DNA from: an uncultured Alphaproteobacteria bacterium
GTDB taxonomy: Bacteria; Pseudomonadota; Alphaproteobacteria; Sneathiellales; Sneathiellaceae
Length of the DNA: 56,773 nucleotides
Assembly (NCBI GenBank): GCA_913062525.1
Contig: CAJXWA010000003.1
Coordinates: forward strand, 1 to 56,773
Direction: 5' to 3'
How positions within the stretch are numbered: the first letter of the stretch is position 1; every line of letters begins with the position of its first letter. This document shows, piece after piece, positions 1 through 56,773 of the stretch. The notes under the pieces were generated by a model. That model was not told the origin of the DNA, ran no database searches, and saw nothing but the letters and a program-made list of their open reading frames with translations. The position numbers and the translations under genes are program-made.

Positions 1-29
1 GTCAATTAGTATGACGAAAGGAGAACTAC

Positions 30-617
30 ATGAATGTTGGTTCTGCAAATAATACGCAAATGATGGCGCAAATGCGCCAAATGCACCAGAACGTGCAGCA
101 GTTGCGTCAAGACGCTGATACTGACGGTAGTAGCGGCCTGAATGTCGATGAGTTTACGGCTCTTCGCGAGCAGGTCTCAGAAGTTACCGGAAGAAGCAGT
201 AACGTCAGTGATATTGAGGAAACATTCTCTACTATCGATGCCGATGGTAGCGGTGAACTCTCTGAAGCTGAGCTCAAATCCCATCATCAAACAATGATGG
301 AGCAGCGAGGGGGGCCGGGTGGTCCGCCTCCAGGTGGTCATCCTCCTCCAGGAGGGCAGCCCCCAGGTGCAATGATGAGCTCTGACATGCAAAGCATGTT
401 GTTGCTTCTTCAAGAAGCTGGAACTGATGAAAATGGGGAGTTCAGTGTTGAAACCCTCGTTTCTTCTGTAACAGCTGAAAGTGAAGCAGCTGAAGAAACT
501 GATGACAGCAGTATTGTTGAACTGTTGACGTCAGATACAGAGGACGCTGAAGAAACAGAATCTTCGGCCTCAATACTCGACGTACTAACTGATGAGGAAG
601 AGGCTCAAGCAGCCTAA
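30..617 (+). CDS. EF-hand domain protein with Pro/Gly-rich linker and acidic tail
   Basis: The 195-residue protein has a strong Shine-Dalgarno (AAGGAGA) ahead of its ATG. It contains one canonical EF-hand loop, DADGSGELSEAE at residues 70-81, with acidic ligands at loop positions 1, 3 and 12. A second EF-like loop starts at residue 28 (DADTDGSSGLNVDE) and carries two extra residues, so it may bind Ca2+ poorly. A Gly/Pro-rich stretch (about residues 93-113) follows, then a very Asp/Glu-rich C-terminus. There is no obvious signal peptide, so location is unknown. EF-hand proteins bind calcium as sensors or buffers; the role here is inferred only from the loops. It is monocistronic, facing hemA across a terminator. 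Confidence 0.8.
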   Translation: MNVGSANNTQMMAQMRQMHQNVQQLRQDADTDGSSGLNVDEFTALREQVSEVTGRSSNVSDIEETFSTIDADGSGELSEAELKSHHQTMMEQRGGPGGPPPGGHPPPGGQPPGAMMSSDMQSMLLLLQEAGTDENGEFSVETLVSSVTAESEAAEETDDSSIVELLTSDTEDAEETESSASILDVLTDEEEAQAA

Positions 618-632
618 TACTTATTATAAAAG

Positions 633-686
633 TCGAGAAGGCGGGAGCTTTCCAATATAGAGAACTCGCCTTCTCGATTAAATTTT
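633..686 (+). terminator. Rho-independent terminator after the EF-hand gene
   Basis: An 11-bp perfect inverted repeat (TCGAGAAGGCG at 633-643 and its complement at 667-677) is followed by a T-rich stretch. It separates the EF-hand gene from the convergent hemA gene. Confidence 0.7.
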
Positions 687-695
687 AGGATGATT

Positions 696-1913
696 TCAGG
701 CTGCTTCTCGAAGCCCGAGGCGACCCCAAACTTCTGTAAGCGCGCTAACCAGCGCCGCCATCATATTATCGTCATGAAGCGGGGAGGGTGTGATCCGCAA
801 ACGTTCTTCACCGCGAGGCACCGTCGGATAGTTAATCGGCTGAATATAGATACCGTACTCGTTCAAAAGCATGTCACTGGCTTGTTTGCAAAGTGCCGCA
901 TCATAAACCATAACGGGTACAATATGAGTTGGTGTTTGCAAAACGGGAAGGCCAGCCTCTTCTAGCATGCGTTTTAACGTTGCCGCCCGTTCTTGATGAG
1001 AATTTCTCTCAGTCTGACTATTTTTCAAATGCTTTACACTTGCAAGTGCACCCGCTCCGACAACAGGGGGTAAAGTCGTCGTAAAGATGAAGCCAGATGC
1101 ATAGGAGCGAATGGAATCAACAATGTTCGCAGAAGATGTAATGAAGCCACCAACAACTCCGAACGCCTTGCCAAGTGTGCCCTCCATTATGTCGATGCGG
1201 TCCATTAGTCCTTCGCGTTCAGCAATACCGCCGCCGCGCGGGCCATATAGCCCAACCGCATGAACTTCGTCCAGATAGGTCATTGCGTTATATTTATCCG
1301 CTAAATCGCAAATCTCTTTCATGGGTGAAATGTCACCATCCATTGAGTAGACAGATTCAAACGCAATTATTTTCGGGCGATCCGGATCAATTTTCTGAAG
1401 TTTGGCTTCCAGATCCTTTACGTCGTTGTGCTTGAAAATAACCTTCTCGCAACCGGAGTGTCGAACGCCGTCGATCATTGATGCGTGGTTCAGTTCATCT
1501 GACAGAATGATTGCGCCGGGCATCAACTTACCCAGAGTACTAATTGTTGCGTCGTTGGACACAAATCCAGAAGTAAAAACAAGCGCGCTTTCTTTGCCAT
1601 GCAAATCAGCGAGTTCTCTTTCCAACTCACAAATCATGTGAGTGTTGCCTGAGATATTTCGGGTGCCACCTGAGCCAGCGCCATAACGATCGACCGCATC
1701 TTTCATTGCTGACAAAACTTTAGGGTTTTGACCCATACCAAGATAGTCGTTAGAACACCAAATTACGACTTCAGACACGGTCTCATTCGTATGCTTGGTT
1801 GCTCTTGGGAAGTTGCCCGCTTGGCGTCCTATCTCTGTGAAAATTCGGTAGCGGTTTTCTGTTTTGAGGTTTTGAATGGCTTGCTCGAACACATTGTCAT
1901 AGTCCATTGTCAT
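696..1913 (-). CDS. hemA: 5-aminolevulinate synthase (C4/Shemin pathway)
   Basis: This PLP enzyme condenses glycine and succinyl-CoA to 5-aminolevulinate, the first step of tetrapyrrole (heme) synthesis in alphaproteobacteria. From the ATG at 1913 it is 405 residues, the normal family length; the open frame extends 34 codons upstream but that part looks unlike the family. The start begins [12 protein letters not shown], with a purine-rich SD-like stretch (AAGG) close upstream. Visible hallmarks are [35 protein letters not shown] (PLP-binding Asp and His) and the PLP-lysine motif [13 protein letters not shown]. No bacteriochlorophyll genes lie nearby, so the likely role is general heme supply. 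Heme is needed by respiratory chains such as one that would accept electrons from CO dehydrogenase. Confidence 0.97.
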
Positions 1914-2092
1914 GCCTTCAATTTCCTTTTCTGGCTTCTTGGTTGTCTCTTTATTAGCAAATAAGCATAAAAGATTCATTAATGTTGAATAGCCAATAAC
2001 TATCTTGCTTGGCAAGGGACAAATGGTCGCATCAAGTCATTTCAATAGCCCGAGGATTATCAAATAATAGGAACCTCAGTGCCTAAGGAAAA

Positions 2093-2974
2093 TCAGTGTG
2101 CCATCAATATGGGTAACTTACACTTGTCTAGCATTTCACCTGTTACAGCGCCAAAGAGTAGTCGCCGCAGCCTGCCTTGAGTATAGGCTCCCATAACCAC
2201 CAGATCAGCGTTAAATTTGTCGGCCTCTGCAAGTAATGTTGAGGCGGTGGATCGTCCGCTAGTTCCGTGCACAACGCAACTGGATGCATGAATTCCGTAC
2301 AGAGCCAAATATCGTAGGGCTTCTGTTGGGCTTATTTTTTCACTTAAATCATCAACGGCACAAATGAGAGAAACTTCACTTGCAGTCTTCAAAACGGGAA
2401 GTGCCAAGCTAATTGCACGACTTGATTCGACCGATCCATTCCAGATCACCGCAACGCGTTTACCAAAATCGGGCGTCAACGCCTCATTTACAACCAATAC
2501 TGGCCGGCCCGTTTCTAAAATTGCGGAATTGATGACATGTTGATTGTCAGAGTTTTGTTCCACAGTTTTCTTGCAGACGACAATTAGGTCGAACATACGT
2601 CCATATTCTGGCAGTAGGTCTTCCTGATTTCCAGGGCGGGTAATAAACCGTGCTGAAGACGAGACGGTTGTTGTGTCGCCAGTAGGTTGTTCTATGGATA
2701 TGCCTTGAGACGAACAAAGTTCGTTGAAGAGAGCTTCTGCGGCGGCTTCGCGTTTTTGACTATCTTTTTCCGCCATATCAATGACGCTTTCAATCATTGA
2801 TGTAGTCATTCCCTCGCCGACAAAGGAAGCTGCGGCTCGGGGATCTCTCTTTACGTGGAGGGCGTCGACATTGCCCGAAAATCTACTACTGAAAGTTAAT
2901 GCACTATTGAGTGCGGATGAATCGCATCCTGTATCAGAGCCGTTTAAAGGAACAAGTATAGCTTTAATTGACAT
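2093..2974 (-). CDS. universal stress protein (UspA family, tandem-domain length)
   Basis: The protein is 293 residues, about twice a single Usp domain. The N-terminal half starts MSIKAILVPLNGSD, the usual first strand. The C-terminal half ends DLVVMGAYTQGRLRRLLFG followed by AVTGEML, which resembles the nucleotide-binding Gly-rich loop of Usp proteins. The ATG at 2974 has a good SD (GAGGT) upstream. Usp proteins are cytoplasmic and help cells survive stress and growth arrest; the ligand is not known. It lies downstream of the APH-like/ATPase gene with a 64-bp gap, on the same strand, so co-transcription is possible. Confidence 0.9.
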   Translation of the reverse strand: MSIKAILVPLNGSDTGCDSSALNSALTFSSRFSGNVDALHVKRDPRAAASFVGEGMTTSMIESVIDMAEKDSQKREAAAEALFNELCSSQGISIEQPTGDTTTVSSSARFITRPGNQEDLLPEYGRMFDLIVVCKKTVEQNSDNQHVINSAILETGRPVLVVNEALTPDFGKRVAVIWNGSVESSRAISLALPVLKTASEVSLICAVDDLSEKISPTEALRYLALYGIHASSCVVHGTSGRSTASTLLAEADKFNADLVVMGAYTQGRLRRLLFGAVTGEMLDKCKLPILMAH

Positions 2975-3038
2975 GGGTACCTCACTCTATAAGTTACTAA
3001 GAATATAGTGCGAAGAAAACCACTAGAACAGTTTTATT

Positions 3039-4634
3039 TTAAAGTTTCCCAAGTAATTGAAGCGCCGCATTGGTGATTTCTGTTTCAGTTCCACTTGCAT
3101 CAAGGTTAATCCAGTCTGTAACTGCGTCTGGATTACGGGCCATTTGTGCTTGCATTACTTCTACCGTTGCATCTGAAGCATCTCTTGTTCGCCCCTCAAT
3201 GCGTTCTGACATGACGTGTTCATCTACAGATAACCACAGTCCCGTAAATTCGGCACCTAAACCTTGTGCAAGCAAGCTGAAATCATTGCGGTCTTCATGG
3301 CGATCAAGTACGGCATCAATAATAACCGAATGCCCCGCTGTCACAGCCTGTGTCGCAATTTCTTTCATATGTGCGTATACGGCGATAGATTGCGCGACCG
3401 TATAGGCAGTCTGCGGCATGGGGGAGTAGTCATCCCAGCCGATCAGGAGGCGTCTAATAACATCACTTCGAATACGCAAGGCGCCAGGAGCGTCCCCAAT
3501 GTAGTGTGAAAGGTTGGCCGCCAAGGTTGACTTCCCACTCCCAGAAAAGCCACCAATAGCAATGACAACGGGTGCGTGTGTCTCCAAAAATGCTTTGCTA
3601 TCTTTCAAAAGATCTACAGCTACATCTGCATACTGTATCTTGTCATTTGTGTTTTGCGATTGCGTATACCTACTGGCAGCTACATGAGTGCGTATGCCCG
3701 ATCTCATGGATAAAAAGAACGGTAGCAGAGCCAAAGACGCTAAAAATTTAGGAGTTTTAATCCACCCCATTTGAATGAGGTATTTATTGAATATTTGATT
3801 GGCTGCCAGTTTTTGCTTCTTCTGCCACAGATCCATGAGTAAAAAACTGACATCATATAAAACGTCGCCAACCACAAAATCATCTTCATATTCGATGGCA
3901 TCAAATAAAAGCGGCTTTCCCTCAACCATACAGATGTTTTGTAGATGCAAATCACCGTGCCCTGCACGGATCCAGCCGTCATTAATGCGAATTTTCTCAA
4001 GTGGTTTCAGTGTTTTATATGTCTCGTGTAAATTTCCCCGGTAAGTTTGGACGTCATCGAGGTTGAAAAGAACGGGGCAATGCTCATCCAACTGAGTAAA
4101 ATTTTGATCGATGACAGAGTGAAAATCAGGAATGGCGTCCAATTGTTTTATAGGTGCTATGCCTAAGTGGAATTTGCTGATTTCAGTGCATAGGTTTTCG
4201 CCAAGAATTTCAGAAATTCCTTCCCGTTCTATGAAATTATCCAACCGGTCTTCATCCGAAAATCTATTCATTTTTATGAAGTAGTCGATAGGAGTACCGG
4301 AACCGGCTAGCGAAATTTTGTGATCGTCGGTCAGGTATATGCCAAATACACCGATATAGAGTTCAGATGCAGTGCGCTGGTTCAACGTAACTTCATGTTC
4401 ACAAAAACGTCGCCTTTGCTCTGGTGTGCTGAAGTCCATGTGATCATATTTTACCGGCTTTTTGATTTTGATGGCACGCTTGCGCCCCAGTAGAACCGTC
4501 GCCCCGTGGGTTTCAATCTGCTGAATGTCTTCTGGCATCGTCGTGTCGTAATCCCACAGAACAGGGGAGGCGCACAGAAATTCGATGCTATATTCATGCA
4601 GTGATTGCTGCGCTGAAAGGTCAAGGCTCCCCAT
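3039..4634 (-). CDS. fusion of APH-like kinase domain and P-loop AAA/NMP-kinase-like domain
   Basis: This 531-residue protein joins two nucleotide-binding domains. The N-terminal part contains HGDLHLQN at residues 226-233 and then LLFDAIEYEDD, the Brenner-type catalytic and metal-binding motifs of aminoglycoside/choline-type phosphotransferases. The C-terminal part has the Walker A motif GGFSGSGKS near residue 361 and a zeta-toxin/kinase-like fold pattern (IIDAVLDRHEDR). Proteins of this fused type are widespread in proteobacteria, but I know of no proven substrate, so antibiotic resistance should not be inferred from the APH label. The start codon (ATG 4634) is 7 bp past the CDF gene stop, so the two probably form one operon. 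Confidence 0.85.
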   Translation of the reverse strand: MGSLDLSAQQSLHEYSIEFLCASPVLWDYDTTMPEDIQQIETHGATVLLGRKRAIKIKKPVKYDHMDFSTPEQRRRFCEHEVTLNQRTASELYIGVFGIYLTDDHKISLAGSGTPIDYFIKMNRFSDEDRLDNFIEREGISEILGENLCTEISKFHLGIAPIKQLDAIPDFHSVIDQNFTQLDEHCPVLFNLDDVQTYRGNLHETYKTLKPLEKIRINDGWIRAGHGDLHLQNICMVEGKPLLFDAIEYEDDFVVGDVLYDVSFLLMDLWQKKQKLAANQIFNKYLIQMGWIKTPKFLASLALLPFFLSMRSGIRTHVAASRYTQSQNTNDKIQYADVAVDLLKDSKAFLETHAPVVIAIGGFSGSGKSTLAANLSHYIGDAPGALRIRSDVIRRLLIGWDDYSPMPQTAYTVAQSIAVYAHMKEIATQAVTAGHSVIIDAVLDRHEDRNDFSLLAQGLGAEFTGLWLSVDEHVMSERIEGRTRDASDATVEVMQAQMARNPDAVTDWINLDASGTETEITNAALQLLGKL

Positions 4635-4641
4635 AGGTATT

Positions 4642-5568
4642 TTAATCCGTTGTTTTATTCAGAAGCTCAGGTGGAGCAGGGTCTTGGTGAATAAGGGCTT
4701 CAGCATCTGGATAATTTTCAAGAATGCTGGCTTCAACAGCCTCAGAAATAACATGCGCGTCACTTAATTTTAAGTCTGGGGGTAGGTCTAGATGCATTTG
4801 AATGAACACCGTTTGGCCTGAACGTCTCGTCCGCAGGTCGTGGACACCGAGAACGCCGGTGTGGCTTGTAACGAGTTCGATGATTTTATCGCGTTCTTCG
4901 TCTGGTAATTCTTCGTCCATTAGGTCAGAAAATGATAGGCGAATGATGGACCAAGCATTGTATGAGATATAGGCGGCTATGCCGAAAGCAAAGAGGGCGT
5001 CTGCCATAATCCAGCCAAATTGATCAGCAAGGATCAAGGCGGCAATGACACTGACATTGACAAGGATATCACCAGTGTAATGGAGAGAATCCGCTGATAT
5101 AGCGACAGATTGGGATCTTTTGATAACATATTTTTGAAACAAGATGAGAGAAAGCGTGAGTGCAATTGACGCAACCATCACGTAAATACCGATCTCGCTT
5201 GCCTGTACAGGTTCTGGGTTCGCCAGTCTTTCCGTTGCCTGTAGAATAAGGAATAAGGCTGAGCCAACAATAAAGGCAGACTGGAGTAAACCAGCCAAAG
5301 CTTCGGCTTTACCATGCCCAAATCTATGGTCGTCATCTGCGGGAACTAAAGCCTGGCGCACGGCAAGCAAATTGACGATAGATGCGCCAAGGTCCAGCAA
5401 AGAATCTACAAATGTCGAGAGGATGGACACTGAATCCGTGGTCAGATAAGCCCAGCCTTTGATGATAATTAGGATGGCAGCTGTCAGCACAGCAAAGTAA
5501 GTGGCCGCACGCATTAGCCGCTCTTTTTGCTGAGTGGATAGAGCTGGTTTTATATCTTTGTCAGTCAT
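4642..5568 (-). CDS. cation diffusion facilitator (FieF/YiiP-like) divalent metal exporter
   Basis: Inner-membrane proton-coupled efflux protein for divalent metals such as Zn, Fe, Mn or Co; the substrate is not clear from sequence. About six membrane segments are visible in the first 210 residues. Metal-site motifs are DSLLDLGAS in TM2 and ADSLHYTGD in TM5, with HFGHGKAEALAG between TM2 and TM3. A cytoplasmic domain follows with histidines (HDLRTRRSG, HLDLPPDL) typical of the dimerising C-terminal domain. I chose the ATG at 5568 (MTDKDIKPAL; 308 aa), because the longer open frame would run into pdxH. It sits between pdxH and the APH/ATPase gene on the same strand. Confidence 0.93.
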   Translation of the reverse strand: MTDKDIKPALSTQQKERLMRAATYFAVLTAAILIIIKGWAYLTTDSVSILSTFVDSLLDLGASIVNLLAVRQALVPADDDHRFGHGKAEALAGLLQSAFIVGSALFLILQATERLANPEPVQASEIGIYVMVASIALTLSLILFQKYVIKRSQSVAISADSLHYTGDILVNVSVIAALILADQFGWIMADALFAFGIAAYISYNAWSIIRLSFSDLMDEELPDEERDKIIELVTSHTGVLGVHDLRTRRSGQTVFIQMHLDLPPDLKLSDAHVISEAVEASILENYPDAEALIHQDPAPPELLNKTTD

Positions 5569-5578
5569 ATATCTGCGC

Positions 5579-6175
5579 TTATGGATAGAGAATTGATTTG
5601 TTCCAGCCATCTTCTGTTAGCTGATATTGGCGTCGTTCATGAAGGCGAAATGGTTTGTCTTGCCAAAATTCCATGAGGGTTGGTTTGATACGAAATCCAG
5701 ACCAGTAGGGAGGCCGCGGAATTTTGCCGACCGCATATTTTGTCGCATATTTCGCAACAGCGGCCTCAAGAGAGAAGCGGCCTTCCATTGCTCTTGATTG
5801 TTGGCTTGCCCATGCCCCTATTCGGCTATCCCGTGCCCGGCTATCAAAATAAGTGTCTGCATCGTCATCGCTGACAACTTCGACGTCTCCATTAATTCTA
5901 ACCGACCGTCTTAGGCTTTTCCAATGGAAACACAATGCTGCCTTTTTTGTGGTTAGCAGTTCTTGTCCTTTTTGACTTTCGAAGTTTGTGTAAAAGACAA
6001 AACCGTCTTCGTCGACATCTTTAAGCAGCACCATGCGAACAGAGGGTTCTCCCTGTTCATTTACCGTCGCAAGAGACATAGCGGTCGCATCATTGGGTTC
6101 CGATTTTTCAGCTTCTGACAGCCATTTATTAAATTCTTCGATCAATTCAGATAGCTCTGTCACAATATCGCCCAT
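5579..6175 (-). CDS. pdxH: pyridoxine/pyridoxamine 5'-phosphate oxidase
   Basis: FMN-dependent oxidase that makes pyridoxal 5'-phosphate, the cofactor used for example by HemA and transaminases. The 198-residue length is normal for the family. Family motifs are [20 protein letters not shown] (FMN/phosphate binding), [11 protein letters not shown] and the C-terminal signature [15 protein letters not shown]. The ATG is at 6175. It is the first gene of a leftward run that continues with the CDF exporter 10 bp downstream. The 185 bp between 6176 and the next rightward gene at 6361 must hold both divergent promoters; no clear box was assigned. Confidence 0.96.
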
Positions 6176-6360
6176 TTTCTGTCAAAAAAAACACCATATA
6201 TCTCTAGATACCAACTAATGTAATAGCGGACAGACTTACTGTCGAGTATTTGTCTTGACGAAGCCTTGCCTTTGCGGGAAAAATTGCAGAGATCAGGGGT
6301 TACTTAAATATTGGAGATTTGCATTCCGTGTGGAAATCTCAAGTTCGAAGGAATTTTATT

Positions 6361-6840
6361 ATGGCACTCGGAAAATCACTTATGGTTGGGTTTCTGGCAA
6401 TTGGGTTAAGTCTTGGCGGTTGCGCGTCAAACGAAGGAAACAACAAGCAAGTTGGCGGTGCCGTTATTGGCGGTATTGGTGGCGCATTGCTTGGATCTGT
6501 CTTTGGTAAAGGATCTGGACGCCTGGCTGCTGTCGCTGTTGGCACACTTGTTGGGGCAATGGTTGGCCAAGAAGTTGGTAAATCGCTGGATAAAGCAGAT
6601 CGGGCGGCAATTGATCGCGCTGAATCTAGAGCAACGACAGCGCCAATTGGGGAAACAATTAATTGGGATAACCCGGACAGCGGAAATTCAGGAACAGTGA
6701 CACCTGTTCGAGACGGAAAAGATACCACAGGCCGGTATTGTAGAGAATTTAAGCAAACCATTGAAATCGGCGGCCGCCTTGAAGAAGGTTACGGAACAGC
6801 TTGCCGTCAAGAAGACGGTTCTTGGCAAATAATGACTTAA
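6361..6840 (+). CDS. glycine-zipper (2TM) outer-membrane lipoprotein
   Basis: 159 residues from the ATG at 6361, preceded by AAGGA. The N-terminus MALGKSLMVGFLAIG leads to the lipobox LGGC, so a lipidated mature protein starting at Cys is expected. Residues about 30-75 form a glycine-zipper repeat (GGAVIGGIGGALLGSVFGKG, then VGTLVGAMVGQEVGK) as in the 17-kDa surface antigen/RT0821 family. The C-terminal half is a small soluble domain with YCREFKQTIEIGG and YGTACRQEDGSW, again typical of that family. These proteins are envelope constituents of uncertain role. A hairpin separates it from the Sel1 gene downstream. Confidence 0.9.
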   Translation: MALGKSLMVGFLAIGLSLGGCASNEGNNKQVGGAVIGGIGGALLGSVFGKGSGRLAAVAVGTLVGAMVGQEVGKSLDKADRAAIDRAESRATTAPIGETINWDNPDSGNSGTVTPVRDGKDTTGRYCREFKQTIEIGGRLEEGYGTACRQEDGSWQIMT

Positions 6841-6868
6841 AGAAAATAGGCAATAAGTCTGTATTTTC

Positions 6869-6900
6869 CCCCAGATATCCAATACAAAGGATATCTGGGG
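6869..6900 (+). terminator. perfect 12-bp hairpin between lipoprotein and Sel1 genes
   Basis: CCCCAGATATCC at 6869-6880 and its exact complement at 6889-6900 enclose an 8-nt loop. There is no T-run after it, so it may be a weak terminator, an attenuator or an mRNA-end stabiliser rather than a classical intrinsic terminator. Confidence 0.5.
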
Positions 6901-6923
6901 ACTACAAAGGTGCTGACAGGTTA

Positions 6924-8501
6924 ATGCTGAAATTAAAAAATAATATTGTAGGGGCGGGACTTGGTGCCGTCCTTGCACTTTCTGTCGTCGGAAATAGCTT
7001 TGCTGATTTTGACGATGCTGTGAAAGCATATGAAGTCGGCGATTATTCAAAAGCCATGCACGAATGGCAACAACTAGCCCAAAAAGATGACCCTGCTGCC
7101 ATGCGGAATGTGGGGCATATGTATCGGCGCGGATTAGGCGTTGATCAGGACTTTACCAAAGCATTAAGTTGGTATAAACGCGCCGCCGAAATGGGCTTTG
7201 ATCGGGCTCAAGCCAATGTGGCTTCCATGTATTTGCGCGGCCAAGGCGTTGAGCAAGACTACGTTAAGGCCGCGTCTTGGTTTACCAAAGCCGCTCGAAA
7301 TGGGCATAAGATCGCGCAGTATAATCTGGGTTTGATGTATGAACATGGTAAGGGTGTCGAGAAAAGCGGCGCAAAAGCGTTGGCCTGGTATAACCTTGCT
7401 GCCAAAGCTGGTCATAAACAGGCCTTGAATAAAGTTTCGTTAATGGTGGCAACTGATCCCGATGTTAAAGATGAAAATGTGATCGCGCCAACACAAACAC
7501 AAACCGCAGCTGTTGTTGAGCAGCCGGTTGTTGTCGCACCGGAGGCTTTGAAGACTAAACCATCCATTGCTCCAAAAGTAATATCCGAACCGGCGCCTGT
7601 AGTCACGACACCTGTTGTCGCTGCAACCGCTGAAAAGATGATAGTTGCCGCACCAGTAGAAGCGCCAAAACCCGCCGCGAAAAAATTTGATCCCTTCGCG
7701 TCTAGTGCTAACAATAAAAATTCAAGTACGATTGAACAGACGGGAGCGCCCACAGCTTTCAATCAGGTGAAAACCTCTGAAACATTAACACCCACTGAAA
7801 TGGTCACACCAACAGAAGTGGTTGCCGGCCCTGCGAAACAGCCTGTTATTGTTGAGGTTAAGTCAGCTCCAGAGCCGATGGCTGAGAAAACGATTATAGC
7901 GGAGCCGCAGGTTGTTGAAAAAACTCAAGTTTCTATTGTTGAACCTGTCGCCGCTCAAACAACTGCGACCGTACCCAAAACACAACCTGCCGTGGCTCCA
8001 GAACCTGAGAAAAAGGGATTTTTTGAGTCTCTGAAATCTCTTGTACTGGGTGACGATGAAGATGACGGAGATAGCAAACCGGTGGTTGCCGCAGTAACAG
8101 TGGCCGCAGCTCCAGCTGGATCCGCAACGCCAGCTGCACCGATAACAGCTATTCCTGTACCAAAACCAATGGCAGTGGTGCAAAGTGTTCACGTGGCTCC
8201 CGGAAGCGGCTTATCAATAGATGAGCGCTTGGAAATGGCCAGCCTTTCCTTCGCTGTAGAAGAATACCAACAGGCGTTAAGTGTTTGGGCGCCTTTGGCG
8301 CAACAAGGAAATTCCGAGGCTCAGTTTAATCTGGGCCAAATGTTCTATGAAGGTTATGCCGTTCCTGTTGATCGGGTAAAAGCTTTCCAGTGGTGGTCAA
8401 AAGCAAAAGCAAATGGGTCTACTGTCGCGTCAAGCTCGCTTGATAAATTGGCTCCATCGCTTACCTATCTTGAAAAACGGCGGTTGCAGATTGCCAATTG
8501 A
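6924..8501 (+). CDS. exported Sel1-repeat (TPR-like) protein
   Basis: 525 residues from the ATG at 6924 (SD AGG just upstream). A signal peptide (MLKLKNNIVGAGLGAVLAL, then SVVGNSFA) predicts export to the periplasm. Four to five Sel1 repeats follow (for example DDPAAMRNVGHMYRRGLGV and NGHKIAQYNLGLMYEHGKGV). A long Pro/Ala/Val/Thr-rich low-complexity linker covers roughly residues 180-410. One more Sel1 pair lies near the C-terminus (NSEAQFNLGQMFYEGYAVPV). Sel1 repeats act as protein-protein scaffolds, often in envelope assembly or signalling; the partner is unknown. The split of repeats around a linker suggests two binding modules on a flexible tether. Confidence 0.88.
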   Translation: MLKLKNNIVGAGLGAVLALSVVGNSFADFDDAVKAYEVGDYSKAMHEWQQLAQKDDPAAMRNVGHMYRRGLGVDQDFTKALSWYKRAAEMGFDRAQANVASMYLRGQGVEQDYVKAASWFTKAARNGHKIAQYNLGLMYEHGKGVEKSGAKALAWYNLAAKAGHKQALNKVSLMVATDPDVKDENVIAPTQTQTAAVVEQPVVVAPEALKTKPSIAPKVISEPAPVVTTPVVAATAEKMIVAAPVEAPKPAAKKFDPFASSANNKNSSTIEQTGAPTAFNQVKTSETLTPTEMVTPTEVVAGPAKQPVIVEVKSAPEPMAEKTIIAEPQVVEKTQVSIVEPVAAQTTATVPKTQPAVAPEPEKKGFFESLKSLVLGDDEDDGDSKPVVAAVTVAAAPAGSATPAAPITAIPVPKPMAVVQSVHVAPGSGLSIDERLEMASLSFAVEEYQQALSVWAPLAQQGNSEAQFNLGQMFYEGYAVPVDRVKAFQWWSKAKANGSTVASSSLDKLAPSLTYLEKRRLQIAN

Positions 8502-8588
8502 TGGCTTATGCCTACGCAGCTAATTTATTCGTATTGATATATCTATGATGCCTTCGGGCTGTATTTATTTTGTTTGGTAAGACACTAC

Positions 8589-9494
8589 ATGAAAGATCCC
8601 TATACCGTTTTGGGTGTTGCGAAATCATCAACCCAAAAGGAAATAAAATCGGCTTACCGTAACCTTGCTAAAAAACTGCATCCAGATACGAATTCTGGCG
8701 ACGAAAAAATTGCAGAAAAATTCAAGGAAGTGTCAGCCGCGTATAACATTCTGGGCGATGAAAAACTACGTACGCGTTTTGATCGCGGTGAAATTGATGC
8801 CAATGGCCAAGAAAAGCATAGCTTTGGCGGCGGTGGACGCGGTGGTTTCAATGAAGCCGGTGGCGGCTTTGGTGGCGGCTCAGACGATCTGTTTTCTGAA
8901 ATTTTTGGAAATTTCCGTCGAGGGGGTGGGCAACGTCCTCGTGCAACAAGAGGCAGGGATAAGTCTTTTGCCATTGAAGTTTCTTTCAAAGAAGCGTCAT
9001 TGGGCGCAACGCGACGTCTTACACTCGGAGAAGGTGGGAAGACGCTCGACGTTAAAATTCCCGCTGGAATTACCGATGGCAAACAAATTCGCCTTAAAAG
9101 TCAGGGCGATGCCGGTTCTGGTGGCGGTCCCGCTGGCGACATTTTAATAAATGTCAAAGTTAAATCTGATGATGTATTCGAACGTGATGGCAGGAATATC
9201 TATTTGGAATTGCCAATAAGTTTACCCGAAGCCGTGTTGGGAGCGAAAGTTCAAGTGCCGACGGTTGATGGAACGGTAAATTTGAAAGTCCCTGCGGGTT
9301 CAAATTCAGGAACGACGCTTCGCTTAAAAGGCAAGGGTATTGGTAGAAAAGATGCCAGTGATCGCGGCGATCAATTTGTGAAATTGAAAATTGTGTTGCC
9401 AGATGAGCAGGATGAAGATCTGCAAGAGTGGGTATCAAATTGGTCGAAGGAACATCAATATGATGCCCGATCAAAGTTTGGGAAAAAAAGCTAA
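8589..9494 (+). CDS. J-domain co-chaperone (DnaJ/CbpA-like, no zinc finger)
   Basis: 301 residues from ATG 8589 (MKDPYTVLGVAKSS). The N-terminal J domain has the HPD tripeptide (KKLHPDTNSGD), which stimulates the DnaK ATPase. A Gly/Phe-rich region (residues about 80-115) and the C-terminal peptide-binding domains follow (IPAGITDGKQIRLKSQGDAG and VPAGSNSGTTLRLKGKGIG). The cysteine-rich zinc finger of DnaJ is absent, so it is a class II, CbpA-like protein. It stands alone between the Sel1 gene and fabI. Confidence 0.93.
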   Translation: MKDPYTVLGVAKSSTQKEIKSAYRNLAKKLHPDTNSGDEKIAEKFKEVSAAYNILGDEKLRTRFDRGEIDANGQEKHSFGGGGRGGFNEAGGGFGGGSDDLFSEIFGNFRRGGGQRPRATRGRDKSFAIEVSFKEASLGATRRLTLGEGGKTLDVKIPAGITDGKQIRLKSQGDAGSGGGPAGDILINVKVKSDDVFERDGRNIYLELPISLPEAVLGAKVQVPTVDGTVNLKVPAGSNSGTTLRLKGKGIGRKDASDRGDQFVKLKIVLPDEQDEDLQEWVSNWSKEHQYDARSKFGKKS

Positions 9495-9518
9495 TCTAGT
9501 ATTAGTTGGTATATTTTT

Positions 9519-9545
9519 TTGACTGTTTATACTGGTCAATATAAA
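9519..9545 (+). promoter_or_regulatory. candidate sigma-70 promoter for fabI
   Basis: TTGACT at 9519-9524 and TATAAA at 9540-9545 with a 15-bp spacer lie 30 bp before the fabI start. The spacer is shorter than the ideal 17, so this is a tentative call. Confidence 0.35.
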
Positions 9546-9574
9546 AAGAATATTGGTAGTTTTTTAAGGAAAAG

Positions 9575-10408
9575 ATGGGATCCCAAGGGATGACAGTACA
9601 AAACGGCCTGATGAGCGGCAAAAGAGGCATCATTATGGGTGTCGCAAACCGGCATTCACTTGCGTGGGGGATTGCCAAATCCCTACGTGAACACGGGGCC
9701 GAGATCGCTTTTACCTATCAGGGTGAAGCCTTGGGGAAACGAGTTCGTCCGCTGGCAGAAAGTCTGGATTCTGACACTGTCGTGGAATGTGACGTTACTG
9801 ACGATGCCTCCATGGATGAGGTCTTTAGAGTTCTAGAAGAAAAATGGGGCAAAATTGACTTTTTGGTCCATGCCATTGGCTATTCCGATAAATCCCAACT
9901 GCGCGGAAAATATTCAGATACCACGCGGGATAACTTCCTGATGACAATGGATATCTCGTGTTTTTCCTTTACAGCAGTTGCTAGTCGCGCTGCCCGTCTC
10001 ATGACAGATGGCGGAAGTATGATCACGCTGACATATTACGGTGCTGAAAAGGTGGTTCCTCATTACAACGTCATGGGTGTTGCTAAAGCTGCGCTGGAAT
10101 CTTCGGTGAAGTATCTCGCTGCTGAGATGGGCGAGAATGCTATTCGGGTGAATGCCATTTCGGCGGGGCCCGTCAAAACACTTGCCGCATCCGGAATTGG
10201 GGATTTTAGAAAAATCCTTAAGTGGAACGAACAAAACTCACCCCTTCGCCGGAATGTTACAATTGAAGAAGTCGGCGGTTCAGCGCTTTATCTTCTGAGT
10301 GATTTGGGGCGTGGTGTTAGCGGTGAAGTTCATCATGTGGATTCTGGATATCATGTGATCGGAATGAAAAATGCTGATGATCCGGACGATGCTTCATCAG
10401 ATGCCTAA
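9575..10408 (+). CDS. fabI: enoyl-[acyl-carrier-protein] reductase (NADH)
   Basis: Short-chain dehydrogenase that performs the last reduction in each fatty-acid elongation cycle. 277 residues. Hallmarks are the cofactor site GKRGIIMGVANRHSLAWGIA, the substrate-binding loop region LTYYGAEKVVPHYN and the catalytic Tyr-x6-Lys (Y164 and K171, YNVMGVAK). The ATG at 9575 has AAGGA upstream; an ATG five codons later is also possible. The next gene, aroC, starts 31 bp downstream, so the two may be co-transcribed although the pathways differ. Confidence 0.96.
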   Translation: MGSQGMTVQNGLMSGKRGIIMGVANRHSLAWGIAKSLREHGAEIAFTYQGEALGKRVRPLAESLDSDTVVECDVTDDASMDEVFRVLEEKWGKIDFLVHAIGYSDKSQLRGKYSDTTRDNFLMTMDISCFSFTAVASRAARLMTDGGSMITLTYYGAEKVVPHYNVMGVAKAALESSVKYLAAEMGENAIRVNAISAGPVKTLAASGIGDFRKILKWNEQNSPLRRNVTIEEVGGSALYLLSDLGRGVSGEVHHVDSGYHVIGMKNADDPDDASSDA

Positions 10409-10439
10409 GTATTTTCTATAACGTTGAGCGGTAGCCCAT

Positions 10440-11513
10440 ATGTCACATAATAGTTTCGGTCACTTATTTAGGGTTACAACCTGGGGCGAAAGCCACGGGC
10501 CTGCGCTCGGCTGCGTGATCGACGGCTGCCCATCCTTGATTGACATCACTGAAGAAGAAATCCAATTTTGGATGGACCGTCGGAAACCTGGCCAGAACCG
10601 GTTTACAACGCAGCGCCGAGAGCCTGATGCTGTGCAGATATTGTCCGGCGTTTTTGAAGGTAAAACCACAGGAACACCAATCAGCTTGATGATCGAAAAT
10701 GTGGATCAGCGGTCAAAGGATTATGGTGACATCAAAGAAAAATTCCGTCCGGGGCATGCAGATTACTCCTACCAGACAAAATATGGTATTCGCGATTATC
10801 GAGGCGGCGGACGATCAAGTGCGCGGGAGACGGCGGCACGGGTAGCAGCGGGCGGCATTGCACGTAAAGTACTCGGCGATGGCGTGACCATTAAAGGGTA
10901 TCTGACGCAAATCGGTGACAAGGTCATAGATAGAAGCCTGTTCGATATGGCGGAGATTGACAATAACCCCTTTTGGTGCCCTGACGCTGAGATGGCAGAA
11001 ATCTGGACAGAGTATCTCGATGGTATTCGTAAAAACGGATCGTCTGTTGGTGCGGTGATTGAAGTCGTGGCCTCGGGTGTTCCAGCAGGGCTTGGTGCGC
11101 CCATTTACGGAAAGCTTGATTCCGATCTTGCCGGTGCGATGATGACTATTAACGCGGTTAAAGGCGTGGAAATTGGCGAAGGGTTTTCTGCTGCTGCATT
11201 GACAGGTGAGAGCAATGCCGATGAAATGCGAAAGGGAAATGAGAATTCCCCGCGTTTTCTGAGCAATCACGCGGGTGGTATTCTTGGTGGTATTTCCACG
11301 GGTCAAGATGTAGTCGTGCGATTTGCTGTAAAACCCACATCTTCTATATTGAAGCCACGAGCGACCGTGAACAAAAGTGGAGAAGAGACTGATATCATTA
11401 CAAAAGGAAGACACGATCCTTGCGTTGGTATTCGGGCGGTCCCTGTTGGAGAAGCCATGATGGCATGCGTTTTAGCCGACCATCTTCTTCGGCATCGTGG
11501 ACAGCAAGGATAA
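10440..11513 (+). CDS. aroC: chorismate synthase
   Basis: Last enzyme of the shikimate pathway; it converts 5-enolpyruvylshikimate-3-phosphate to chorismate using reduced FMN. Full length at 357 residues. Family signatures are [16 protein letters not shown] near the N-terminus, [29 protein letters not shown] (residues about 102-130, shown here as joined shorter motifs RPGHADYSY and [13 protein letters not shown]) and the C-terminal [14 protein letters not shown]. Nothing looks altered. Confidence 0.97.
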
Positions 11514-11644
11514 GCTAGTAAAATTTTATTTAGATATTTACGATATATTAATCTGGTGTTAATGCGTATTTACTAAACTGTGCAGCCGTTACTCGTAGGC
11601 TTTAGAACGAAGCCTAACCCTCTTGAAAAGAGAAAGGTACAGCG

Positions 11645-12409
11645 ATGTCTGACTTAATCGCGGGGTTTAGTGCCTCGTCTTCCTATAGCTCGTTGGCTCA
11701 GGCAACATCCTATAGCAGCCCTAATAGGGCGGTCTCCTATAATACCACCAAAATTGCGCAAGAAGCGTCTTTTAGTTTTGATGCCATCATAGCAGAAGAA
11801 CATAGTGCGCCTGCCGTTTCGATCCCCTTTGCCGAAGGGGAGAAAAACGGTGATGACATAATTGATGCCCTTGCAGAAAAGCTGGCAGCATTTTTAGAAC
11901 CTTTCGGTGAAAAAGGCGAAAAACTTGCTGAAATTATCACGGCAGCTCTGGAAAGCCTTGCGGACCTTGTTGAAGACACCTCAGTTGATGAGGCGGCACT
12001 TTCCATCGATATCCGGTTTGCACGCATTGAGGAAAGTTATAGTCATGGTGCCCATGGCCGCGCCGGAGTGTTCAGTGGTTTTGCACTTGAAGTAAATGTC
12101 TCAACGAAGACAGTTGATTATGATCCAAGCAGGGCCACAGTGATCACAACCGCTGGTGCGCAAGTTGAGTTTACTCAAACTCAAATGATTGAAGGACATA
12201 AGCGGGGTGTATTTCGCCGTCCCCATCCTGGCATTCAAAGCATGCCGGGATATGATCAGGAGTTAGCTGATCAGACAAAGCAAATTGTGGATTTTTTGAA
12301 AGAAACTAGAAAACAAATGAAAGCATTTTCTCGCGAGGAAGAGCACGGTTTTCGTCACCAAATGAAACAAGCTTTAAAAGACTACAGTCATTACAATATG
12401 CGGGCATAA
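11645..12409 (+). CDS. uncharacterised 254-residue protein
   Basis: I do not recognise a family. The ATG at 11645 has an AAAGG SD. The N-terminal 50 residues are Ser/Tyr-rich (MSDLIAGFSASSSYSSLAQ), followed by an acidic Leu/Ala-rich helical stretch (residues about 75-115, ALAEKLAAFLEPFGEKGEKL). A probable beta-rich middle follows (FSGFALEVNVSTKTVDYDP), then a charged C-terminal helix (QIVDFLKETRKQMKAFSREE). No signal peptide or membrane segment is visible. Between aroC and this gene (11514-11644) are two small inverted repeats, AGGCTT/AAGCCT and CTCTT/AAGAG, just ahead of the start. It ends 15 bp before the convergent LysR gene. Confidence 0.7.
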   Translation: MSDLIAGFSASSSYSSLAQATSYSSPNRAVSYNTTKIAQEASFSFDAIIAEEHSAPAVSIPFAEGEKNGDDIIDALAEKLAAFLEPFGEKGEKLAEIITAALESLADLVEDTSVDEAALSIDIRFARIEESYSHGAHGRAGVFSGFALEVNVSTKTVDYDPSRATVITTAGAQVEFTQTQMIEGHKRGVFRRPHPGIQSMPGYDQELADQTKQIVDFLKETRKQMKAFSREEEHGFRHQMKQALKDYSHYNMRA

Positions 12410-12423
12410 ATACCTGAGACTAA

Positions 12424-13332
12424 CTATGAAGGAGGAAGGCCTAAGTTGCTTTCTTCCTTTATCAGTTTGACGAGCAGTTCAACTCCGGGCCCTGTATGCT
12501 CCGGTTTTGGAACTACCAAATATAGAGTTGCTACACGAGAATAATCACCGGTCGTCGGGATCTTACACAACTCTCCAGTTTCAAGCTCACTTTCAAAGAA
12601 GTGTGCTGGACCCCAACAAAATCCTTGCCCAGATTTCATGATTTCCTTCGCATGATAGAAATCATTAACAGTCCAACGGCGTTCCGCACGCAACCATCCC
12701 AGTGACGGAAATTGGTTTGATTTTGCTGTATCCTTGATGACGAGTTGGAGCTCATTGGCTAAGTCTTTTTGATTTACGGGAATTCCACTTTTTATGAGTG
12801 GGTTATCTCTATGTGCAATTGGAAGTAACGTCACAGTTGTGAGAGGTGTTCCCACATGGCCAGCCGGTATTATAGGCGAAATGACAATATCTGCGGCAGC
12901 CTCTTGAATGATTTCAACTGCTCCAGCTAGTACAATATCTAAAATCTGCAATCGAGTGATTTGATTGGATTTTTGAAATTGCTCTAAAACCTTTGGGATT
13001 ATGGTTTTTGGGAAAATGTTCTCGACCGCCAGTGTAATCTCGCCCTCCCAACCATCATTTAAGAGAGCTGCCAGTTTCTCCAAATCGGCGGCATCTTTAA
13101 GAAGTTGTTGTGAGCGTCGATACAAAACGGTTCCTATCTCTGTAAGATGAAGGCTCTTCCCCTCAACAGTAATGAGATCGACACCCAATTGATCTTGCAG
13201 TTTGGCAACAGCATGGTGAAGGGAGGAATGGCTGCGATTAAGGGATTTTGACGCTTTCAGGTAACCGTCATTATCTATTACGGCGTTAAATATGGCCCAT
13301 TGGGTAAGAGTGATTTTCGAAATGTTGCTCAT
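12424..13332 (-). CDS. LysR-family transcriptional regulator
   Basis: 302 residues, the usual LysR length. The N-terminal winged helix-turn-helix includes DGYLKASKSLNRSHSSLHHA and KLQDQLGVDLITVEGKSLHLT. A periplasmic-binding-protein-like effector domain follows (GEITLAVENIFPKTIIPKVL). ATG start at 13332. It is divergent from the DoxX gene and a palindrome lies directly upstream of its start, so control of itself and of DoxX is likely. The effector is unknown. Confidence 0.93.
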   Translation of the reverse strand: MSNISKITLTQWAIFNAVIDNDGYLKASKSLNRSHSSLHHAVAKLQDQLGVDLITVEGKSLHLTEIGTVLYRRSQQLLKDAADLEKLAALLNDGWEGEITLAVENIFPKTIIPKVLEQFQKSNQITRLQILDIVLAGAVEIIQEAAADIVISPIIPAGHVGTPLTTVTLLPIAHRDNPLIKSGIPVNQKDLANELQLVIKDTAKSNQFPSLGWLRAERRWTVNDFYHAKEIMKSGQGFCWGPAHFFESELETGELCKIPTTGDYSRVATLYLVVPKPEHTGPGVELLVKLIKEESNLGLPPS

Positions 13333-13335
13333 ATT

Positions 13336-13350
13336 GTCTATTTAATAGAC
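13336..13350. promoter_or_regulatory. candidate LysR operator palindrome
   Basis: GTCTATT-T-AATAGAC is a perfect 7-bp inverted repeat only 4 bp upstream of the LysR start codon and inside the LysR-DoxX intergenic region. LysR proteins bind dyads with a T-N11-A core, which this fits. The site would also suit autoregulation by blocking the LysR promoter. Confidence 0.5.
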
Positions 13351-13439
13351 ATAAATGTCCAAAATTAAACAATTTTATTTCATTCAAGAGAATTTATTTT
13401 CCTTAGATCGTTATTTCGCATTATGGATGGATTAAGTTT

Positions 13440-13829
13440 ATGGAAAAATTGGAACCTGTATTTGAGTTGGCCGGGCGCGTCTTGTTGGCGGCTCTTTTTA
13501 TTCCAGCTGGATTTTCAAAAATCAGTGGCTTCGAGGGTACGCAAGGTTATATGGAGGCAATGGGTGTCCCCGGAATGCTTCTCCCTATTGTCATCGCCTT
13601 GGAAATTGGCGGAGGAGTACTGCTTATCGCAGGATATAAAACAAAGCTGGTGGCTCTTGCCTTAGCGGGTTTCTGCTTTGTTTCAGGTTTCTTGTTTCAT
13701 TTTCAGCCTCAAGATCAAATGCAAATGATTTTGTTTATGAAAAACATCGCTATTGCTGGTGGGTTCTTGCTACTTGTCGCTAGAGGCAGCGGTACGTTTA
13801 GTTTGGATAATCGTTTTAAAAAGGCGTAA
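13440..13829 (+). CDS. DoxX-family membrane protein
   Basis: 129 residues with four predicted membrane segments: VLLAALFIPAGFSKI, GMLLPIVIALEIGGGVLLIA, LVALALAGFCFVSGFLFHF and NIAIAGGFLLLVARG. The pattern FIPAGFSKISGFEGTQGYM is the DoxX signature. Family members are small inner-membrane proteins linked to redox or thiol stress in some bacteria; function here is unproven. It is divergent from the LysR gene and probably its target. Confidence 0.88.
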   Translation: MEKLEPVFELAGRVLLAALFIPAGFSKISGFEGTQGYMEAMGVPGMLLPIVIALEIGGGVLLIAGYKTKLVALALAGFCFVSGFLFHFQPQDQMQMILFMKNIAIAGGFLLLVARGSGTFSLDNRFKKA

Positions 13830-13844
13830 GCGTTCACTCGACCA

Positions 13845-13873
13845 GTAAGAGTCCGTCTAACGCGGGCTCTTAC
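13845..13873. terminator. bidirectional hairpin between doxX and dusA
   Basis: GTAAGAGTCC at 13845-13854 pairs with GGGCTCTTAC at 13864-13873 (10 bp, one G-T) around a 9-nt loop. It separates convergent genes and overlaps the dusA stop codon. Confidence 0.5.
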
Positions 13874-14844
13874 CTTTGGGGAACTTTAGAAGCGGCGTCC
13901 GTAAGAACGCTTACTTCTGCGCCTTTTAGGTGGGCGTTTTCAGATATATGCCTGCGCCAAGCACGTGCGCCCGGAAGCCCTTGAAACAGGCCAAGCATAT
14001 GGCGTGTGATTGACTTTAAAGGAACGCCTTTTTCCATTTCCCGTTCAATATACGGCAGTATTTCCTGCACGATTTTCTGTCGTTCGGGGGCTTCATCTGA
14101 AATGCCGTAGTAGCGGTTGTCAATTTGCGCTAGGAAATAGGGGTTTTGATAAGCTTCACGGCCAATCATGACACCATCAACATGCTTCAGGTGATCGTCA
14201 ATTTCTTCTAGTGTTTGAATGCCGCCATTGATAATAATTTCAAGATCCGGGAAGTCTTTCTTTAACTGATAGACGCGCGGGTAATCAAGTGGCGGGACAG
14301 TGCGGTTTTCTTTGGGACTTAAACCCGTTAGCCACGCTTTTCGTGCGTGAATAATAAAAGTCTCGCAGCCGGCGTCTTTAACTGTGCCAACAAAATCGAC
14401 TAGATGCTCATAACTGTCGAGATCATCAATACCAATGCGGTTTTTAACGGTAATGGGTAAATCTGTGACTTGTTTCATCGCGTCAACGCAAGTGGCGACT
14501 GTTTCTGGTTCCGCCATTAAACAGGCGCCGAAGCGACCATTTTGAACTCGATCAGACGGGCATCCAACATTTAGATTGAGTTCTTTGTATCCGTAGTCAT
14601 CAGCAACTTTTGTGCATTTGGCAAGATCAACCGGATCACTTCCACCAAGTTGCAGCGCAAGGGGTTGTTCAGCGGGATCAAAATTTAGGTGCCTAGATGC
14701 ATCTCCAAACAAGATTGCACCTGTTGTGATCATCTCAGTATACAACAGCGCCTGAGACGAAATCAGCCTTAGAAAATATCGGTCATGCCGATCTGTCCAG
14801 TCGAGCATGGGGGCAATGCTAATTGTACGATCTAATTTTGTCAC
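13870..14844 (-). CDS. dusA: tRNA-dihydrouridine(20/20a) synthase
   Basis: FMN enzyme that reduces uridines in the tRNA D-loop. 324 residues. The start ISIAPMLDWTDRHDRYFLR is typical of DusA. The catalytic cysteine is in LNLNVGCPSDRVQNGRFGACL, shown here as NVGCPSDRV. Phosphate/FMN-binding motifs IIINGGI and GVMIGREAYQNP follow. The start is GTG at 14844 with SD GAGGT 5 nt upstream. It is alone on its strand, followed by the convergent doxX. Confidence 0.95.
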   Translation of the reverse strand: MTKLDRTISIAPMLDWTDRHDRYFLRLISSQALLYTEMITTGAILFGDASRHLNFDPAEQPLALQLGGSDPVDLAKCTKVADDYGYKELNLNVGCPSDRVQNGRFGACLMAEPETVATCVDAMKQVTDLPITVKNRIGIDDLDSYEHLVDFVGTVKDAGCETFIIHARKAWLTGLSPKENRTVPPLDYPRVYQLKKDFPDLEIIINGGIQTLEEIDDHLKHVDGVMIGREAYQNPYFLAQIDNRYYGISDEAPERQKIVQEILPYIEREMEKGVPLKSITRHMLGLFQGLPGARAWRRHISENAHLKGAEVSVLTDAASKVPQR

Positions 14845-14949
14845 TTGTACCTCGGCTTTATTCTTAGCCTTGATATAGGAATATGTTTTAAAAACAAAAG
14901 AAAATTTATAGGTTTATTATTCGGTGGCGGTATCCCCCTTGATGAATAC

Positions 14950-14971
14950 AGCCAGTGATGTGGCTTTTTTT
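14950..14971 (+). terminator. orphan intrinsic-terminator-like hairpin on the + strand
   Basis: AGCCA-GTGATG-TGGCT is followed by seven Ts on the + strand. Both flanking genes (dusA and the MFS gene) are on the - strand, so no annotated transcript should end here. It could mark a small RNA or be chance (5-bp stem). Confidence 0.35.
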
Positions 14972-15003
14972 CTATATTTGAATAAGAGGCTATTTCAAGG
15001 AAG

Positions 15004-16266
15004 TTATTCCGCTGGTGCTTGAACCGCCGCCGGTTCGGGAAGCTGTTTTGGCAGCATATAGACAATTAATATGATCAGAGCTGCGGCTGCTGCGAGGATT
15101 TTAAACAGAGTATCAAATCCCCAGTTCTCATAGACGATCGATATTATCGGGAGAGAGGCCGCTAAAACTGAAAAGCTAACCACGTACCTGATGCCATAGA
15201 TACGGGCCCGGTATTTCCCGCTTGCTGTTTTGCCAATCATATAATCATTAATTGGAACTTGGCCAAAGACACCGATCATAAACCCAAATGAGACAATAAG
15301 CGCTAATCCGTCGGTTAGTCCCGATATGATAGAGAAGAAGGTCAATTGAATAGCGGCGACCACAAGGAAAATTCTTCTTGGGCCATATTTATCGAGAGAC
15401 TTACCGACGACGAGCTGCGCCATAGAGGCAACGGCAAAGGTTATAAATGCCAATAACCCCACAATAGTTGCCACATTACCGTCCCCGGTGCCCAGCACGT
15501 TTGCCATCGTATTTGTAATGTTGATGGCGAGATTTTGCATGCGCTCGTCAAAAATCTTTGGCAGTGCAAATGTTGTGGCTTGGAAGATGATTGAGGAGAC
15601 AGCTGTGGTCATAAAAACAATTATCGAGATTCTGATCAACAGCGCCTTGTAGGAATATGCCTCTTGAGAAGTCTGTACAGGTACGCTTGGCTCCGTATTT
15701 GTGGACGTTTGCGTAATGCTTTCCCATCGCATCGCCACGTATACTAGGCCAAGGCCGATAGATATGACGCCTGGAACTACAAAAGCTAATTTCCAGCCAC
15801 CGTTGTCAATAAAGAAACCTGTAGTCAAGGCAGCTGAAGCAACACCGAGATTGCCCCAAACACCAACAGTGGCAATACGCATGCCGGTGTCTCGCCATCT
15901 GGTAGTGACAATGGCCAAGCCAACAGGATGATAGATTGCGGCAAACATTCCAATGGCGAATAATCCAATACCCATTTGAAGCGGCGTTTCAGAAAAACTG
16001 GTGCCAATTGATGCTAAGCCTATGCCCACGAAGAAAACACCTATCATGCCATCGCGGCTCCATTTGTCGGCAAGCCAACCTGCGGGTAAAGAAAACAGTC
16101 CAAAAGCAAAGAAACCCGGTGTTGCGTAAATCAGTAGTTCGGCATAACTCACACCCCAGTCGCGATACAGCGTCAACGCTGCCACGGTTGCGAAGATGAG
16201 AGTTAGGAAATGATCGAGAAAGTGACCGAAGCTCAGCATTAGAAAGTACAATTTATCTCGGCTCAT
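15004..16266 (-). CDS. major facilitator superfamily transporter
   Basis: 420 residues with about 12 membrane segments. The N-terminal FGHFLDHFLTLIFATVAALT, the loop PAGWLADKWSRDGMIG between TM2 and TM3 and the motif IYHPVGLAI resemble the fosmidomycin-resistance-like/YHPVG branch of MFS. The substrate cannot be told from sequence. The C-terminal tail is short and Ala/Pro-rich. It is divergent from an AraC-type regulator; two dyads in the shared 150-bp region suggest that regulator controls it. Confidence 0.88.
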   Translation of the reverse strand: MSRDKLYFLMLSFGHFLDHFLTLIFATVAALTLYRDWGVSYAELLIYATPGFFAFGLFSLPAGWLADKWSRDGMIGVFFVGIGLASIGTSFSETPLQMGIGLFAIGMFAAIYHPVGLAIVTTRWRDTGMRIATVGVWGNLGVASAALTTGFFIDNGGWKLAFVVPGVISIGLGLVYVAMRWESITQTSTNTEPSVPVQTSQEAYSYKALLIRISIIVFMTTAVSSIIFQATTFALPKIFDERMQNLAINITNTMANVLGTGDGNVATIVGLLAFITFAVASMAQLVVGKSLDKYGPRRIFLVVAAIQLTFFSIISGLTDGLALIVSFGFMIGVFGQVPINDYMIGKTASGKYRARIYGIRYVVSFSVLAASLPIISIVYENWGFDTLFKILAAAAALIILIVYMLPKQLPEPAAVQAPAE

Positions 16267-16289
16267 TTTCGCAATCCTAATATATCGAA

Positions 16290-16316
16290 CTCATGTAGTC
16301 CAAAATTGTACATGAG
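16290..16316. promoter_or_regulatory. 8-bp inverted repeat upstream of the MFS gene
   Basis: CTCATGTA (16290-16297) and its perfect complement TACATGAG (16309-16316) are spaced by 11 bp, 23 bp upstream of the MFS start codon. This is a plausible binding site for a dimeric regulator, possibly the adjacent AraC protein. Confidence 0.5.
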
Positions 16317-16368
16317 AGTGATCTTTTATAAATTGAGTGTAGTTTTGACTGTAAATCGATGTCATGCC

Positions 16369-16395
16369 AATATATGTCTAGAAACAGACAATATT
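16369..16395. promoter_or_regulatory. interrupted palindrome near the AraC-type gene promoter
   Basis: AATAT-a-TGTCT, six bases, then AGACA-ATATT makes a 10-bp dyad with one bulged A, 23 bp before the regulator's start. A TTGACT hexamer at 16345-16350 with an AT-rich -10-like stretch near 16369 would place the dyad over the promoter or early transcript. Confidence 0.4.
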
Positions 16396-16417
16396 TCAGA
16401 AAATAGAGCTTTTGGAT

Positions 16418-17200
16418 ATGATCGATAGAGATCTGCGCAGCACAAATGCACTGGATTATCAGGACTTGCCTCAGTTAATGGGCGTGATGCCCAAAGACTT
16501 TTCTGATGGATACGTAATCGCGTGGCACAAACATGATAGGGACCAGTTGTTGTATGCAATCAGTGGCATAATGAGATTGGAGACAAAAGAGGAAGCGTGG
16601 ATTGTCCCCCATAATTATGCCTTATATATACCTGCGGGTACGGATCATCAGGTGCGAATGCATGGTACTGTTCAGATGCGAACTTTATACATCAACGGTG
16701 GCAGGGCGCTAAATAGATCTAGAGGATTGGGAGTATTTTCTGTTTCAAACCTTTTGCGTGAACTTATCTTAGCATTAAGTGATGAGCCTATTCAGTATGA
16801 TCCAGATAGTAGAGCGGGATTAATCGCAAGAATTATAGAACTTGAGATCGAACTTTCGCGTGAGATTTCTCTAAATATACCTTTACCTGAAGATCTGCGC
16901 CTTCAAAAATTATGCGCTGAATTGTTAAAGGATCCATCGGATCGACGCACTCTTTATGAATGGTCGGATACGGCAGGGGCATCCCCGCGAACATTAGCCC
17001 GACTATTTAAAAGTGAACTTGGGATGAGTTTTAATCAATGGCGGCAACGAATTCGGTTTCACGGGGCGCTAGAGGGACTGAACAGAGGCGAGAAAATCTC
17101 AAAGATCGCAGGAGACCATGGTTACCAAAGTGCCAGTGCTTTTGCGTATGCTTTCAAAAAAGTAATGGGGAAAACACCATCTGAAGTCTCGACGAACTAA
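16418..17200 (+). CDS. AraC-family regulator with cupin sensor domain
   Basis: 260 residues from ATG 16418 (a TTG two codons earlier is less likely). The N-terminal cupin-like ligand domain has AWHKHDRDQLLYAISGIMRL and the strand IPAGTDHQVRMHG. The C-terminal AraC DNA-binding domain has two helix-turn-helix motifs: GASPRTLARLFKSELGMSFN and KISKIAGDHGYQSASAFAYA, ending in FKKVMGKTPSEV. Divergent from the MFS transporter, which it probably controls. The inducer is unknown. Confidence 0.92.
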   Translation: MIDRDLRSTNALDYQDLPQLMGVMPKDFSDGYVIAWHKHDRDQLLYAISGIMRLETKEEAWIVPHNYALYIPAGTDHQVRMHGTVQMRTLYINGGRALNRSRGLGVFSVSNLLRELILALSDEPIQYDPDSRAGLIARIIELEIELSREISLNIPLPEDLRLQKLCAELLKDPSDRRTLYEWSDTAGASPRTLARLFKSELGMSFNQWRQRIRFHGALEGLNRGEKISKIAGDHGYQSASAFAYAFKKVMGKTPSEVSTN

Positions 17201-17406
17201 CGAATATTCAACGTCGAGTTCGAGTGGCGGAGTGATGTTAAGTAAAGTCGAAAATACTTTGTGGTGTGCTAGTTTTTAACCCTGTTTCCGAACTAATTTA
17301 AAATCTATGTCCGCAGACCTATGGCAAGTGGCTGGGATATAGTGTAAAATGTCGCCAGTTAAGGGATAGATCAAAGTTTAGGCGCTTAAAGTTTCTGGGA
17401 GGAACG

Positions 17407-18609
17407 ATGTCGCTTGAAATTTCTTTTTCGCCATTGTTGGTAACAGCGTCTTTTGCAATTGCAATTACGGCGGCGTTTACGGCATTGCGGATGACGTCAA
17501 ATTTACGCAGCATGTCAATTTCTCAGAAGAAGAAGCGTGTGGCGCAAGGGGCATTTGCCTTGGGGGGCGGTATTTGGTCCATGCATTTCGTTGGCATGCT
17601 GGCCGTGGATATGCCTTTTGCAATCGCCTATGCACCTCTGCCTACATTAGGTTCAGCCCTTATAGCAATTTTGGTGACCGGGGCTGCATTGCTCTCTTTA
17701 CATTTTGGCGTTCGAAATAAAATGCGCATTGCCATATCCGGTGTAATTACTGGAATTGGCATTGTTGGTATGCATTATTTGGGAATGAGTGCCATATCCG
17801 CAAACTGCATTGTGACATACGATCCGGTAGGGTTAGTCGTTGCTGTTGCCATTGGAATAGCCGCATCAATCGCCGCCATGGAACTTGCTTACGGACAACG
17901 AACTCTCGCGTCAGCAATTGCAGGGGCAGTCGTCCTCGGCTTAGCAATCTCGGCAATGCATTATTCAGCTATGTATTTCACCATATTCAGCATTAATAGT
18001 GATATCTCTGTCACGCCAAGCCCGTTGATGAGTAAAGATACGCTCGCGCTAATCGTCGCTTTATCCTCATTTGTAATTTGTGGTCTGTTTTTATTATCAG
18101 CAGTTCCGAGTGATAGTTTTAGAGCTGACGCTTCAGATGTACCAGATGATGACGTTGACACTGATATTGTAACTGAACCCGTTCAAATGAATGCGATCTC
18201 AAACACCGCTATCGCTAAACCGGCGCCGTCTGCGACGTTGTCTCGTGCAATGTCAAAGCGCCCAGCCGACACAAATGACGAGAGAATTCCATACGATCGA
18301 GATAAAACTATCCGCTTCTTAGCGCCCTCCGCCATTTTCATGGCGCAAGCCGATGGGCATTACACCAAGCTTCATAATGGTGAAGAGGAACTATTCTGCC
18401 CTTGGCCGATTTCCCGGTTGGAGAAAAAATTGAGTGCGAACATGTTTGTTCGAACCCATAGAAGTTTTATCGTTAATCATCAAAAAATTAGCGGACTGCG
18501 GCGTGATGGTGACAAAGCCTATTGCGTCGTTGGTGATGGCGGAAATCTGGAGGCCCCAGTGAGCCGCGGCCGCATGACAGAACTTCGGAATATATTGAAA
18601 ATAGACTAA
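17407..18609 (+). CDS. coxC: MHYT-LytTR membrane sensor/regulator (CoxC-like)
   Basis: 400 residues with SD GGAGGA. The N-terminal half has about seven membrane helices holding three MHYT-type motifs: MHFVGM at residue 59, MHYLGM at 122 and MHYSAM at 184. These Met/His residues are thought to bind a metal and sense a diatomic gas or redox state. After a linker, a LytTR DNA-binding domain occupies about residues 296-398 (MAQADGHYTKLHNGEEEL and FVRTHRSFIVNHQKISGL). The same domain pair occurs in CoxC and CoxH of Oligotropha carboxidovorans, and this gene lies directly upstream of coxM, so it is the likely regulator of the cluster. Regulation by CO is inference. Confidence 0.88.
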   Translation: MSLEISFSPLLVTASFAIAITAAFTALRMTSNLRSMSISQKKKRVAQGAFALGGGIWSMHFVGMLAVDMPFAIAYAPLPTLGSALIAILVTGAALLSLHFGVRNKMRIAISGVITGIGIVGMHYLGMSAISANCIVTYDPVGLVVAVAIGIAASIAAMELAYGQRTLASAIAGAVVLGLAISAMHYSAMYFTIFSINSDISVTPSPLMSKDTLALIVALSSFVICGLFLLSAVPSDSFRADASDVPDDDVDTDIVTEPVQMNAISNTAIAKPAPSATLSRAMSKRPADTNDERIPYDRDKTIRFLAPSAIFMAQADGHYTKLHNGEEELFCPWPISRLEKKLSANMFVRTHRSFIVNHQKISGLRRDGDKAYCVVGDGGNLEAPVSRGRMTELRNILKID

Positions 18610-18612
18610 TTT

Positions 18613-18641
18613 GCACGAAATGCCGGATCTGCATTTCGTGC
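18613..18641 (+). terminator. perfect 11-bp hairpin between coxC and coxM
   Basis: GCACGAAATGC at 18613-18623 and its exact complement at 18631-18641 enclose a 7-nt loop, 4 bp after the coxC stop. There is no T-run, so it may act as a Rho-assisted terminator, an attenuator or an mRNA 3'-end barrier. A near-copy of the arm (ATTCGTGAAATG) follows around 18653. Confidence 0.45.
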
Positions 18642-18789
18642 AGATCAAACGTAATTCGTGAAATGTTGACGTCTCCGGTGAACGGGGCTTCGTCATCTCT
18701 TGAGCTATGTCTCACTCTTCCTGCAAGCGGCGACCAAACGCCATGGGCACAACGCCCAATTCTTAAACTTGCTAGGGAGGAGCGACATA

Positions 18790-19653
18790 ATGATTCCAGG
18801 ATCGTTTGATTATCATCGCCCACAATCCGTGTCAGAGGCCGTAGGCTTACTGAAGGATAAAGGGGATGAAGCATTCATTGTTGCAGGCGGACACAGCCTG
18901 ATACCAATGATGAAGTTACGGATGTCAACACCAGAACATCTCATCGATATTCAAGATATCGCTGAAATTAAAAATATTTCCATATTTGGTAGTGATGTGA
19001 CAATTGGGGCGTTTGTTACGCAAGCGGAAATTATTTCATCAGAAGCCTTGCACGGGATTTGTCCTGTATTGCGTGAGGCATCATTGCAAATCGCTGACCC
19101 ACAGATCCGGAATGTGGGAACCATTGGGGGAAATGTTGCAAATGGTGATCCTGGCAATGATATGCCGGCCATTATGCAAGCCTTAGATGCGACCTTCGTG
19201 TTGGCTGGTGAAGAGGGAACGCGCGAAGTGAAGGCTCGCGATTTTTATGAAGCTGCATATTTCACAGCCCGCGCTGAAACGGAAATGCTGACATTAATCA
19301 AGTTCACTGCACCCGCCGCCGGGCATGGCAGTTGTTATATGAAACAAAAACGGAAAATTGGTGACTATGCAACGGCTGCCGCCGTCGTGATTTTGACCAT
19401 GAACGGGACGACAGTTCAAAATGTGGAAATTGCGCTGACGAACGTCGCTGACACTCCCCTTTATGCGGAAGAAGCTAACCGTTTGCTGATTGGAACGTCA
19501 TTGGATGATGCATCCATTAAAGCGGCAGTTGAAGCTGCGAAGGCAATCACAGATCCCGCTGATGATGGTCGGGGTCCAAAGGATTTCCGAACTCACATCG
19601 CAGGTGTGATGGTTGAGCGGGCAATTCGCCAAGCCGCGACCACAGCAAGTTAA
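18790..19653 (+). CDS. coxM: CO dehydrogenase medium (FAD) subunit
   Basis: 287 residues from ATG 18790, chosen for its strong SD (GGGAGGAG) and start MIPGSFDYHRPQSV; the 30 codons upstream do not resemble the family. FAD-binding motifs AGGHSLIPMMKLR and TIGGNVANGDPGND are both intact. The subunit takes electrons from the [2Fe-2S] centres of CoxS and passes them to the respiratory quinone pool. First structural gene; the order M-S-L is that of form I clusters (form II is S-L-M). coxS begins 18 bp after its stop. Confidence 0.95.
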   Translation: MIPGSFDYHRPQSVSEAVGLLKDKGDEAFIVAGGHSLIPMMKLRMSTPEHLIDIQDIAEIKNISIFGSDVTIGAFVTQAEIISSEALHGICPVLREASLQIADPQIRNVGTIGGNVANGDPGNDMPAIMQALDATFVLAGEEGTREVKARDFYEAAYFTARAETEMLTLIKFTAPAAGHGSCYMKQKRKIGDYATAAAVVILTMNGTTVQNVEIALTNVADTPLYAEEANRLLIGTSLDDASIKAAVEAAKAITDPADDGRGPKDFRTHIAGVMVERAIRQAATTAS

Positions 19654-19671
19654 TTATTGTCGGAGAGAACA

Positions 19672-20163
19672 ATGTCAAAAATGAACGTAAAAATGACGGT
19701 CAACGGCAAAGAAATTGAAAGTTTGTCAGAGCCGCGCACACTCCTCATTCATTTCCTTAGGGAAGATCACAAACTTAAAGGGCCCCATATCGGCTGTGAT
19801 ACGGGCCACTGCGGTGCGTGTACAGTTGATCTGGATGGAAAATCCGTAAAATCCTGCATGACCTTTGTTGGGCAGGCCAACGGCGCAAACGTAACGACCA
19901 TTGAAGGGATCGCAAACCCAGATGGAACGCTACATGTCTTGCAAGAAGCCTTTAAAGAACATCACGGACTTCAGTGTGGTTTCTGCACACCGGGAATGAT
20001 CACACGAGCTTACCGCCTGTTACAGGAAAACCCATCACCGACAGAAAAAGAAATCCGCTACGGCATTTCTGGAAATTTATGTCGCTGCACGGGTTATCAA
20101 AATATCGTTAAGGCCATCTCCATGGCTGCTCAAACGCTCAATACACAGGAGGCAGCGGAATAA
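19672..20163 (+). CDS. coxS: CO dehydrogenase small [2Fe-2S] subunit
   Basis: 163 residues from ATG 19672 (SD GGAGAG). The plant-type ferredoxin cluster ligands are in [16 protein letters not shown] with the following SCMTF cysteine. The second cluster domain has [10 protein letters not shown] and [13 protein letters not shown]. All eight cysteines expected for the two [2Fe-2S] clusters are visible. It relays electrons from the Mo-Cu site in CoxL to FAD in CoxM. The stop is separated by one base from the coxL start, so translational coupling is likely. Confidence 0.97.
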
Positions 20164-20164
20164 A

Positions 20165-22588
20165 ATGAATGAACAAACTCCTATTTCCCGCGAAGAGCGG
20201 ATTAAAAACCTGAAAGGCATTGGGTCTGCTCGTAAGCGTGTGGAAGATGCACGGTTTACACAAGGTGCGGGTAACTATGTCGATGATATTAATCTGCCGG
20301 GTATGTTGTTCGGTGATTTCGTTCGCTCGTCCCATAGTCACGCTCGCATCATCAGTATCGATAAAGAAGCTGCATTAGCAGTTCCGGGTGTTATTGCTAT
20401 TTTGACTGCGGAAGATCTAAAACCGCTTAATTTGCACTATATGCCAACCCTTGCAGGTGATGTCCAAGCTGTATTGGCTGATGAAAAAGTATTATTCCAA
20501 AATCAGGAAATCGCCTTTGTTATCGCGGAAGATCGGTATATTGCGGCAGACGCAGTAGAACTTGTTGAAGTCGAATATGAAGAATTGCCACCGATTACAG
20601 ATGCCTTCAAAGCAATGGATGATGACGCGCCAGTGCTTCGTGAAGATATCCAAGATAAAATGGAAGGGGCGCACGGCCCCCGCAAACACAAAAATCATAT
20701 TTTCTTATGGGAACAAGGCGATAAAGAAGGATCAGAGAAAGCCCTTGCCGACGCTGATGTTGTTGTTGAAGAATTGATCACCTATCAACGGGTTCATCCT
20801 TGCCCGCTTGAGACCTGTGGGTGTGTGGCTTCAATGGATAAGATCAATGGTAAGTTGACCTTATATGGAACGTTCCAAGCCCCACATGCTGTACGGACTG
20901 TGGCCTCTTTAATCACTAATATCGCAGAACATAATATTCGGGTTGTCTCTCCTGATATTGGCGGCGGATTTGGAAACAAGGTTGGTGTTTATCCCGGCTA
21001 TATCTGTGCAACTGTGGCCTCAATCGTAACAGGGGTTCCGGTTAAATGGGTTGAAGATCGTATTGAAAATCTGACATCAACTGCCTTTGCTCGCGACTAC
21101 CATATGACCGGTAAAATCGCTGCGACGAAAGAGGGGAAGATTACGGGCCTCTGGTGTCATGTTTTAGCCGACCACGGCGCGTTTGATGCTTGCGCTGATC
21201 CAACTAAATTCCCAGCAGGGTTTTTCAACATTGTAACGGGGTCGTATGACATTCCAGTTGCCTATGTTGGGGTAGATGGTGTGTATACCAACAAGGCACC
21301 GGGTGGCGTCGCATATCGGTGCTCCTTCCGGGTAACAGAAGCAGCTTACTTGATTGAGCGAATGATCGAGATTCTGGCTCAAAAACTGAATATGGATCCA
21401 GTTGAACTTCGCCTTAAAAACTTCATTAAGAAAGAACAATTCCCGTATCAGTCTGCATTGGGCTGGGAGTATGACAGTGGTGATTATCATACGGCCATGG
21501 AAAAAGGCATGGCAGCCGTTGATTATCCAGCGTTACGTGCAGAGCAAGCAGAGAAAAGGGCTGCATTCGATCGCGGCGAAACGCGAACATTGATGGGAAT
21601 TGGAACAGCATTTTTCACAGAGATTGTAGGCGCTGGGCCTGTTAAAAATTGCGATATTTTGGGTCTTGGTATGTTTGATAGTTGCGAAATCCGCATCCAT
21701 CCAACAGGGTCTGCAATTGCGCGCTTGGGGACAATCAGTCAGGGGCAAGGTCACGCAACAACATTTGCGCAGATCGTTGCGACCGAAATTGGTATTCCAG
21801 CAGAAGATATTACACTCGAAGAAGGTGACACAGATACAGCGCCATATGGTCTTGGGACTTATGGGTCGCGGTCAACTCCGGTTGCTGGTGCTGCAACAGC
21901 AATGGCGGGGCGTAAAATCCGTGCCAAAGCTCAAATGATTGCAGCATATCTACTTGAGGTTCATGAAGGGGATCTAGAGTGGGATGTGGATCGTTTCCAG
22001 ATTAAAGGAAACCCAGAAGCCCATAAAACCATGAAAGAGATCGCTTTTGCCTCATACAATCAGGCAATCCCTGGATTAGAGCCGGGTCTAGAAGCTGTTT
22101 CATACTATGATCCACCGAACATGACTTATCCATATGGCGCATACTTCTGCGTACTGGATATTGATGTGGATACGGGTGTTGTGGATGTTCGCCGGTTCTA
22201 TGCCCTTGATGATTGCGGAACCCGAATTAATCCGATGATCATTGAAGGGCAGGTCCACGGCGGTCTTACAGAAGCACTTGCCATCGCAATGGGTCAAGAG
22301 ATTACCTATGATGAAATGGGGAATGTCAAAGGTGGCAGTTTGATGGATTTCTATCTTCCAACCGCGGTGGAAACACCTGTGTGGGAGACAGATGAAACTG
22401 TCGTCCCATCACCCCATCATCCTATTGGCGCCAAAGGTGTTGGCGAGAGTCCTAATGTTGGTGGTGTTCCGGCTTTCTCCAATGCGGTTAATGATGCATT
22501 TGCGCATAAGGGTCTGACCCATACGCAAATGCCACATGATCATTGGCGTGTATGGAAAACAGCTGAAAAACTCGGCTTATCAGGGTAG
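20165..22588 (+). CDS. coxL: form I CO dehydrogenase large (Mo-Cu) subunit
   Basis: 807 residues, matching the family (about 809 in Oligotropha). The active-site loop reads AYRCSFR at residues 383-389, with Cys386 as the copper ligand; this motif separates true, form I CO dehydrogenases from form II relatives (AYRGAGR). The catalytic glutamate lies in GAKGVGESPNVGG (Glu761). Other molybdenum-hydroxylase motifs seen are GGGFGNKVGVYPG and SQGQGHATTFAQIVA. The enzyme oxidises CO with water to CO2, two protons and two electrons, at the inner face of the cytoplasmic membrane. It starts one base after coxS. No damage is visible. Confidence 0.97.
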   Translation: MNEQTPISREERIKNLKGIGSARKRVEDARFTQGAGNYVDDINLPGMLFGDFVRSSHSHARIISIDKEAALAVPGVIAILTAEDLKPLNLHYMPTLAGDVQAVLADEKVLFQNQEIAFVIAEDRYIAADAVELVEVEYEELPPITDAFKAMDDDAPVLREDIQDKMEGAHGPRKHKNHIFLWEQGDKEGSEKALADADVVVEELITYQRVHPCPLETCGCVASMDKINGKLTLYGTFQAPHAVRTVASLITNIAEHNIRVVSPDIGGGFGNKVGVYPGYICATVASIVTGVPVKWVEDRIENLTSTAFARDYHMTGKIAATKEGKITGLWCHVLADHGAFDACADPTKFPAGFFNIVTGSYDIPVAYVGVDGVYTNKAPGGVAYRCSFRVTEAAYLIERMIEILAQKLNMDPVELRLKNFIKKEQFPYQSALGWEYDSGDYHTAMEKGMAAVDYPALRAEQAEKRAAFDRGETRTLMGIGTAFFTEIVGAGPVKNCDILGLGMFDSCEIRIHPTGSAIARLGTISQGQGHATTFAQIVATEIGIPAEDITLEEGDTDTAPYGLGTYGSRSTPVAGAATAMAGRKIRAKAQMIAAYLLEVHEGDLEWDVDRFQIKGNPEAHKTMKEIAFASYNQAIPGLEPGLEAVSYYDPPNMTYPYGAYFCVLDIDVDTGVVDVRRFYALDDCGTRINPMIIEGQVHGGLTEALAIAMGQEITYDEMGNVKGGSLMDFYLPTAVETPVWETDETVVPSPHHPIGAKGVGESPNVGGVPAFSNAVNDAFAHKGLTHTQMPHDHWRVWKTAEKLGLSG

Positions 22589-22596
22589 TGGTTCAA

Positions 22597-22627
22597 TGCA
22601 GGTATCATCGAAATGGTGATATCTGCA
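22597..22627 (+). other. 11-bp hairpin between coxL and coxD
   Basis: TGCAGGTATCA at 22597-22607 pairs with TGATATCTGCA at 22617-22627 (one G-T pair) in the 55-bp gap between coxL and coxD. It lacks a T-run. Such a structure could protect the coxMSL message end or lower expression of the accessory genes. Confidence 0.45.
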
Positions 22628-22643
22628 CGACTACATATATTAA

Positions 22644-23522
22644 ATGAAAATTTCTATCGATATAAAAAAACGGCTTCGTTCTGCTGATTATGTTGCAGAT
22701 GATGCTTTGGCAACCGCGCTACAGTTAGCTCTTGATCTTGGGCGCCCGTTATTGCTTGAAGGTGCGGCTGGGGTTGGTAAAACCGAAGTAGCTAAGGCGT
22801 TAGCAAATGCGGTTGAGACTAATTTAATCCGGCTTCAATGTTATGAAGGTTTAGATGCGTCTGCTGCGATTTATGAATGGAATTATCAGCGGCAACTGTT
22901 GTCCATCAAAGCATCGGAACATGAACAGAAAAGTTCAAGAGAAATTGAAGATTATATATTCTCGGAAGATTTTTTGCTGGAACGTCCATTGTTAAAGGCC
23001 ATACGGCAAGAAAAATCGCCTGTCTTACTTATTGATGAGATAGATAGAGCAGATGAAGAATTCGAAGCATATCTACTGGAAATTCTTTCTGACTTTCAAG
23101 TGACGGTGCCGGAACTTGGAACGTTGGAAGCGGTATCCATTCCTCATGTTATTTTAACATCTAACGGGACGCGGGAACTCTCAGATGCGCTTCGCCGCCG
23201 CTGTTTATATTTCTATGTCGATTTTCCAAATCTTGAACGGGAAGTGGAAATCATCACCAGAAGGGTTCCTGATATCGAAGCCAATATGGCCGAAGAAATT
23301 TCCAGATTTGTGCAGGAACTGCGAAAAGAAGATTTAGAGAAAACACCGGGAGTAGCTGAAACTTTGGATTGGGCGGCCGCGTTGGTTGGCTTGAAAATCA
23401 AAAGCCTGACGGGAGATCTGGAGACAATACAGTCAACACTCATTTGCTTATTGAAAACTGAAACGGATCTTCGCTCCATCACTCCGGAAGTTGCAAGTCG
23501 TCTTGCAGGCAAGGCAGCTTAG
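22644..23522 (+). CDS. coxD: MoxR-type AAA+ ATPase for CO dehydrogenase maturation
   Basis: 292 residues. Walker A GAAGVGKT is at residues 40-47 and Walker B is in PVLLIDEIDRADEEFEAYLL; the sensor pattern ILTSNGTRELSDALRRRC follows. In Oligotropha, CoxD is needed to insert sulfur and copper into the active site of CoxL. It pairs with the VWA protein CoxE, whose start lies one base after the coxD stop; MoxR/VWA pairs act together as chaperones for metal-centre assembly. No strong SD precedes the ATG at 22644. Confidence 0.93.
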   Translation: MKISIDIKKRLRSADYVADDALATALQLALDLGRPLLLEGAAGVGKTEVAKALANAVETNLIRLQCYEGLDASAAIYEWNYQRQLLSIKASEHEQKSSREIEDYIFSEDFLLERPLLKAIRQEKSPVLLIDEIDRADEEFEAYLLEILSDFQVTVPELGTLEAVSIPHVILTSNGTRELSDALRRRCLYFYVDFPNLEREVEIITRRVPDIEANMAEEISRFVQELRKEDLEKTPGVAETLDWAAALVGLKIKSLTGDLETIQSTLICLLKTETDLRSITPEVASRLAGKAA

Positions 23523-23523
23523 T

Positions 23524-24723
23524 ATGGCAGCAGCGGTGACAAGTGCAAACCAGCCAATAAATGGGTATCCGCTCACCCGGCAGATGGCCAAATTTATCGA
23601 TCACTTACGACTGAACAATTTTGTGCTTGGAGCGCAGGAAACGACCTTGGCTTTACAAGTGGTGAGGGGGGCATTTCTAGATGACAAAAAATGTCAGCAC
23701 CAACTAAAATCACTGTTAACTGGATGTGTGGAGGAATGGCGGTTATTTGACGACTTATATGAGGCCTATTGGTACAGCAGCGGAAAAGAACGTCATCAAT
23801 GGTCGTCTGCTAAATCGTTTGAAAATCGAACGAAAGCCTCTTTGCCGAAAGCCTGGGATCAACATTTTTCAAAAAATAAAGGGTCCAATAATACGGGACC
23901 TCAAGTCGAAGCTGAAGGCGAAGGCGATGCCGAAGGATCTGCATCAGGCCGCCTGATCGCCACAGATAAATCGGCCATGGCAAAAACAGATCTGCGGCAA
24001 TTCGTTGATCCAAATGAAATTCTACAAGCCGAACTACTTGCTTATCGTTTGGCAAGTGCAATGCGTTACCGGTTATCGAGGCGGTATAGATTATCAAGGC
24101 TGGGTCGAAAGTTGGATCTGCGAAAAACGATCCGGCGAAGTCTTGGGACTGGCGGGGAACCGTTTGAACTTTGCCGTCGCCGGCGCCCGGACCGTCCAAT
24201 TCGTTTGGTGGTGTTTTTGGATATCTCAGGATCTATGAAGCATTATAGCCGGTTTTTCCTGCAATTTGTTAAAGGATTAGTGTGCCGTTGGATGGAGGCG
24301 GACGCCTATTTGTTCCACACCAAACTGATCCGCGTGACAGATGTGGTTCGCGAAAAGAACACCACCAAAGCCATGACACGCCTTTCTGTTATGGCTGAAG
24401 GATTTGGCGGCGGGACAAAACTTGGCGAGAGCTTGAAACAATTCAATGATCAATATGCCAAGACCCATCTGAACAGCCGAACAGTAGTGATGATTCTAAG
24501 CGATGGATATGACACTGGAACGCCAGAGCAACTGGCAGCAGAACTAAAAAAACTTCGGAAAAGGGCGCCAAAATTGATTTGGTTGAACCCATTGCTTGGA
24601 TGGGAGAATTACGAGCCGATTACAAGCGCTATGGCAGCAGCAAGGCCGTTCATCTCATATTTTGCCGCGGCAAATACGCTGGAAGCCTTGAGTGCGATCG
24701 AGCCGGAAATTGCAAAATTATGA
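23524..24723 (+). CDS. coxE: VWA-domain protein CoxE
   Basis: 399 residues from ATG 23524. The C-terminal half is a von Willebrand A domain with the MIDAS motif D233-I-S-G-S (VVFLDISGSMKHYS), a Thr-containing loop GGGTKLGESL and a later VMILSDGYDTGTPEQL. The N-terminal half is a helical, Arg-rich domain (RYRLSRRYRLSRLGRKLDLR). CoxE works with the AAA+ ATPase CoxD in maturation of CO dehydrogenase; the biochemical detail is inferred from the family. A 16-bp gap precedes coxF. Confidence 0.93.
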   Translation: MAAAVTSANQPINGYPLTRQMAKFIDHLRLNNFVLGAQETTLALQVVRGAFLDDKKCQHQLKSLLTGCVEEWRLFDDLYEAYWYSSGKERHQWSSAKSFENRTKASLPKAWDQHFSKNKGSNNTGPQVEAEGEGDAEGSASGRLIATDKSAMAKTDLRQFVDPNEILQAELLAYRLASAMRYRLSRRYRLSRLGRKLDLRKTIRRSLGTGGEPFELCRRRRPDRPIRLVVFLDISGSMKHYSRFFLQFVKGLVCRWMEADAYLFHTKLIRVTDVVREKNTTKAMTRLSVMAEGFGGGTKLGESLKQFNDQYAKTHLNSRTVVMILSDGYDTGTPEQLAAELKKLRKRAPKLIWLNPLLGWENYEPITSAMAAARPFISYFAAANTLEALSAIEPEIAKL

Positions 24724-24739
24724 ATGAGGGAATGGCATA

Positions 24740-25582
24740 ATGGTTACCTCTAGAAAAACACTAGATCTCATCGAGAAACTCCGCAGTGATGGGAAGAGTT
24801 TCTGTATCGCGACAATTTTGCACACTGCTGACAGCACTTCGGCCCGGGCAGGGGCGAAAGCTGTCGTCACCATCGAGGGAGATCTACATGGGTTTGTTGG
24901 TGGTGGCTGCGTTACAGGATCTGTCCGCCGGGCAGCGCTTCACGCTATGCACACGGGTGAGCCGGAAATGATACGGGTGAAACCTAAAGACATGGTTGTT
25001 GCCAGCACCGATATTGATGGCGTTAAGTTGCACAAGTCCAGTTGCCCAAGCGGCGGAACGGTTGATGTATTTTTGGAGCCAATGAAAGCGGCTCGAACGC
25101 TTGTGATTTGCGGAGCCTCCCCAATTGCGCAATCCATATTGGCCGTGGCGTCTTCATTGGACGCAGATGTTGTGGTGGCGGCTCTTTTGGAAGATCACGA
25201 TAAGATGCCGGGGGCTGCACTTTACTTGGATGGATTTGATCTTGGGGAGCTTGAACTTCAAAATCAAGATGCGGTCGTCGTGGCAACGCAAGGGAAGAGG
25301 GACCGCGATGCATTGCGATCAATGATGGGATCAAACGCTGGATATAAAGGCATGGTTTGTAGCCGCAAAAAACTTGCGAAATTGAAAGAGGCTTTGCTTG
25401 TCGAAAATGGATCTCTCAAACCAACCTTCGATGCATTATATGCACCGGCTGGCCTAGATATTGGGGCGATCGAGCCAGAAGAAATTGGTCTTGCCGTTGT
25501 GAGTGAAATAGTGGCTCATCGGCGCCAAACAGTCTCAGTAAAAGGCAACGTGGACGCAGATAAAGAGATGGTTGCTAGTTGA
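24740..25582 (+). CDS. coxF: XdhC-family molybdenum cofactor chaperone (CoxF)
   Basis: 280 residues. The N-terminal XdhC/CoxI domain has HGFVGGGCVTGSVRRAAL; the C-terminal Rossmann-like XdhC domain has TLVICGASPIAQSILAVAS and VVATQGKRDRDALRSMMGS. It ends with the family signature DIGAIEPEEIGLAVVSEIVA. XdhC proteins bind molybdenum cofactor, protect its sulfurated form and hand it to the target enzyme, here CoxL. The stop (TGA) is one base before the ATG of the MobA-like gene, so the two are probably translationally coupled. Confidence 0.9.
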   Translation: MVTSRKTLDLIEKLRSDGKSFCIATILHTADSTSARAGAKAVVTIEGDLHGFVGGGCVTGSVRRAALHAMHTGEPEMIRVKPKDMVVASTDIDGVKLHKSSCPSGGTVDVFLEPMKAARTLVICGASPIAQSILAVASSLDADVVVAALLEDHDKMPGAALYLDGFDLGELELQNQDAVVVATQGKRDRDALRSMMGSNAGYKGMVCSRKKLAKLKEALLVENGSLKPTFDALYAPAGLDIGAIEPEEIGLAVVSEIVAHRRQTVSVKGNVDADKEMVAS

Positions 25583-25583
25583 T

Positions 25584-26216
25584 ATGACGCAACGCAGTGC
25601 GAAAATAGACATTATTCTACTAGCAGCGGGTAATTCCTCGCGAATGGGCTCTGAGAATAAATTACTGATGAGGCATGGTCGTAGTACATTGATTCGGCAC
25701 ACTGCCCAACAAATTATAAATGCAAAAATTGGAGATTTAGCCGTAGTAACCGGCTTCGAAGCGGATCAGGTGCAAAGAGAACTCCAAGGATTGAACCTTA
25801 AATTTTGCCATAATTTTGATCACGACACAGGTCAGATGTCATCGGTCAAAGCGGGAAGCCAAGTAATTGACCCTATGGCAAAAGGGATGATGGTGGCGCT
25901 ATCCGATATGCCTTATTTGAAGCCAATGGATTACCGAAACATAGTCCGTCATTTTTTTGCCAATGGGGGGCAGAAAATAACAGTCCCATTTTATGGCGAA
26001 GAACGAGGAAATCCGATTGTGATCCCAGCGGCTTTGATTTCGGAAATCGCATGTGGATCGCTCAACGCGGGTTGCCGGAAACTCGTGCAAGATCATCCAA
26101 ATAAAATCGTTCAAGTGAAATTTGAAAATTCGGCCTATGTCTCCGATATTGATACGCCAGCGGACTATGTCAATTGTATGAAATATGGGGCAACCCCCTC
26201 AGCCATTTGTTGTTAA
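25584..26216 (+). CDS. MobA/MocA-like nucleotidyltransferase, probable molybdopterin cytidylyltransferase
   Basis: 210 residues from ATG 25584. The N-terminal nucleotide-binding loop is ILLAAGNSSRMGSENKLL, the form with LAAG that is usual in MocA/CTP enzymes (MobA typically has LAGG). Further motifs are VALSDMPYLKP (metal/nucleotide Asp) and GEERGNPIVIPAAL. CO dehydrogenase uses molybdopterin cytosine dinucleotide, so a CTP-dependent activity fits the context well; specificity is inferred, not shown. It sits between coxF and coxG in the operon. Confidence 0.88.
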   Translation: MTQRSAKIDIILLAAGNSSRMGSENKLLMRHGRSTLIRHTAQQIINAKIGDLAVVTGFEADQVQRELQGLNLKFCHNFDHDTGQMSSVKAGSQVIDPMAKGMMVALSDMPYLKPMDYRNIVRHFFANGGQKITVPFYGEERGNPIVIPAALISEIACGSLNAGCRKLVQDHPNKIVQVKFENSAYVSDIDTPADYVNCMKYGATPSAICC

Positions 26217-26232
26217 ACTAAGGAAATGCGTT

Positions 26233-26838
26233 TTGAATTTAAATGATCAACAGACTATCAATGCCTCAAAAGAACAAGTGTTCGCCGGACTTAATGATGC
26301 GGATATTTTGCGCCAGTGTATACCAGGTTGCCAAGTGCTTGAAAAAACATCTGACACTGAAATGTCTGCCACGGTGGTTTTAAAGGTTGGACCAGTGAAA
26401 GCCAAATTTGCGGGAAATGTTACGCTATCAAATCTTAATCCCCCTGAAAGTTATACCATCACCGGCGAGGGTAAGGGCGGCGCAGCCGGTTTTGCAAAAG
26501 GCGGTGCTGACATAACGCTTCATTCGGAGGCAGATGGCACAACCACTTTAAAATATGCGGTTAAGGTGAGTTTGGGCGGTAAGATCGCTCAACTAGGCGG
26601 CAGGCTTATGGAATCTACTTCCCGCAAGTTGGCGAACCAGTTTTTCGAAAAATTTGCTGAACTTGTTGAGCCAGCTGAAGGGACAGTTCCTGACGCTGAA
26701 CCTGAAATAGCCGTAGCGGAAATCCCAGTGTCAGACGCTGGAAGCGAACAAACTAATGCTTCACCTGCGAACCATACGCTTATCATAGTGCTGGCCGTCA
26801 TCGGTGTTGTTGCTGTGACGTGGTATTTTGCATCCTAG
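26233..26838 (+). CDS. coxG: CoxG, SRPBCC-fold membrane-anchor protein
   Basis: 201 residues if translation starts at TTG 26233, which has a well-placed AAGGAAA 7 nt upstream. This gives the family-like start LNLNDQQTINASKEQVFAGL. The alternative ATG at 26185 overlaps the previous gene by 32 bp and adds 16 unlike residues. The SRPBCC fold shows in DADILRQCIPGCQVLEK and GPVKAKFAGNVTLSNL. A Pro/Glu-rich linker and one C-terminal membrane helix (LIIVLAVIGVVAVTWYFAS) follow. CoxG helps anchor CO dehydrogenase to the cytoplasmic membrane. It is the last gene of the cox cluster. Confidence 0.88.
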   Translation: MNLNDQQTINASKEQVFAGLNDADILRQCIPGCQVLEKTSDTEMSATVVLKVGPVKAKFAGNVTLSNLNPPESYTITGEGKGGAAGFAKGGADITLHSEADGTTTLKYAVKVSLGGKIAQLGGRLMESTSRKLANQFFEKFAELVEPAEGTVPDAEPEIAVAEIPVSDAGSEQTNASPANHTLIIVLAVIGVVAVTWYFAS

Positions 26839-26850
26839 TTTTTTAAAATA

Positions 26851-26893
26851 ATCACAGTTTAAAAGAAGCATATGGCTTCATTTAAACTGTGAT
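26851..26893. terminator. long bidirectional hairpin at the end of the cox cluster
   Basis: An 18-bp dyad with a single A-A mismatch (ATCACAGTTTAAA/TTTAAACTGTGAT outer arms, GAAGC/GCTTC inner arms, 5-nt loop) lies between the convergent coxG and dienelactone hydrolase genes. It probably terminates transcription in both directions. Confidence 0.7.
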
Positions 26894-26903
26894 AAATTGG
26901 GCC

Positions 26904-27599
26904 TTAATCCTTTAAAGCGGTTTCGAAGGCATCCATAGTGCGTTTTCGGGCTAGTTTGGTGTTAGCTGCATCATAGTGCGTACCATTGTGCCGCGCGAAT
27001 GCGTGATCCATATGGGGGTAGCTATGGATTGTGATATTCGAATTTTCGTGCAAGCCCAGCTTTATTTGGCTCTGTATTTCATTGGGAACAAATTGATCTT
27101 GCTCTGCTATATGGAGCAGCGTTGGGGTTCGAATATTTCCGGCTTCGCCTAATTTCTTCTCAATTCCAACGCCGTAATAACCAACATTACAATCAGAATC
27201 TGTGCGACTAGCCATGAGATATGCCAGTAAACCGCCGAGACAAAAGCCCATGCTTCCCACTTTTCCGGTGCAGCCTTGTACTGTCCGTAGATAGGTGAGG
27301 GAAATTTGAAGATCTTCAACAGCTTTATCAGCGTCAAAGGAGTAGTAGAGTTGCCCTGCTTTTTCCCATTCGGCTTTACTTTTGTCAGTTAGCTGGACGC
27401 CCGCTTCTTGTCGCCAATATAAATCAGGACAAAGGGCAAAATAACCTTCGGCAGCCATTGCATCACAATGATCTCTCATGTCTTGATTGATGCCAAAGAT
27501 TTCCTGGATCACCAGAATACCAGGACCTTTTTCATTTTTCGGAATAGCGAGATAGGCAGTAAAAGTCCCATCTGGGCTAGTTATAGTAACTTCTGGCAT
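26904..27599 (-). CDS. dienelactone hydrolase family protein
   Basis: 231 residues, alpha/beta-hydrolase fold. The nucleophile is in GSMGFCLGGLLAYL (Cys, as in true dienelactone hydrolases rather than Ser). The acid is in AEQDQFVPNE and the histidine in YPHMDHAFARH. The family opens lactone rings in aromatic degradation, but many members act on other esters, and no other aromatic-degradation gene is nearby. Divergent from a TetR regulator that probably represses it. Confidence 0.9.
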   Translation of the reverse strand: MPEVTITSPDGTFTAYLAIPKNEKGPGILVIQEIFGINQDMRDHCDAMAAEGYFALCPDLYWRQEAGVQLTDKSKAEWEKAGQLYYSFDADKAVEDLQISLTYLRTVQGCTGKVGSMGFCLGGLLAYLMASRTDSDCNVGYYGVGIEKKLGEAGNIRTPTLLHIAEQDQFVPNEIQSQIKLGLHENSNITIHSYPHMDHAFARHNGTHYDAANTKLARKRTMDAFETALKD

Positions 27600-27629
27600 T
27601 GTGGTTTACTTTCTGATAAATAAATTTGT

Positions 27630-27637
27630 ACGATCGT
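27630..27637. promoter_or_regulatory. candidate TetR operator core
   Basis: ACGATCGT, a perfect 8-bp palindrome, lies in the 97-bp divergent region between the hydrolase and TetR genes, inside GTACGATCGTTCGAT. Position and symmetry suit a TetR dimer site. Confidence 0.4.
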
Positions 27638-27696
27638 TCGATTTTATTTTTGAATTTTTAATTGAAAAAGGCAAGCGAAAATTATAGATTTTAAAA

Positions 27697-28332
27697 ATGA
27701 CAGAAAAAACTGAACAAAAACAAAAAGATGGCCGACGATTGAGAGGTGATAACACCCGTGCGTTAACTGTCTCCCACGCCCTGCAGATGGCCTCGATTGA
27801 TGGTTTAGAAGGACTTTCCATCGCCAAATTGGCAACGGCACTCGGTACAGCGAAAAGTACTGTTCACGCAGCCTTTGGATCTAAAGAAACACTTCAAGTT
27901 GCCGTAATCGACGAAACTACTCGCCTCCTTTTTAAACTGGTTGTTAGTCCTTCGTTGAAGGCAGATTCCGGAATGGCCCGACTTGTGGCTGTTGGTGATG
28001 CGTGGATGAGCTATCTGGAAAGTGACATTTTTGAAGGCGGGTGCGTTCTCTCATCTGCATCTTTGGAAATGGATGGGAGATCGGGCGCAGCCCGCGATGC
28101 GATCGCTAAGGCCATGACAGATTGGATGAATACACTTAGCCGGTTTGTGGCAGATGCAATTTCCAACGGTGAAATAGCTGAAACACATGAACCTGAACAG
28201 CTAGCTTTTGAGTTAAATGCAATTGGCATGGCCGCTAACTGGCATCACCAATTACTTGGTGGAGAGGAAACCTTCCATATGGCTCGTTTATCATGGAAGA
28301 AAACACTTGAAAGTCATAAACGTCAAAATTGA
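27697..28332 (+). CDS. TetR-family transcriptional regulator
   Basis: 211 residues. The N-terminal helix-turn-helix is GLEGLSIAKLATALGTAKST followed by VHAAFGSKETL. The C-terminal region is an all-helical ligand domain with SDIFEGGCVLSSASLEMDGR, similar to TetR_C domains of YfiR/AcrR-like regulators. It is divergent from the dienelactone hydrolase gene. The 239 bp between this gene and metG contain T- and A-runs and a weak GTCGGT/ACCGAC repeat but no gene that I can support. Confidence 0.92.
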   Translation: MTEKTEQKQKDGRRLRGDNTRALTVSHALQMASIDGLEGLSIAKLATALGTAKSTVHAAFGSKETLQVAVIDETTRLLFKLVVSPSLKADSGMARLVAVGDAWMSYLESDIFEGGCVLSSASLEMDGRSGAARDAIAKAMTDWMNTLSRFVADAISNGEIAETHEPEQLAFELNAIGMAANWHHQLLGGEETFHMARLSWKKTLESHKRQN

Positions 28333-28571
28333 TGGAGACTGAGATTTGATTATAAGAGCGGTGATTTTTTTGATTTTTGGAGAGAAAAAAACTGTAGCAC
28401 TGGCAGATAATGTGATCACGATCCCCGATTAATAGTAACTGAAAGTCGGTATAACGCTCTGTCTAAATTCAAAACCGACGCGTGGCATAAAAGAAATTTT
28501 GCGCCGGTATGGATAATCCTGTAAAAGAGCTGAAAACAACTCATATGTTCGATTTTCGGCAGGATAAATAG

Positions 28572-30269
28572 ATGACACGACACCTTATTACTTCGGCACT
28601 ACCCTATATTAACGGCGTTAAGCATTTGGGTAACCTCGTCGGGTCCATGTTGCCGTCTGATCTATATGCCAGATATCTGCGGGCTAATGACCAAGACGTG
28701 TTGTTTATTTGTGCAACTGACGAACACGGTACACCAGCCGAGCTTGCCGCTAGAGCTGCCAACCTTGATGTTGCGACATTTTGTGCAGAACAGCATGACG
28801 TTCAGGCGAAACTTGGGGAAGCTTTCTCGCTTTCGTTTGATTATTTCGGACGTTCGTCTTCTCCGCAAAATCACGAGCTAACTCAGCATTTTGGTGAAAA
28901 ACTGCTCGAAAATGGATTTATTGAAGAAAGAGTGACTAAGCAAATTTTCTCGATCGAAGATGATCGCTTTTTGCCAGATCGGTATGTGGAGGGGACTTGC
29001 CCGCATTGTAATTATGACAAGGCACGCGGGGACCAGTGCGAAAGTTGTACCCGTCTTTTAGACCCAACTGATTTGATAGAACCGCGTTCCGCTATTTCGG
29101 GAAGCACAAATCTGGAAGTCCGCGAAAGCAAACATTTGTTTTTGTTGCAGTCAAAGTTGTCTGATGAAATTCGCGAATGGGTTGGCAAGCACCCGGATTG
29201 GCCACTGCTCGTGTCTTCAATCGCCCTTAAATGGCTAGATGAAGGTTTGCATGACCGCGGGATCACACGTGATTTGAAGTGGGGTGTCCCCGTTGGCCGC
29301 GAAGGCATGGAAGACAAAGTTTATTACGTGTGGTTTGATGCCCCTATTGGATATATCGCAGCAACAAAAGAATGGGCTGATGAAGATCCTGAAAACCGGG
29401 ATTGGAAGTCATGGTGGTATGAAGCCGATGACGTTCGTTACACAGAGTTTATGGCGAAAGACAATATCCCTTTCCATACAGTAACCTTCCCTGGCACCCA
29501 AATTGGTAGTCGCGAGCCTTGGAAAATGGTTGACTATATTAAGGGTTTTAACTGGTTAAATTATTATGGCGGGAAGTTTTCCACTAGTCAGCAACGCGGC
29601 ATTTTCATGACTGACGCCATTGAGATGCTTCCAGCGGACTATTGGCGCTACTATTTGCTTGCCAATGCGCCTGAAAGTTCAGATGCGAGTTTTACTTGGG
29701 AAGGGTTCTCGGGAACTGTGAACAAGGACCTTGCTGACACACTTGGAAATTTCGTAAATCGGATCTTAAAATTCTGTTCCGCAAAGTTTGGAGATGCACT
29801 TCCTGAAGGCGGTGAAATCGGGGCGAGAGAAATTGCTCTCGCAGAGGTGATGCAGGCGCGCATTGCGACCTATAATAAACACATGGAAGAATTGCAGATC
29901 CGCAAAGCCATGCAGGAGCTTCGGGCCATTTGGGTAATGGGCAATGAATATTTAACAGAAGCCGCCCCCTGGACCGCCTTTAAGACAGATCCAGATGCCG
30001 CAGCCGTTAGCTTGCGGTTTGCCATCAACATGATCCGTGTTTTTGCGGTCTTAAGTGCCCCAGTTATCCCAACAGCCAGCCAGACTTTGGCCTCAGCTCT
30101 TGGATTGCAATTGAACGAGCGGGACTGGATTAAAAAACCTGTGTTAGATGAATTGCAAGTGTTGCCAGCAGGCCATGAGTTTACGATCCCGGATGTCTTG
30201 TTCCGTAAAATCAGCGATGAAGAAGTTGCAGGGTGGCAGGAAAAATTTGGCGGATTAGAAGGCGAATAA
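28572..30269 (+). CDS. metG: methionyl-tRNA synthetase
   Basis: Charges tRNA-Met with methionine. 565 residues, class I synthetase. HLGN begins at residue 18 (HIGH motif) and KFSTS at residues 335-339 (KMSKS motif variant, common in one MetRS branch). A zinc knuckle [17 protein letters not shown] is intact. The anticodon-binding helical domain occupies the C-terminal third. There is no C-terminal tRNA-binding (EMAP-like) extension. SD AGGA lies before ATG 28572. Unrelated in role to its neighbours. Confidence 0.96.
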
Positions 30270-30371
30270 GCTACTGGTTTCGTAAAATTTTACACAAAGC
30301 CCTTTGTAATACTTAACGGCGACTTAATATCTTTTACGTATGGTAGTTCCCTGATTTAAAGGGATTTACCG

Positions 30372-30947
30372 ATGCTTGTGCCAAAAAGATACAAACACAT
30401 AATCAGCAAATTTGTTCGCGGTGAAAAGGGAACAACAGCTGTCGAGTTGGCGTTGATTTCGCCTGTTCTTGTGACAGTGCTGTTTGGTATCATTGAATTA
30501 AGTGTCGCAATGTTCGTAAATACCGTTGTTGAAGGCGGTCTGCGGGATGCTTCCCGCATCGGTCTTACTGGCTTGGAAGTCGGCGAGGGAAGCCGTGAGC
30601 AAGCAATTGTCGATATTGTGAACGGTGCCTCCCTCGGTATGGTTAGTCTGACAACGTCTGACGTTTCCTCAAAAATTTACCCAAGTTTTGGCGATATCGG
30701 GATGCCAGAGCCTTACACAGACGACGACGGGGATGGCTCCTACACTGATGGGGAGCCCTTTGAAGACATAAATGGCAATGGGGATTGGGATAGTGATATG
30801 GGCGAGGCCGGGCTCGGTGGTCCGGGCGAAATCGTCTTATATAGCATTAGCTACAACTGGAATTTCCTAAGCGGTCAGATGATCCCCATTCTGAACGGTG
30901 TTATTCCAATGACTGCATCGATGGTCGTTCGTAACGAGCCGTTTTAA
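30372..30947 (+). CDS. tadE: TadE-like minor pilin with calcium-binding loops
   Basis: 191 residues, SD AAGGGA. The N-terminal signature is RGEKGTTAVELALISPVLV with the conserved Glu after the processing site, followed by one membrane helix (VTVLFGIIELSVAMFVNTVV). TadE/TadF pseudopilins are cut by the prepilin peptidase and are needed for Flp pilus assembly. Unusually, residues 117-128 (DDDGDGSYTDGE) form a canonical EF-hand-type loop and 132-140 (DINGNGDWD) a second Ca-binding-like turn. It is the first gene of the locus; the next TadE-like gene starts 10 bp later. Confidence 0.88.
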   Translation: MLVPKRYKHIISKFVRGEKGTTAVELALISPVLVTVLFGIIELSVAMFVNTVVEGGLRDASRIGLTGLEVGEGSREQAIVDIVNGASLGMVSLTTSDVSSKIYPSFGDIGMPEPYTDDDGDGSYTDGEPFEDINGNGDWDSDMGEAGLGGPGEIVLYSISYNWNFLSGQMIPILNGVIPMTASMVVRNEPF

Positions 30948-30957
30948 GGAGCCATCA

Positions 30958-31584
30958 ATGAAACTAACAATATTTGCCAATAAACTTAAAAATGCAGAGA
31001 TATACTGTCAGTTTTTAAAAGATAAGTCGGCAGTTGCTATTCTTGAGTTTGCCATGCTGCTACCGGTGTTGTTGCTTTTGACGGTTGGTAGTTTTGAAGT
31101 TGGTCGCTATGCACTGCTTACCCAGAAAATTGATAGAATTTCAGCAACAATTGCCGATCTTGTGGCAAGAGCTGAAGCGTTAACCGCGGATGAAGTTGAT
31201 AACCTTCTTGATGCAACTGATTACTTGGCACAACCTTTCGAATTTAATAATTCCGGGATGGTCGTGGTGACATCAATCGTTGGCCGCGATGGTCAAGAAC
31301 CGATCATCATTGGGCAACGCAGCCGGGGCGCTATTGCCGGGGAAGCAAGTAAGATTGGTAGTGATGGCGGAGAAGCGACGCTGCCAGGCGTCTTTACTGA
31401 TGGGACTGGCCAAACACTGGCAGACGGGGAAGGTGTTATTGTAACAGAAGTGTTTTATAGCTACGTTCCGTATTTCGCCGGAGCCGGGGGTAATTTTACA
31501 GGGGCCTCTTTTCTCGGAGAATCTGTAATGTACCGGCAGGCATTTTTTAGACCAAGACTGTCAGAGCAGACAACGTTCGATTGA
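30958..31584 (+). CDS. second TadE/TadF-like minor pilin
   Basis: 208 residues with a strong SD (AAGGAGCC). The TadE signature is DKSAVAILEFAMLLPVLLLL followed by TVGSFEVGRYALL, a single N-terminal membrane helix. The rest is predicted extracytoplasmic, including VVVTSIVGRDGQEPIIIGQR and VTEVFYSYVPYFAG, typical of TadE-like proteins. The two tandem genes probably encode the TadE and TadF minor pilins. Basic N-terminus (MKLTIFANKLKN) precedes the helix. Confidence 0.87.
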   Translation: MKLTIFANKLKNAEIYCQFLKDKSAVAILEFAMLLPVLLLLTVGSFEVGRYALLTQKIDRISATIADLVARAEALTADEVDNLLDATDYLAQPFEFNNSGMVVVTSIVGRDGQEPIIIGQRSRGAIAGEASKIGSDGGEATLPGVFTDGTGQTLADGEGVIVTEVFYSYVPYFAGAGGNFTGASFLGESVMYRQAFFRPRLSEQTTFD

Positions 31585-31747
31585 TACGAATTACCCTTCT
31601 CTGCAGCATGACTTCCCTATAAATCCACCTCCAATAAACATACATTTTGACAGGCATAGCTTGGCGCTGCGTTCGTGACAGCGTGCATAACAGTGCTAAC
31701 TGCTTTCTATTCGAAGCTTTTCAGTAGAAGCGGATGAAATCGATGAG

Positions 31748-32131
31748 ATGGTTTATGCCTTGAACAGCAAACTTATAAAAAGTGATGTCGAAGGGTGTTC
31801 TGGTTTGGTTGCAGGGTTTACCAGCCGTGAAAAAAGATTTGAGGATGCGAATTATTCCAAAGTCGGAAAAACAGTAGCTAGTATTCTCACATCCATGGCA
31901 ATTTTAGGGGACTATGTTAGTCACGATGTTGTTAAAAAATCAGTGTGCGGCCAAAAAATTGCCCGTGTAGTCACAGTCGTTTTCGCAAACGAGGGGCAGT
32001 ATGAAGTCGATTATTGGGTTTTTAAAGTGAAAGACGACTGGGCATTAACAACGCTTCATTCAAAAGGGGAAGGTAATACCTTAACCTTTATTGGTAAATT
32101 GACCGAGATGATTAAGAGTACATGTGAGTAA
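31748..32131 (+). CDS. uncharacterised small protein between tadE/F and tadG
   Basis: I do not recognise this 127-residue protein. The ATG at 31748 has no clear SD; the frame is open back to about 31700 without another ATG. It contains three cysteines (GCSGL, SVCGQ, STCE at the end) and a central strand-rich part (ARVVTVVFANEGQYEVDYWV, KVKDDWALTTLHSKGEGNTL). No signal peptide is visible in the ATG-started form, but a longer product starting at an unusual codon is possible. The 163 bp before it contain no terminator. It is followed by a strong terminator shared with tadG. Confidence 0.5.
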   Translation: MVYALNSKLIKSDVEGCSGLVAGFTSREKRFEDANYSKVGKTVASILTSMAILGDYVSHDVVKKSVCGQKIARVVTVVFANEGQYEVDYWVFKVKDDWALTTLHSKGEGNTLTFIGKLTEMIKSTCE

Positions 32132-32173
32132 ATGAACTGGCTCTTTGTAAGCAGAGGGTAATTTTCAGACAAT

Positions 32174-32205
32174 AAAAAAGGCGCCTGTTCCCAGGCGCCT
32201 TTTTT
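32174..32205. terminator. strong bidirectional intrinsic terminator
   Basis: AAGGCGCCTG and its complement CAGGCGCCTT form a GC-rich 10-bp stem with a TTCC loop, flanked by six As on one side and six Ts on the other. It ends the rightward tadE-orphan gene transcript and the leftward tadG transcript. Confidence 0.92.
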
Positions 32206-32224
32206 ATGTTGGAAAGAGTTAGTT

Positions 32225-33877
32225 TTATTCAGCAATGCGAAGATTGCTAAGTTCTTGACCGATGCTTCTAAAGGCCGCACTCAAGGAATCTTGTGTTGGC
32301 GAGTCAAAGTAGTGAGCGCTAGATGTCGCGCAATTGCGATAGAGGCTATCGTTGCCGTCCTTATATTTGATGGTGTAGACGATAATGCCTTCAGCCTTCA
32401 TATCCTCGCAGACTTGTGAGAATTTGGCATCAACCTTGTTGCGGTAATAACTCGACGAATTATACCGTAAGCGCCCATCTGGATTTGTGTAGCTGTCTGT
32501 GGAACCCGGGCTGCTCACATGCCTACCCCATGCATTCTTTGCATGACGTGAATATGAGTTATAGTCGAAGTAACTTGTTCCGCCATGGCTGAAAATTGTG
32601 TTCTGGCCATCTGTCATCATGATGACAGCTTTATCAATTAGGGGCTCGTCGTAGTCTTTTGGGAGGGTTGCATCGGATCCCGCCCATAATCCTCTCCACC
32701 TTGGTGACAATGCTCGCCAGCCCCAAACCATTCCGATGTTACCCATTGTGCCGCCACTGTACCAAGGGCGCATGGCGTCAATGGCAGCCTGAACTGTTGT
32801 TTTTTCTGCGGTTAGGGGCAGAATAGCTGTTGGGCAGCCCGCATTTGGGCCAGTGCCAACTGAACTATAGAAACTGTTCCAAGTGCCAACACTTGCTGCC
32901 GCAATTTCTTCCACTGTTCGTGGGCTTGAATCGTTCCAATCATTATCTCTATCTCGTGAAGAAGAAAAATTCCTATGCCCATCATGATAAATGTAGGGCA
33001 TGAAATCAGTCGCTGGTGGGTCGTCACTTGTATCAATAGTGCCACCATCAAGATGCCCACGCATCTCCACGCACCCTTTCCAGCCGTAGTTCGTGTCGTT
33101 GGAACCATTACTGTCTAAGTCATATCCCAGTGCGGTGTGTCGGTCTGTGTCTGCTAGGAATTCACTGTCACTAGACGAGATTATGTTGTTTTGTTCGCTG
33201 GTATCAAGGAAACCAATATTACCAACGCCTACATTTACTTGTGTTACATAGGGGACAATGCCGATCCACAGGTTTTCTTGGGTCTCGTTCGATCCATAAA
33301 GAATGTCCACAAGATCTGTCGCAGATTCCTTTAAAGAGGTTATGCGTTTATTTGAAAGAGCGCCGCTATAACCATCAGAATCTGAATCCCGAGCCATGGA
33401 ACCGGTATTATCGAGCACCATAACGAGTTCCAGTCCTCGATTGGTCCGGTTAATCAATGTATAGGCGCCTACAGTTAAATCGTTGTAACCAACTACGCTT
33501 ATAAATGTTGTATTGACCTTAGCGTGAACGTTGAGCTCAATATTCTCTTTATTAGCATCCCAAGTCACAGATAAAGCACTGACATCGGCGTTCATATATC
33601 CGCTGGTAAAGTTGGCGTCGAAATATTTCTGTGCATCGGCGAGGACAACATCATCATCTTCAAATATCACACGACCTGCAGCGAGGCCTGCTGCATCCAA
33701 AGCAGTAGCGAGTTTGGATTTCAGAACATATGCGCGGCCAACATCAATTGATAGGCCAATGGCGGCGAAAATTGGAATAGCCAAAAGCGCGATAAGAACT
33801 GCAGCAACCCCACGAGTGTCCCGAGATAGTAGTTTTAGCGTTCTTATATATGAAAACCGTGATGGGAACTTTTCCAT
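32225..33877 (-). CDS. tadG: TadG-like pilus protein with von Willebrand A domain
   Basis: 550 residues from ATG 33877 (GAGG upstream); twelve further codons are open upstream but are unlike the family. The N-terminus has the TadG/TadE-type signature DTRGVAAVLIALLAIPIFAA with one membrane helix. The extracytoplasmic part is a VWA domain whose MIDAS is VLDNTGSMARDSDSDG, with IMMTDGQNTIFSHGG later. An Asp/Asn-rich insert (YDLDSNGSNDTNYGW, RDRDNDWND) may bind calcium. TadG is a minor envelope component of Tad pili. It is transcribed opposite to the rest of the locus, diverging from flp. Confidence 0.88.
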   Translation of the reverse strand: MEKFPSRFSYIRTLKLLSRDTRGVAAVLIALLAIPIFAAIGLSIDVGRAYVLKSKLATALDAAGLAAGRVIFEDDDVVLADAQKYFDANFTSGYMNADVSALSVTWDANKENIELNVHAKVNTTFISVVGYNDLTVGAYTLINRTNRGLELVMVLDNTGSMARDSDSDGYSGALSNKRITSLKESATDLVDILYGSNETQENLWIGIVPYVTQVNVGVGNIGFLDTSEQNNIISSSDSEFLADTDRHTALGYDLDSNGSNDTNYGWKGCVEMRGHLDGGTIDTSDDPPATDFMPYIYHDGHRNFSSSRDRDNDWNDSSPRTVEEIAAASVGTWNSFYSSVGTGPNAGCPTAILPLTAEKTTVQAAIDAMRPWYSGGTMGNIGMVWGWRALSPRWRGLWAGSDATLPKDYDEPLIDKAVIMMTDGQNTIFSHGGTSYFDYNSYSRHAKNAWGRHVSSPGSTDSYTNPDGRLRYNSSSYYRNKVDAKFSQVCEDMKAEGIIVYTIKYKDGNDSLYRNCATSSAHYFDSPTQDSLSAAFRSIGQELSNLRIAE

Positions 33878-34378
33878 GAGGTCGCCTCGCGTAATAGAAA
33901 TATAGGTATTCATTTATATATAAGCGGGGGAGTCTTAAGGTTAGATAAAAAATAAACGTCAATTTCAAACAAATTGTATTAAAAAGATTTCAAGTTACTT
34001 ATGGTTTAGTTGCTTACTTATATGTATATGTTGTTAGAGTTTTTAAAATTTCTATTTAAATAGGAAGTAAAAGTTGAATAAAAAAAAGATAAATATTTAT
34101 CGATTATTGTAAAAAACAAATTACCTAAAATTTTATATATTAAAAATTAATTTTTATTGGGGAAAGTTACATCGTTTAACTATTGATTAACGAATTTGGT
34201 GCAAATTGATTTTCAGGAGCAAGGCAAAAGGTCACTTGGGCAAGGCTTCACAGTTAAGGACTTCGGTAAGACTTATTAAGTCGGTGGTTTTGAAGTTCAC
34301 AAATTGAGAGGTTTCGCTCTCGGATTAGATAGCAAATTACTCAGGATAAAATCCTGTCACATTATTAGGAGATGTAAG
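33878..34378. other. long very AT-rich intergenic region between tadG and flp
   Basis: 501 bp with no gene. The middle part, about 33950-34200, is extremely A/T-rich with A- and T-tracts, unlike the surroundings. It must contain the divergent promoters of tadG and flp. A-tract DNA of this type is often bent and bound by nucleoid proteins. No clear -35/-10 pair could be assigned with confidence. The last 75 bp carry two small hairpins (listed separately). Confidence 0.7.
34306..34356 (+). promoter_or_regulatory. two hairpins in the probable flp mRNA leader
   Basis: GAGAG-GTTTCG-CTCTC at 34306-34321 and the perfect CAGGAT-AAA-ATCCTG at 34342-34356 lie just upstream of the flp SD (AGGAG at 34367). 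They could stabilise the pilin mRNA 5' end or tune translation. Confidence 0.4.
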
Positions 34379-34585
34379 ATGATTAAAATGTTTCACGCTT
34401 TTGTAAATGACGAGTCCGGTGCAACAGCTATTGAGTATGGTTTGATTGCAGCATTGGTCGCACTTGTTGGTGTTGTCGCATTTACAGCTCTTGGAGACAC
34501 AATCGCTGATACTTTCGTGCAACTCGCAACTGTGCTTTGTACTAGTGCGGATGGTACGTATGCAGCTGGCGCATGTACATTCTAG
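34379..34585 (+). CDS. flp: Flp major pilin 1
   Basis: 68 residues from ATG 34379, SD AGGAG at 7 nt. Prepilin leader MIKMFHAFVNDESG is followed by the Flp motif with cleavage after Gly14 (G|ATAIEYGLIA, Glu at mature position 5 and Tyr at 6). A hydrophobic helix (LVALVGVVAFTALGDTIAD) makes the pilus core. The C-terminus holds two cysteines, Cys54 and Cys66, around a GT turn, ending CTF. A disulfide-closed tail is possible. Cut by the prepilin peptidase encoded downstream. Its own terminator follows, consistent with high-level, separate expression. Confidence 0.95.
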   Translation: MIKMFHAFVNDESGATAIEYGLIAALVALVGVVAFTALGDTIADTFVQLATVLCTSADGTYAAGACTF

Positions 34586-34600
34586 TCCATGCTGAATATT

Positions 34601-34630
34601 GGGCTGCGCTTGCGCAGCCCTTATTTTTTT
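34601..34630 (+). terminator. intrinsic terminator/attenuator between flp1 and flp2
   Basis: GGGCTGCGC-TT-GCGCAGCCC is followed by TTATTTTTTT. This is a strong intrinsic terminator directly after flp1. Read-through would lower expression of the downstream pilus machine relative to the major pilin. Confidence 0.9.
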
Positions 34631-34660
34631 GTTGTTAGTTCAATGGAGTTGGAGGGTGCC

Positions 34661-34879
34661 GTGTTTGTTGTGATGAACTTCATAAATGACGACAGGGGTG
34701 CTACTGCCATTGAATATGCGCTGGTCGCAACCCTTGTTGCGCTTGCGGGCATTATAGCGTTCACGGCCCTTGGCGGGACAATTAGTAGTAGTTTTGCAAA
34801 TATCTCATTAGATTTTTGTGAGGCTGTTGGGGGTGATTTCGCCCTAACAGCTGATGGCACAGATAGCTGCGCTTTCTGA
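34661..34879 (+). CDS. Flp pilin 2
   Basis: 72 residues from GTG 34661, preceded closely by GGAGGG; ATG at 34673 or 34643 are alternatives. Starting at GTG gives a leader of the same length as flp1. The Flp motif is INDDRGATAIEYALVATLVA and the helix continues LAGIIAFTALGGTISSSF. The C-terminal tail has two cysteines 17 residues apart and ends SCAF. It shares the core with flp1 but has a different tail, so it could be a minor or alternative pilin. It follows the flp1 terminator. Confidence 0.88.
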   Translation: MFVVMNFINDDRGATAIEYALVATLVALAGIIAFTALGGTISSSFANISLDFCEAVGGDFALTADGTDSCAF

Positions 34880-34948
34880 TGACATCATAAATTGGGTCCA
34901 TGCGACCTGTGTTGGAGCCTTTATGGTGCCAAGTGGGTGAATTTATCA

Positions 34949-35464
34949 ATGTGGATAATCTCGATTTATTTGATTAGCGTTGTTGCGGCTTTTTCCGGCA
35001 CGCTATTTGCCGCCTACACCGATTGGCGGAAATTTACTATTCCCAATTATATTAGCCTGATCATTGTGGCGCTTTATCCTATTGCTGTGATAACTGTGCC
35101 GATTGAAGTGGATTGGGTGTTTGCGCTGCTGATAGCTGCAGTTACTTTTGGCATTGGTTTCTTACTTTTTGCAGTGGGTATTTTTGGCGGCGGCGATGTG
35201 AAGCTCATCACAGCGCTTAGCTTGTGGGCGGGACCTGCATTAATGGTCTCATTTCTGGTTGGAGTTTTGCTTGCTGGAGGTGTTCTCGCCATCTTTATAC
35301 TGTCTCGCGAGGCCTGGCGGCAATCAGAAGACGCAGGCGGTTTTGTCCGCGGCGCCAAAGCTGCCATTAGGGCGCGAACGCCCGTTCCATACGGTATCGC
35401 AATCGCTTTTGGCAGTATTCCCATATTTTTCCACTACCTAAAAGCAAGCGAAATTTTTGGTTAA
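34949..35464 (+). CDS. cpaA: prepilin peptidase (CpaA/TadV)
   Basis: 171 residues from ATG 34949; a GTG four codons earlier is possible. Integral membrane aspartyl protease that removes the leader of Flp and TadE-type prepilins. The two catalytic aspartates are Asp25 (AAYTDWRKFTIPN) and Asp83 (FGGGDVKLI). Five to six membrane helices are visible. There is no N-methylation domain, as usual for TadV. It lies directly after flp2. Confidence 0.92.
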   Translation: MWIISIYLISVVAAFSGTLFAAYTDWRKFTIPNYISLIIVALYPIAVITVPIEVDWVFALLIAAVTFGIGFLLFAVGIFGGGDVKLITALSLWAGPALMVSFLVGVLLAGGVLAIFILSREAWRQSEDAGGFVRGAKAAIRARTPVPYGIAIAFGSIPIFFHYLKASEIFG

Positions 35465-35537
35465 TGTTCTTACTTAACAGGAAATTAAGCACTACGGGTT
35501 TAAAAATAGAATCATTTCTAACGTTGGAACTAGGGTC

Positions 35538-36428
35538 ATGGCACGTAAACTGATATTAGTTGTTTTCGCATTGTTGATAGCGGGCTCAACTGTCTGGTTT
35601 GTTCGAAACTGGGCTGGTAATCAAACACCAACCATAATTGCGCAGCAGGCAAGTGACGAAATAGTTGCGCCCAAAGCAGCAACAGTGAAAATTTTGGTGG
35701 CCGCAGCGGACTTGCCAGCAGGAACTCTGGTTCGCGAAGATCATCTAAAATGGCAAGAATGGCCTGAAACAGATGATCTCGAAGAAATGTATGTGGTCGA
35801 GAATGTTCGAACAGCTGATGAATTCTATGGCACAGTTGTTCGTCAAGGTGTTTCCAGCGGTGAGCCAATTTCAGATAACCGTATGGTGCGCCCAGGACAA
35901 CAAGGCTTTCTTGCAGCGGTACTTGACCCAGGCACACGCGCTATCTCCATTAATGTCGATGAAACCGCAGGCATAGCCGGTTTTGTATTCCCAGGCGATC
36001 GCGTTGATGTGATTCTAACATTGGAGATTATGCAGGGCACTAGCGAGACATCAATCCCGCACCATGCAAGTGAAACTATTCTCACCAATGTTCGGGTTGT
36101 TGCCATGGATCAATCAACAGACGATCAAACTCAGGAAGCCTCTGTGCGCAGCATCGCGACTTTAGAAGTTAGTCCAAAAGAAGTGGAAGTCATTTCTGTG
36201 TCACGGGAACTGGGACGGTTATCTCTATCGCTTCGAAGTATAGCGCGGGTTGAAGATACAGGCAAAATGAGTGACGGCGGTGCCGTCTTGAAAAAGGAAC
36301 GGGGTCGCGGATTTACTATGGACAGTGAAGCGAGCTCCCTAATCTCGGCGCCAGCTCGTAACGGACAAGCTCCTAATACAGTCATTGTCGTCCGTGCGGG
36401 CGACGTTAAACAAAAATCATTCGATTAA
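35538..36428 (+). CDS. cpaB: Flp pilus assembly protein CpaB/RcpC
   Basis: 296 residues. One N-terminal membrane helix (LILVVFALLIAGSTVWFVRN) precedes a SAF/beta-clip domain (AADLPAGTLVREDHLKWQEWP, MVRPGQQGFLAAVLDPGTR) and the RcpC signature GFVFPGDRVDVILTL. CpaB stabilises or gates the secretin channel of the Tad system in the periplasm. The C-terminal tail, from about residue 250, is variable. It ends 13 bp before the cpaC start. Confidence 0.93.
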   Translation: MARKLILVVFALLIAGSTVWFVRNWAGNQTPTIIAQQASDEIVAPKAATVKILVAAADLPAGTLVREDHLKWQEWPETDDLEEMYVVENVRTADEFYGTVVRQGVSSGEPISDNRMVRPGQQGFLAAVLDPGTRAISINVDETAGIAGFVFPGDRVDVILTLEIMQGTSETSIPHHASETILTNVRVVAMDQSTDDQTQEASVRSIATLEVSPKEVEVISVSRELGRLSLSLRSIARVEDTGKMSDGGAVLKKERGRGFTMDSEASSLISAPARNGQAPNTVIVVRAGDVKQKSFD

Positions 36429-36441
36429 GGGGGATAAAGAA

Positions 36442-37851
36442 TTGCGTAAAATTATTTCTGCAGTGATATTAACGCTCCTTATGGGGGTTGGTGTTACGGC
36501 GCTTCCAATTCAGTTAAATGCGGCGAAAGTCATTAATGATATTGGCGACCCCATCGATTTGACTTTGAATACTGGCAAGTTAATCAAGCTCGATAAGGCG
36601 GCAACATCGGTTTTTATTGGTAATCCAGAACTCGCTGATGTTCAGGTTCAGTCACCGACAATTATTTATATTTTCGCAAAGAAGCCTGGAAAAACCAATT
36701 TGTTCGCGCTTAATGGCAACGGGGATGTTCTTTTGAACTCTCCTGTTGCTATTAGCCATGATGTGGTGTCGCTTGAAAAAGCGCTTTTGGATGTTGACCC
36801 GAACGGCCAGCTAAAAGCCCAATCAATGCGCGATGGCATCGTCTTAACCGGCCGCGCCGCAACGGCTTCTGTTTCTGAAGATGCCCGGCGGATTGCGGCC
36901 CTTTATACTTCACCAGAAAATATTTTAAACCGTATTGTCATTGAAGGATCCCAGCAGGTTAATTTGCGCGTTCAAGTGGCTGAAGTTGCCCGGTCTGTAA
37001 CGAAGCAACTTGGTGTGAACTGGGAAAATTTGAGCAGTGGTCTTGGTAATTTTTCTCTTGGCACTTTTGTTGGGCGCGATGTTATCGATTCTAGTAGTTT
37101 AATTACAAGAAACGGGACGGCTAGTAGCTTGTTCGCAGGCTTTAATGATGGTCAAACTGCCATTCAGGGAATCATTGATGCACTCGAAGATGAAGGGTTG
37201 ATTACAGTCCTTGCAGAACCAAACTTAACGGCCCTATCTGGCGAGACAGCTAATTTCTTGGCTGGTGGCGAGTTCCCAATTCCAGTACCGCAAGAAGACG
37301 GTGCCATTAGTATTGAGTACAAGGAATTTGGTGTCTCCCTGACATTTACGCCCAATATTGTCAGCAATAATCGCATTAACTTGCGTGTGAAACCTGAAGT
37401 TAGCCAACTGTCATCTGCATCGGCGATTAACATCAATAACATCTTTATTCAGTCGCTATTGACGCGCCGGGCAGAAACAACGGTGGAACTTGCCAGTGGG
37501 CAAAGTTTTGTTCTTGGTGGCTTGCTTAACAGCGACTCTGATAACAATGTATCAAAGACGCCTTTCTTGGGTGAGCTACCAATTATCGGTGCGTTGTTCC
37601 GCTCCACTTCGTTTCAGAAAAACGAAACCGAGCTTGTTATCATCGTAACGCCGTATCTCGTAGAGCCGACCAATTCCCGAATTGCTTTGCCAACCGATGG
37701 ATACATTCCGCCAAACGACAAAGATTTATATAAAGATGGTAAATCCTTCCGCCCAACGGATAGCTCTGCCGCGCCGGTGGACAATGCCGCGCCAACGACG
37801 GCGAAGAACAGTGTGAAACTAATCGGCCCTGCTGGCTTTATTATGGAGTGA
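36442..37851 (+). CDS. cpaC: Tad secretin CpaC/RcpA
   Basis: 469 residues starting at TTG 36442, chosen because AAGGGGGA lies 7-8 nt upstream and a signal peptide (LRKIISAVILTLLMGVGVTA) begins there; the frame is open upstream inside cpaB. An N-terminal BON/N0-like domain (GKLIKLDKAATSVFIGNPEL) precedes the secretin domain, with VLAEPNLTALSGETANFLAG and TTVELASGQSFVLGGLLNSD as the conserved C-terminal signatures. It forms the outer-membrane pore for the pilus. A Pro/Ala/Thr-rich tail follows. Confidence 0.95.
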   Translation: MRKIISAVILTLLMGVGVTALPIQLNAAKVINDIGDPIDLTLNTGKLIKLDKAATSVFIGNPELADVQVQSPTIIYIFAKKPGKTNLFALNGNGDVLLNSPVAISHDVVSLEKALLDVDPNGQLKAQSMRDGIVLTGRAATASVSEDARRIAALYTSPENILNRIVIEGSQQVNLRVQVAEVARSVTKQLGVNWENLSSGLGNFSLGTFVGRDVIDSSSLITRNGTASSLFAGFNDGQTAIQGIIDALEDEGLITVLAEPNLTALSGETANFLAGGEFPIPVPQEDGAISIEYKEFGVSLTFTPNIVSNNRINLRVKPEVSQLSSASAININNIFIQSLLTRRAETTVELASGQSFVLGGLLNSDSDNNVSKTPFLGELPIIGALFRSTSFQKNETELVIIVTPYLVEPTNSRIALPTDGYIPPNDKDLYKDGKSFRPTDSSAAPVDNAAPTTAKNSVKLIGPAGFIME

Positions 37852-37855
37852 TGCC

Positions 37856-38551
37856 ATGAATTGTATCAAAGATAACGCCTGCAAACTGGTTGGAATTTCC
37901 GCCGTGTTTCTGTCGCTACTGGCAGCAGGCTGCGCACCAATAGATCCGGAAACGGGGCTAGCGACGCTGAAGGCGACCCCAGAAAACGCACAGATGAAAA
38001 AGAAAATTACTGTGAAGGAATTCACACCTATATTTGTGGTGCGGTTCGATGCAAATCGGACAGGTTTCACAGATATGGAAAAAGGTCGCCTACTTGGATT
38101 TATACAAGCACAAGATGTGGATTTCGGCGAGGTTCTTCAATTGGAATTGCCACCATTTAACCATGCAAACGGCGTAAATAAACTTCGTTATGGTGCAATC
38201 GGTAGCTTCCTTGAAGATGAAGGTTTCAAGATATCACCAAAAGTCACCAAGGACGGCCTGCGAGATTCATTGCGGGTCTACTTTAGCAAATATGTGGCAA
38301 CAGTTGACCCAATTTGCGAAAAAGGTTGGCACCTTCCTTCGGGCACAGCATACGAAAATCGGCCTCTGCCGCATATGGGGTGTTCAACAGCATCAGCTTT
38401 TGTTCAGATGTTGGCAAATCCGAAAGATTTGATCAAACCTAAGGACATTGGCCCTTACGACGGGGAAAGAGCAGCGCTCTCTATCCAAAGTTACCGAACT
38501 GGAAGTAGTGGCAGTAGCTCATCGAGTGAAGATAGTGGCACATCGGATTAA
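37856..38551 (+). CDS. cpaD: CpaD-like pilus assembly lipoprotein
   Basis: 231 residues. Signal peptide and lipobox: KLVGISAVFLSLLAAGCAPI, so the mature protein is lipidated at the Cys. The body has GDFLEDEG-type pattern seen here as GAIGSFLEDEGFKISPKV and the family's C-terminal HMGCSTASAFVQMLANPKDL, which is the CpaD signature. The extreme C-terminus is Ser-rich (GSSGSSSSSEDSG). It helps localise the secretin in the outer membrane. Starts 5 bp after cpaC ends. Confidence 0.9.
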   Translation: MNCIKDNACKLVGISAVFLSLLAAGCAPIDPETGLATLKATPENAQMKKKITVKEFTPIFVVRFDANRTGFTDMEKGRLLGFIQAQDVDFGEVLQLELPPFNHANGVNKLRYGAIGSFLEDEGFKISPKVTKDGLRDSLRVYFSKYVATVDPICEKGWHLPSGTAYENRPLPHMGCSTASAFVQMLANPKDLIKPKDIGPYDGERAALSIQSYRTGSSGSSSSSEDSGTSD

Positions 38552-38582
38552 TACGAAGCGTTTTGATTGGAAGGCTTAAATC

Positions 38583-39818
38583 ATGGCAAGTGCAGCATCT
38601 AACCTAAGTACACTTTTTGGAAACCATGTCCTAGAAGATATGATGGTGTTTGTGGATGACGAGCATTCTTTGGCTGTTTGCAGGCAGGCCGTCGAAGATA
38701 GAGGACAATCTCCAGATGCTGTTCAAGATGGTGGGATCGCCGAAGCTCTTACCCGCATTGAACCGGGCCAATCACCAAAGGTCGTGATTGCTGATATCAG
38801 CCGTAGCCTTGATCCTGAAGGGGATGTAACGCGGCTTGTTCGGAAAATGGGCCCGACAAATTCGTTAATAATTTTGGGAACGTCTAATGATGTCTCAATT
38901 TTCCGAAAAATGATATCCCTTGGGGCGCACGACTATTTGGTGAAGCCGTTGACGGCCGAGCTGTTTAACGATGCTGTCGAGCAAATAGATCGCCAAGCCG
39001 CATCGGCGCAAACGGCACAAAGTGGTCGTCTGACAGTTGTCATTGGCGTGCGCGGTGGTTCGGGGGCAACTACCATAGCGACCAACATAGCTTGGATCAT
39101 GGCTAATGAAGAAAAAATGGAAACAGCATTGCTGGATCTGGATCTTCATTTCGGAACCACCACTTTGGCTTTAGATGTTGAATCTGGAGGCGGTTTTAGG
39201 GAGGCTTTAGAAAACCCGCATCGCTTGGATAAGTTGTTTTTAGATAGTGCCATTACAAAAGCAGGTGATCGGCTTGCTGTTTTGGGAACTGAAGAGCCTA
39301 TTGAAGAGTTTGTAGATGTAAATCCGGAGAGCATCGATACGTTAATTGGTGAAATTAGCCAAGACTATAGTCAGATTATTGTTGATCTTCCGCGTCATTT
39401 GCTTCCAACGCAGGGAGCATTGTTGGCATCCGCAGACTCTGTATTACTTGTCTCTGATCAGACACTAGCCGGAATACGTGATATCAACCGGATCACCCAA
39501 GCCATGACGTCGTTATCGACCAAAGGCCGAATTGTGAAAGTTGTTAGCCGAGTTGGTAATGAACGGTCGGCGCAAGTATCAAAAGCTGATTTTCAAAAAG
39601 CGTTGGAGGAGCCAATAGACTATTTCGTTCCCGAAGATGCAAAAACTCTAACTGTTTGCGCGAATGCGGGGAAAGCTATTCCTTCGGTTGCAGAAAAATC
39701 ACCGATCGCAAAAGTTTTGCGTGAGCTTGCCGCAGATTTGTCTGGTTATGAAAAACCAAAGAAAAAAGGCCTGTTTGGCCTTATGTCAAAAGCTGACAAA
39801 AAGAATGAGGGCAAGTAA
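38583..39818 (+). CDS. cpaE: CpaE/TadZ pilus localisation ATPase-like protein
   Basis: 411 residues, SD GGAAGG. The N-terminal 130 residues are a receiver-like pseudo-domain (SPKVVIADISRSLDPEGD, LIILGTSNDVSIFRKM, DYLVKPLTAELFNDAV). A MinD/ParA-like domain follows; its P-loop is GVRGGSGATTIATNIAW, where Arg and Ala replace the usual signature and P-loop lysines, as is frequent in TadZ proteins, so ATP turnover may be weak. The ALLDLDLHFGTTTLALD motif is present. The family marks the cell pole where the pilus machine assembles. Confidence 0.93.
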   Translation: MASAASNLSTLFGNHVLEDMMVFVDDEHSLAVCRQAVEDRGQSPDAVQDGGIAEALTRIEPGQSPKVVIADISRSLDPEGDVTRLVRKMGPTNSLIILGTSNDVSIFRKMISLGAHDYLVKPLTAELFNDAVEQIDRQAASAQTAQSGRLTVVIGVRGGSGATTIATNIAWIMANEEKMETALLDLDLHFGTTTLALDVESGGGFREALENPHRLDKLFLDSAITKAGDRLAVLGTEEPIEEFVDVNPESIDTLIGEISQDYSQIIVDLPRHLLPTQGALLASADSVLLVSDQTLAGIRDINRITQAMTSLSTKGRIVKVVSRVGNERSAQVSKADFQKALEEPIDYFVPEDAKTLTVCANAGKAIPSVAEKSPIAKVLRELAADLSGYEKPKKKGLFGLMSKADKKNEGK

Positions 39819-39820
39819 AC

Positions 39821-41713
39821 GTGAGTTTGTGGCGGTCTTCATCCAGTAATAAGAACAAAGGCAAAGATCTACCTGTAACTGTTGAAAAGAACAGTAGCGG
39901 TGACCTTGAACTTGTGGAAAGACTTTTCAGCCTTGCTTGTGCTGAATTGCTGAGTGACATTTCTCACGATACAGCTCGTACTGAAATTTCATCAAAGGTC
40001 AAAAAATTTACGCGAGATCAGCTTGAAGTTGAGGCTATTTCTCTGAATGTTCTTGAACAACGTAATTTGGTTTCTGCGCTTTCGGTCCGAATTTGGTCTG
40101 AAGTAGAAGAAACTCGCGCAGCGATGACGCCAGAAGTTGTAGTCAACGATTTGGATAACTTGAGTGCTGACACTAGTGTGTCAGATAATGGTTATAATGC
40201 ACCCGATGTTACACAGATATTGGAAGAAGGCGTAACCGTATTCGGTGTAGATTCTGAGGCGCCGGCTGAAGTTAAAGCAACGTTCGATCGCCCAGACGCG
40301 ACCGCAACATCCGAACCCGACATGTATGATGAGGTTGATGGATTTTCAGAGCCGCGTGTTCCGATGGTAGGTGAGCTTGAAGCAGAGCCCATACCTGAAG
40401 ACGTCCCGGAACCCATTCGTCTAGAGGCAGTTGTTGAACAGCAGGCTCCGCGTGCGGCCTCACAAATTGACTTAATTAAAGAACGCATCCAGCCAGTTCT
40501 TCTTGAGCGCATTGATATTAGTGCCGCTGTTTCAATGGATCGGTTGGATCTCGCCCGAGATATTTCAGATATTGTCGGCGACATTTTGATCGAAGAGAGG
40601 ATCCAACTCAACCAACGGGAACAGCGAGAGCTGATCGAGCGGTTGATGCATGACATGCTGGGCCTCGGACCGCTAGAGCCCTTACTTGCGGACGAAAGCA
40701 TCACCGATATCATGGTGAACGGGCCAAAACAGGTTTATATAGAACAACGCGGAAAGTTAGTGCTTTCAGATTGCCAGTTCCGTGACAATGCACATGTTCT
40801 TAGTATTGCGAGCCGCATTGTAAGTCACGTGGGACGGCGTGTAGACGAGTCAAACCCATTGGTGGACGCTCGTCTTGCTGATGGTAGCCGGGTGAATATT
40901 ATTATTCCGCCACTAGCAATCGACGGCCCAAGTATTTCAATTCGTAAATTCGCCAAACAGAAAATCACTCTAGACGTTATGGAAAAGCAAGGCAATTTGT
41001 CTCCTTCAGCCGCAACAGTGTTGCGTGTCGGTGGTCGTTGCCGGTTAAATATTTTGATCTCTGGTGGTACGGGGTCGGGTAAAACAACACTGCTAAACGC
41101 AATTTCACAGCTTATTGACCCAGGGGAGCGTATCGTCACCATCGAGGATGCTGCGGAGCTCCAACTTCAACAACCCCACGTCGTTCGTCTTGAAACACGG
41201 CCAGCAAATCTTGAAGGAACCGGCGAGATTAGCATGCGTGACCTGCTAAAGAACTCACTGCGGATGCGCCCCGATAGAATTATACTTGGTGAAATCCGGG
41301 GCAGTGAAGCCATTGACATGTTGCAGGCAATGAACACCGGTCACGATGGATCGTTGTCGACAATCCATGCTAACCGCCCACGAGAAGCACTCACACGACT
41401 TGAAAATATGGTCGGAATGTCAGGTATTAATTTACCCGCGAAGGCGGTGAGAAGCCAGATTGCATCGGCCATCGATTTAATCGTTCAGATAAGTCGGATG
41501 CGCGATGGTGTCCGCCGCATTACCTATGTCTCTGAGGTTGTCGGCATGGAAGAGGATGTGATTACCATGCAAGATCTATTTTGGTACGAGTATATGGGCG
41601 AAGATAAAGGTGGCCGTCTGCTAGGCGAGTTTAAATCTTCTGGTCTTCGTCCGCATTTCGCGCCGCGTGCAGCATACTTCGGGCTGGATAAAATGTTGAT
41701 AGGAGCAATGTAA
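39821..41713 (+). CDS. cpaF: Tad secretion ATPase CpaF/TadA
   Basis: 630 residues, starting at GTG 39821 with GAGG upstream. The C-terminal 400 residues are a type II/IV secretion ATPase: Walker A GGTGSGKT at residues 415-422, Walker B/Asp box region [20 protein letters not shown] and His box [20 protein letters not shown]. The N-terminal 230 residues are longer than in many CpaF proteins and include an acidic, Pro/Glu-rich linker (about residues 120-210, [20 protein letters not shown]). It powers pilus extension and, in the Tad system, also retraction. Its stop overlaps the tadB start by one base. Confidence 0.95.
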
Positions 41714-42714
41714 TGTTTGGCTTAGATGATCAACTTGTTTTACCTCTTGTCGTTGGTGGCGCCACGTTAATGGTAACCCTAATCCTTGGATTTGCCTTGG
41801 TTGGTGGTGATAACACTACGTCGAGTACCAAACGCCGTTTAGCTGATGTTCGTCACGGGCATGGACCCGTTGCTCCAAAAAACCCGCAACGGAGTAGCGC
41901 CCGTATCGACGACGGGAAAAGCAGTATCAAATTTCTGGAAACGTTGGTTCAAAAATTTGTGCCAAAACCTACAGAATTGCGAGCGCGTCTCGAAAAAACA
42001 GGCTCAAAGTTATCAAATGCTGAGTATGCGCTAATCACAGTTGTCGTTATGGCAGCCTTCTGGGTTATTACCTATATCGTATATGACATGGCACCAATCA
42101 TCGCATTTCCAACGGGCTTTGCTTGCGGGATTATTTTCCCTCATTGGACAGTTGGTTTTATCGGTGGACGGCGTGTGAACAAGTTTATGAAGCATTTTCC
42201 CGAAGCCATTGAACTATTGGTTCGGGGATTACGCGCAGGTATCCCTATTAGCGAAGCGATCATTACTGTGGGCAATGATGCCCCTGAGCCCATTGGAGCC
42301 GAGTTTCGCGGGGTTGCCGACGCCATCCGGCTTGGTAAGTCAGTTGAAGATGGTCTATGGGATGTTTGTAAGCGCATAGATGTTCCAGATTTCAAATTTC
42401 TAATTATCGCGGTTGCAATCCAGCGGGAGACCGGTGGTAACCTTGCTGAAACTTTGGGGGGGCTCGCAAATACGCTTCGCAAACGGCGCCAGATCAAGCT
42501 TAAAATTAAGGCTATGTCATCTGAAGCGCGGGCGAGTGCCTGGATTATTGGCTCATTACCGTTCATCATGTTCCTCCTCCTTTGGTTTGCCAATGACGCA
42601 TATGTTATGACGTTGATACATGATCCACGCGGCAACTATTTGATTGGTGCAGGTTTAGTAATGATTTCGGGCGGCGTCGGTGTAATGGCCAAAATGGTCC
42701 GATTTGAGATTTAG
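41713..42714 (+). CDS. tadB: Tad inner-membrane platform protein TadB
   Basis: 333 residues. ATG overlaps the cpaF stop (TAATG), so translation is coupled. Membrane helices at the N-terminus (LPLVVGGATLMVTLILGFAL) and middle, then a T2SSF domain with FPEAIELLVRGLRAGIPISE and VAIQRETGGNLAETLGGLAN, the conserved GTP-like signature of GspF/TadB proteins, and two C-terminal helices (IIGSLPFIMFLLLWFANDAY). It forms the platform with TadC on which CpaF acts. Confidence 0.94.
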   Translation: MFGLDDQLVLPLVVGGATLMVTLILGFALVGGDNTTSSTKRRLADVRHGHGPVAPKNPQRSSARIDDGKSSIKFLETLVQKFVPKPTELRARLEKTGSKLSNAEYALITVVVMAAFWVITYIVYDMAPIIAFPTGFACGIIFPHWTVGFIGGRRVNKFMKHFPEAIELLVRGLRAGIPISEAIITVGNDAPEPIGAEFRGVADAIRLGKSVEDGLWDVCKRIDVPDFKFLIIAVAIQRETGGNLAETLGGLANTLRKRRQIKLKIKAMSSEARASAWIIGSLPFIMFLLLWFANDAYVMTLIHDPRGNYLIGAGLVMISGGVGVMAKMVRFEI

Positions 42715-42723
42715 GAGACAGAT

Positions 42724-43698
42724 ATGGATTTAGCAGCACTTCTTCCAAATTGGCTTCGCTCAGAGGATGTTCTTGCGCTTATCGCAGGCGGTGCGGCGCT
42801 TTTATCATTTATAATCATATGGAATGCTCTCCTTGTTAAGGATAGCTTGCCAGATAGAATTCAAGGTCTCGAAAAACGGCGGAAACATTTACGAGATCAA
42901 GCGGTTAAAGATACTCGCCAACGCAGCCAGTTGATTGGCAATGATAATTTTAAATTGCGGATCGTAAAAAAATTACAGCTGATGAAAGGTGAGGGAGCTC
43001 GCCGTATTTCCGCTCACCTTGCCCAAGCTGGTTGGCGTTCAAAAGACGCTCTAGCTACATATCTTTTCGCGCGAATTTTTCTCCCCATTATTTTTGGTGG
43101 TTTTGGATTATTGTATTTTCTTGGAACCAATCCGTTTGATTGGTCGAAGGCGGGAGCCGTGGCCGGTGCCGCCGGTGCCGCGTTCTTTGGATATGCATTA
43201 CCCGGTATTATGATTAAAAACCAAATAAGCAAACGCTATAAGGAAATCCGAAAGGCACTACCAGATGGATTGGACCTTTTGGTTATTTGTACCGAAGCCG
43301 GCTTGAATTTGGACAGTGGCTTAAATCGGGTTTGCCGTGAGATTACCAATTCAGCACCAGAGTTGTCTGATGAATTCGCTCTAACGTCAATTGAGCTTGG
43401 TTTCCTTCCTGATCGTAAAGAAGCTGTTTTAAATTTGTCCGCGCGTGTGGATATTCAGGCCATGAAGACGCTGGTAAACACTCTTCTTCAGACGGAAAAG
43501 TACGGAACACCACTTGCTGTCGCGTTACGCGTGCTATCTGCAGAAATGCGCGAAGAACGCTTGATGAAGGCTGAAGAAAAAGCCGCCCGCCTTCCTGCCA
43601 TTATGACAATTCCGATGATTTTATTTATCCTACCTGCCTTGTTTATTGTACTTATCGGTCCGGCGGTTCTTCAAGCATTGGATGCGTTTTCATCCTAA
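42724..43698 (+). CDS. tadC: Tad inner-membrane platform protein TadC
   Basis: 324 residues, last gene of the rightward pilus operon. One N-terminal helix (VLALIAGGAALLSFIIIWNA), then a basic linker, two central helices and a T2SSF domain with LPDGLDLLVICTEAGLNLDSG and LVNTLLQTEKYGTPLAVALR, and C-terminal helices (MTIPMILFILPALFIVLIGP). A SD (AGGAGA) precedes ATG 42724. The region after it, 43699-43953, contains no gene but holds a weak terminator. Confidence 0.94.
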   Translation: MDLAALLPNWLRSEDVLALIAGGAALLSFIIIWNALLVKDSLPDRIQGLEKRRKHLRDQAVKDTRQRSQLIGNDNFKLRIVKKLQLMKGEGARRISAHLAQAGWRSKDALATYLFARIFLPIIFGGFGLLYFLGTNPFDWSKAGAVAGAAGAAFFGYALPGIMIKNQISKRYKEIRKALPDGLDLLVICTEAGLNLDSGLNRVCREITNSAPELSDEFALTSIELGFLPDRKEAVLNLSARVDIQAMKTLVNTLLQTEKYGTPLAVALRVLSAEMREERLMKAEEKAARLPAIMTIPMILFILPALFIVLIGPAVLQALDAFSS

Positions 43699-43832
43699 TA
43701 TGACCTGCTAAAGGTTCTCTCAAAGCGTGTTTGACAATTGGCCTAATACGATTGTCTGCCTGTCAGCTCATTGGTGAGATGGGCCTTCCAATCTTCCCAG
43801 ATTTGAACTCACAGTGATTTTACCTTTAGGCG

Positions 43833-43851
43833 CGTGTATTTACACGTTTTT
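43833..43851 (+). terminator. weak intrinsic terminator after tadC
   Basis: CGTGTA-TT-TACACG followed by TTTTT, 135 bp after the tadC stop. The stem is short, so the call is tentative. Confidence 0.45.
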
Positions 43852-43953
43852 AATAGAGCTGCTCTTAAAGTTCAGATGACATTATTTGGTTTCTCCCTTG
43901 TCTTGGCGCTGCAGTTTGCCACGCGACATGGAATTTTTTAGTAAAACGAATTA

Positions 43954-44731
43954 ATGCCGATCCTATTAATCTGGATGTTCTCGGCTCTTGCAGCTGTTCT
44001 CTATGAACCGATGGCAATTTATGTTTGGATGTAGGCGCCCGAATTTAGTCAATCACAGATGCCATTTACTGTCGGTAGTTCTCTCCATCATCTCGGGTGT
44101 TTTCTGTTGCTGTAGTTGGGGTATCGTAAAGGAGATTTGTCGCTTGTCTACCCAACCGATCGATCCACAGGGTCGCTTTTGGCCACGGGGTTTTACGGTC
44201 ATTTGTTGGGAGAGACACTGACGCTACAAATAGCGCTCGGTGGTGCAGTCATTATTTTTGGCGCTTTGATGCTGACAGAGGGTATCGGGCGGTCTTCGGG
44301 AAATGTTGCGGTATCTATGGGGTTTTGGGGTAAGCGCGGGTTTACTAATCGGAAGCTATACAGCCTGGGATGCTTACGCAGTCTCTACATTGATGATACC
44401 GCCTTTGTTACTTGATTATGCTTCAAGCAATTGGAGATCCACACTGCTAGCACCTGCCGCATTTGGGCGGTGGAAAAAAGTGCAGGAGATATGGAGAGAA
44501 TACAGACGCGAGGTCATTGTAATAACCATTCTTAACCCACTTGCGTATATTTTGGTTCTGGTCGCCTTGACTTTTACACCGGTCGTATTCGTGGTTCCAG
44601 TTCGAGAACTAAGTGTTCTGCTAACAGTTCTTATGGGAAGTATCCTGTTACGGGAGGGCAACTTGAAACACCGTTTGATTTGGGCAGGTGTCATCCTTAT
44701 CGGATTGACAGTGCTGGCCTCCTCGTCGTAA
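43954..44731 (+). pseudogene. decayed DMT/EamA-family transporter
   Basis: One frame from ATG 43954 reads MPILLIWMFSALAAVLYEPM and then hits stops at 44032 (TAG) and 44113 (TAG). The same frame continues with YRKGDLSLVYPTDRSTGSLL and GETLTLQIALGGAVIIFGAL, the typical end of an EamA domain. Near 44320-44340, in a run of GGGGTTTTGGGG, the frame shifts and the second EamA domain continues (SAGLLIGSYTAWDAYAVSTL ... TFTPVVFVVPVRELSVLLTV) to the stop at 44731. So two nonsense codons and one frameshift interrupt an otherwise family-like 260-codon gene. It is probably inactive. Confidence 0.82.
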
Positions 44732-44746
44732 GTCAGATGCTATGGA

Positions 44747-46549
44747 TTAATAGGAAACATAAGCTGTATGTTGACCTTCAGTCTCGATAAGGCGCTGTTT
44801 TTGGATTTTCGTTTCTGCAATTACGCGTGAAATATCATCTACAACAGTTAGCTTTTTCGCTCTGGGCATATAACAGTCTTGAGAACGATCTTGCAAAGCT
44901 GAACAAATTTGATAAGGCGTGGCCTGTCCAACAAATCCACCAATTCGAACTCTGTAATGAATACCTTTTTGTGCGCCTAAGTCAGCAACCGAATAAATGG
45001 GATCAAACTGATCCAGTAAATCGCTATGTCGTTTTCTTAGAATATTCCACGCCTTCTGAGCCCGTTCAGGGGATTTGAACGAGGCAAGTTGAACGTAGTA
45101 AAGCGCGGGATCACCAGAAGCTGTATAGCCATCTTTAATCGCCGTATTATAGCTGATAGACATTGCAGGTTGTTGAGGCGTTACTTTTGTGATGTCAACG
45201 ACTGCCAGTACGTCAAGCGGTGCATCCACATAGTGGGATTGCGTTAGGGTTGCCGACAATTCTGTGATCGGAGCCGCCGCAGCTGCAGGAGCTAATTTTT
45301 CAACTGGTGGTGTTACTTTTTTCGCCACTGTTGCAGGCTCCACTGGTGCCAAATTATACGGTTTACGAACTGTCTCGGCTGATCGGGTTCCTTTGGGTAT
45401 AGTTTTCGCAATCTGTATTTCGGGTGCTTGCTGTGCTTCCTTGTTTGAGTTTAGTGTAACCGTTTCAAGGTTGGCTTCTATAAGGGGCTGGGGGGGCTGC
45501 GATGTAGCAATATTCTGCTGTAGAATTTCACTTTGTTCAATGTTGTTGTTCAACGCTACTGCGCTGTCTAAAGCATCTGGATTTGTGCTCAACGCAACAG
45601 TCGTGTCATCAGCTTCAATGTGCGTATAGGGTTGTCGGCTCGTCTGAGCAGAGCGCGTTTTTTGCCGTGCATTTGTTTGAGCAACCATTATATTCGCTTG
45701 CTTCTGTGCGGTAATTTGCTCTTCTGCGATGGGCTGATTTAGCGCCTGAAAATACAAGGCATTGTTACGTGCTTCTTTTTCATTTAGGTCCATTCGTGAA
45801 TATCGCATAGCATCAGAAGATTTTCCGGCCATTCCATATACAAGAGCCAGATTTTGCCTGTGTTGTGCTGTGGCATTGGGATGGGCTGTGATGATCTCAA
45901 ACATAGCGATTGCTTGCTCGGTTCTACCAATAAGGGCAAGGGAGAGAGCAAGATTGTTTTGATACGTCAGATTGTTGGGCTCGGATGTGATCGCTAAGCG
46001 GTAATAATCTTGTGCTTTTGCATGTTCGCCTGCAGTATCCAAAGCGAGTGCAAGACCGCCAAGGGATTTTGCATTGTTGTTATCAAAACTGACAGCCATT
46101 TCAAATGACTTAGCCGCAAGGTAGGGTTTGTCTTCAGCCAAATATATATACCCAATGCCGGTATGTGCAGCAATAAGTTCAGGTTGCTTGGCAATTATTT
46201 TTTTGTACAAATCCAGAGCTGCTGACGTTCGTTTTGTTTTTCGTAAAATTTCGGCTGCGCCCAGAAGAGGTGCTAGATCTTTGGGGGATTTTTGATTGGC
46301 CATCATATAGAGGCGAAGAGCTGTCGCCGGGTCGCCTCTTACCCAAGCTTTTTCGGCAATACTTATTAATTTTTTAGCCGAAAGTTCTCCAGCTTTTGTG
46401 TCATCAGACTTGCTCGCCATGGGAGCAGGGTCAGTGTCATTACTGCCCAGATTTTGTGGGTTAACTGTATTGCAGCCTGTGACAATCAAGCTTGTTGTTA
46501 GCAAAAGTGCCGTTTTGTTGGCATTTAGGATATTTTTGATCTGGAGCAC
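44747..46549 (-). CDS. tadD: TadD-like TPR lipoprotein with C-terminal SPOR domain
   Basis: 600 residues, GTG start at 46549 with GGGGAGG upstream. Lipobox SLIVTGCN near residue 26. TPR repeats fill about residues 55-260 (ADKPYLAAKSFEMAVSFDNNN as one unit, shown in part: AAKSFEMAVSFDNNNAKSLG). A long low-complexity linker follows. The C-terminus, from about residue 495, is a SPOR domain (YYVQLASFKSPERAQKAWNI, HYRVRIGGFVG), which binds denuded septal peptidoglycan. TadD is a TPR pilotin-like protein of the Tad system; the added SPOR domain suggests link to the cell wall. Symbol assigned by context and TPR similarity only. Confidence 0.75.
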   Translation of the reverse strand: MLQIKNILNANKTALLLTTSLIVTGCNTVNPQNLGSNDTDPAPMASKSDDTKAGELSAKKLISIAEKAWVRGDPATALRLYMMANQKSPKDLAPLLGAAEILRKTKRTSAALDLYKKIIAKQPELIAAHTGIGYIYLAEDKPYLAAKSFEMAVSFDNNNAKSLGGLALALDTAGEHAKAQDYYRLAITSEPNNLTYQNNLALSLALIGRTEQAIAMFEIITAHPNATAQHRQNLALVYGMAGKSSDAMRYSRMDLNEKEARNNALYFQALNQPIAEEQITAQKQANIMVAQTNARQKTRSAQTSRQPYTHIEADDTTVALSTNPDALDSAVALNNNIEQSEILQQNIATSQPPQPLIEANLETVTLNSNKEAQQAPEIQIAKTIPKGTRSAETVRKPYNLAPVEPATVAKKVTPPVEKLAPAAAAAPITELSATLTQSHYVDAPLDVLAVVDITKVTPQQPAMSISYNTAIKDGYTASGDPALYYVQLASFKSPERAQKAWNILRKRHSDLLDQFDPIYSVADLGAQKGIHYRVRIGGFVGQATPYQICSALQDRSQDCYMPRAKKLTVVDDISRVIAETKIQKQRLIETEGQHTAYVSY

Positions 46550-46664
46550 GGTCCTGACCTCCCCTTCCGTAATGGAATGTTTGGAAAGAGTGTAGCTATG
46601 CTATCCTTAAAAACGGTTAAGATTAACAAAACATTTTCTGTAAATAAGCGCAAAAGACAGACCA

Positions 46665-47108
46665 TTAATCCACTAAACGACGCTTGCCAGAGTCAAGGCT
46701 TGTCTGATGAGGTGGGTGTTGGGCATATGATACGGGGGCCTGTGGGTGCTGTTGAGGGTAGTTTTCCTGCGGCTGGGCGTAAGGTTGCACGAAGCTTTGC
46801 GGTAAAACTGCGTTGTGATAACTGCCTTGAGAACTAGGCTGTTGCGCCGCAGGCTGGTATGGTAGTTGAGCGGGGGTATTCGTCTCTGGGTCGATATACC
46901 GATCAAATATACCCGATGAAATTTGCGCTGGCAGTTCAGAGAATAGGGCGACTGTATTGGCCATTCCGATCCGATTTACAAAATTTGCAATTGTGATCGT
47001 TAATAACCCGGTTCGCAACGATTGCTCGTCCACACCAGTTTGTTTGCAACGTGATAAAGCGTCCGACAGTTCTTTGGCAACAACATTATTCGCATTTCCA
47101 GTACTCAT
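46665..47108 (-). CDS. uncharacterised protein with Pro/Gln-rich tail
   Basis: 147 residues, strong SD (AGGAG) before ATG 47108. The N-terminal 75 residues look folded and helical (VVAKELSDALSRCKQTGVDE, ITIANFVNRIGMANTVALFS) and the rest is Pro/Gln/Tyr/His-rich (QPAAQQPSSQGSYHNAVLPQ). No signal peptide or membrane segment. I do not recognise a family. It may share a transcript with the TadD-like gene 115 bp downstream. Confidence 0.65.
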   Translation of the reverse strand: MSTGNANNVVAKELSDALSRCKQTGVDEQSLRTGLLTITIANFVNRIGMANTVALFSELPAQISSGIFDRYIDPETNTPAQLPYQPAAQQPSSQGSYHNAVLPQSFVQPYAQPQENYPQQHPQAPVSYAQHPPHQTSLDSGKRRLVD

Positions 47109-47249
47109 CCGTATTCTCCTGACTGTATAGTTGTAACTACAGGGGTATTCAGAATAAGGACGCCTGATGTATGTAAATGTGAAAAAATACTTCGGGTGCT
47201 CTATTGGTGGCTGAAAGGGTGAGGTTTATGGGAAAGACAGGTTGGGGCG

Positions 47250-47993
47250 ATGGAAGATCTTGAACAGTTTGCCGAGCTAATTGAAAATAGCAAAAAGGTG
47301 GTTTTCTTTACGGGAGCTGGAATAAGTACCGAATCTGGTATTCCCGATTTTAGAAGCCCAGGCGGCTTGTGGGAGAAAAATCAGCCCATCGATTTTTCGG
47401 ATTTTATGGCTTCAGAAGAAGCACGCAGAGAGTCATGGCGGCGGAAATTTGCCATGGAAGTCGTCCTTGCAGGTGCGGTGCCCAATGACGGCCATAACGC
47501 CATTACGAAACTTTACAATTTGGGGAAAGTTTCGGCTGTTATAACCCAGAATATTGATGGCCTTCATCAGGCATCTGGTGTTGCTGAAAGTGATGTCATC
47601 GAATTACACGGAAATACGACTTATGCAAAATGTCTGGATTGTGGCACCCGAATGAGCTTAGCCGAGGTTAAGCAAACTTTTGGAAAAGATGAAACATTGC
47701 CAACGTGCACGAGTTGCGGCGGTATCGTGAAAACGGGAACAATCTCGTTTGGCCAGCCAATGCCCATAAATGAGATGATCAGAGCAGAAAAACACGCAAT
47801 CGAGTGCGATTTATTTGTTGTTGTTGGGTCATCACTTGTGGTTTATCCAGCCGCAGATATACCAGTCCGGGCATGCCAACATGGTGCTGAACTTGTCATC
47901 TTAAACCGGGAGGTCACGCCGCTGGATCCCATTGCAACTCTAACTCTGAATAGAGAAATTGGGGAAACTCTGCATCATGTCACAAATTCGTAA
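47250..47993 (+). CDS. cobB: NAD-dependent protein deacylase (sirtuin)
   Basis: 247 residues. NAD-binding motif FFTGAGISTESGIPDFRSPG, catalytic TQNIDGLHQASG and His in ELHGNT, and a zinc ribbon with CLDCGT and CTSCGG are all present. FGQPMPINEM and VVGSSLVVYPAADIP are standard core motifs. It removes acyl groups from lysines in the cytoplasm, for example on acetyl-CoA synthetase. It lies just upstream of phoR, 68 bp apart. Confidence 0.94.
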   Translation: MEDLEQFAELIENSKKVVFFTGAGISTESGIPDFRSPGGLWEKNQPIDFSDFMASEEARRESWRRKFAMEVVLAGAVPNDGHNAITKLYNLGKVSAVITQNIDGLHQASGVAESDVIELHGNTTYAKCLDCGTRMSLAEVKQTFGKDETLPTCTSCGGIVKTGTISFGQPMPINEMIRAEKHAIECDLFVVVGSSLVVYPAADIPVRACQHGAELVILNREVTPLDPIATLTLNREIGETLHHVTNS

Positions 47994-48061
47994 AATCGAT
48001 CTATTATGGTTCTGTGCTGTTTCAAATACTTCGAATTATTAGATAAGTAGCGAGAAATTGA

Positions 48062-49429
48062 ATGCTTAACACCTCTGGGTTCATGGGAAAAATGCTGCTT
48101 TTCGTTGCGATTATTACAGCACCTGTAGTGATCGTTTCTTATTGGCTGGTTAGTCATGAACTTTTATCGATTGAATATGCGCTTCTGCTGTCGCTAACGC
48201 CCATTGGTCCAGCCGTTTTAGTGTATAATCGACTGTTGCTTGAGGTCAGCGCCCTGACGGAGCGAATGGGGCTTGCCGCAACAGATCCCTTAGGAAAGCA
48301 TATCGAAGGAAATGCCTCGCGAGGAGGGTTACTCCCCGTGAACGAATTTTTTCTCACCATGCAGCAATATAAACGTGTTCTTGCTAAAATGTTTACAGAT
48401 GTGAAAACACAGCAGGAAAACAGCTCTCGCCTGTTTGATTTACTTCCCAATGCAGTGTTCGTTTTAGACAAAAAGCGGTGCATCACAAGTTTTAATCAGG
48501 CAGCATCGAAGTTGTTTGAAAATCTGACTTTATCCGATGAAATAACAACCTATCTAAGGCACCCAGCGTTGTTGAAGGCAATTGATGGCGCCCTAATCGG
48601 GAGTGCTTTGAATGCAAGTGTTGAGTTCGAACTGCCTAATAGGCAAGTGCATTACGTTGAAGCACATATGGTTAAAGTCGAAGGTGAAAACCCAGAAGAT
48701 GATCAACTGATCATAACGTTACACGATTTGACATCGGCAAAGAAAACCGAAAAGATGCGGGTTGATTTTATTGCCAACGCCAGCCACGAACTTCGCACGC
48801 CTCTAGCAATATTAATTGGGTCTATTGAAACAGTTCTAGGGCCAGCATCTGAAGATAGAGATGCGCAAGCACGGTTTCTACAAATTATGAAAGCTCAGTC
48901 TGATCGAATGTCTCGACTGATTGATGACCTGCTTTCTTTGTCACAAATTGAGATGGATGAGCATACGCGGCCCTCTAAGTCTTTGAATTTGAATGAACTG
49001 CTAACCTCAGTTTCCGACATGCTTTTTGCAAAAGCAGCAAGTTTGGAGAAGGAGATACAGTTGGATCTCCCTAAAACAGCGATTTCCATTATTGCTGACC
49101 CGAACCAATTGACCCAAGTTTTTACCAACTTGACGGATAATGCATTAAAATATAGCCGTGAAAAGGCACCGGTTATTATCAAGTTGTCTGCCGTAAAGCA
49201 AAACATAGAGATATCCGTAATTGATCAAGGCGAGGGGATATCGCTTGAGCATTTGCCAAGGCTAACTGAACGCTTCTATCGCGTAGATCGTGATCGTAGC
49301 AGAGAAGTTGGCGGTACGGGTCTTGGTTTAGCAATCGTAAAACACATCGTAGCGCGACATCGTGGGCATCTTGAAATTCGTTCAGTTCTAGGTAAAGGGT
49401 CCGTATTTACGGTGAAACTCCCAAATTAA
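48062..49429 (+). CDS. phoR: phosphate-regulon sensor histidine kinase
   Basis: 455 residues. Two N-terminal membrane helices (MLLFVAIITAPVVIVSYWLV and YALLLSLTPIGPAVLVYNRL) with no large periplasmic loop, as in PhoR. A PAS-like domain follows (LLPNAVFVLDKKRCITSFNQ), then HisKA with His242 in NASHELRTPLA and the ATPase domain (NLTDNALKYS, GGTGLGLAIVKHIVARHRGH). It controls PhoB according to the state of the Pst transporter. Downstream pstSCAB-phoU-phoB complete the set, but an opposite-strand gene separates them. Confidence 0.9.
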   Translation: MLNTSGFMGKMLLFVAIITAPVVIVSYWLVSHELLSIEYALLLSLTPIGPAVLVYNRLLLEVSALTERMGLAATDPLGKHIEGNASRGGLLPVNEFFLTMQQYKRVLAKMFTDVKTQQENSSRLFDLLPNAVFVLDKKRCITSFNQAASKLFENLTLSDEITTYLRHPALLKAIDGALIGSALNASVEFELPNRQVHYVEAHMVKVEGENPEDDQLIITLHDLTSAKKTEKMRVDFIANASHELRTPLAILIGSIETVLGPASEDRDAQARFLQIMKAQSDRMSRLIDDLLSLSQIEMDEHTRPSKSLNLNELLTSVSDMLFAKAASLEKEIQLDLPKTAISIIADPNQLTQVFTNLTDNALKYSREKAPVIIKLSAVKQNIEISVIDQGEGISLEHLPRLTERFYRVDRDRSREVGGTGLGLAIVKHIVARHRGHLEIRSVLGKGSVFTVKLPN

Positions 49430-49458
49430 GTCTTTGTCTATCTGGATCACGGAGCAAC

Positions 49459-49491
49459 AAAAAAGAGGCGGTGGGATTTCACCACCGTCTC
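49459..49491 (-). terminator. intrinsic terminator of the unknown exported-protein gene
   Basis: On the - strand GAGACGGTG and CACCGCCTC form a 9-bp stem (one G-T pair) followed by six Ts. It lies just past the stop of the leftward gene and can also stop phoR transcripts from the other side. Confidence 0.82.
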
Positions 49492-49498
49492 CATCCTA

Positions 49499-50995
49499 TT
49501 ACTGAGCGCCTTGTCTTTTAATCACGCGGGCCGGTGTCCCGCCGCATCCACCGGCGACGTTAGCTTTCATCTTGAAGAAATTATTACCTTCATTGGTTTC
49601 AGCTACTGTTTTTCCTTCATCAATAGTTGCTGTAATTCCCCAGTTACCGGATTTTAAGGTAATTTGACCCGCAACTTCTTGTGTCTGTTGCTTCAGGCGC
49701 TTCAATCCATTCGCTGTATGAATAACAGTGTTATTGGCACGTAATTTACTATTGAAATTACCGCTATCAAAATTTTTCAGGTTCAATATGTCGTAATGGA
49801 AGCGGAATTTACAGCCACGCGGTCCCTTGGATAATGCGTCATTTACTGTAAGATTTAGGGTGCCGTTCCATTGGGTGGATTTTGGGCCTATTGAGATCCC
49901 TTTACGGGATGTCAGGTCAGGCTTCAACTTGCTGAGATCCAGTGTCGTTTTTGTGGTTTCGCGGCAAGTTGCGGAATATTCCACCATGGCAGACATTTGT
50001 TTAGTGGCCGTTTTAACCTGGACACTAACTTTATGTGTTGGCATTAACTGTAGTTGGTTTTTTGCCTGTGCGCCGCCCTGATTATTTGCTTTGAAGCCCT
50101 TAGACTTAGGGGCTGCCGGTATTGGCTTAATAATTTTGAGGCCGTAATAGGCATTGCGTTCCGTTGTATTTTTAGCGAAATCAAGGTTCTTCCATACTGT
50201 TGCAGGCGAACCATCTTTCAAAAACCGGTATTGGACTGTTCCGGCAACTCCATTCGTCTTAATTCTAGCTTTCACGGGCAAATTTGCTGGACAAATACCT
50301 TGGTAATTGGTGCTTTGCATACTGATAGCCGGTTGCTGGATTTGCAATATCGGGGCCAGTGTCGCTTTCTTAAGTGGCTCCAGAGGAGCTATATATTTAG
50401 CGCATTCCACATTGATTTTGTGATTGTCATTAACATGTCTTGGATGTGTCGAATTGGAAGAAGGGCCGGAGCATGCAAAATTGAGTTGGCTTTCAGCTTT
50501 GTTTGTTAAAACGACAGCCAGTCCATTTTTCAAAATTGAACCTCTGTTTCCCCCTTGTTGAATGCGTTTGCTTAATTCAGCATTACAAGCGTTTACAGCA
50601 GCAGTTCGGATGGAACTGTGAGGGCTCCATTTAATGACATATTCTTTCCAATCATTTGTCCATGTTTTCTGATTGATAGGGCCATTCAGGATGTGGAGCG
50701 GTTCCCATTGGGACGCAACATTCTGCGGATTCTTCTTTTGAATATTCATACTAATTTTGTTTAACCAATGTAGCTTTTGACAACGCCCCTTTCCTTGTAT
50801 GTGAAAGGACAGTTTATTGGTTGAAGCCTTAGAGTAGTCATGCCCGTCGGCTTCAACTTTAAGAGTGGGGTATGGGCCGACAGATTGGACATCTATCATG
50901 CTAATACCAAAAGAGGGGAACCCTTCGGCTGCCATAACCGTGGACGCTAATGCTGTTAGAAGAATACTGGTGCAAATTAAGGAACGTGTTTTCAT
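49499..50995 (-). CDS. uncharacterised exported protein with CARDB-like C-terminus
   Basis: 498 residues, SD GGAG before ATG 50995. A clear signal peptide (MKTRSLICTSILLTALASTV, cleavage after MAA) predicts export. The body is basic, with several cysteines (GRCQKLHWL, NACNAEL, NFACSG, VECAKY, GICPANLP, ATCRETT). The C-terminal part, about residues 365-480, looks like a CARDB/Ig-like adhesion module (GNWGITATIDEGKTVAETNE). I cannot name a family for the rest. It diverges from pstS and shares its control region, so it may be phosphate-regulated; its position between phoR and pstS is unusual. Confidence 0.7.
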   Translation of the reverse strand: MKTRSLICTSILLTALASTVMAAEGFPSFGISMIDVQSVGPYPTLKVEADGHDYSKASTNKLSFHIQGKGRCQKLHWLNKISMNIQKKNPQNVASQWEPLHILNGPINQKTWTNDWKEYVIKWSPHSSIRTAAVNACNAELSKRIQQGGNRGSILKNGLAVVLTNKAESQLNFACSGPSSNSTHPRHVNDNHKINVECAKYIAPLEPLKKATLAPILQIQQPAISMQSTNYQGICPANLPVKARIKTNGVAGTVQYRFLKDGSPATVWKNLDFAKNTTERNAYYGLKIIKPIPAAPKSKGFKANNQGGAQAKNQLQLMPTHKVSVQVKTATKQMSAMVEYSATCRETTKTTLDLSKLKPDLTSRKGISIGPKSTQWNGTLNLTVNDALSKGPRGCKFRFHYDILNLKNFDSGNFNSKLRANNTVIHTANGLKRLKQQTQEVAGQITLKSGNWGITATIDEGKTVAETNEGNNFFKMKANVAGGCGGTPARVIKRQGAQ

Positions 50996-51071
50996 TTTGA
51001 TCTCCCAAGCTAGAACAATTTCTAACCATGAGTCGTTTCAGATTCCAAGGCGGTTCAAATTAATATTGAGC

Positions 51072-51094
51072 CGATATTTTCCATTCTAATATCG
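51072..51094. promoter_or_regulatory. inverted repeat in the divergent unknown-gene/pstS region
   Basis: CGATATT (51072-51078) and AATATCG (51088-51094) form a perfect 7-bp dyad with a 9-bp spacer, 77 bp upstream of the leftward gene start. Possible operator; function unknown. Confidence 0.35.
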
Positions 51095-51171
51095 CAGTCG
51101 GTGGAATAGTACAAAATCTCAGCAGAATTGGAAACATTATTTCTTTCGGTGACCTTTATACCAATAAGTGG

Positions 51172-51211
51172 CCGTAATAATAGTGTCATATAAGTGTAGT
51201 AATCCCGTCAT
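51172..51211 (+). promoter_or_regulatory. array of four Pho-box heptamers upstream of pstS
   Basis: CCGTAAT (51172), GTGTCAT (51183), GTGTAGT (51194) and CCGTCAT (51205) occur at exact 11-bp spacing with AT-rich 4-bp gaps. They match the PhoB consensus CTGTCAT at 5, 6, 4 and 6 of 7 positions. PhoB dimers bind pairs of such direct repeats, so two tandem PhoB dimers are expected. The last unit ends 63 bp before the pstS start. Confidence 0.75.
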
Positions 51212-51274
51212 TGAGAACTGGCATTGTCCAGACATCGGCAGAAAATGCTGTCGCTCACAAAACGGAGATTAGAC

Positions 51275-52306
51275 GTGCTAAAGAAAACTCTCGGACTTGC
51301 TGTCATTGCGACAGTTGCTATTGCTGGTCAGGCTGCGGCTCGTGATCAGATTAGGATCGTTGGCTCTTCAACAGTATTTCCATTTGCGACAACAGTTGCG
51401 GAAACTTTTGGGAACAAGGGCAATTTTAAAACCCCGGTTGTTGAAAGCACTGGTTCAGGTGGTGGTTTGAAATTATTTTGTGCAGGCGTTGGTGATGCGC
51501 ATCCCGATATTACGAATGCCTCCCGTCGCATTAAAAAATCAGAAGTGACTAAATGCGCAAAAGCCGGAATCACAGAAATTACAGAAGTTAAAGTTGGATT
51601 TGACGGCATTGTCCTTGCCAATGCAAAGACTACTGCTCCAGTAAAACTAACCAAAAAACAGATCTTTATGGCACTTGCCAAGCAAGTTCCCATAAACGGC
51701 GTGATGGTTGAGAATCCATATAAGACATGGAGTGATGTCGATCCATCCCTTCCTAACACCAAAATTGAAGTTCTCGGGCCACCACCAACCTCCGGTACGC
51801 GCGATGCATTTGTAGAGCTTGCAATGGAAGGTGGCGCCAAGAAATTCCCAACCCTGAAAGCGCTTCGCAAATCAGATAAAAAAGCTTTTAAGGCTATCGC
51901 GCACACCATTCGGGAAGATGGTGCCTATATCGAAGCAGGCGAGAATGACAATTTGATTGTCCAGAAGCTTGTGACAAATCCTAAAGCAATTGGGGTTTTC
52001 GGATTTAGTTTTCTTGACCAAAATTCCGATCGTATTCAAGGCGGTGTAATTGGCGGAGTTAAACCAACTTTTGAGAATATCTCTAAGGGTGATTACGGTA
52101 TTTCACGATCCCTGTATTTCTACGTGAAGAACGCTCATGTGGGAACTGTCCCAGGTATTAAAGAGTTCATCGCAGAGTTTACGAGTGAAGATGCTTTCGG
52201 AGAATTTGGATACCTGACTGATAAAGGTCTTATTCCACTTTCTGAAAGTGAACGTAATTTAATTCGCGAAAAAGCGACTTCACTTCAAAATTTGAAAATG
52301 ATGTGA
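51275..52306 (+). CDS. pstS: phosphate ABC transporter periplasmic binding protein
   Basis: 343 residues from GTG 51275 (SD GGAG); the upstream frame lacks family features. Signal peptide MLKKTLGLAVIATVAIAGQA followed by the mature start RDQIRIVGSSTVFPFATTVA, with the phosphate-binding SSTVFP and TGSGGGLKLFCAG motifs and PPPTSGTRDAFVELAM. It captures phosphate in the periplasm for the PstCAB permease. A hairpin after the gene suggests pstS is expressed above the permease genes. Confidence 0.96.
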   Translation: MLKKTLGLAVIATVAIAGQAAARDQIRIVGSSTVFPFATTVAETFGNKGNFKTPVVESTGSGGGLKLFCAGVGDAHPDITNASRRIKKSEVTKCAKAGITEITEVKVGFDGIVLANAKTTAPVKLTKKQIFMALAKQVPINGVMVENPYKTWSDVDPSLPNTKIEVLGPPPTSGTRDAFVELAMEGGAKKFPTLKALRKSDKKAFKAIAHTIREDGAYIEAGENDNLIVQKLVTNPKAIGVFGFSFLDQNSDRIQGGVIGGVKPTFENISKGDYGISRSLYFYVKNAHVGTVPGIKEFIAEFTSEDAFGEFGYLTDKGLIPLSESERNLIREKATSLQNLKMM

Positions 52307-52316
52307 GCTTGAGTAG

Positions 52317-52341
52317 GGAGGAGCTGTGCTCCTCCTTATTT
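52317..52341 (+). terminator. attenuator hairpin between pstS and pstC
   Basis: GGAGGAGC-TGT-GCTCCTCC followed by TTATTT lies 11 bp after pstS. Partial termination here would raise pstS mRNA relative to pstCAB. Confidence 0.75.
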
Positions 52342-52369
52342 GATCTAAATCTAAGGATATTTCAGCCCC

Positions 52370-53611
52370 ATGAGTTTTTTGCCGCTTATCATATCGTTAT
52401 TGGCTATGTGCGCCGCTGGATATTGGTATGGATCAAAGAAAGCGCTTTCGAGCCATAGCTTTGCCGGCCAACAAAATGCTGGAAGACCGCATCTTTATGG
52501 GCTCTATGTTGTTATTTGGGGTGTGATACCGCCAGCTATCTTACTGATCCTTTGGGGCGTGTTTTCTTATTCATCCATTGATGTTAGTGGGGGGATCGCC
52601 GGGAAAATTGATAAAGTGGTGTTTCCAAGCTTGATTACTGTGGCTGCCATTTTGGGTCTTACGTTGGCAGTTCGCCAAATTAGTCCAAATTTACGCGCCC
52701 GAAAAACCGTGGAGGCCGCCGTGTATTGCGTATTGATTTTAGCCTCAACGCTTTCGGTTTTTACGACAATTGGAATTGTTCTCTCACTCTTAATTGAGAC
52801 CATTCAATTTTTTGAAAAAGTACCCTACCAAGAGTTTTTCTTTTCCTTGAATTGGAGTCCACAAATGGCGCTACGAGAGGATCAAGTTGGATCTTCTGGC
52901 GCTTTCGGTGCAATCCCGCTTTTCACGGGAACTCTTCTTATAACTTTGATTGCAATGATTGTAGCTGTTCCACTTGGTTTGATGAGTGGGATTTATATGA
53001 CCGAGTATGCGAGCAAAAATTTTAGAGCGACAGTTAAACCAATTCTTGAGATCCTCGCCGGTATTCCAACCGTTGTTTATGGTTTTTTTGCCGCCCTCAC
53101 CGTTGGCGTTTTCTTTAGAGATGTTGGCACGTTCATTGGGCTCGATGTGGTTTCGGAAAGTGCGCTGGCTGCGGGTGTTGTCATGGGAATGATGATCATT
53201 CCGTTCATATCGTCGTTAAGCGATGACATCATTATGGCTGTGCCGCAAAGCCTAAGAGATGCTTCTTACGGGTTGGGCGCTACGAAATCTGAGACTGTTA
53301 TCAATGTGATCATCCCAGCAGCACTTCCCGGCATTGTGGGGGCCATACTGCTTGCTGTTAGCCGTGCTATCGGGGAGACAATGATTGTGGTGATGGCGGC
53401 AGGTTTTGCTGCCAACCTAACGGCAAACCCGCTGGAATCTGTAACAACAGTGACGGTGCAAATAGTTGGCTTGCTTGTTGGTGATCAAGAATTTGATAGC
53501 GCAAAAACATTGGCAGCCTTTGCGCTGGCCCTAACGTTATTCGCCATAACGCTTTGCTTGAATGTCATTGCGTTACTGGTCGTACGTAAATATCGAGAAA
53601 AATATGACTGA
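52370..53611 (+). CDS. pstC: phosphate ABC transporter permease PstC
   Basis: 413 residues, longer than the roughly 320 of E. coli PstC because of an N-terminal extension with extra helices (LPLIISLLAMCAAGYWYGSK and VVIWGVIPPAILLILWGVFS). The permease core begins near residue 150. The ABC-coupling EAA loop is SYGLGATKSETVINVIIPAA (begins about residue 302). Core signature MTEYASKNFRATVKPILEIL is intact. Long PstC proteins of this type are common in alphaproteobacteria. Stop overlaps the pstA start by 8 bp. Confidence 0.94.
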   Translation: MSFLPLIISLLAMCAAGYWYGSKKALSSHSFAGQQNAGRPHLYGLYVVIWGVIPPAILLILWGVFSYSSIDVSGGIAGKIDKVVFPSLITVAAILGLTLAVRQISPNLRARKTVEAAVYCVLILASTLSVFTTIGIVLSLLIETIQFFEKVPYQEFFFSLNWSPQMALREDQVGSSGAFGAIPLFTGTLLITLIAMIVAVPLGLMSGIYMTEYASKNFRATVKPILEILAGIPTVVYGFFAALTVGVFFRDVGTFIGLDVVSESALAAGVVMGMMIIPFISSLSDDIIMAVPQSLRDASYGLGATKSETVINVIIPAALPGIVGAILLAVSRAIGETMIVVMAAGFAANLTANPLESVTTVTVQIVGLLVGDQEFDSAKTLAAFALALTLFAITLCLNVIALLVVRKYREKYD

Positions 53612-54911
53612 TATACAAAATCAAACAAATAAAGCTGGCTGGCCCACTAACGGGGCCAATAAAATCCTTGCAAAACGCCACCGCACCGAGCGTAACTTTA
53701 GGCGTCTAGGATTAACTGCCATCCTAATTGCGATGGCGTTGCTGGCAACACTGTTGGTTAGTATTGTGGGAAAAGGCTATTCCGCTTTCATTCAGACGAC
53801 AATCACACTGGATATAAATTTTGAACAGGAAATTTTGGACCCAAAGGATACGCGGAGCCCAGAAACCTTAAAAGCAGCGTCTTATGGAAGTGTCATACGC
53901 AATGCCCTCCGGACGGAGTTTCCCGAAGTTAAATCTCGCATAGAGCTGCGCCGGCTGTTTGGATTGATTAGTAAAGGAGCGGTGCAGGAGCTTCGTAATG
54001 CCGTTCTTGCCAATCCTAAATTAATTGGCACAACGCGCGCTTTTGAGCTAACCGCAAGTGACGACGTGGATATGTTTATTAAAGGCTATATATCGCGCGA
54101 TGTCGTTGAACAGGATCGCCGTATAAAAAATAATGAAATTGTCTGGATCGATAGACTTCAAAATCAAAATGCTATTCAGACACGGTTCAATACCCGGTTT
54201 TTCACAGGTGGTGATAGCCGGGAGCCAGAAGTTGCTGGTATTCTTGGGGCGATGGTCGGATCGCTTTATACCTTGTTTATAACATTTATCATTTCATTTC
54301 CAATTGGCGTCATGTCGGCAATTTACCTGGAAGAATTTGCACCTAAGAATAAATTAACTGACGTTATTGAAGTCAATATTAACAATCTGGCGGCAGTACC
54401 CTCAATTGTGTTTGGGCTATTGGGTGTGGCCTTGTTTTTGAATGTTGCTCATCTGCCAAGATCTGCACCGCTGGTAGGCGGTTTGACACTCGCCTTGATG
54501 ACACTGCCCACAATAATCATTGCAGCCCGTGCATCAATTAGGGCGGTTCCCGGCAGTATTCGAAATGCGGCCCTTGGGTTGGGAGCTTCCAAACAACAAG
54601 CAGTTTTTCATCATGTGTTGCCGTTATCTTTGCCGGGGATCCTAACAGGCACAATTATTGGCCTGTCGCAGGCTCTTGGGGAAACCGCACCATTGTTAAT
54701 GATTGGAATGGTTGCGTTTATTGTCGACATCCCCGGAGGGGTCACTGATCCAGCGACAGTGTTGCCTGTCCAAATCTTCCTTTGGGCAGATAGTCCAGAG
54801 AGAGCATTCGTTGAAAAAACATCTGGTGCAATCATGGTTTTACTGAGTTTCCTTGTGTTTATGAATGCGGCTGCAGTGCTGCTTCGGAAAAAATTTGAAC
54901 AGCGTTGGTAG
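53604..54911 (+). CDS. pstA: phosphate ABC transporter permease PstA
   Basis: 435 residues from ATG 53604, overlapping the pstC stop by 8 bp. It has a long N-terminal region (about 210 residues) typical of alphaproteobacterial PstA (DUF3333-like) before the permease core. Core marks are [36 protein letters not shown] and the EAA loop [20 protein letters not shown]. Pairs with PstC to form the phosphate channel. Confidence 0.94.
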
Positions 54912-54925
54912 AAGGAATAAATAAA

Positions 54926-55684
54926 ATGGAACCCATAATATCTGCCAAAAACGTAAGTGTTTATTACGGAAAAAAACAAGCCCTCAAGGGTGTGAATTTG
55001 GATATTCCCGAAAATCAAATTACCGCCCTCATTGGTCCGTCAGGGTGTGGGAAATCTACTTTTTTACGTTGCTTGAACCGCATGAATGATACGATTGAAG
55101 GTTGCCGTGTAGAAGGTGATATCATCGTTGATGGAAAAGATATCTATGACCCACAAATAGATGAAGTTTATCTTCGGGCACGTGTTGGGATGGTATTTCA
55201 AAAGCCAAACCCTTTTCCCAAATCAATATATGATAACGTTGCTTATGCGCCGCGAATTCATGGCCTTGCGAGAAATAAAGACGAACTGGATAATATGGTT
55301 TTAGCCAGCCTGGAAAAAGCAGGACTATTGGCCGAAGTGCAGGATCGCTTGCATGAAATCGGAACGAGCCTTTCAGGCGGCCAGCAGCAAAGACTATGTA
55401 TTGCGCGCGCGCTTGCGGCACAACCTGACATCATTTTAATGGACGAACCTTGTTCGGCTCTTGATCCCATTGCAACAGCAAAGGTAGAGGAGTTAATCGA
55501 AGAACTTCGAGCCAGTTATACAATTATTATTGTTACCCATTCAATGCAGCAAGCCGCGCGGATTTCACAACAGACTGCGTTTTTCCATCTGGGCGAAATT
55601 GTAGAAGTCGGGAAAACCGAACAGGTCTTCACAAGTCCTCAAGACTCGCGAACCCAAGGGTATATAACAGGTCGTTTTGGATAA
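54926..55684 (+). CDS. pstB: phosphate ABC transporter ATPase PstB
   Basis: 252 residues from ATG 54926 (GAAGGA upstream). Walker A GPSGCGKS at residues 37-44, signature [16 protein letters not shown], Walker [21 protein letters not shown] and switch His in [30 protein letters not shown] is typical of PstB. It powers phosphate uptake at the cytoplasmic side of PstCA. phoU follows 28 bp downstream. Confidence 0.97.
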
Positions 55685-55712
55685 TATAGTTGCTGGAAAG
55701 AGGATGTAAAAA

Positions 55713-56456
55713 ATGGGAAAAACTGGACATATTGTGAGCTCGTTTGATAATGATCTTCTGGAGATCCGAAACGCAATCATTAAGATGGGAGGATTGGCAG
55801 AAGTCCAATTAAAATCGGCTACGCAGGCTCTTGTCGACCGGAATACGGAATTGGCACGGCAAACCATCGAAGCAGATATGGAAGTGGATGAGCTTGAAAA
55901 AACTATCGATACTATGGCCGTTCGACTGCTGGCCCTTAGGCACCCTGTCGCCGATGATCTAAGGCTGGTGATTTCTGCGTTGAAAATAGTCTCATTATTG
56001 GAGCGTGTTGCAGATTACGCTGCCAACCTGGCAAAGCGAGTTGTCGCCCTCAATAACGCGGCAAACCTTCCTATGGTTGGAACCATTCCCCGCATGAGCG
56101 AACTTGTTTGTCATATGATTGGTGATACTCTAACCGCCTATTCCCAAAATGATGACTATTTGGCACTGGAGGTATGGCGTAGGGATCACGCTGTTGATCA
56201 GCTTTATAACAGTGTGTTTCGAGAACTATTGACCTATATGATGGAAGATCCTCGAAGTATAACAAGCTGTACACATCTGATGTTTATAGCGAAGAATATT
56301 GAGCGTATCGGGGATCACATGACAAATATTTCTGAAATTATTATTTATCAAGTGACGGGGCTAGCACCCATAGAGCCGCGACCAAAGGGCGACGAGACAA
56401 GTACAATCATGATAGAAAACGAAATAATTAAATCTGAGTATGCTGAAGGTGAGTAA
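55713..56456 (+). CDS. phoU: phosphate signalling protein PhoU
   Basis: 247 residues, two repeats of the three-helix PhoU domain; metal-binding-type motifs are EVDELEKTIDTMAVRLLALR in the first repeat and HLMFIAKNIERIGDHMTNIS in the second. It links Pst transporter state to the PhoR kinase and limits PhoB activation when phosphate is plentiful. Its stop overlaps the phoB start by one base (TAATG), so expression is coupled. Confidence 0.96.
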   Translation: MGKTGHIVSSFDNDLLEIRNAIIKMGGLAEVQLKSATQALVDRNTELARQTIEADMEVDELEKTIDTMAVRLLALRHPVADDLRLVISALKIVSLLERVADYAANLAKRVVALNNAANLPMVGTIPRMSELVCHMIGDTLTAYSQNDDYLALEVWRRDHAVDQLYNSVFRELLTYMMEDPRSITSCTHLMFIAKNIERIGDHMTNISEIIIYQVTGLAPIEPRPKGDETSTIMIENEIIKSEYAEGE

Positions 56457-56773
56457 TGAGAATACTAATCGTAGAGGACGAACCATCAATGGTGGAGCTA
56501 CTTCGTTATAATCTCCAAAGCGAGGGATTTGAAGTGAGCGCTGCGTTGGACGGCGAGGAAGCGATGTTGAGTATTGAAGAGCAAGCGCCGGATATGGTGC
56601 TGCTTGATTGGATGATACCCAAGATATCAGGTATTGAAATTTGCCGACGTCTGCGCAGAGGACCAGAGTTCAAGAATTTACCGATCATCATGATTACCGC
56701 TCGCGGTGAAGAAAATGATCGAATTAGAGGTTTGGACGTGGGCGCAGATGATTATGTGTCGAAGCCGTTTTCT
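56456..56773 (+). CDS. phoB: phosphate response regulator PhoB, N-terminal part
   Basis: Only the first 106 codons are in the window; the reading frame runs off the end. The receiver domain has the acidic pocket Glu7-Asp8, phospho-acceptor Asp51 (MVLLDWMIP), Thr in IIMITARGEENDR and Lys104 (YVSKPF). The DNA-binding domain is beyond the edge. The phoU overlap and phoR upstream support PhoB rather than another OmpR-type regulator. It should bind the heptamer array before pstS. Confidence 0.9.
   Translation, partial: MRILIVEDEPSMVELLRYNLQSEGFEVSAALDGEEAMLSIEEQAPDMVLLDWMIPKISGIEICRRLRRGPEFKNLPIIMITARGEENDRIRGLDVGADDYVSKPFS

Follow-up and report, generated by a model that had tools for sequence, protein, structure and literature searches.

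A form I CO dehydrogenase gene cluster in a Sneathiellaceae genome and a candidate CoxC operator upstream of coxMSL

Introduction

The cox cluster on plasmid pHCG3 of Afipia (Oligotropha) carboxidovorans OM5 is arranged as coxC-M-S-L-D-E-F-G, with fructose-bisphosphatase and phosphoribulokinase genes next to it, an annotated transporter gene upstream of coxC, and further MHYT and XdhC-family genes downstream. In the available part of PMC11347149, CoxC of A. carboxidovorans is described as a CO-responsive, copper-dependent repressor of the coxB promoter, which binds three TTNNNGCN direct repeats and leaves the DNA once CO meets its copper-dependent MHYT domain. The reason given there for repression is that the operator overlaps the -35 box. 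The same part reports that the related regulator RcoM1 binds the consensus TTCNNGCA and works as an activator in Paraburkholderia; it names coxM twice and mentions no PcoxM. In the available part of the OM5 genome paper (PMC3091675), what is said on coxC and on repeats mentions no site of the kind described below.

According to the available part of PMC13203968, form I CO dehydrogenases make heterotrophs a CO sink in the ocean, and AYxCSFR is used as the criterion of form I. CO oxidation has been predicted in unplaced Sneathiellales metagenome bins (PMC9802188, available part). A literature search for Sneathiella and carbon monoxide found no paper with such a title.

Here we describe a cox cluster in a stretch of 56,773 nucleotides, hereafter called the window, from a Sneathiellaceae genome. 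It adds one more form-I-bearing genome to the genus. We take this genus to be Sneathiella because stretch L088 of G016, a genome of the same genus, recurs without any letter changed in L020, a record named Sneathiella sp. NORP203. With a probability of about 0.88, we read the locus as a complete operon for form I CO dehydrogenase that is controlled by a local CO switch.

Composition of the cox cluster

The window corresponds to contig C3 in an assembly of 3.51 Mb, and the first-pass annotation spoke of an isolate, a word that an assembly of 247 contigs and 84.84% completeness does not support. That annotation placed a coxMSLDEF-G cluster at 18790-26838. Coordinates and order were reproduced, with all genes on the + strand, but the unit begins further upstream, at 17407, with a gene that had been overlooked. 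This gene adjoins coxM and codes for an MHYT-LytTR protein homologous to CoxC. The features of the region are as follows.

13870-14844: Dus-family gene (dusA), flanking the cox cluster on one side
17407-18609, + strand: coxC, predicted regulator of 400 aa with MHYT sensor and LytTR DNA-binding domains (Pfam domains, MH motifs)
18790-19653, + strand: coxM, FAD subunit, from an ATG start (the mechanical ORF opens earlier, at 18700)
19672-20163, + strand: coxS, [2Fe-2S] subunit, from the first in-frame ATG (the ORF opens with TTG at 19657)
20165-22588, + strand: coxL, form I Mo-Cu large subunit (family score, motif, tree)
22644-23522, + strand: coxD, AAA ATPase (Pfam domain, Walker A)
23524-24723, + strand: coxE, VWA (CoxE) protein (Pfam VWA_CoxE, 202.4 bits), with ATG 23524 as the likely start
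24740-25582, + strand: coxF, XdhC/CoxI-type protein (Pfam)
25584-26216, + strand: mocA-like nucleotidyltransferase gene, from the first in-frame ATG (the ORF opens with TTG at 25572)
26185-26838, + strand: coxG (Pfam COXG, 128.7 bits), exact start unsure
28572-30269: methionyl-tRNA synthetase gene (metG), flanking the cox cluster on the other side

The gene between coxF and coxG, by which the window differs from OM5, had been labelled MobA-like. This label was wrong: the product scored 34.3 bits against MobA (TIGR02665, cut-off 151.85), and its best family was TIGR03310 with 134.1 bits, below the curated cut-off of 186.45. We call it MocA-like instead. Order and orientation of the other genes, coxC included, are those of OM5.

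CoxS contains eight Cys residues, CoxD a Walker A motif, CoxE a DxSGS stretch, and CoxM AGGHS and TIGGN stretches, which we take to have their customary meaning in these proteins. A hydrophobic C-terminal tail was read off the CoxG sequence. In CoxMSL a Mo-Cu centre, bound by Cys386, would oxidize CO to CO2. The electrons would pass from Mo through [2Fe-2S] to FAD and on towards the respiratory chain. CoxD, CoxE and CoxF would assemble the Mo-Cu centre, the MocA-like protein would provide the cytidine form of the Mo cofactor, and CoxG would tether the enzyme to the membrane.

For comparison we used the best 80 of 216 named loci from one genome scan. Among these, 65 loci had at least 5 kb after coxL, and coxD, coxE and coxF were all present in 63 of them. 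The arrangement F-MocA-G was seen in 17 of the 65, F-G without a visible MocA in 25, MocA only in 1 and neither in 22, at the sensitivity of one tblastn query. Therefore, the gene order of the window is not rare. In the available part of PMC13203968, MocA is the only one of seven candidate COGs that was consistently found in bins of CO oxidisers (seven species clusters, ocean genomes).

A regulator gene and repeats in front of coxM

The product of the newly included gene matched Pfam MHYT with 109 bits and LytTR with 67.3 bits, and was only 32.3% identical to CoxC of A. carboxidovorans. Both proteins have three MH motifs, at residues 59, 122 and 184 in the window and at 57, 118 and 180 in A. 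carboxidovorans. Among the best 80 of 216 named loci, an MHYT-LytTR gene preceded coxM in 48 of the 60 whose sequence extended 4.2 kb or more upstream from the start of coxL. The product of 17407-18609 is likely a CO-sensing regulator of the CoxC type.

The spacer between coxC and coxM of the window contains direct repeats and one inverted copy.

18612-18623, - strand: inverted copy of the 12-bp repeat, TGCACGAAATGC, able to pair with repeat 1
18631-18642, + strand: repeat 1 of the proposed CoxC operator, GCATTTCGTGCA, with an exact core TTCGTGCA at 18635-18642
18655-18662, + strand: repeat 2 of the proposed CoxC operator, TTCGTGAA, one mismatch, 20 bp after repeat 1
18675-18682, + strand: candidate for a third, degenerate repeat, CCGGTGAA, 20 bp beyond repeat 2, weak, picked by eye and included in no test count

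The 12-mer GCATTTCGTGCA has a single + strand copy within the window, namely repeat 1. A stray one-mismatch copy of the core lies at 18718. No core copy within two mismatches was found between the AraC-type gene and coxC of the window. The published arrangement, a triplet of TTNNNGC with 18-23 bp spacing, was searched in both spacers beside the window coxC and had no occurrence in either. Repeat 1 fits TTNNNGC, repeat 2 reads TTNNNGA and the third is weak, with 20 bp spacing. The core TTCGTGCA agrees with the RcoM1 consensus as quoted in the available part of PMC11347149.

We propose the repeat after coxC as a candidate CoxC operator of coxMSL. In this proposal CoxC, as a membrane MHYT-LytTR protein, would occupy two (perhaps three) repeats spaced by 20 bp before coxM and, as long as CO has not arrived at its copper-binding sensor, would silence coxMSL.

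The direction of this control could be the opposite, with CoxC activating coxMSL as RcoM1 activates in Paraburkholderia (PMC11347149, available part). A promoter scan of the coxC-coxM spacer found none, and one weak sigma-70 match fell inside coxC; therefore, no -35 overlap was seen in the window. In the 57 spacers compared below, which come from a set limited to the best 80 of 216 loci, the first repeat is located 87-192 bp upstream of the coxM ATG. Both observations would suit an activator. However, the sole studied CoxC is a repressor according to the available part of PMC11347149, and we regard activation as possible though somewhat unlikely, with repression by CoxC as the preferred reading.

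Conservation of the repeat and its link to coxC

The repeat was discovered by reading 57 coxC-coxM spacers side by side: 55 from named loci (of the best 80 of 216), that of G022 and that of the window, each with a CoxC match and a spacer below 800 bp. Since the motif came from these spacers, the counts in them are not blind, and because the loci and spacers are related, they overstate independence. Exact TTCGTGCA was present in 42 of the 57 spacers of this best-80-of-216 set (Markov control: mean 0.27, maximum 2, 200 draws). With up to one mismatch the core was found in 54 of the 57 (control mean 6.1, maximum 12, 60 draws), and at least two such copies in 33 (control 0.37, maximum 3). The three without a copy even at one mismatch were L009, L015 and L019. 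The longer-spacer loci L001 and L011 also carry the repeat. Exact copies in this set were forward in 50 cases and reverse in 2, and 33 of the 37 copy pairs less than 70 bp apart were spaced by 20 or 21 bp. Per kb of + strand there were 5.05 exact cores in the spacers vs 0.023 in the remainder of these loci.

Once the motif had been defined, it was examined in held-out plasmid loci and in a whole-genome CoxC check. Besides OM5, nine regions were picked among the matches listed (25 of 101 records); some of the plasmid loci are related to members of the discovery set, and L154 and L155 are close to each other. All 7 plasmid loci with annotated coxC and coxM, within this selection from the 25 listed of 101 records, had a copy at up to one mismatch, exact in 4, with the first copy 6 to 41 bases past the coxC stop. 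The chance per spacer was 0.036-0.134 for up to one mismatch and 0-0.014 for an exact copy. The spacer of A. carboxidovorans contained exact TTCGTGCA, as in the window, and an unannotated locus of R. jaguaris had a one-mismatch copy before coxM. S. meliloti AK83 has a CoxC-like gene whose flanks, over 4 kb on each side, contain no cox genes. Behind this gene come three copies, one exact and two with one mismatch, at spacings of 21 and 19 bp, and a fourth, again with one mismatch, lies further on.

In the best-80-of-216 set, an adjacent coxC was missing from 13 loci for which 2.3 kb or more upstream of coxM were available. L027 and L064 among them had an exact copy with a second copy 20 bp away. 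The other 11 lacked exact copies over the 300 bp next to coxM, and two of these (L041 and L063) had a single one-mismatch copy. When CoxC was searched in the genomes of 7 of the 13 loci, those of L027 and L064 were found to encode CoxC elsewhere, with 44 and 43% identity. Neither CoxC matches nor exact copies less than 300 bp from coxM were seen in the genomes of L028, L048, L062, L063 and L067; by name, the last four look like single-cell genomes, hence probably partial. In Roseovarius 217, where coxC is distant, a single exact core lies about 1 kb upstream inside another ORF and was taken as a chance occurrence.

Within the genus, the paired pattern TTCGTGNA-N12/13-TTCGTGNA occurred 4 times in 24 genomes, 3 times after coxC. 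In G000 and G022 it lies between coxC and coxM, and in G020 it follows coxC on a contig whose last bases open coxM. The fourth occurrence is elsewhere in G010, a genome without form I coxL over the cut-off. G016, the fourth genome with cox genes, has a variant repeat that the paired pattern misses.

The repeat might instead be a spacer element of another kind, for instance one that forms an RNA hairpin or binds some other regulator. The inverted copy in the window makes the spacer RNA fold well (z -4.42), and the genomes that gave no CoxC match are few, four of five being probably partial. However, a hairpin would not be general, because an exact inverted copy is present in only 2 of the 57 spacers of the best-80-of-216 set, while the strand bias and the 20-21 bp period are general, as in LytTR sites. 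The repeat also goes with coxC where the gene is not adjacent, as seen in L027 and L064 against the five genomes without CoxC. We consider such an element quite unlikely. For the operator, it appears probable that the copper-dependent CO sensor CoxC controls coxMSL in Alphaproteobacteria through one general site, (C)GCATTTCGTGCA, which follows coxC in one to three copies at a spacing of about 20-21 bp. As far as the literature was searched, no prior description of the coxC-coxM repeat was found.

If this is true, A. carboxidovorans would have, in addition to the published coxB promoter, a second control point at the coxC-coxM site. In the window, and wherever else coxC has no coxB-type gene directly upstream, this site might even be the main one. 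Sequence alone would then separate CO-responsive cox clusters from differently regulated ones, for example those of SAR116. We regard this signature, linking the MHYT-type CO sensor CoxC to coxMSL across Alphaproteobacteria, as the more useful result; it makes CO-dependent regulation testable in many strains.

Identity of the enzyme and its likely use

The claim of the first-pass annotation that the enzyme is of form I and not form II was supported by motif, family score, M-S-L order and tree alike. CoxL has AYRCSFR at residues 383-389 with Cys at 386, and Glu761 in a GVGES motif that starts at residue 758. It scored 1454.6 bits against the CO dehydrogenase model TIGR02416 (cut-off 991.15) and 1427.8 bits against the solved CoxL of O. 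carboxidovorans. A FastTree tree of 56 rows was built from 46 named loci (of the best 80 of 216), the window, G022, G020, OM5 and six form II proteins. The 50 rows with the form I motif ([AS]YRCSFR) were split from the 6 form II rows by one branch with support of 100, with a program warning of one long form II branch, L110. The window CoxL grouped with form I, including that of A. carboxidovorans, and the placement with form II that the first-pass annotation had named as its refutation was not observed.

The CoxL model matched the window genome 7 times, in part with fragments of one gene, and only the window CoxL exceeded the cut-off. The next two, on contigs C29 and C11, have the form II motif AYRGAGR. 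The form II cluster on C29 is full and comprises coxG, S, L, M, D and E as well as XdhC-like and MocA-like genes. The form II copies of this genome, L109 and L110, belong to the same protein family and are 33-37% identical to form I CoxL; the L109 cluster is ordered G-S-L-M-D-E, with S-L-M vs M-S-L in the window.

The cluster at 18790-26838 is, by its sequence, a complete form I Mo-Cu CO dehydrogenase set, ordinary in kind, with predicted activity. One could suppose that the intact cluster serves a different substrate or has a form-II-like role in which CO is not used: for both CoxM and CoxS the top NCBIfam models are those of related hydroxylases, with every score under its cut-off. This is very improbable, as CoxL lies 463 bits over the CO dehydrogenase cut-off with a form I motif inside the form I clade, and a regulator of the CO-responsive type adjoins the cluster.

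Extending the search for RuBisCO from the window to its genome, as had been suggested, gave 0 matches, a difference from OM5; this absence is no proof because the genome is only 84.84% complete. RuBisCO also gave 0 matches in 23 of the 24 genomes of the genus, including the three other form-I-bearing genomes (G022, 99% complete; G020, 86%; G016, 56%). The sole match was in G001, a genome without form I coxL over the cut-off. Four matches to the haem-copper oxidase subunit I family were found in the window genome. Absence of RuBisCO and presence of haem-copper oxidases fit CO as a supplement to heterotrophy, and the carboxydovore lifestyle, with CO as an energy supplement of a heterotroph, is plausible.

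Descent of the cluster among relatives

Form I coxL over the cut-off was found in 4 of the 24 genomes of the genus, a patchy distribution in which some genomes are incomplete. CoxL of Sneathiella sp. NORP203 (L020, the same genome as G016), G022 and G020 is 92-93% identical to that of the window, and the four proteins form one clade with support of 95. Gene order is as in the window where it was read, to MocA in G022 and G020 and to coxD at the contig end in L020. The G022 and G020 stretches that were taken gave no coxG match, in contrast to the window.

A metG tree of 21 genomes, which left out G006 and G007 (no match) and G009 (fragment) and in which G016 was only 38% filled, placed cox-bearing genomes on both sides of a branch with support of 99. 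The metG region was taken from 8 relatives. In G010, G008, G021 and G022, a distance of 2.9 to 11.5 kb separates the dus and metG counterparts, and no window ORF was matched in between; no Dus counterpart was found in the other four regions. In G018 (the nearest relative), G005, G011 and G014, no window ORF was matched in about 13 kb upstream of metG. We judged it unlikely that the window is a mis-binned contig, because the relatives read have counterparts of metG and of the genes rightward of it, and 4 of 8 have them of dusA and the genes leftward.

In G022 the cox cluster sits elsewhere on the chromosome, at a distance of about 116 kb to metG. Recent transfer from outside the genus was unsupported, as the GC content of the window cluster (0.468-0.474) is close to that of its flanks (0.453-0.461) and CoxL of the genus is one clade. 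Loss with relocation under vertical descent and transfer within the genus would both fit these data. The genes around the cox cluster of the window are of MFS, AraC-type, dienelactone-hydrolase-family and TetR-family kinds.

Inverted repeat downstream of coxC and motif copies at other loci

Directly 3ʹ of the stop codon of coxC, the MHYT-LytTR regulator gene upstream of coxM, the window carries, within 18605-18700, one 12-mer twice, first in inverted and then in direct orientation, with a 7-nt loop between the two copies. RNA of this stretch was predicted to fold better than 200 of 200 shuffled sequences, with a z score of -4.42. An exact inverted copy of the core, the repeat proposed as the candidate CoxC operator, was found in only two of the 57 coxC-coxM spacers.

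The exact motif was present in the coxC-coxM spacer of Afipia carboxidovorans plasmid pHCG3 (L144, 3233-3280), and by eye, weaker repeats could be read 20 and 40 bp downstream of it. On a plasmid of S. meliloti AK83 (L158, 3983-5494), a CoxC-like gene was followed by three motif copies spaced 19-21 bp and then by an EAL-domain gene; no cox genes were found in the fetched stretch. This gene and its motif copies are possibly a leftover or re-used switch.

Genomic context within the genus

The content of the interval from the Dus-family gene to metG (window 13870-30269) varied within the genus. In the window it holds the cox cluster together with MFS, AraC, dienelactone-hydrolase and TetR-family genes, while in four same-genus relatives it spans 2.9-11.5 kb, with zero matches to the window inside.

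The genome of the window also possessed a form II cox cluster in the order G-S-L-M-D-E (L109, 166-9554), which additionally encodes an XdhC-like protein and a 556-aa protein that is MocA-like in its C-terminal part. A RuBisCO-family protein was encoded in the same-genus genome G001 (L111, 3004-4269).
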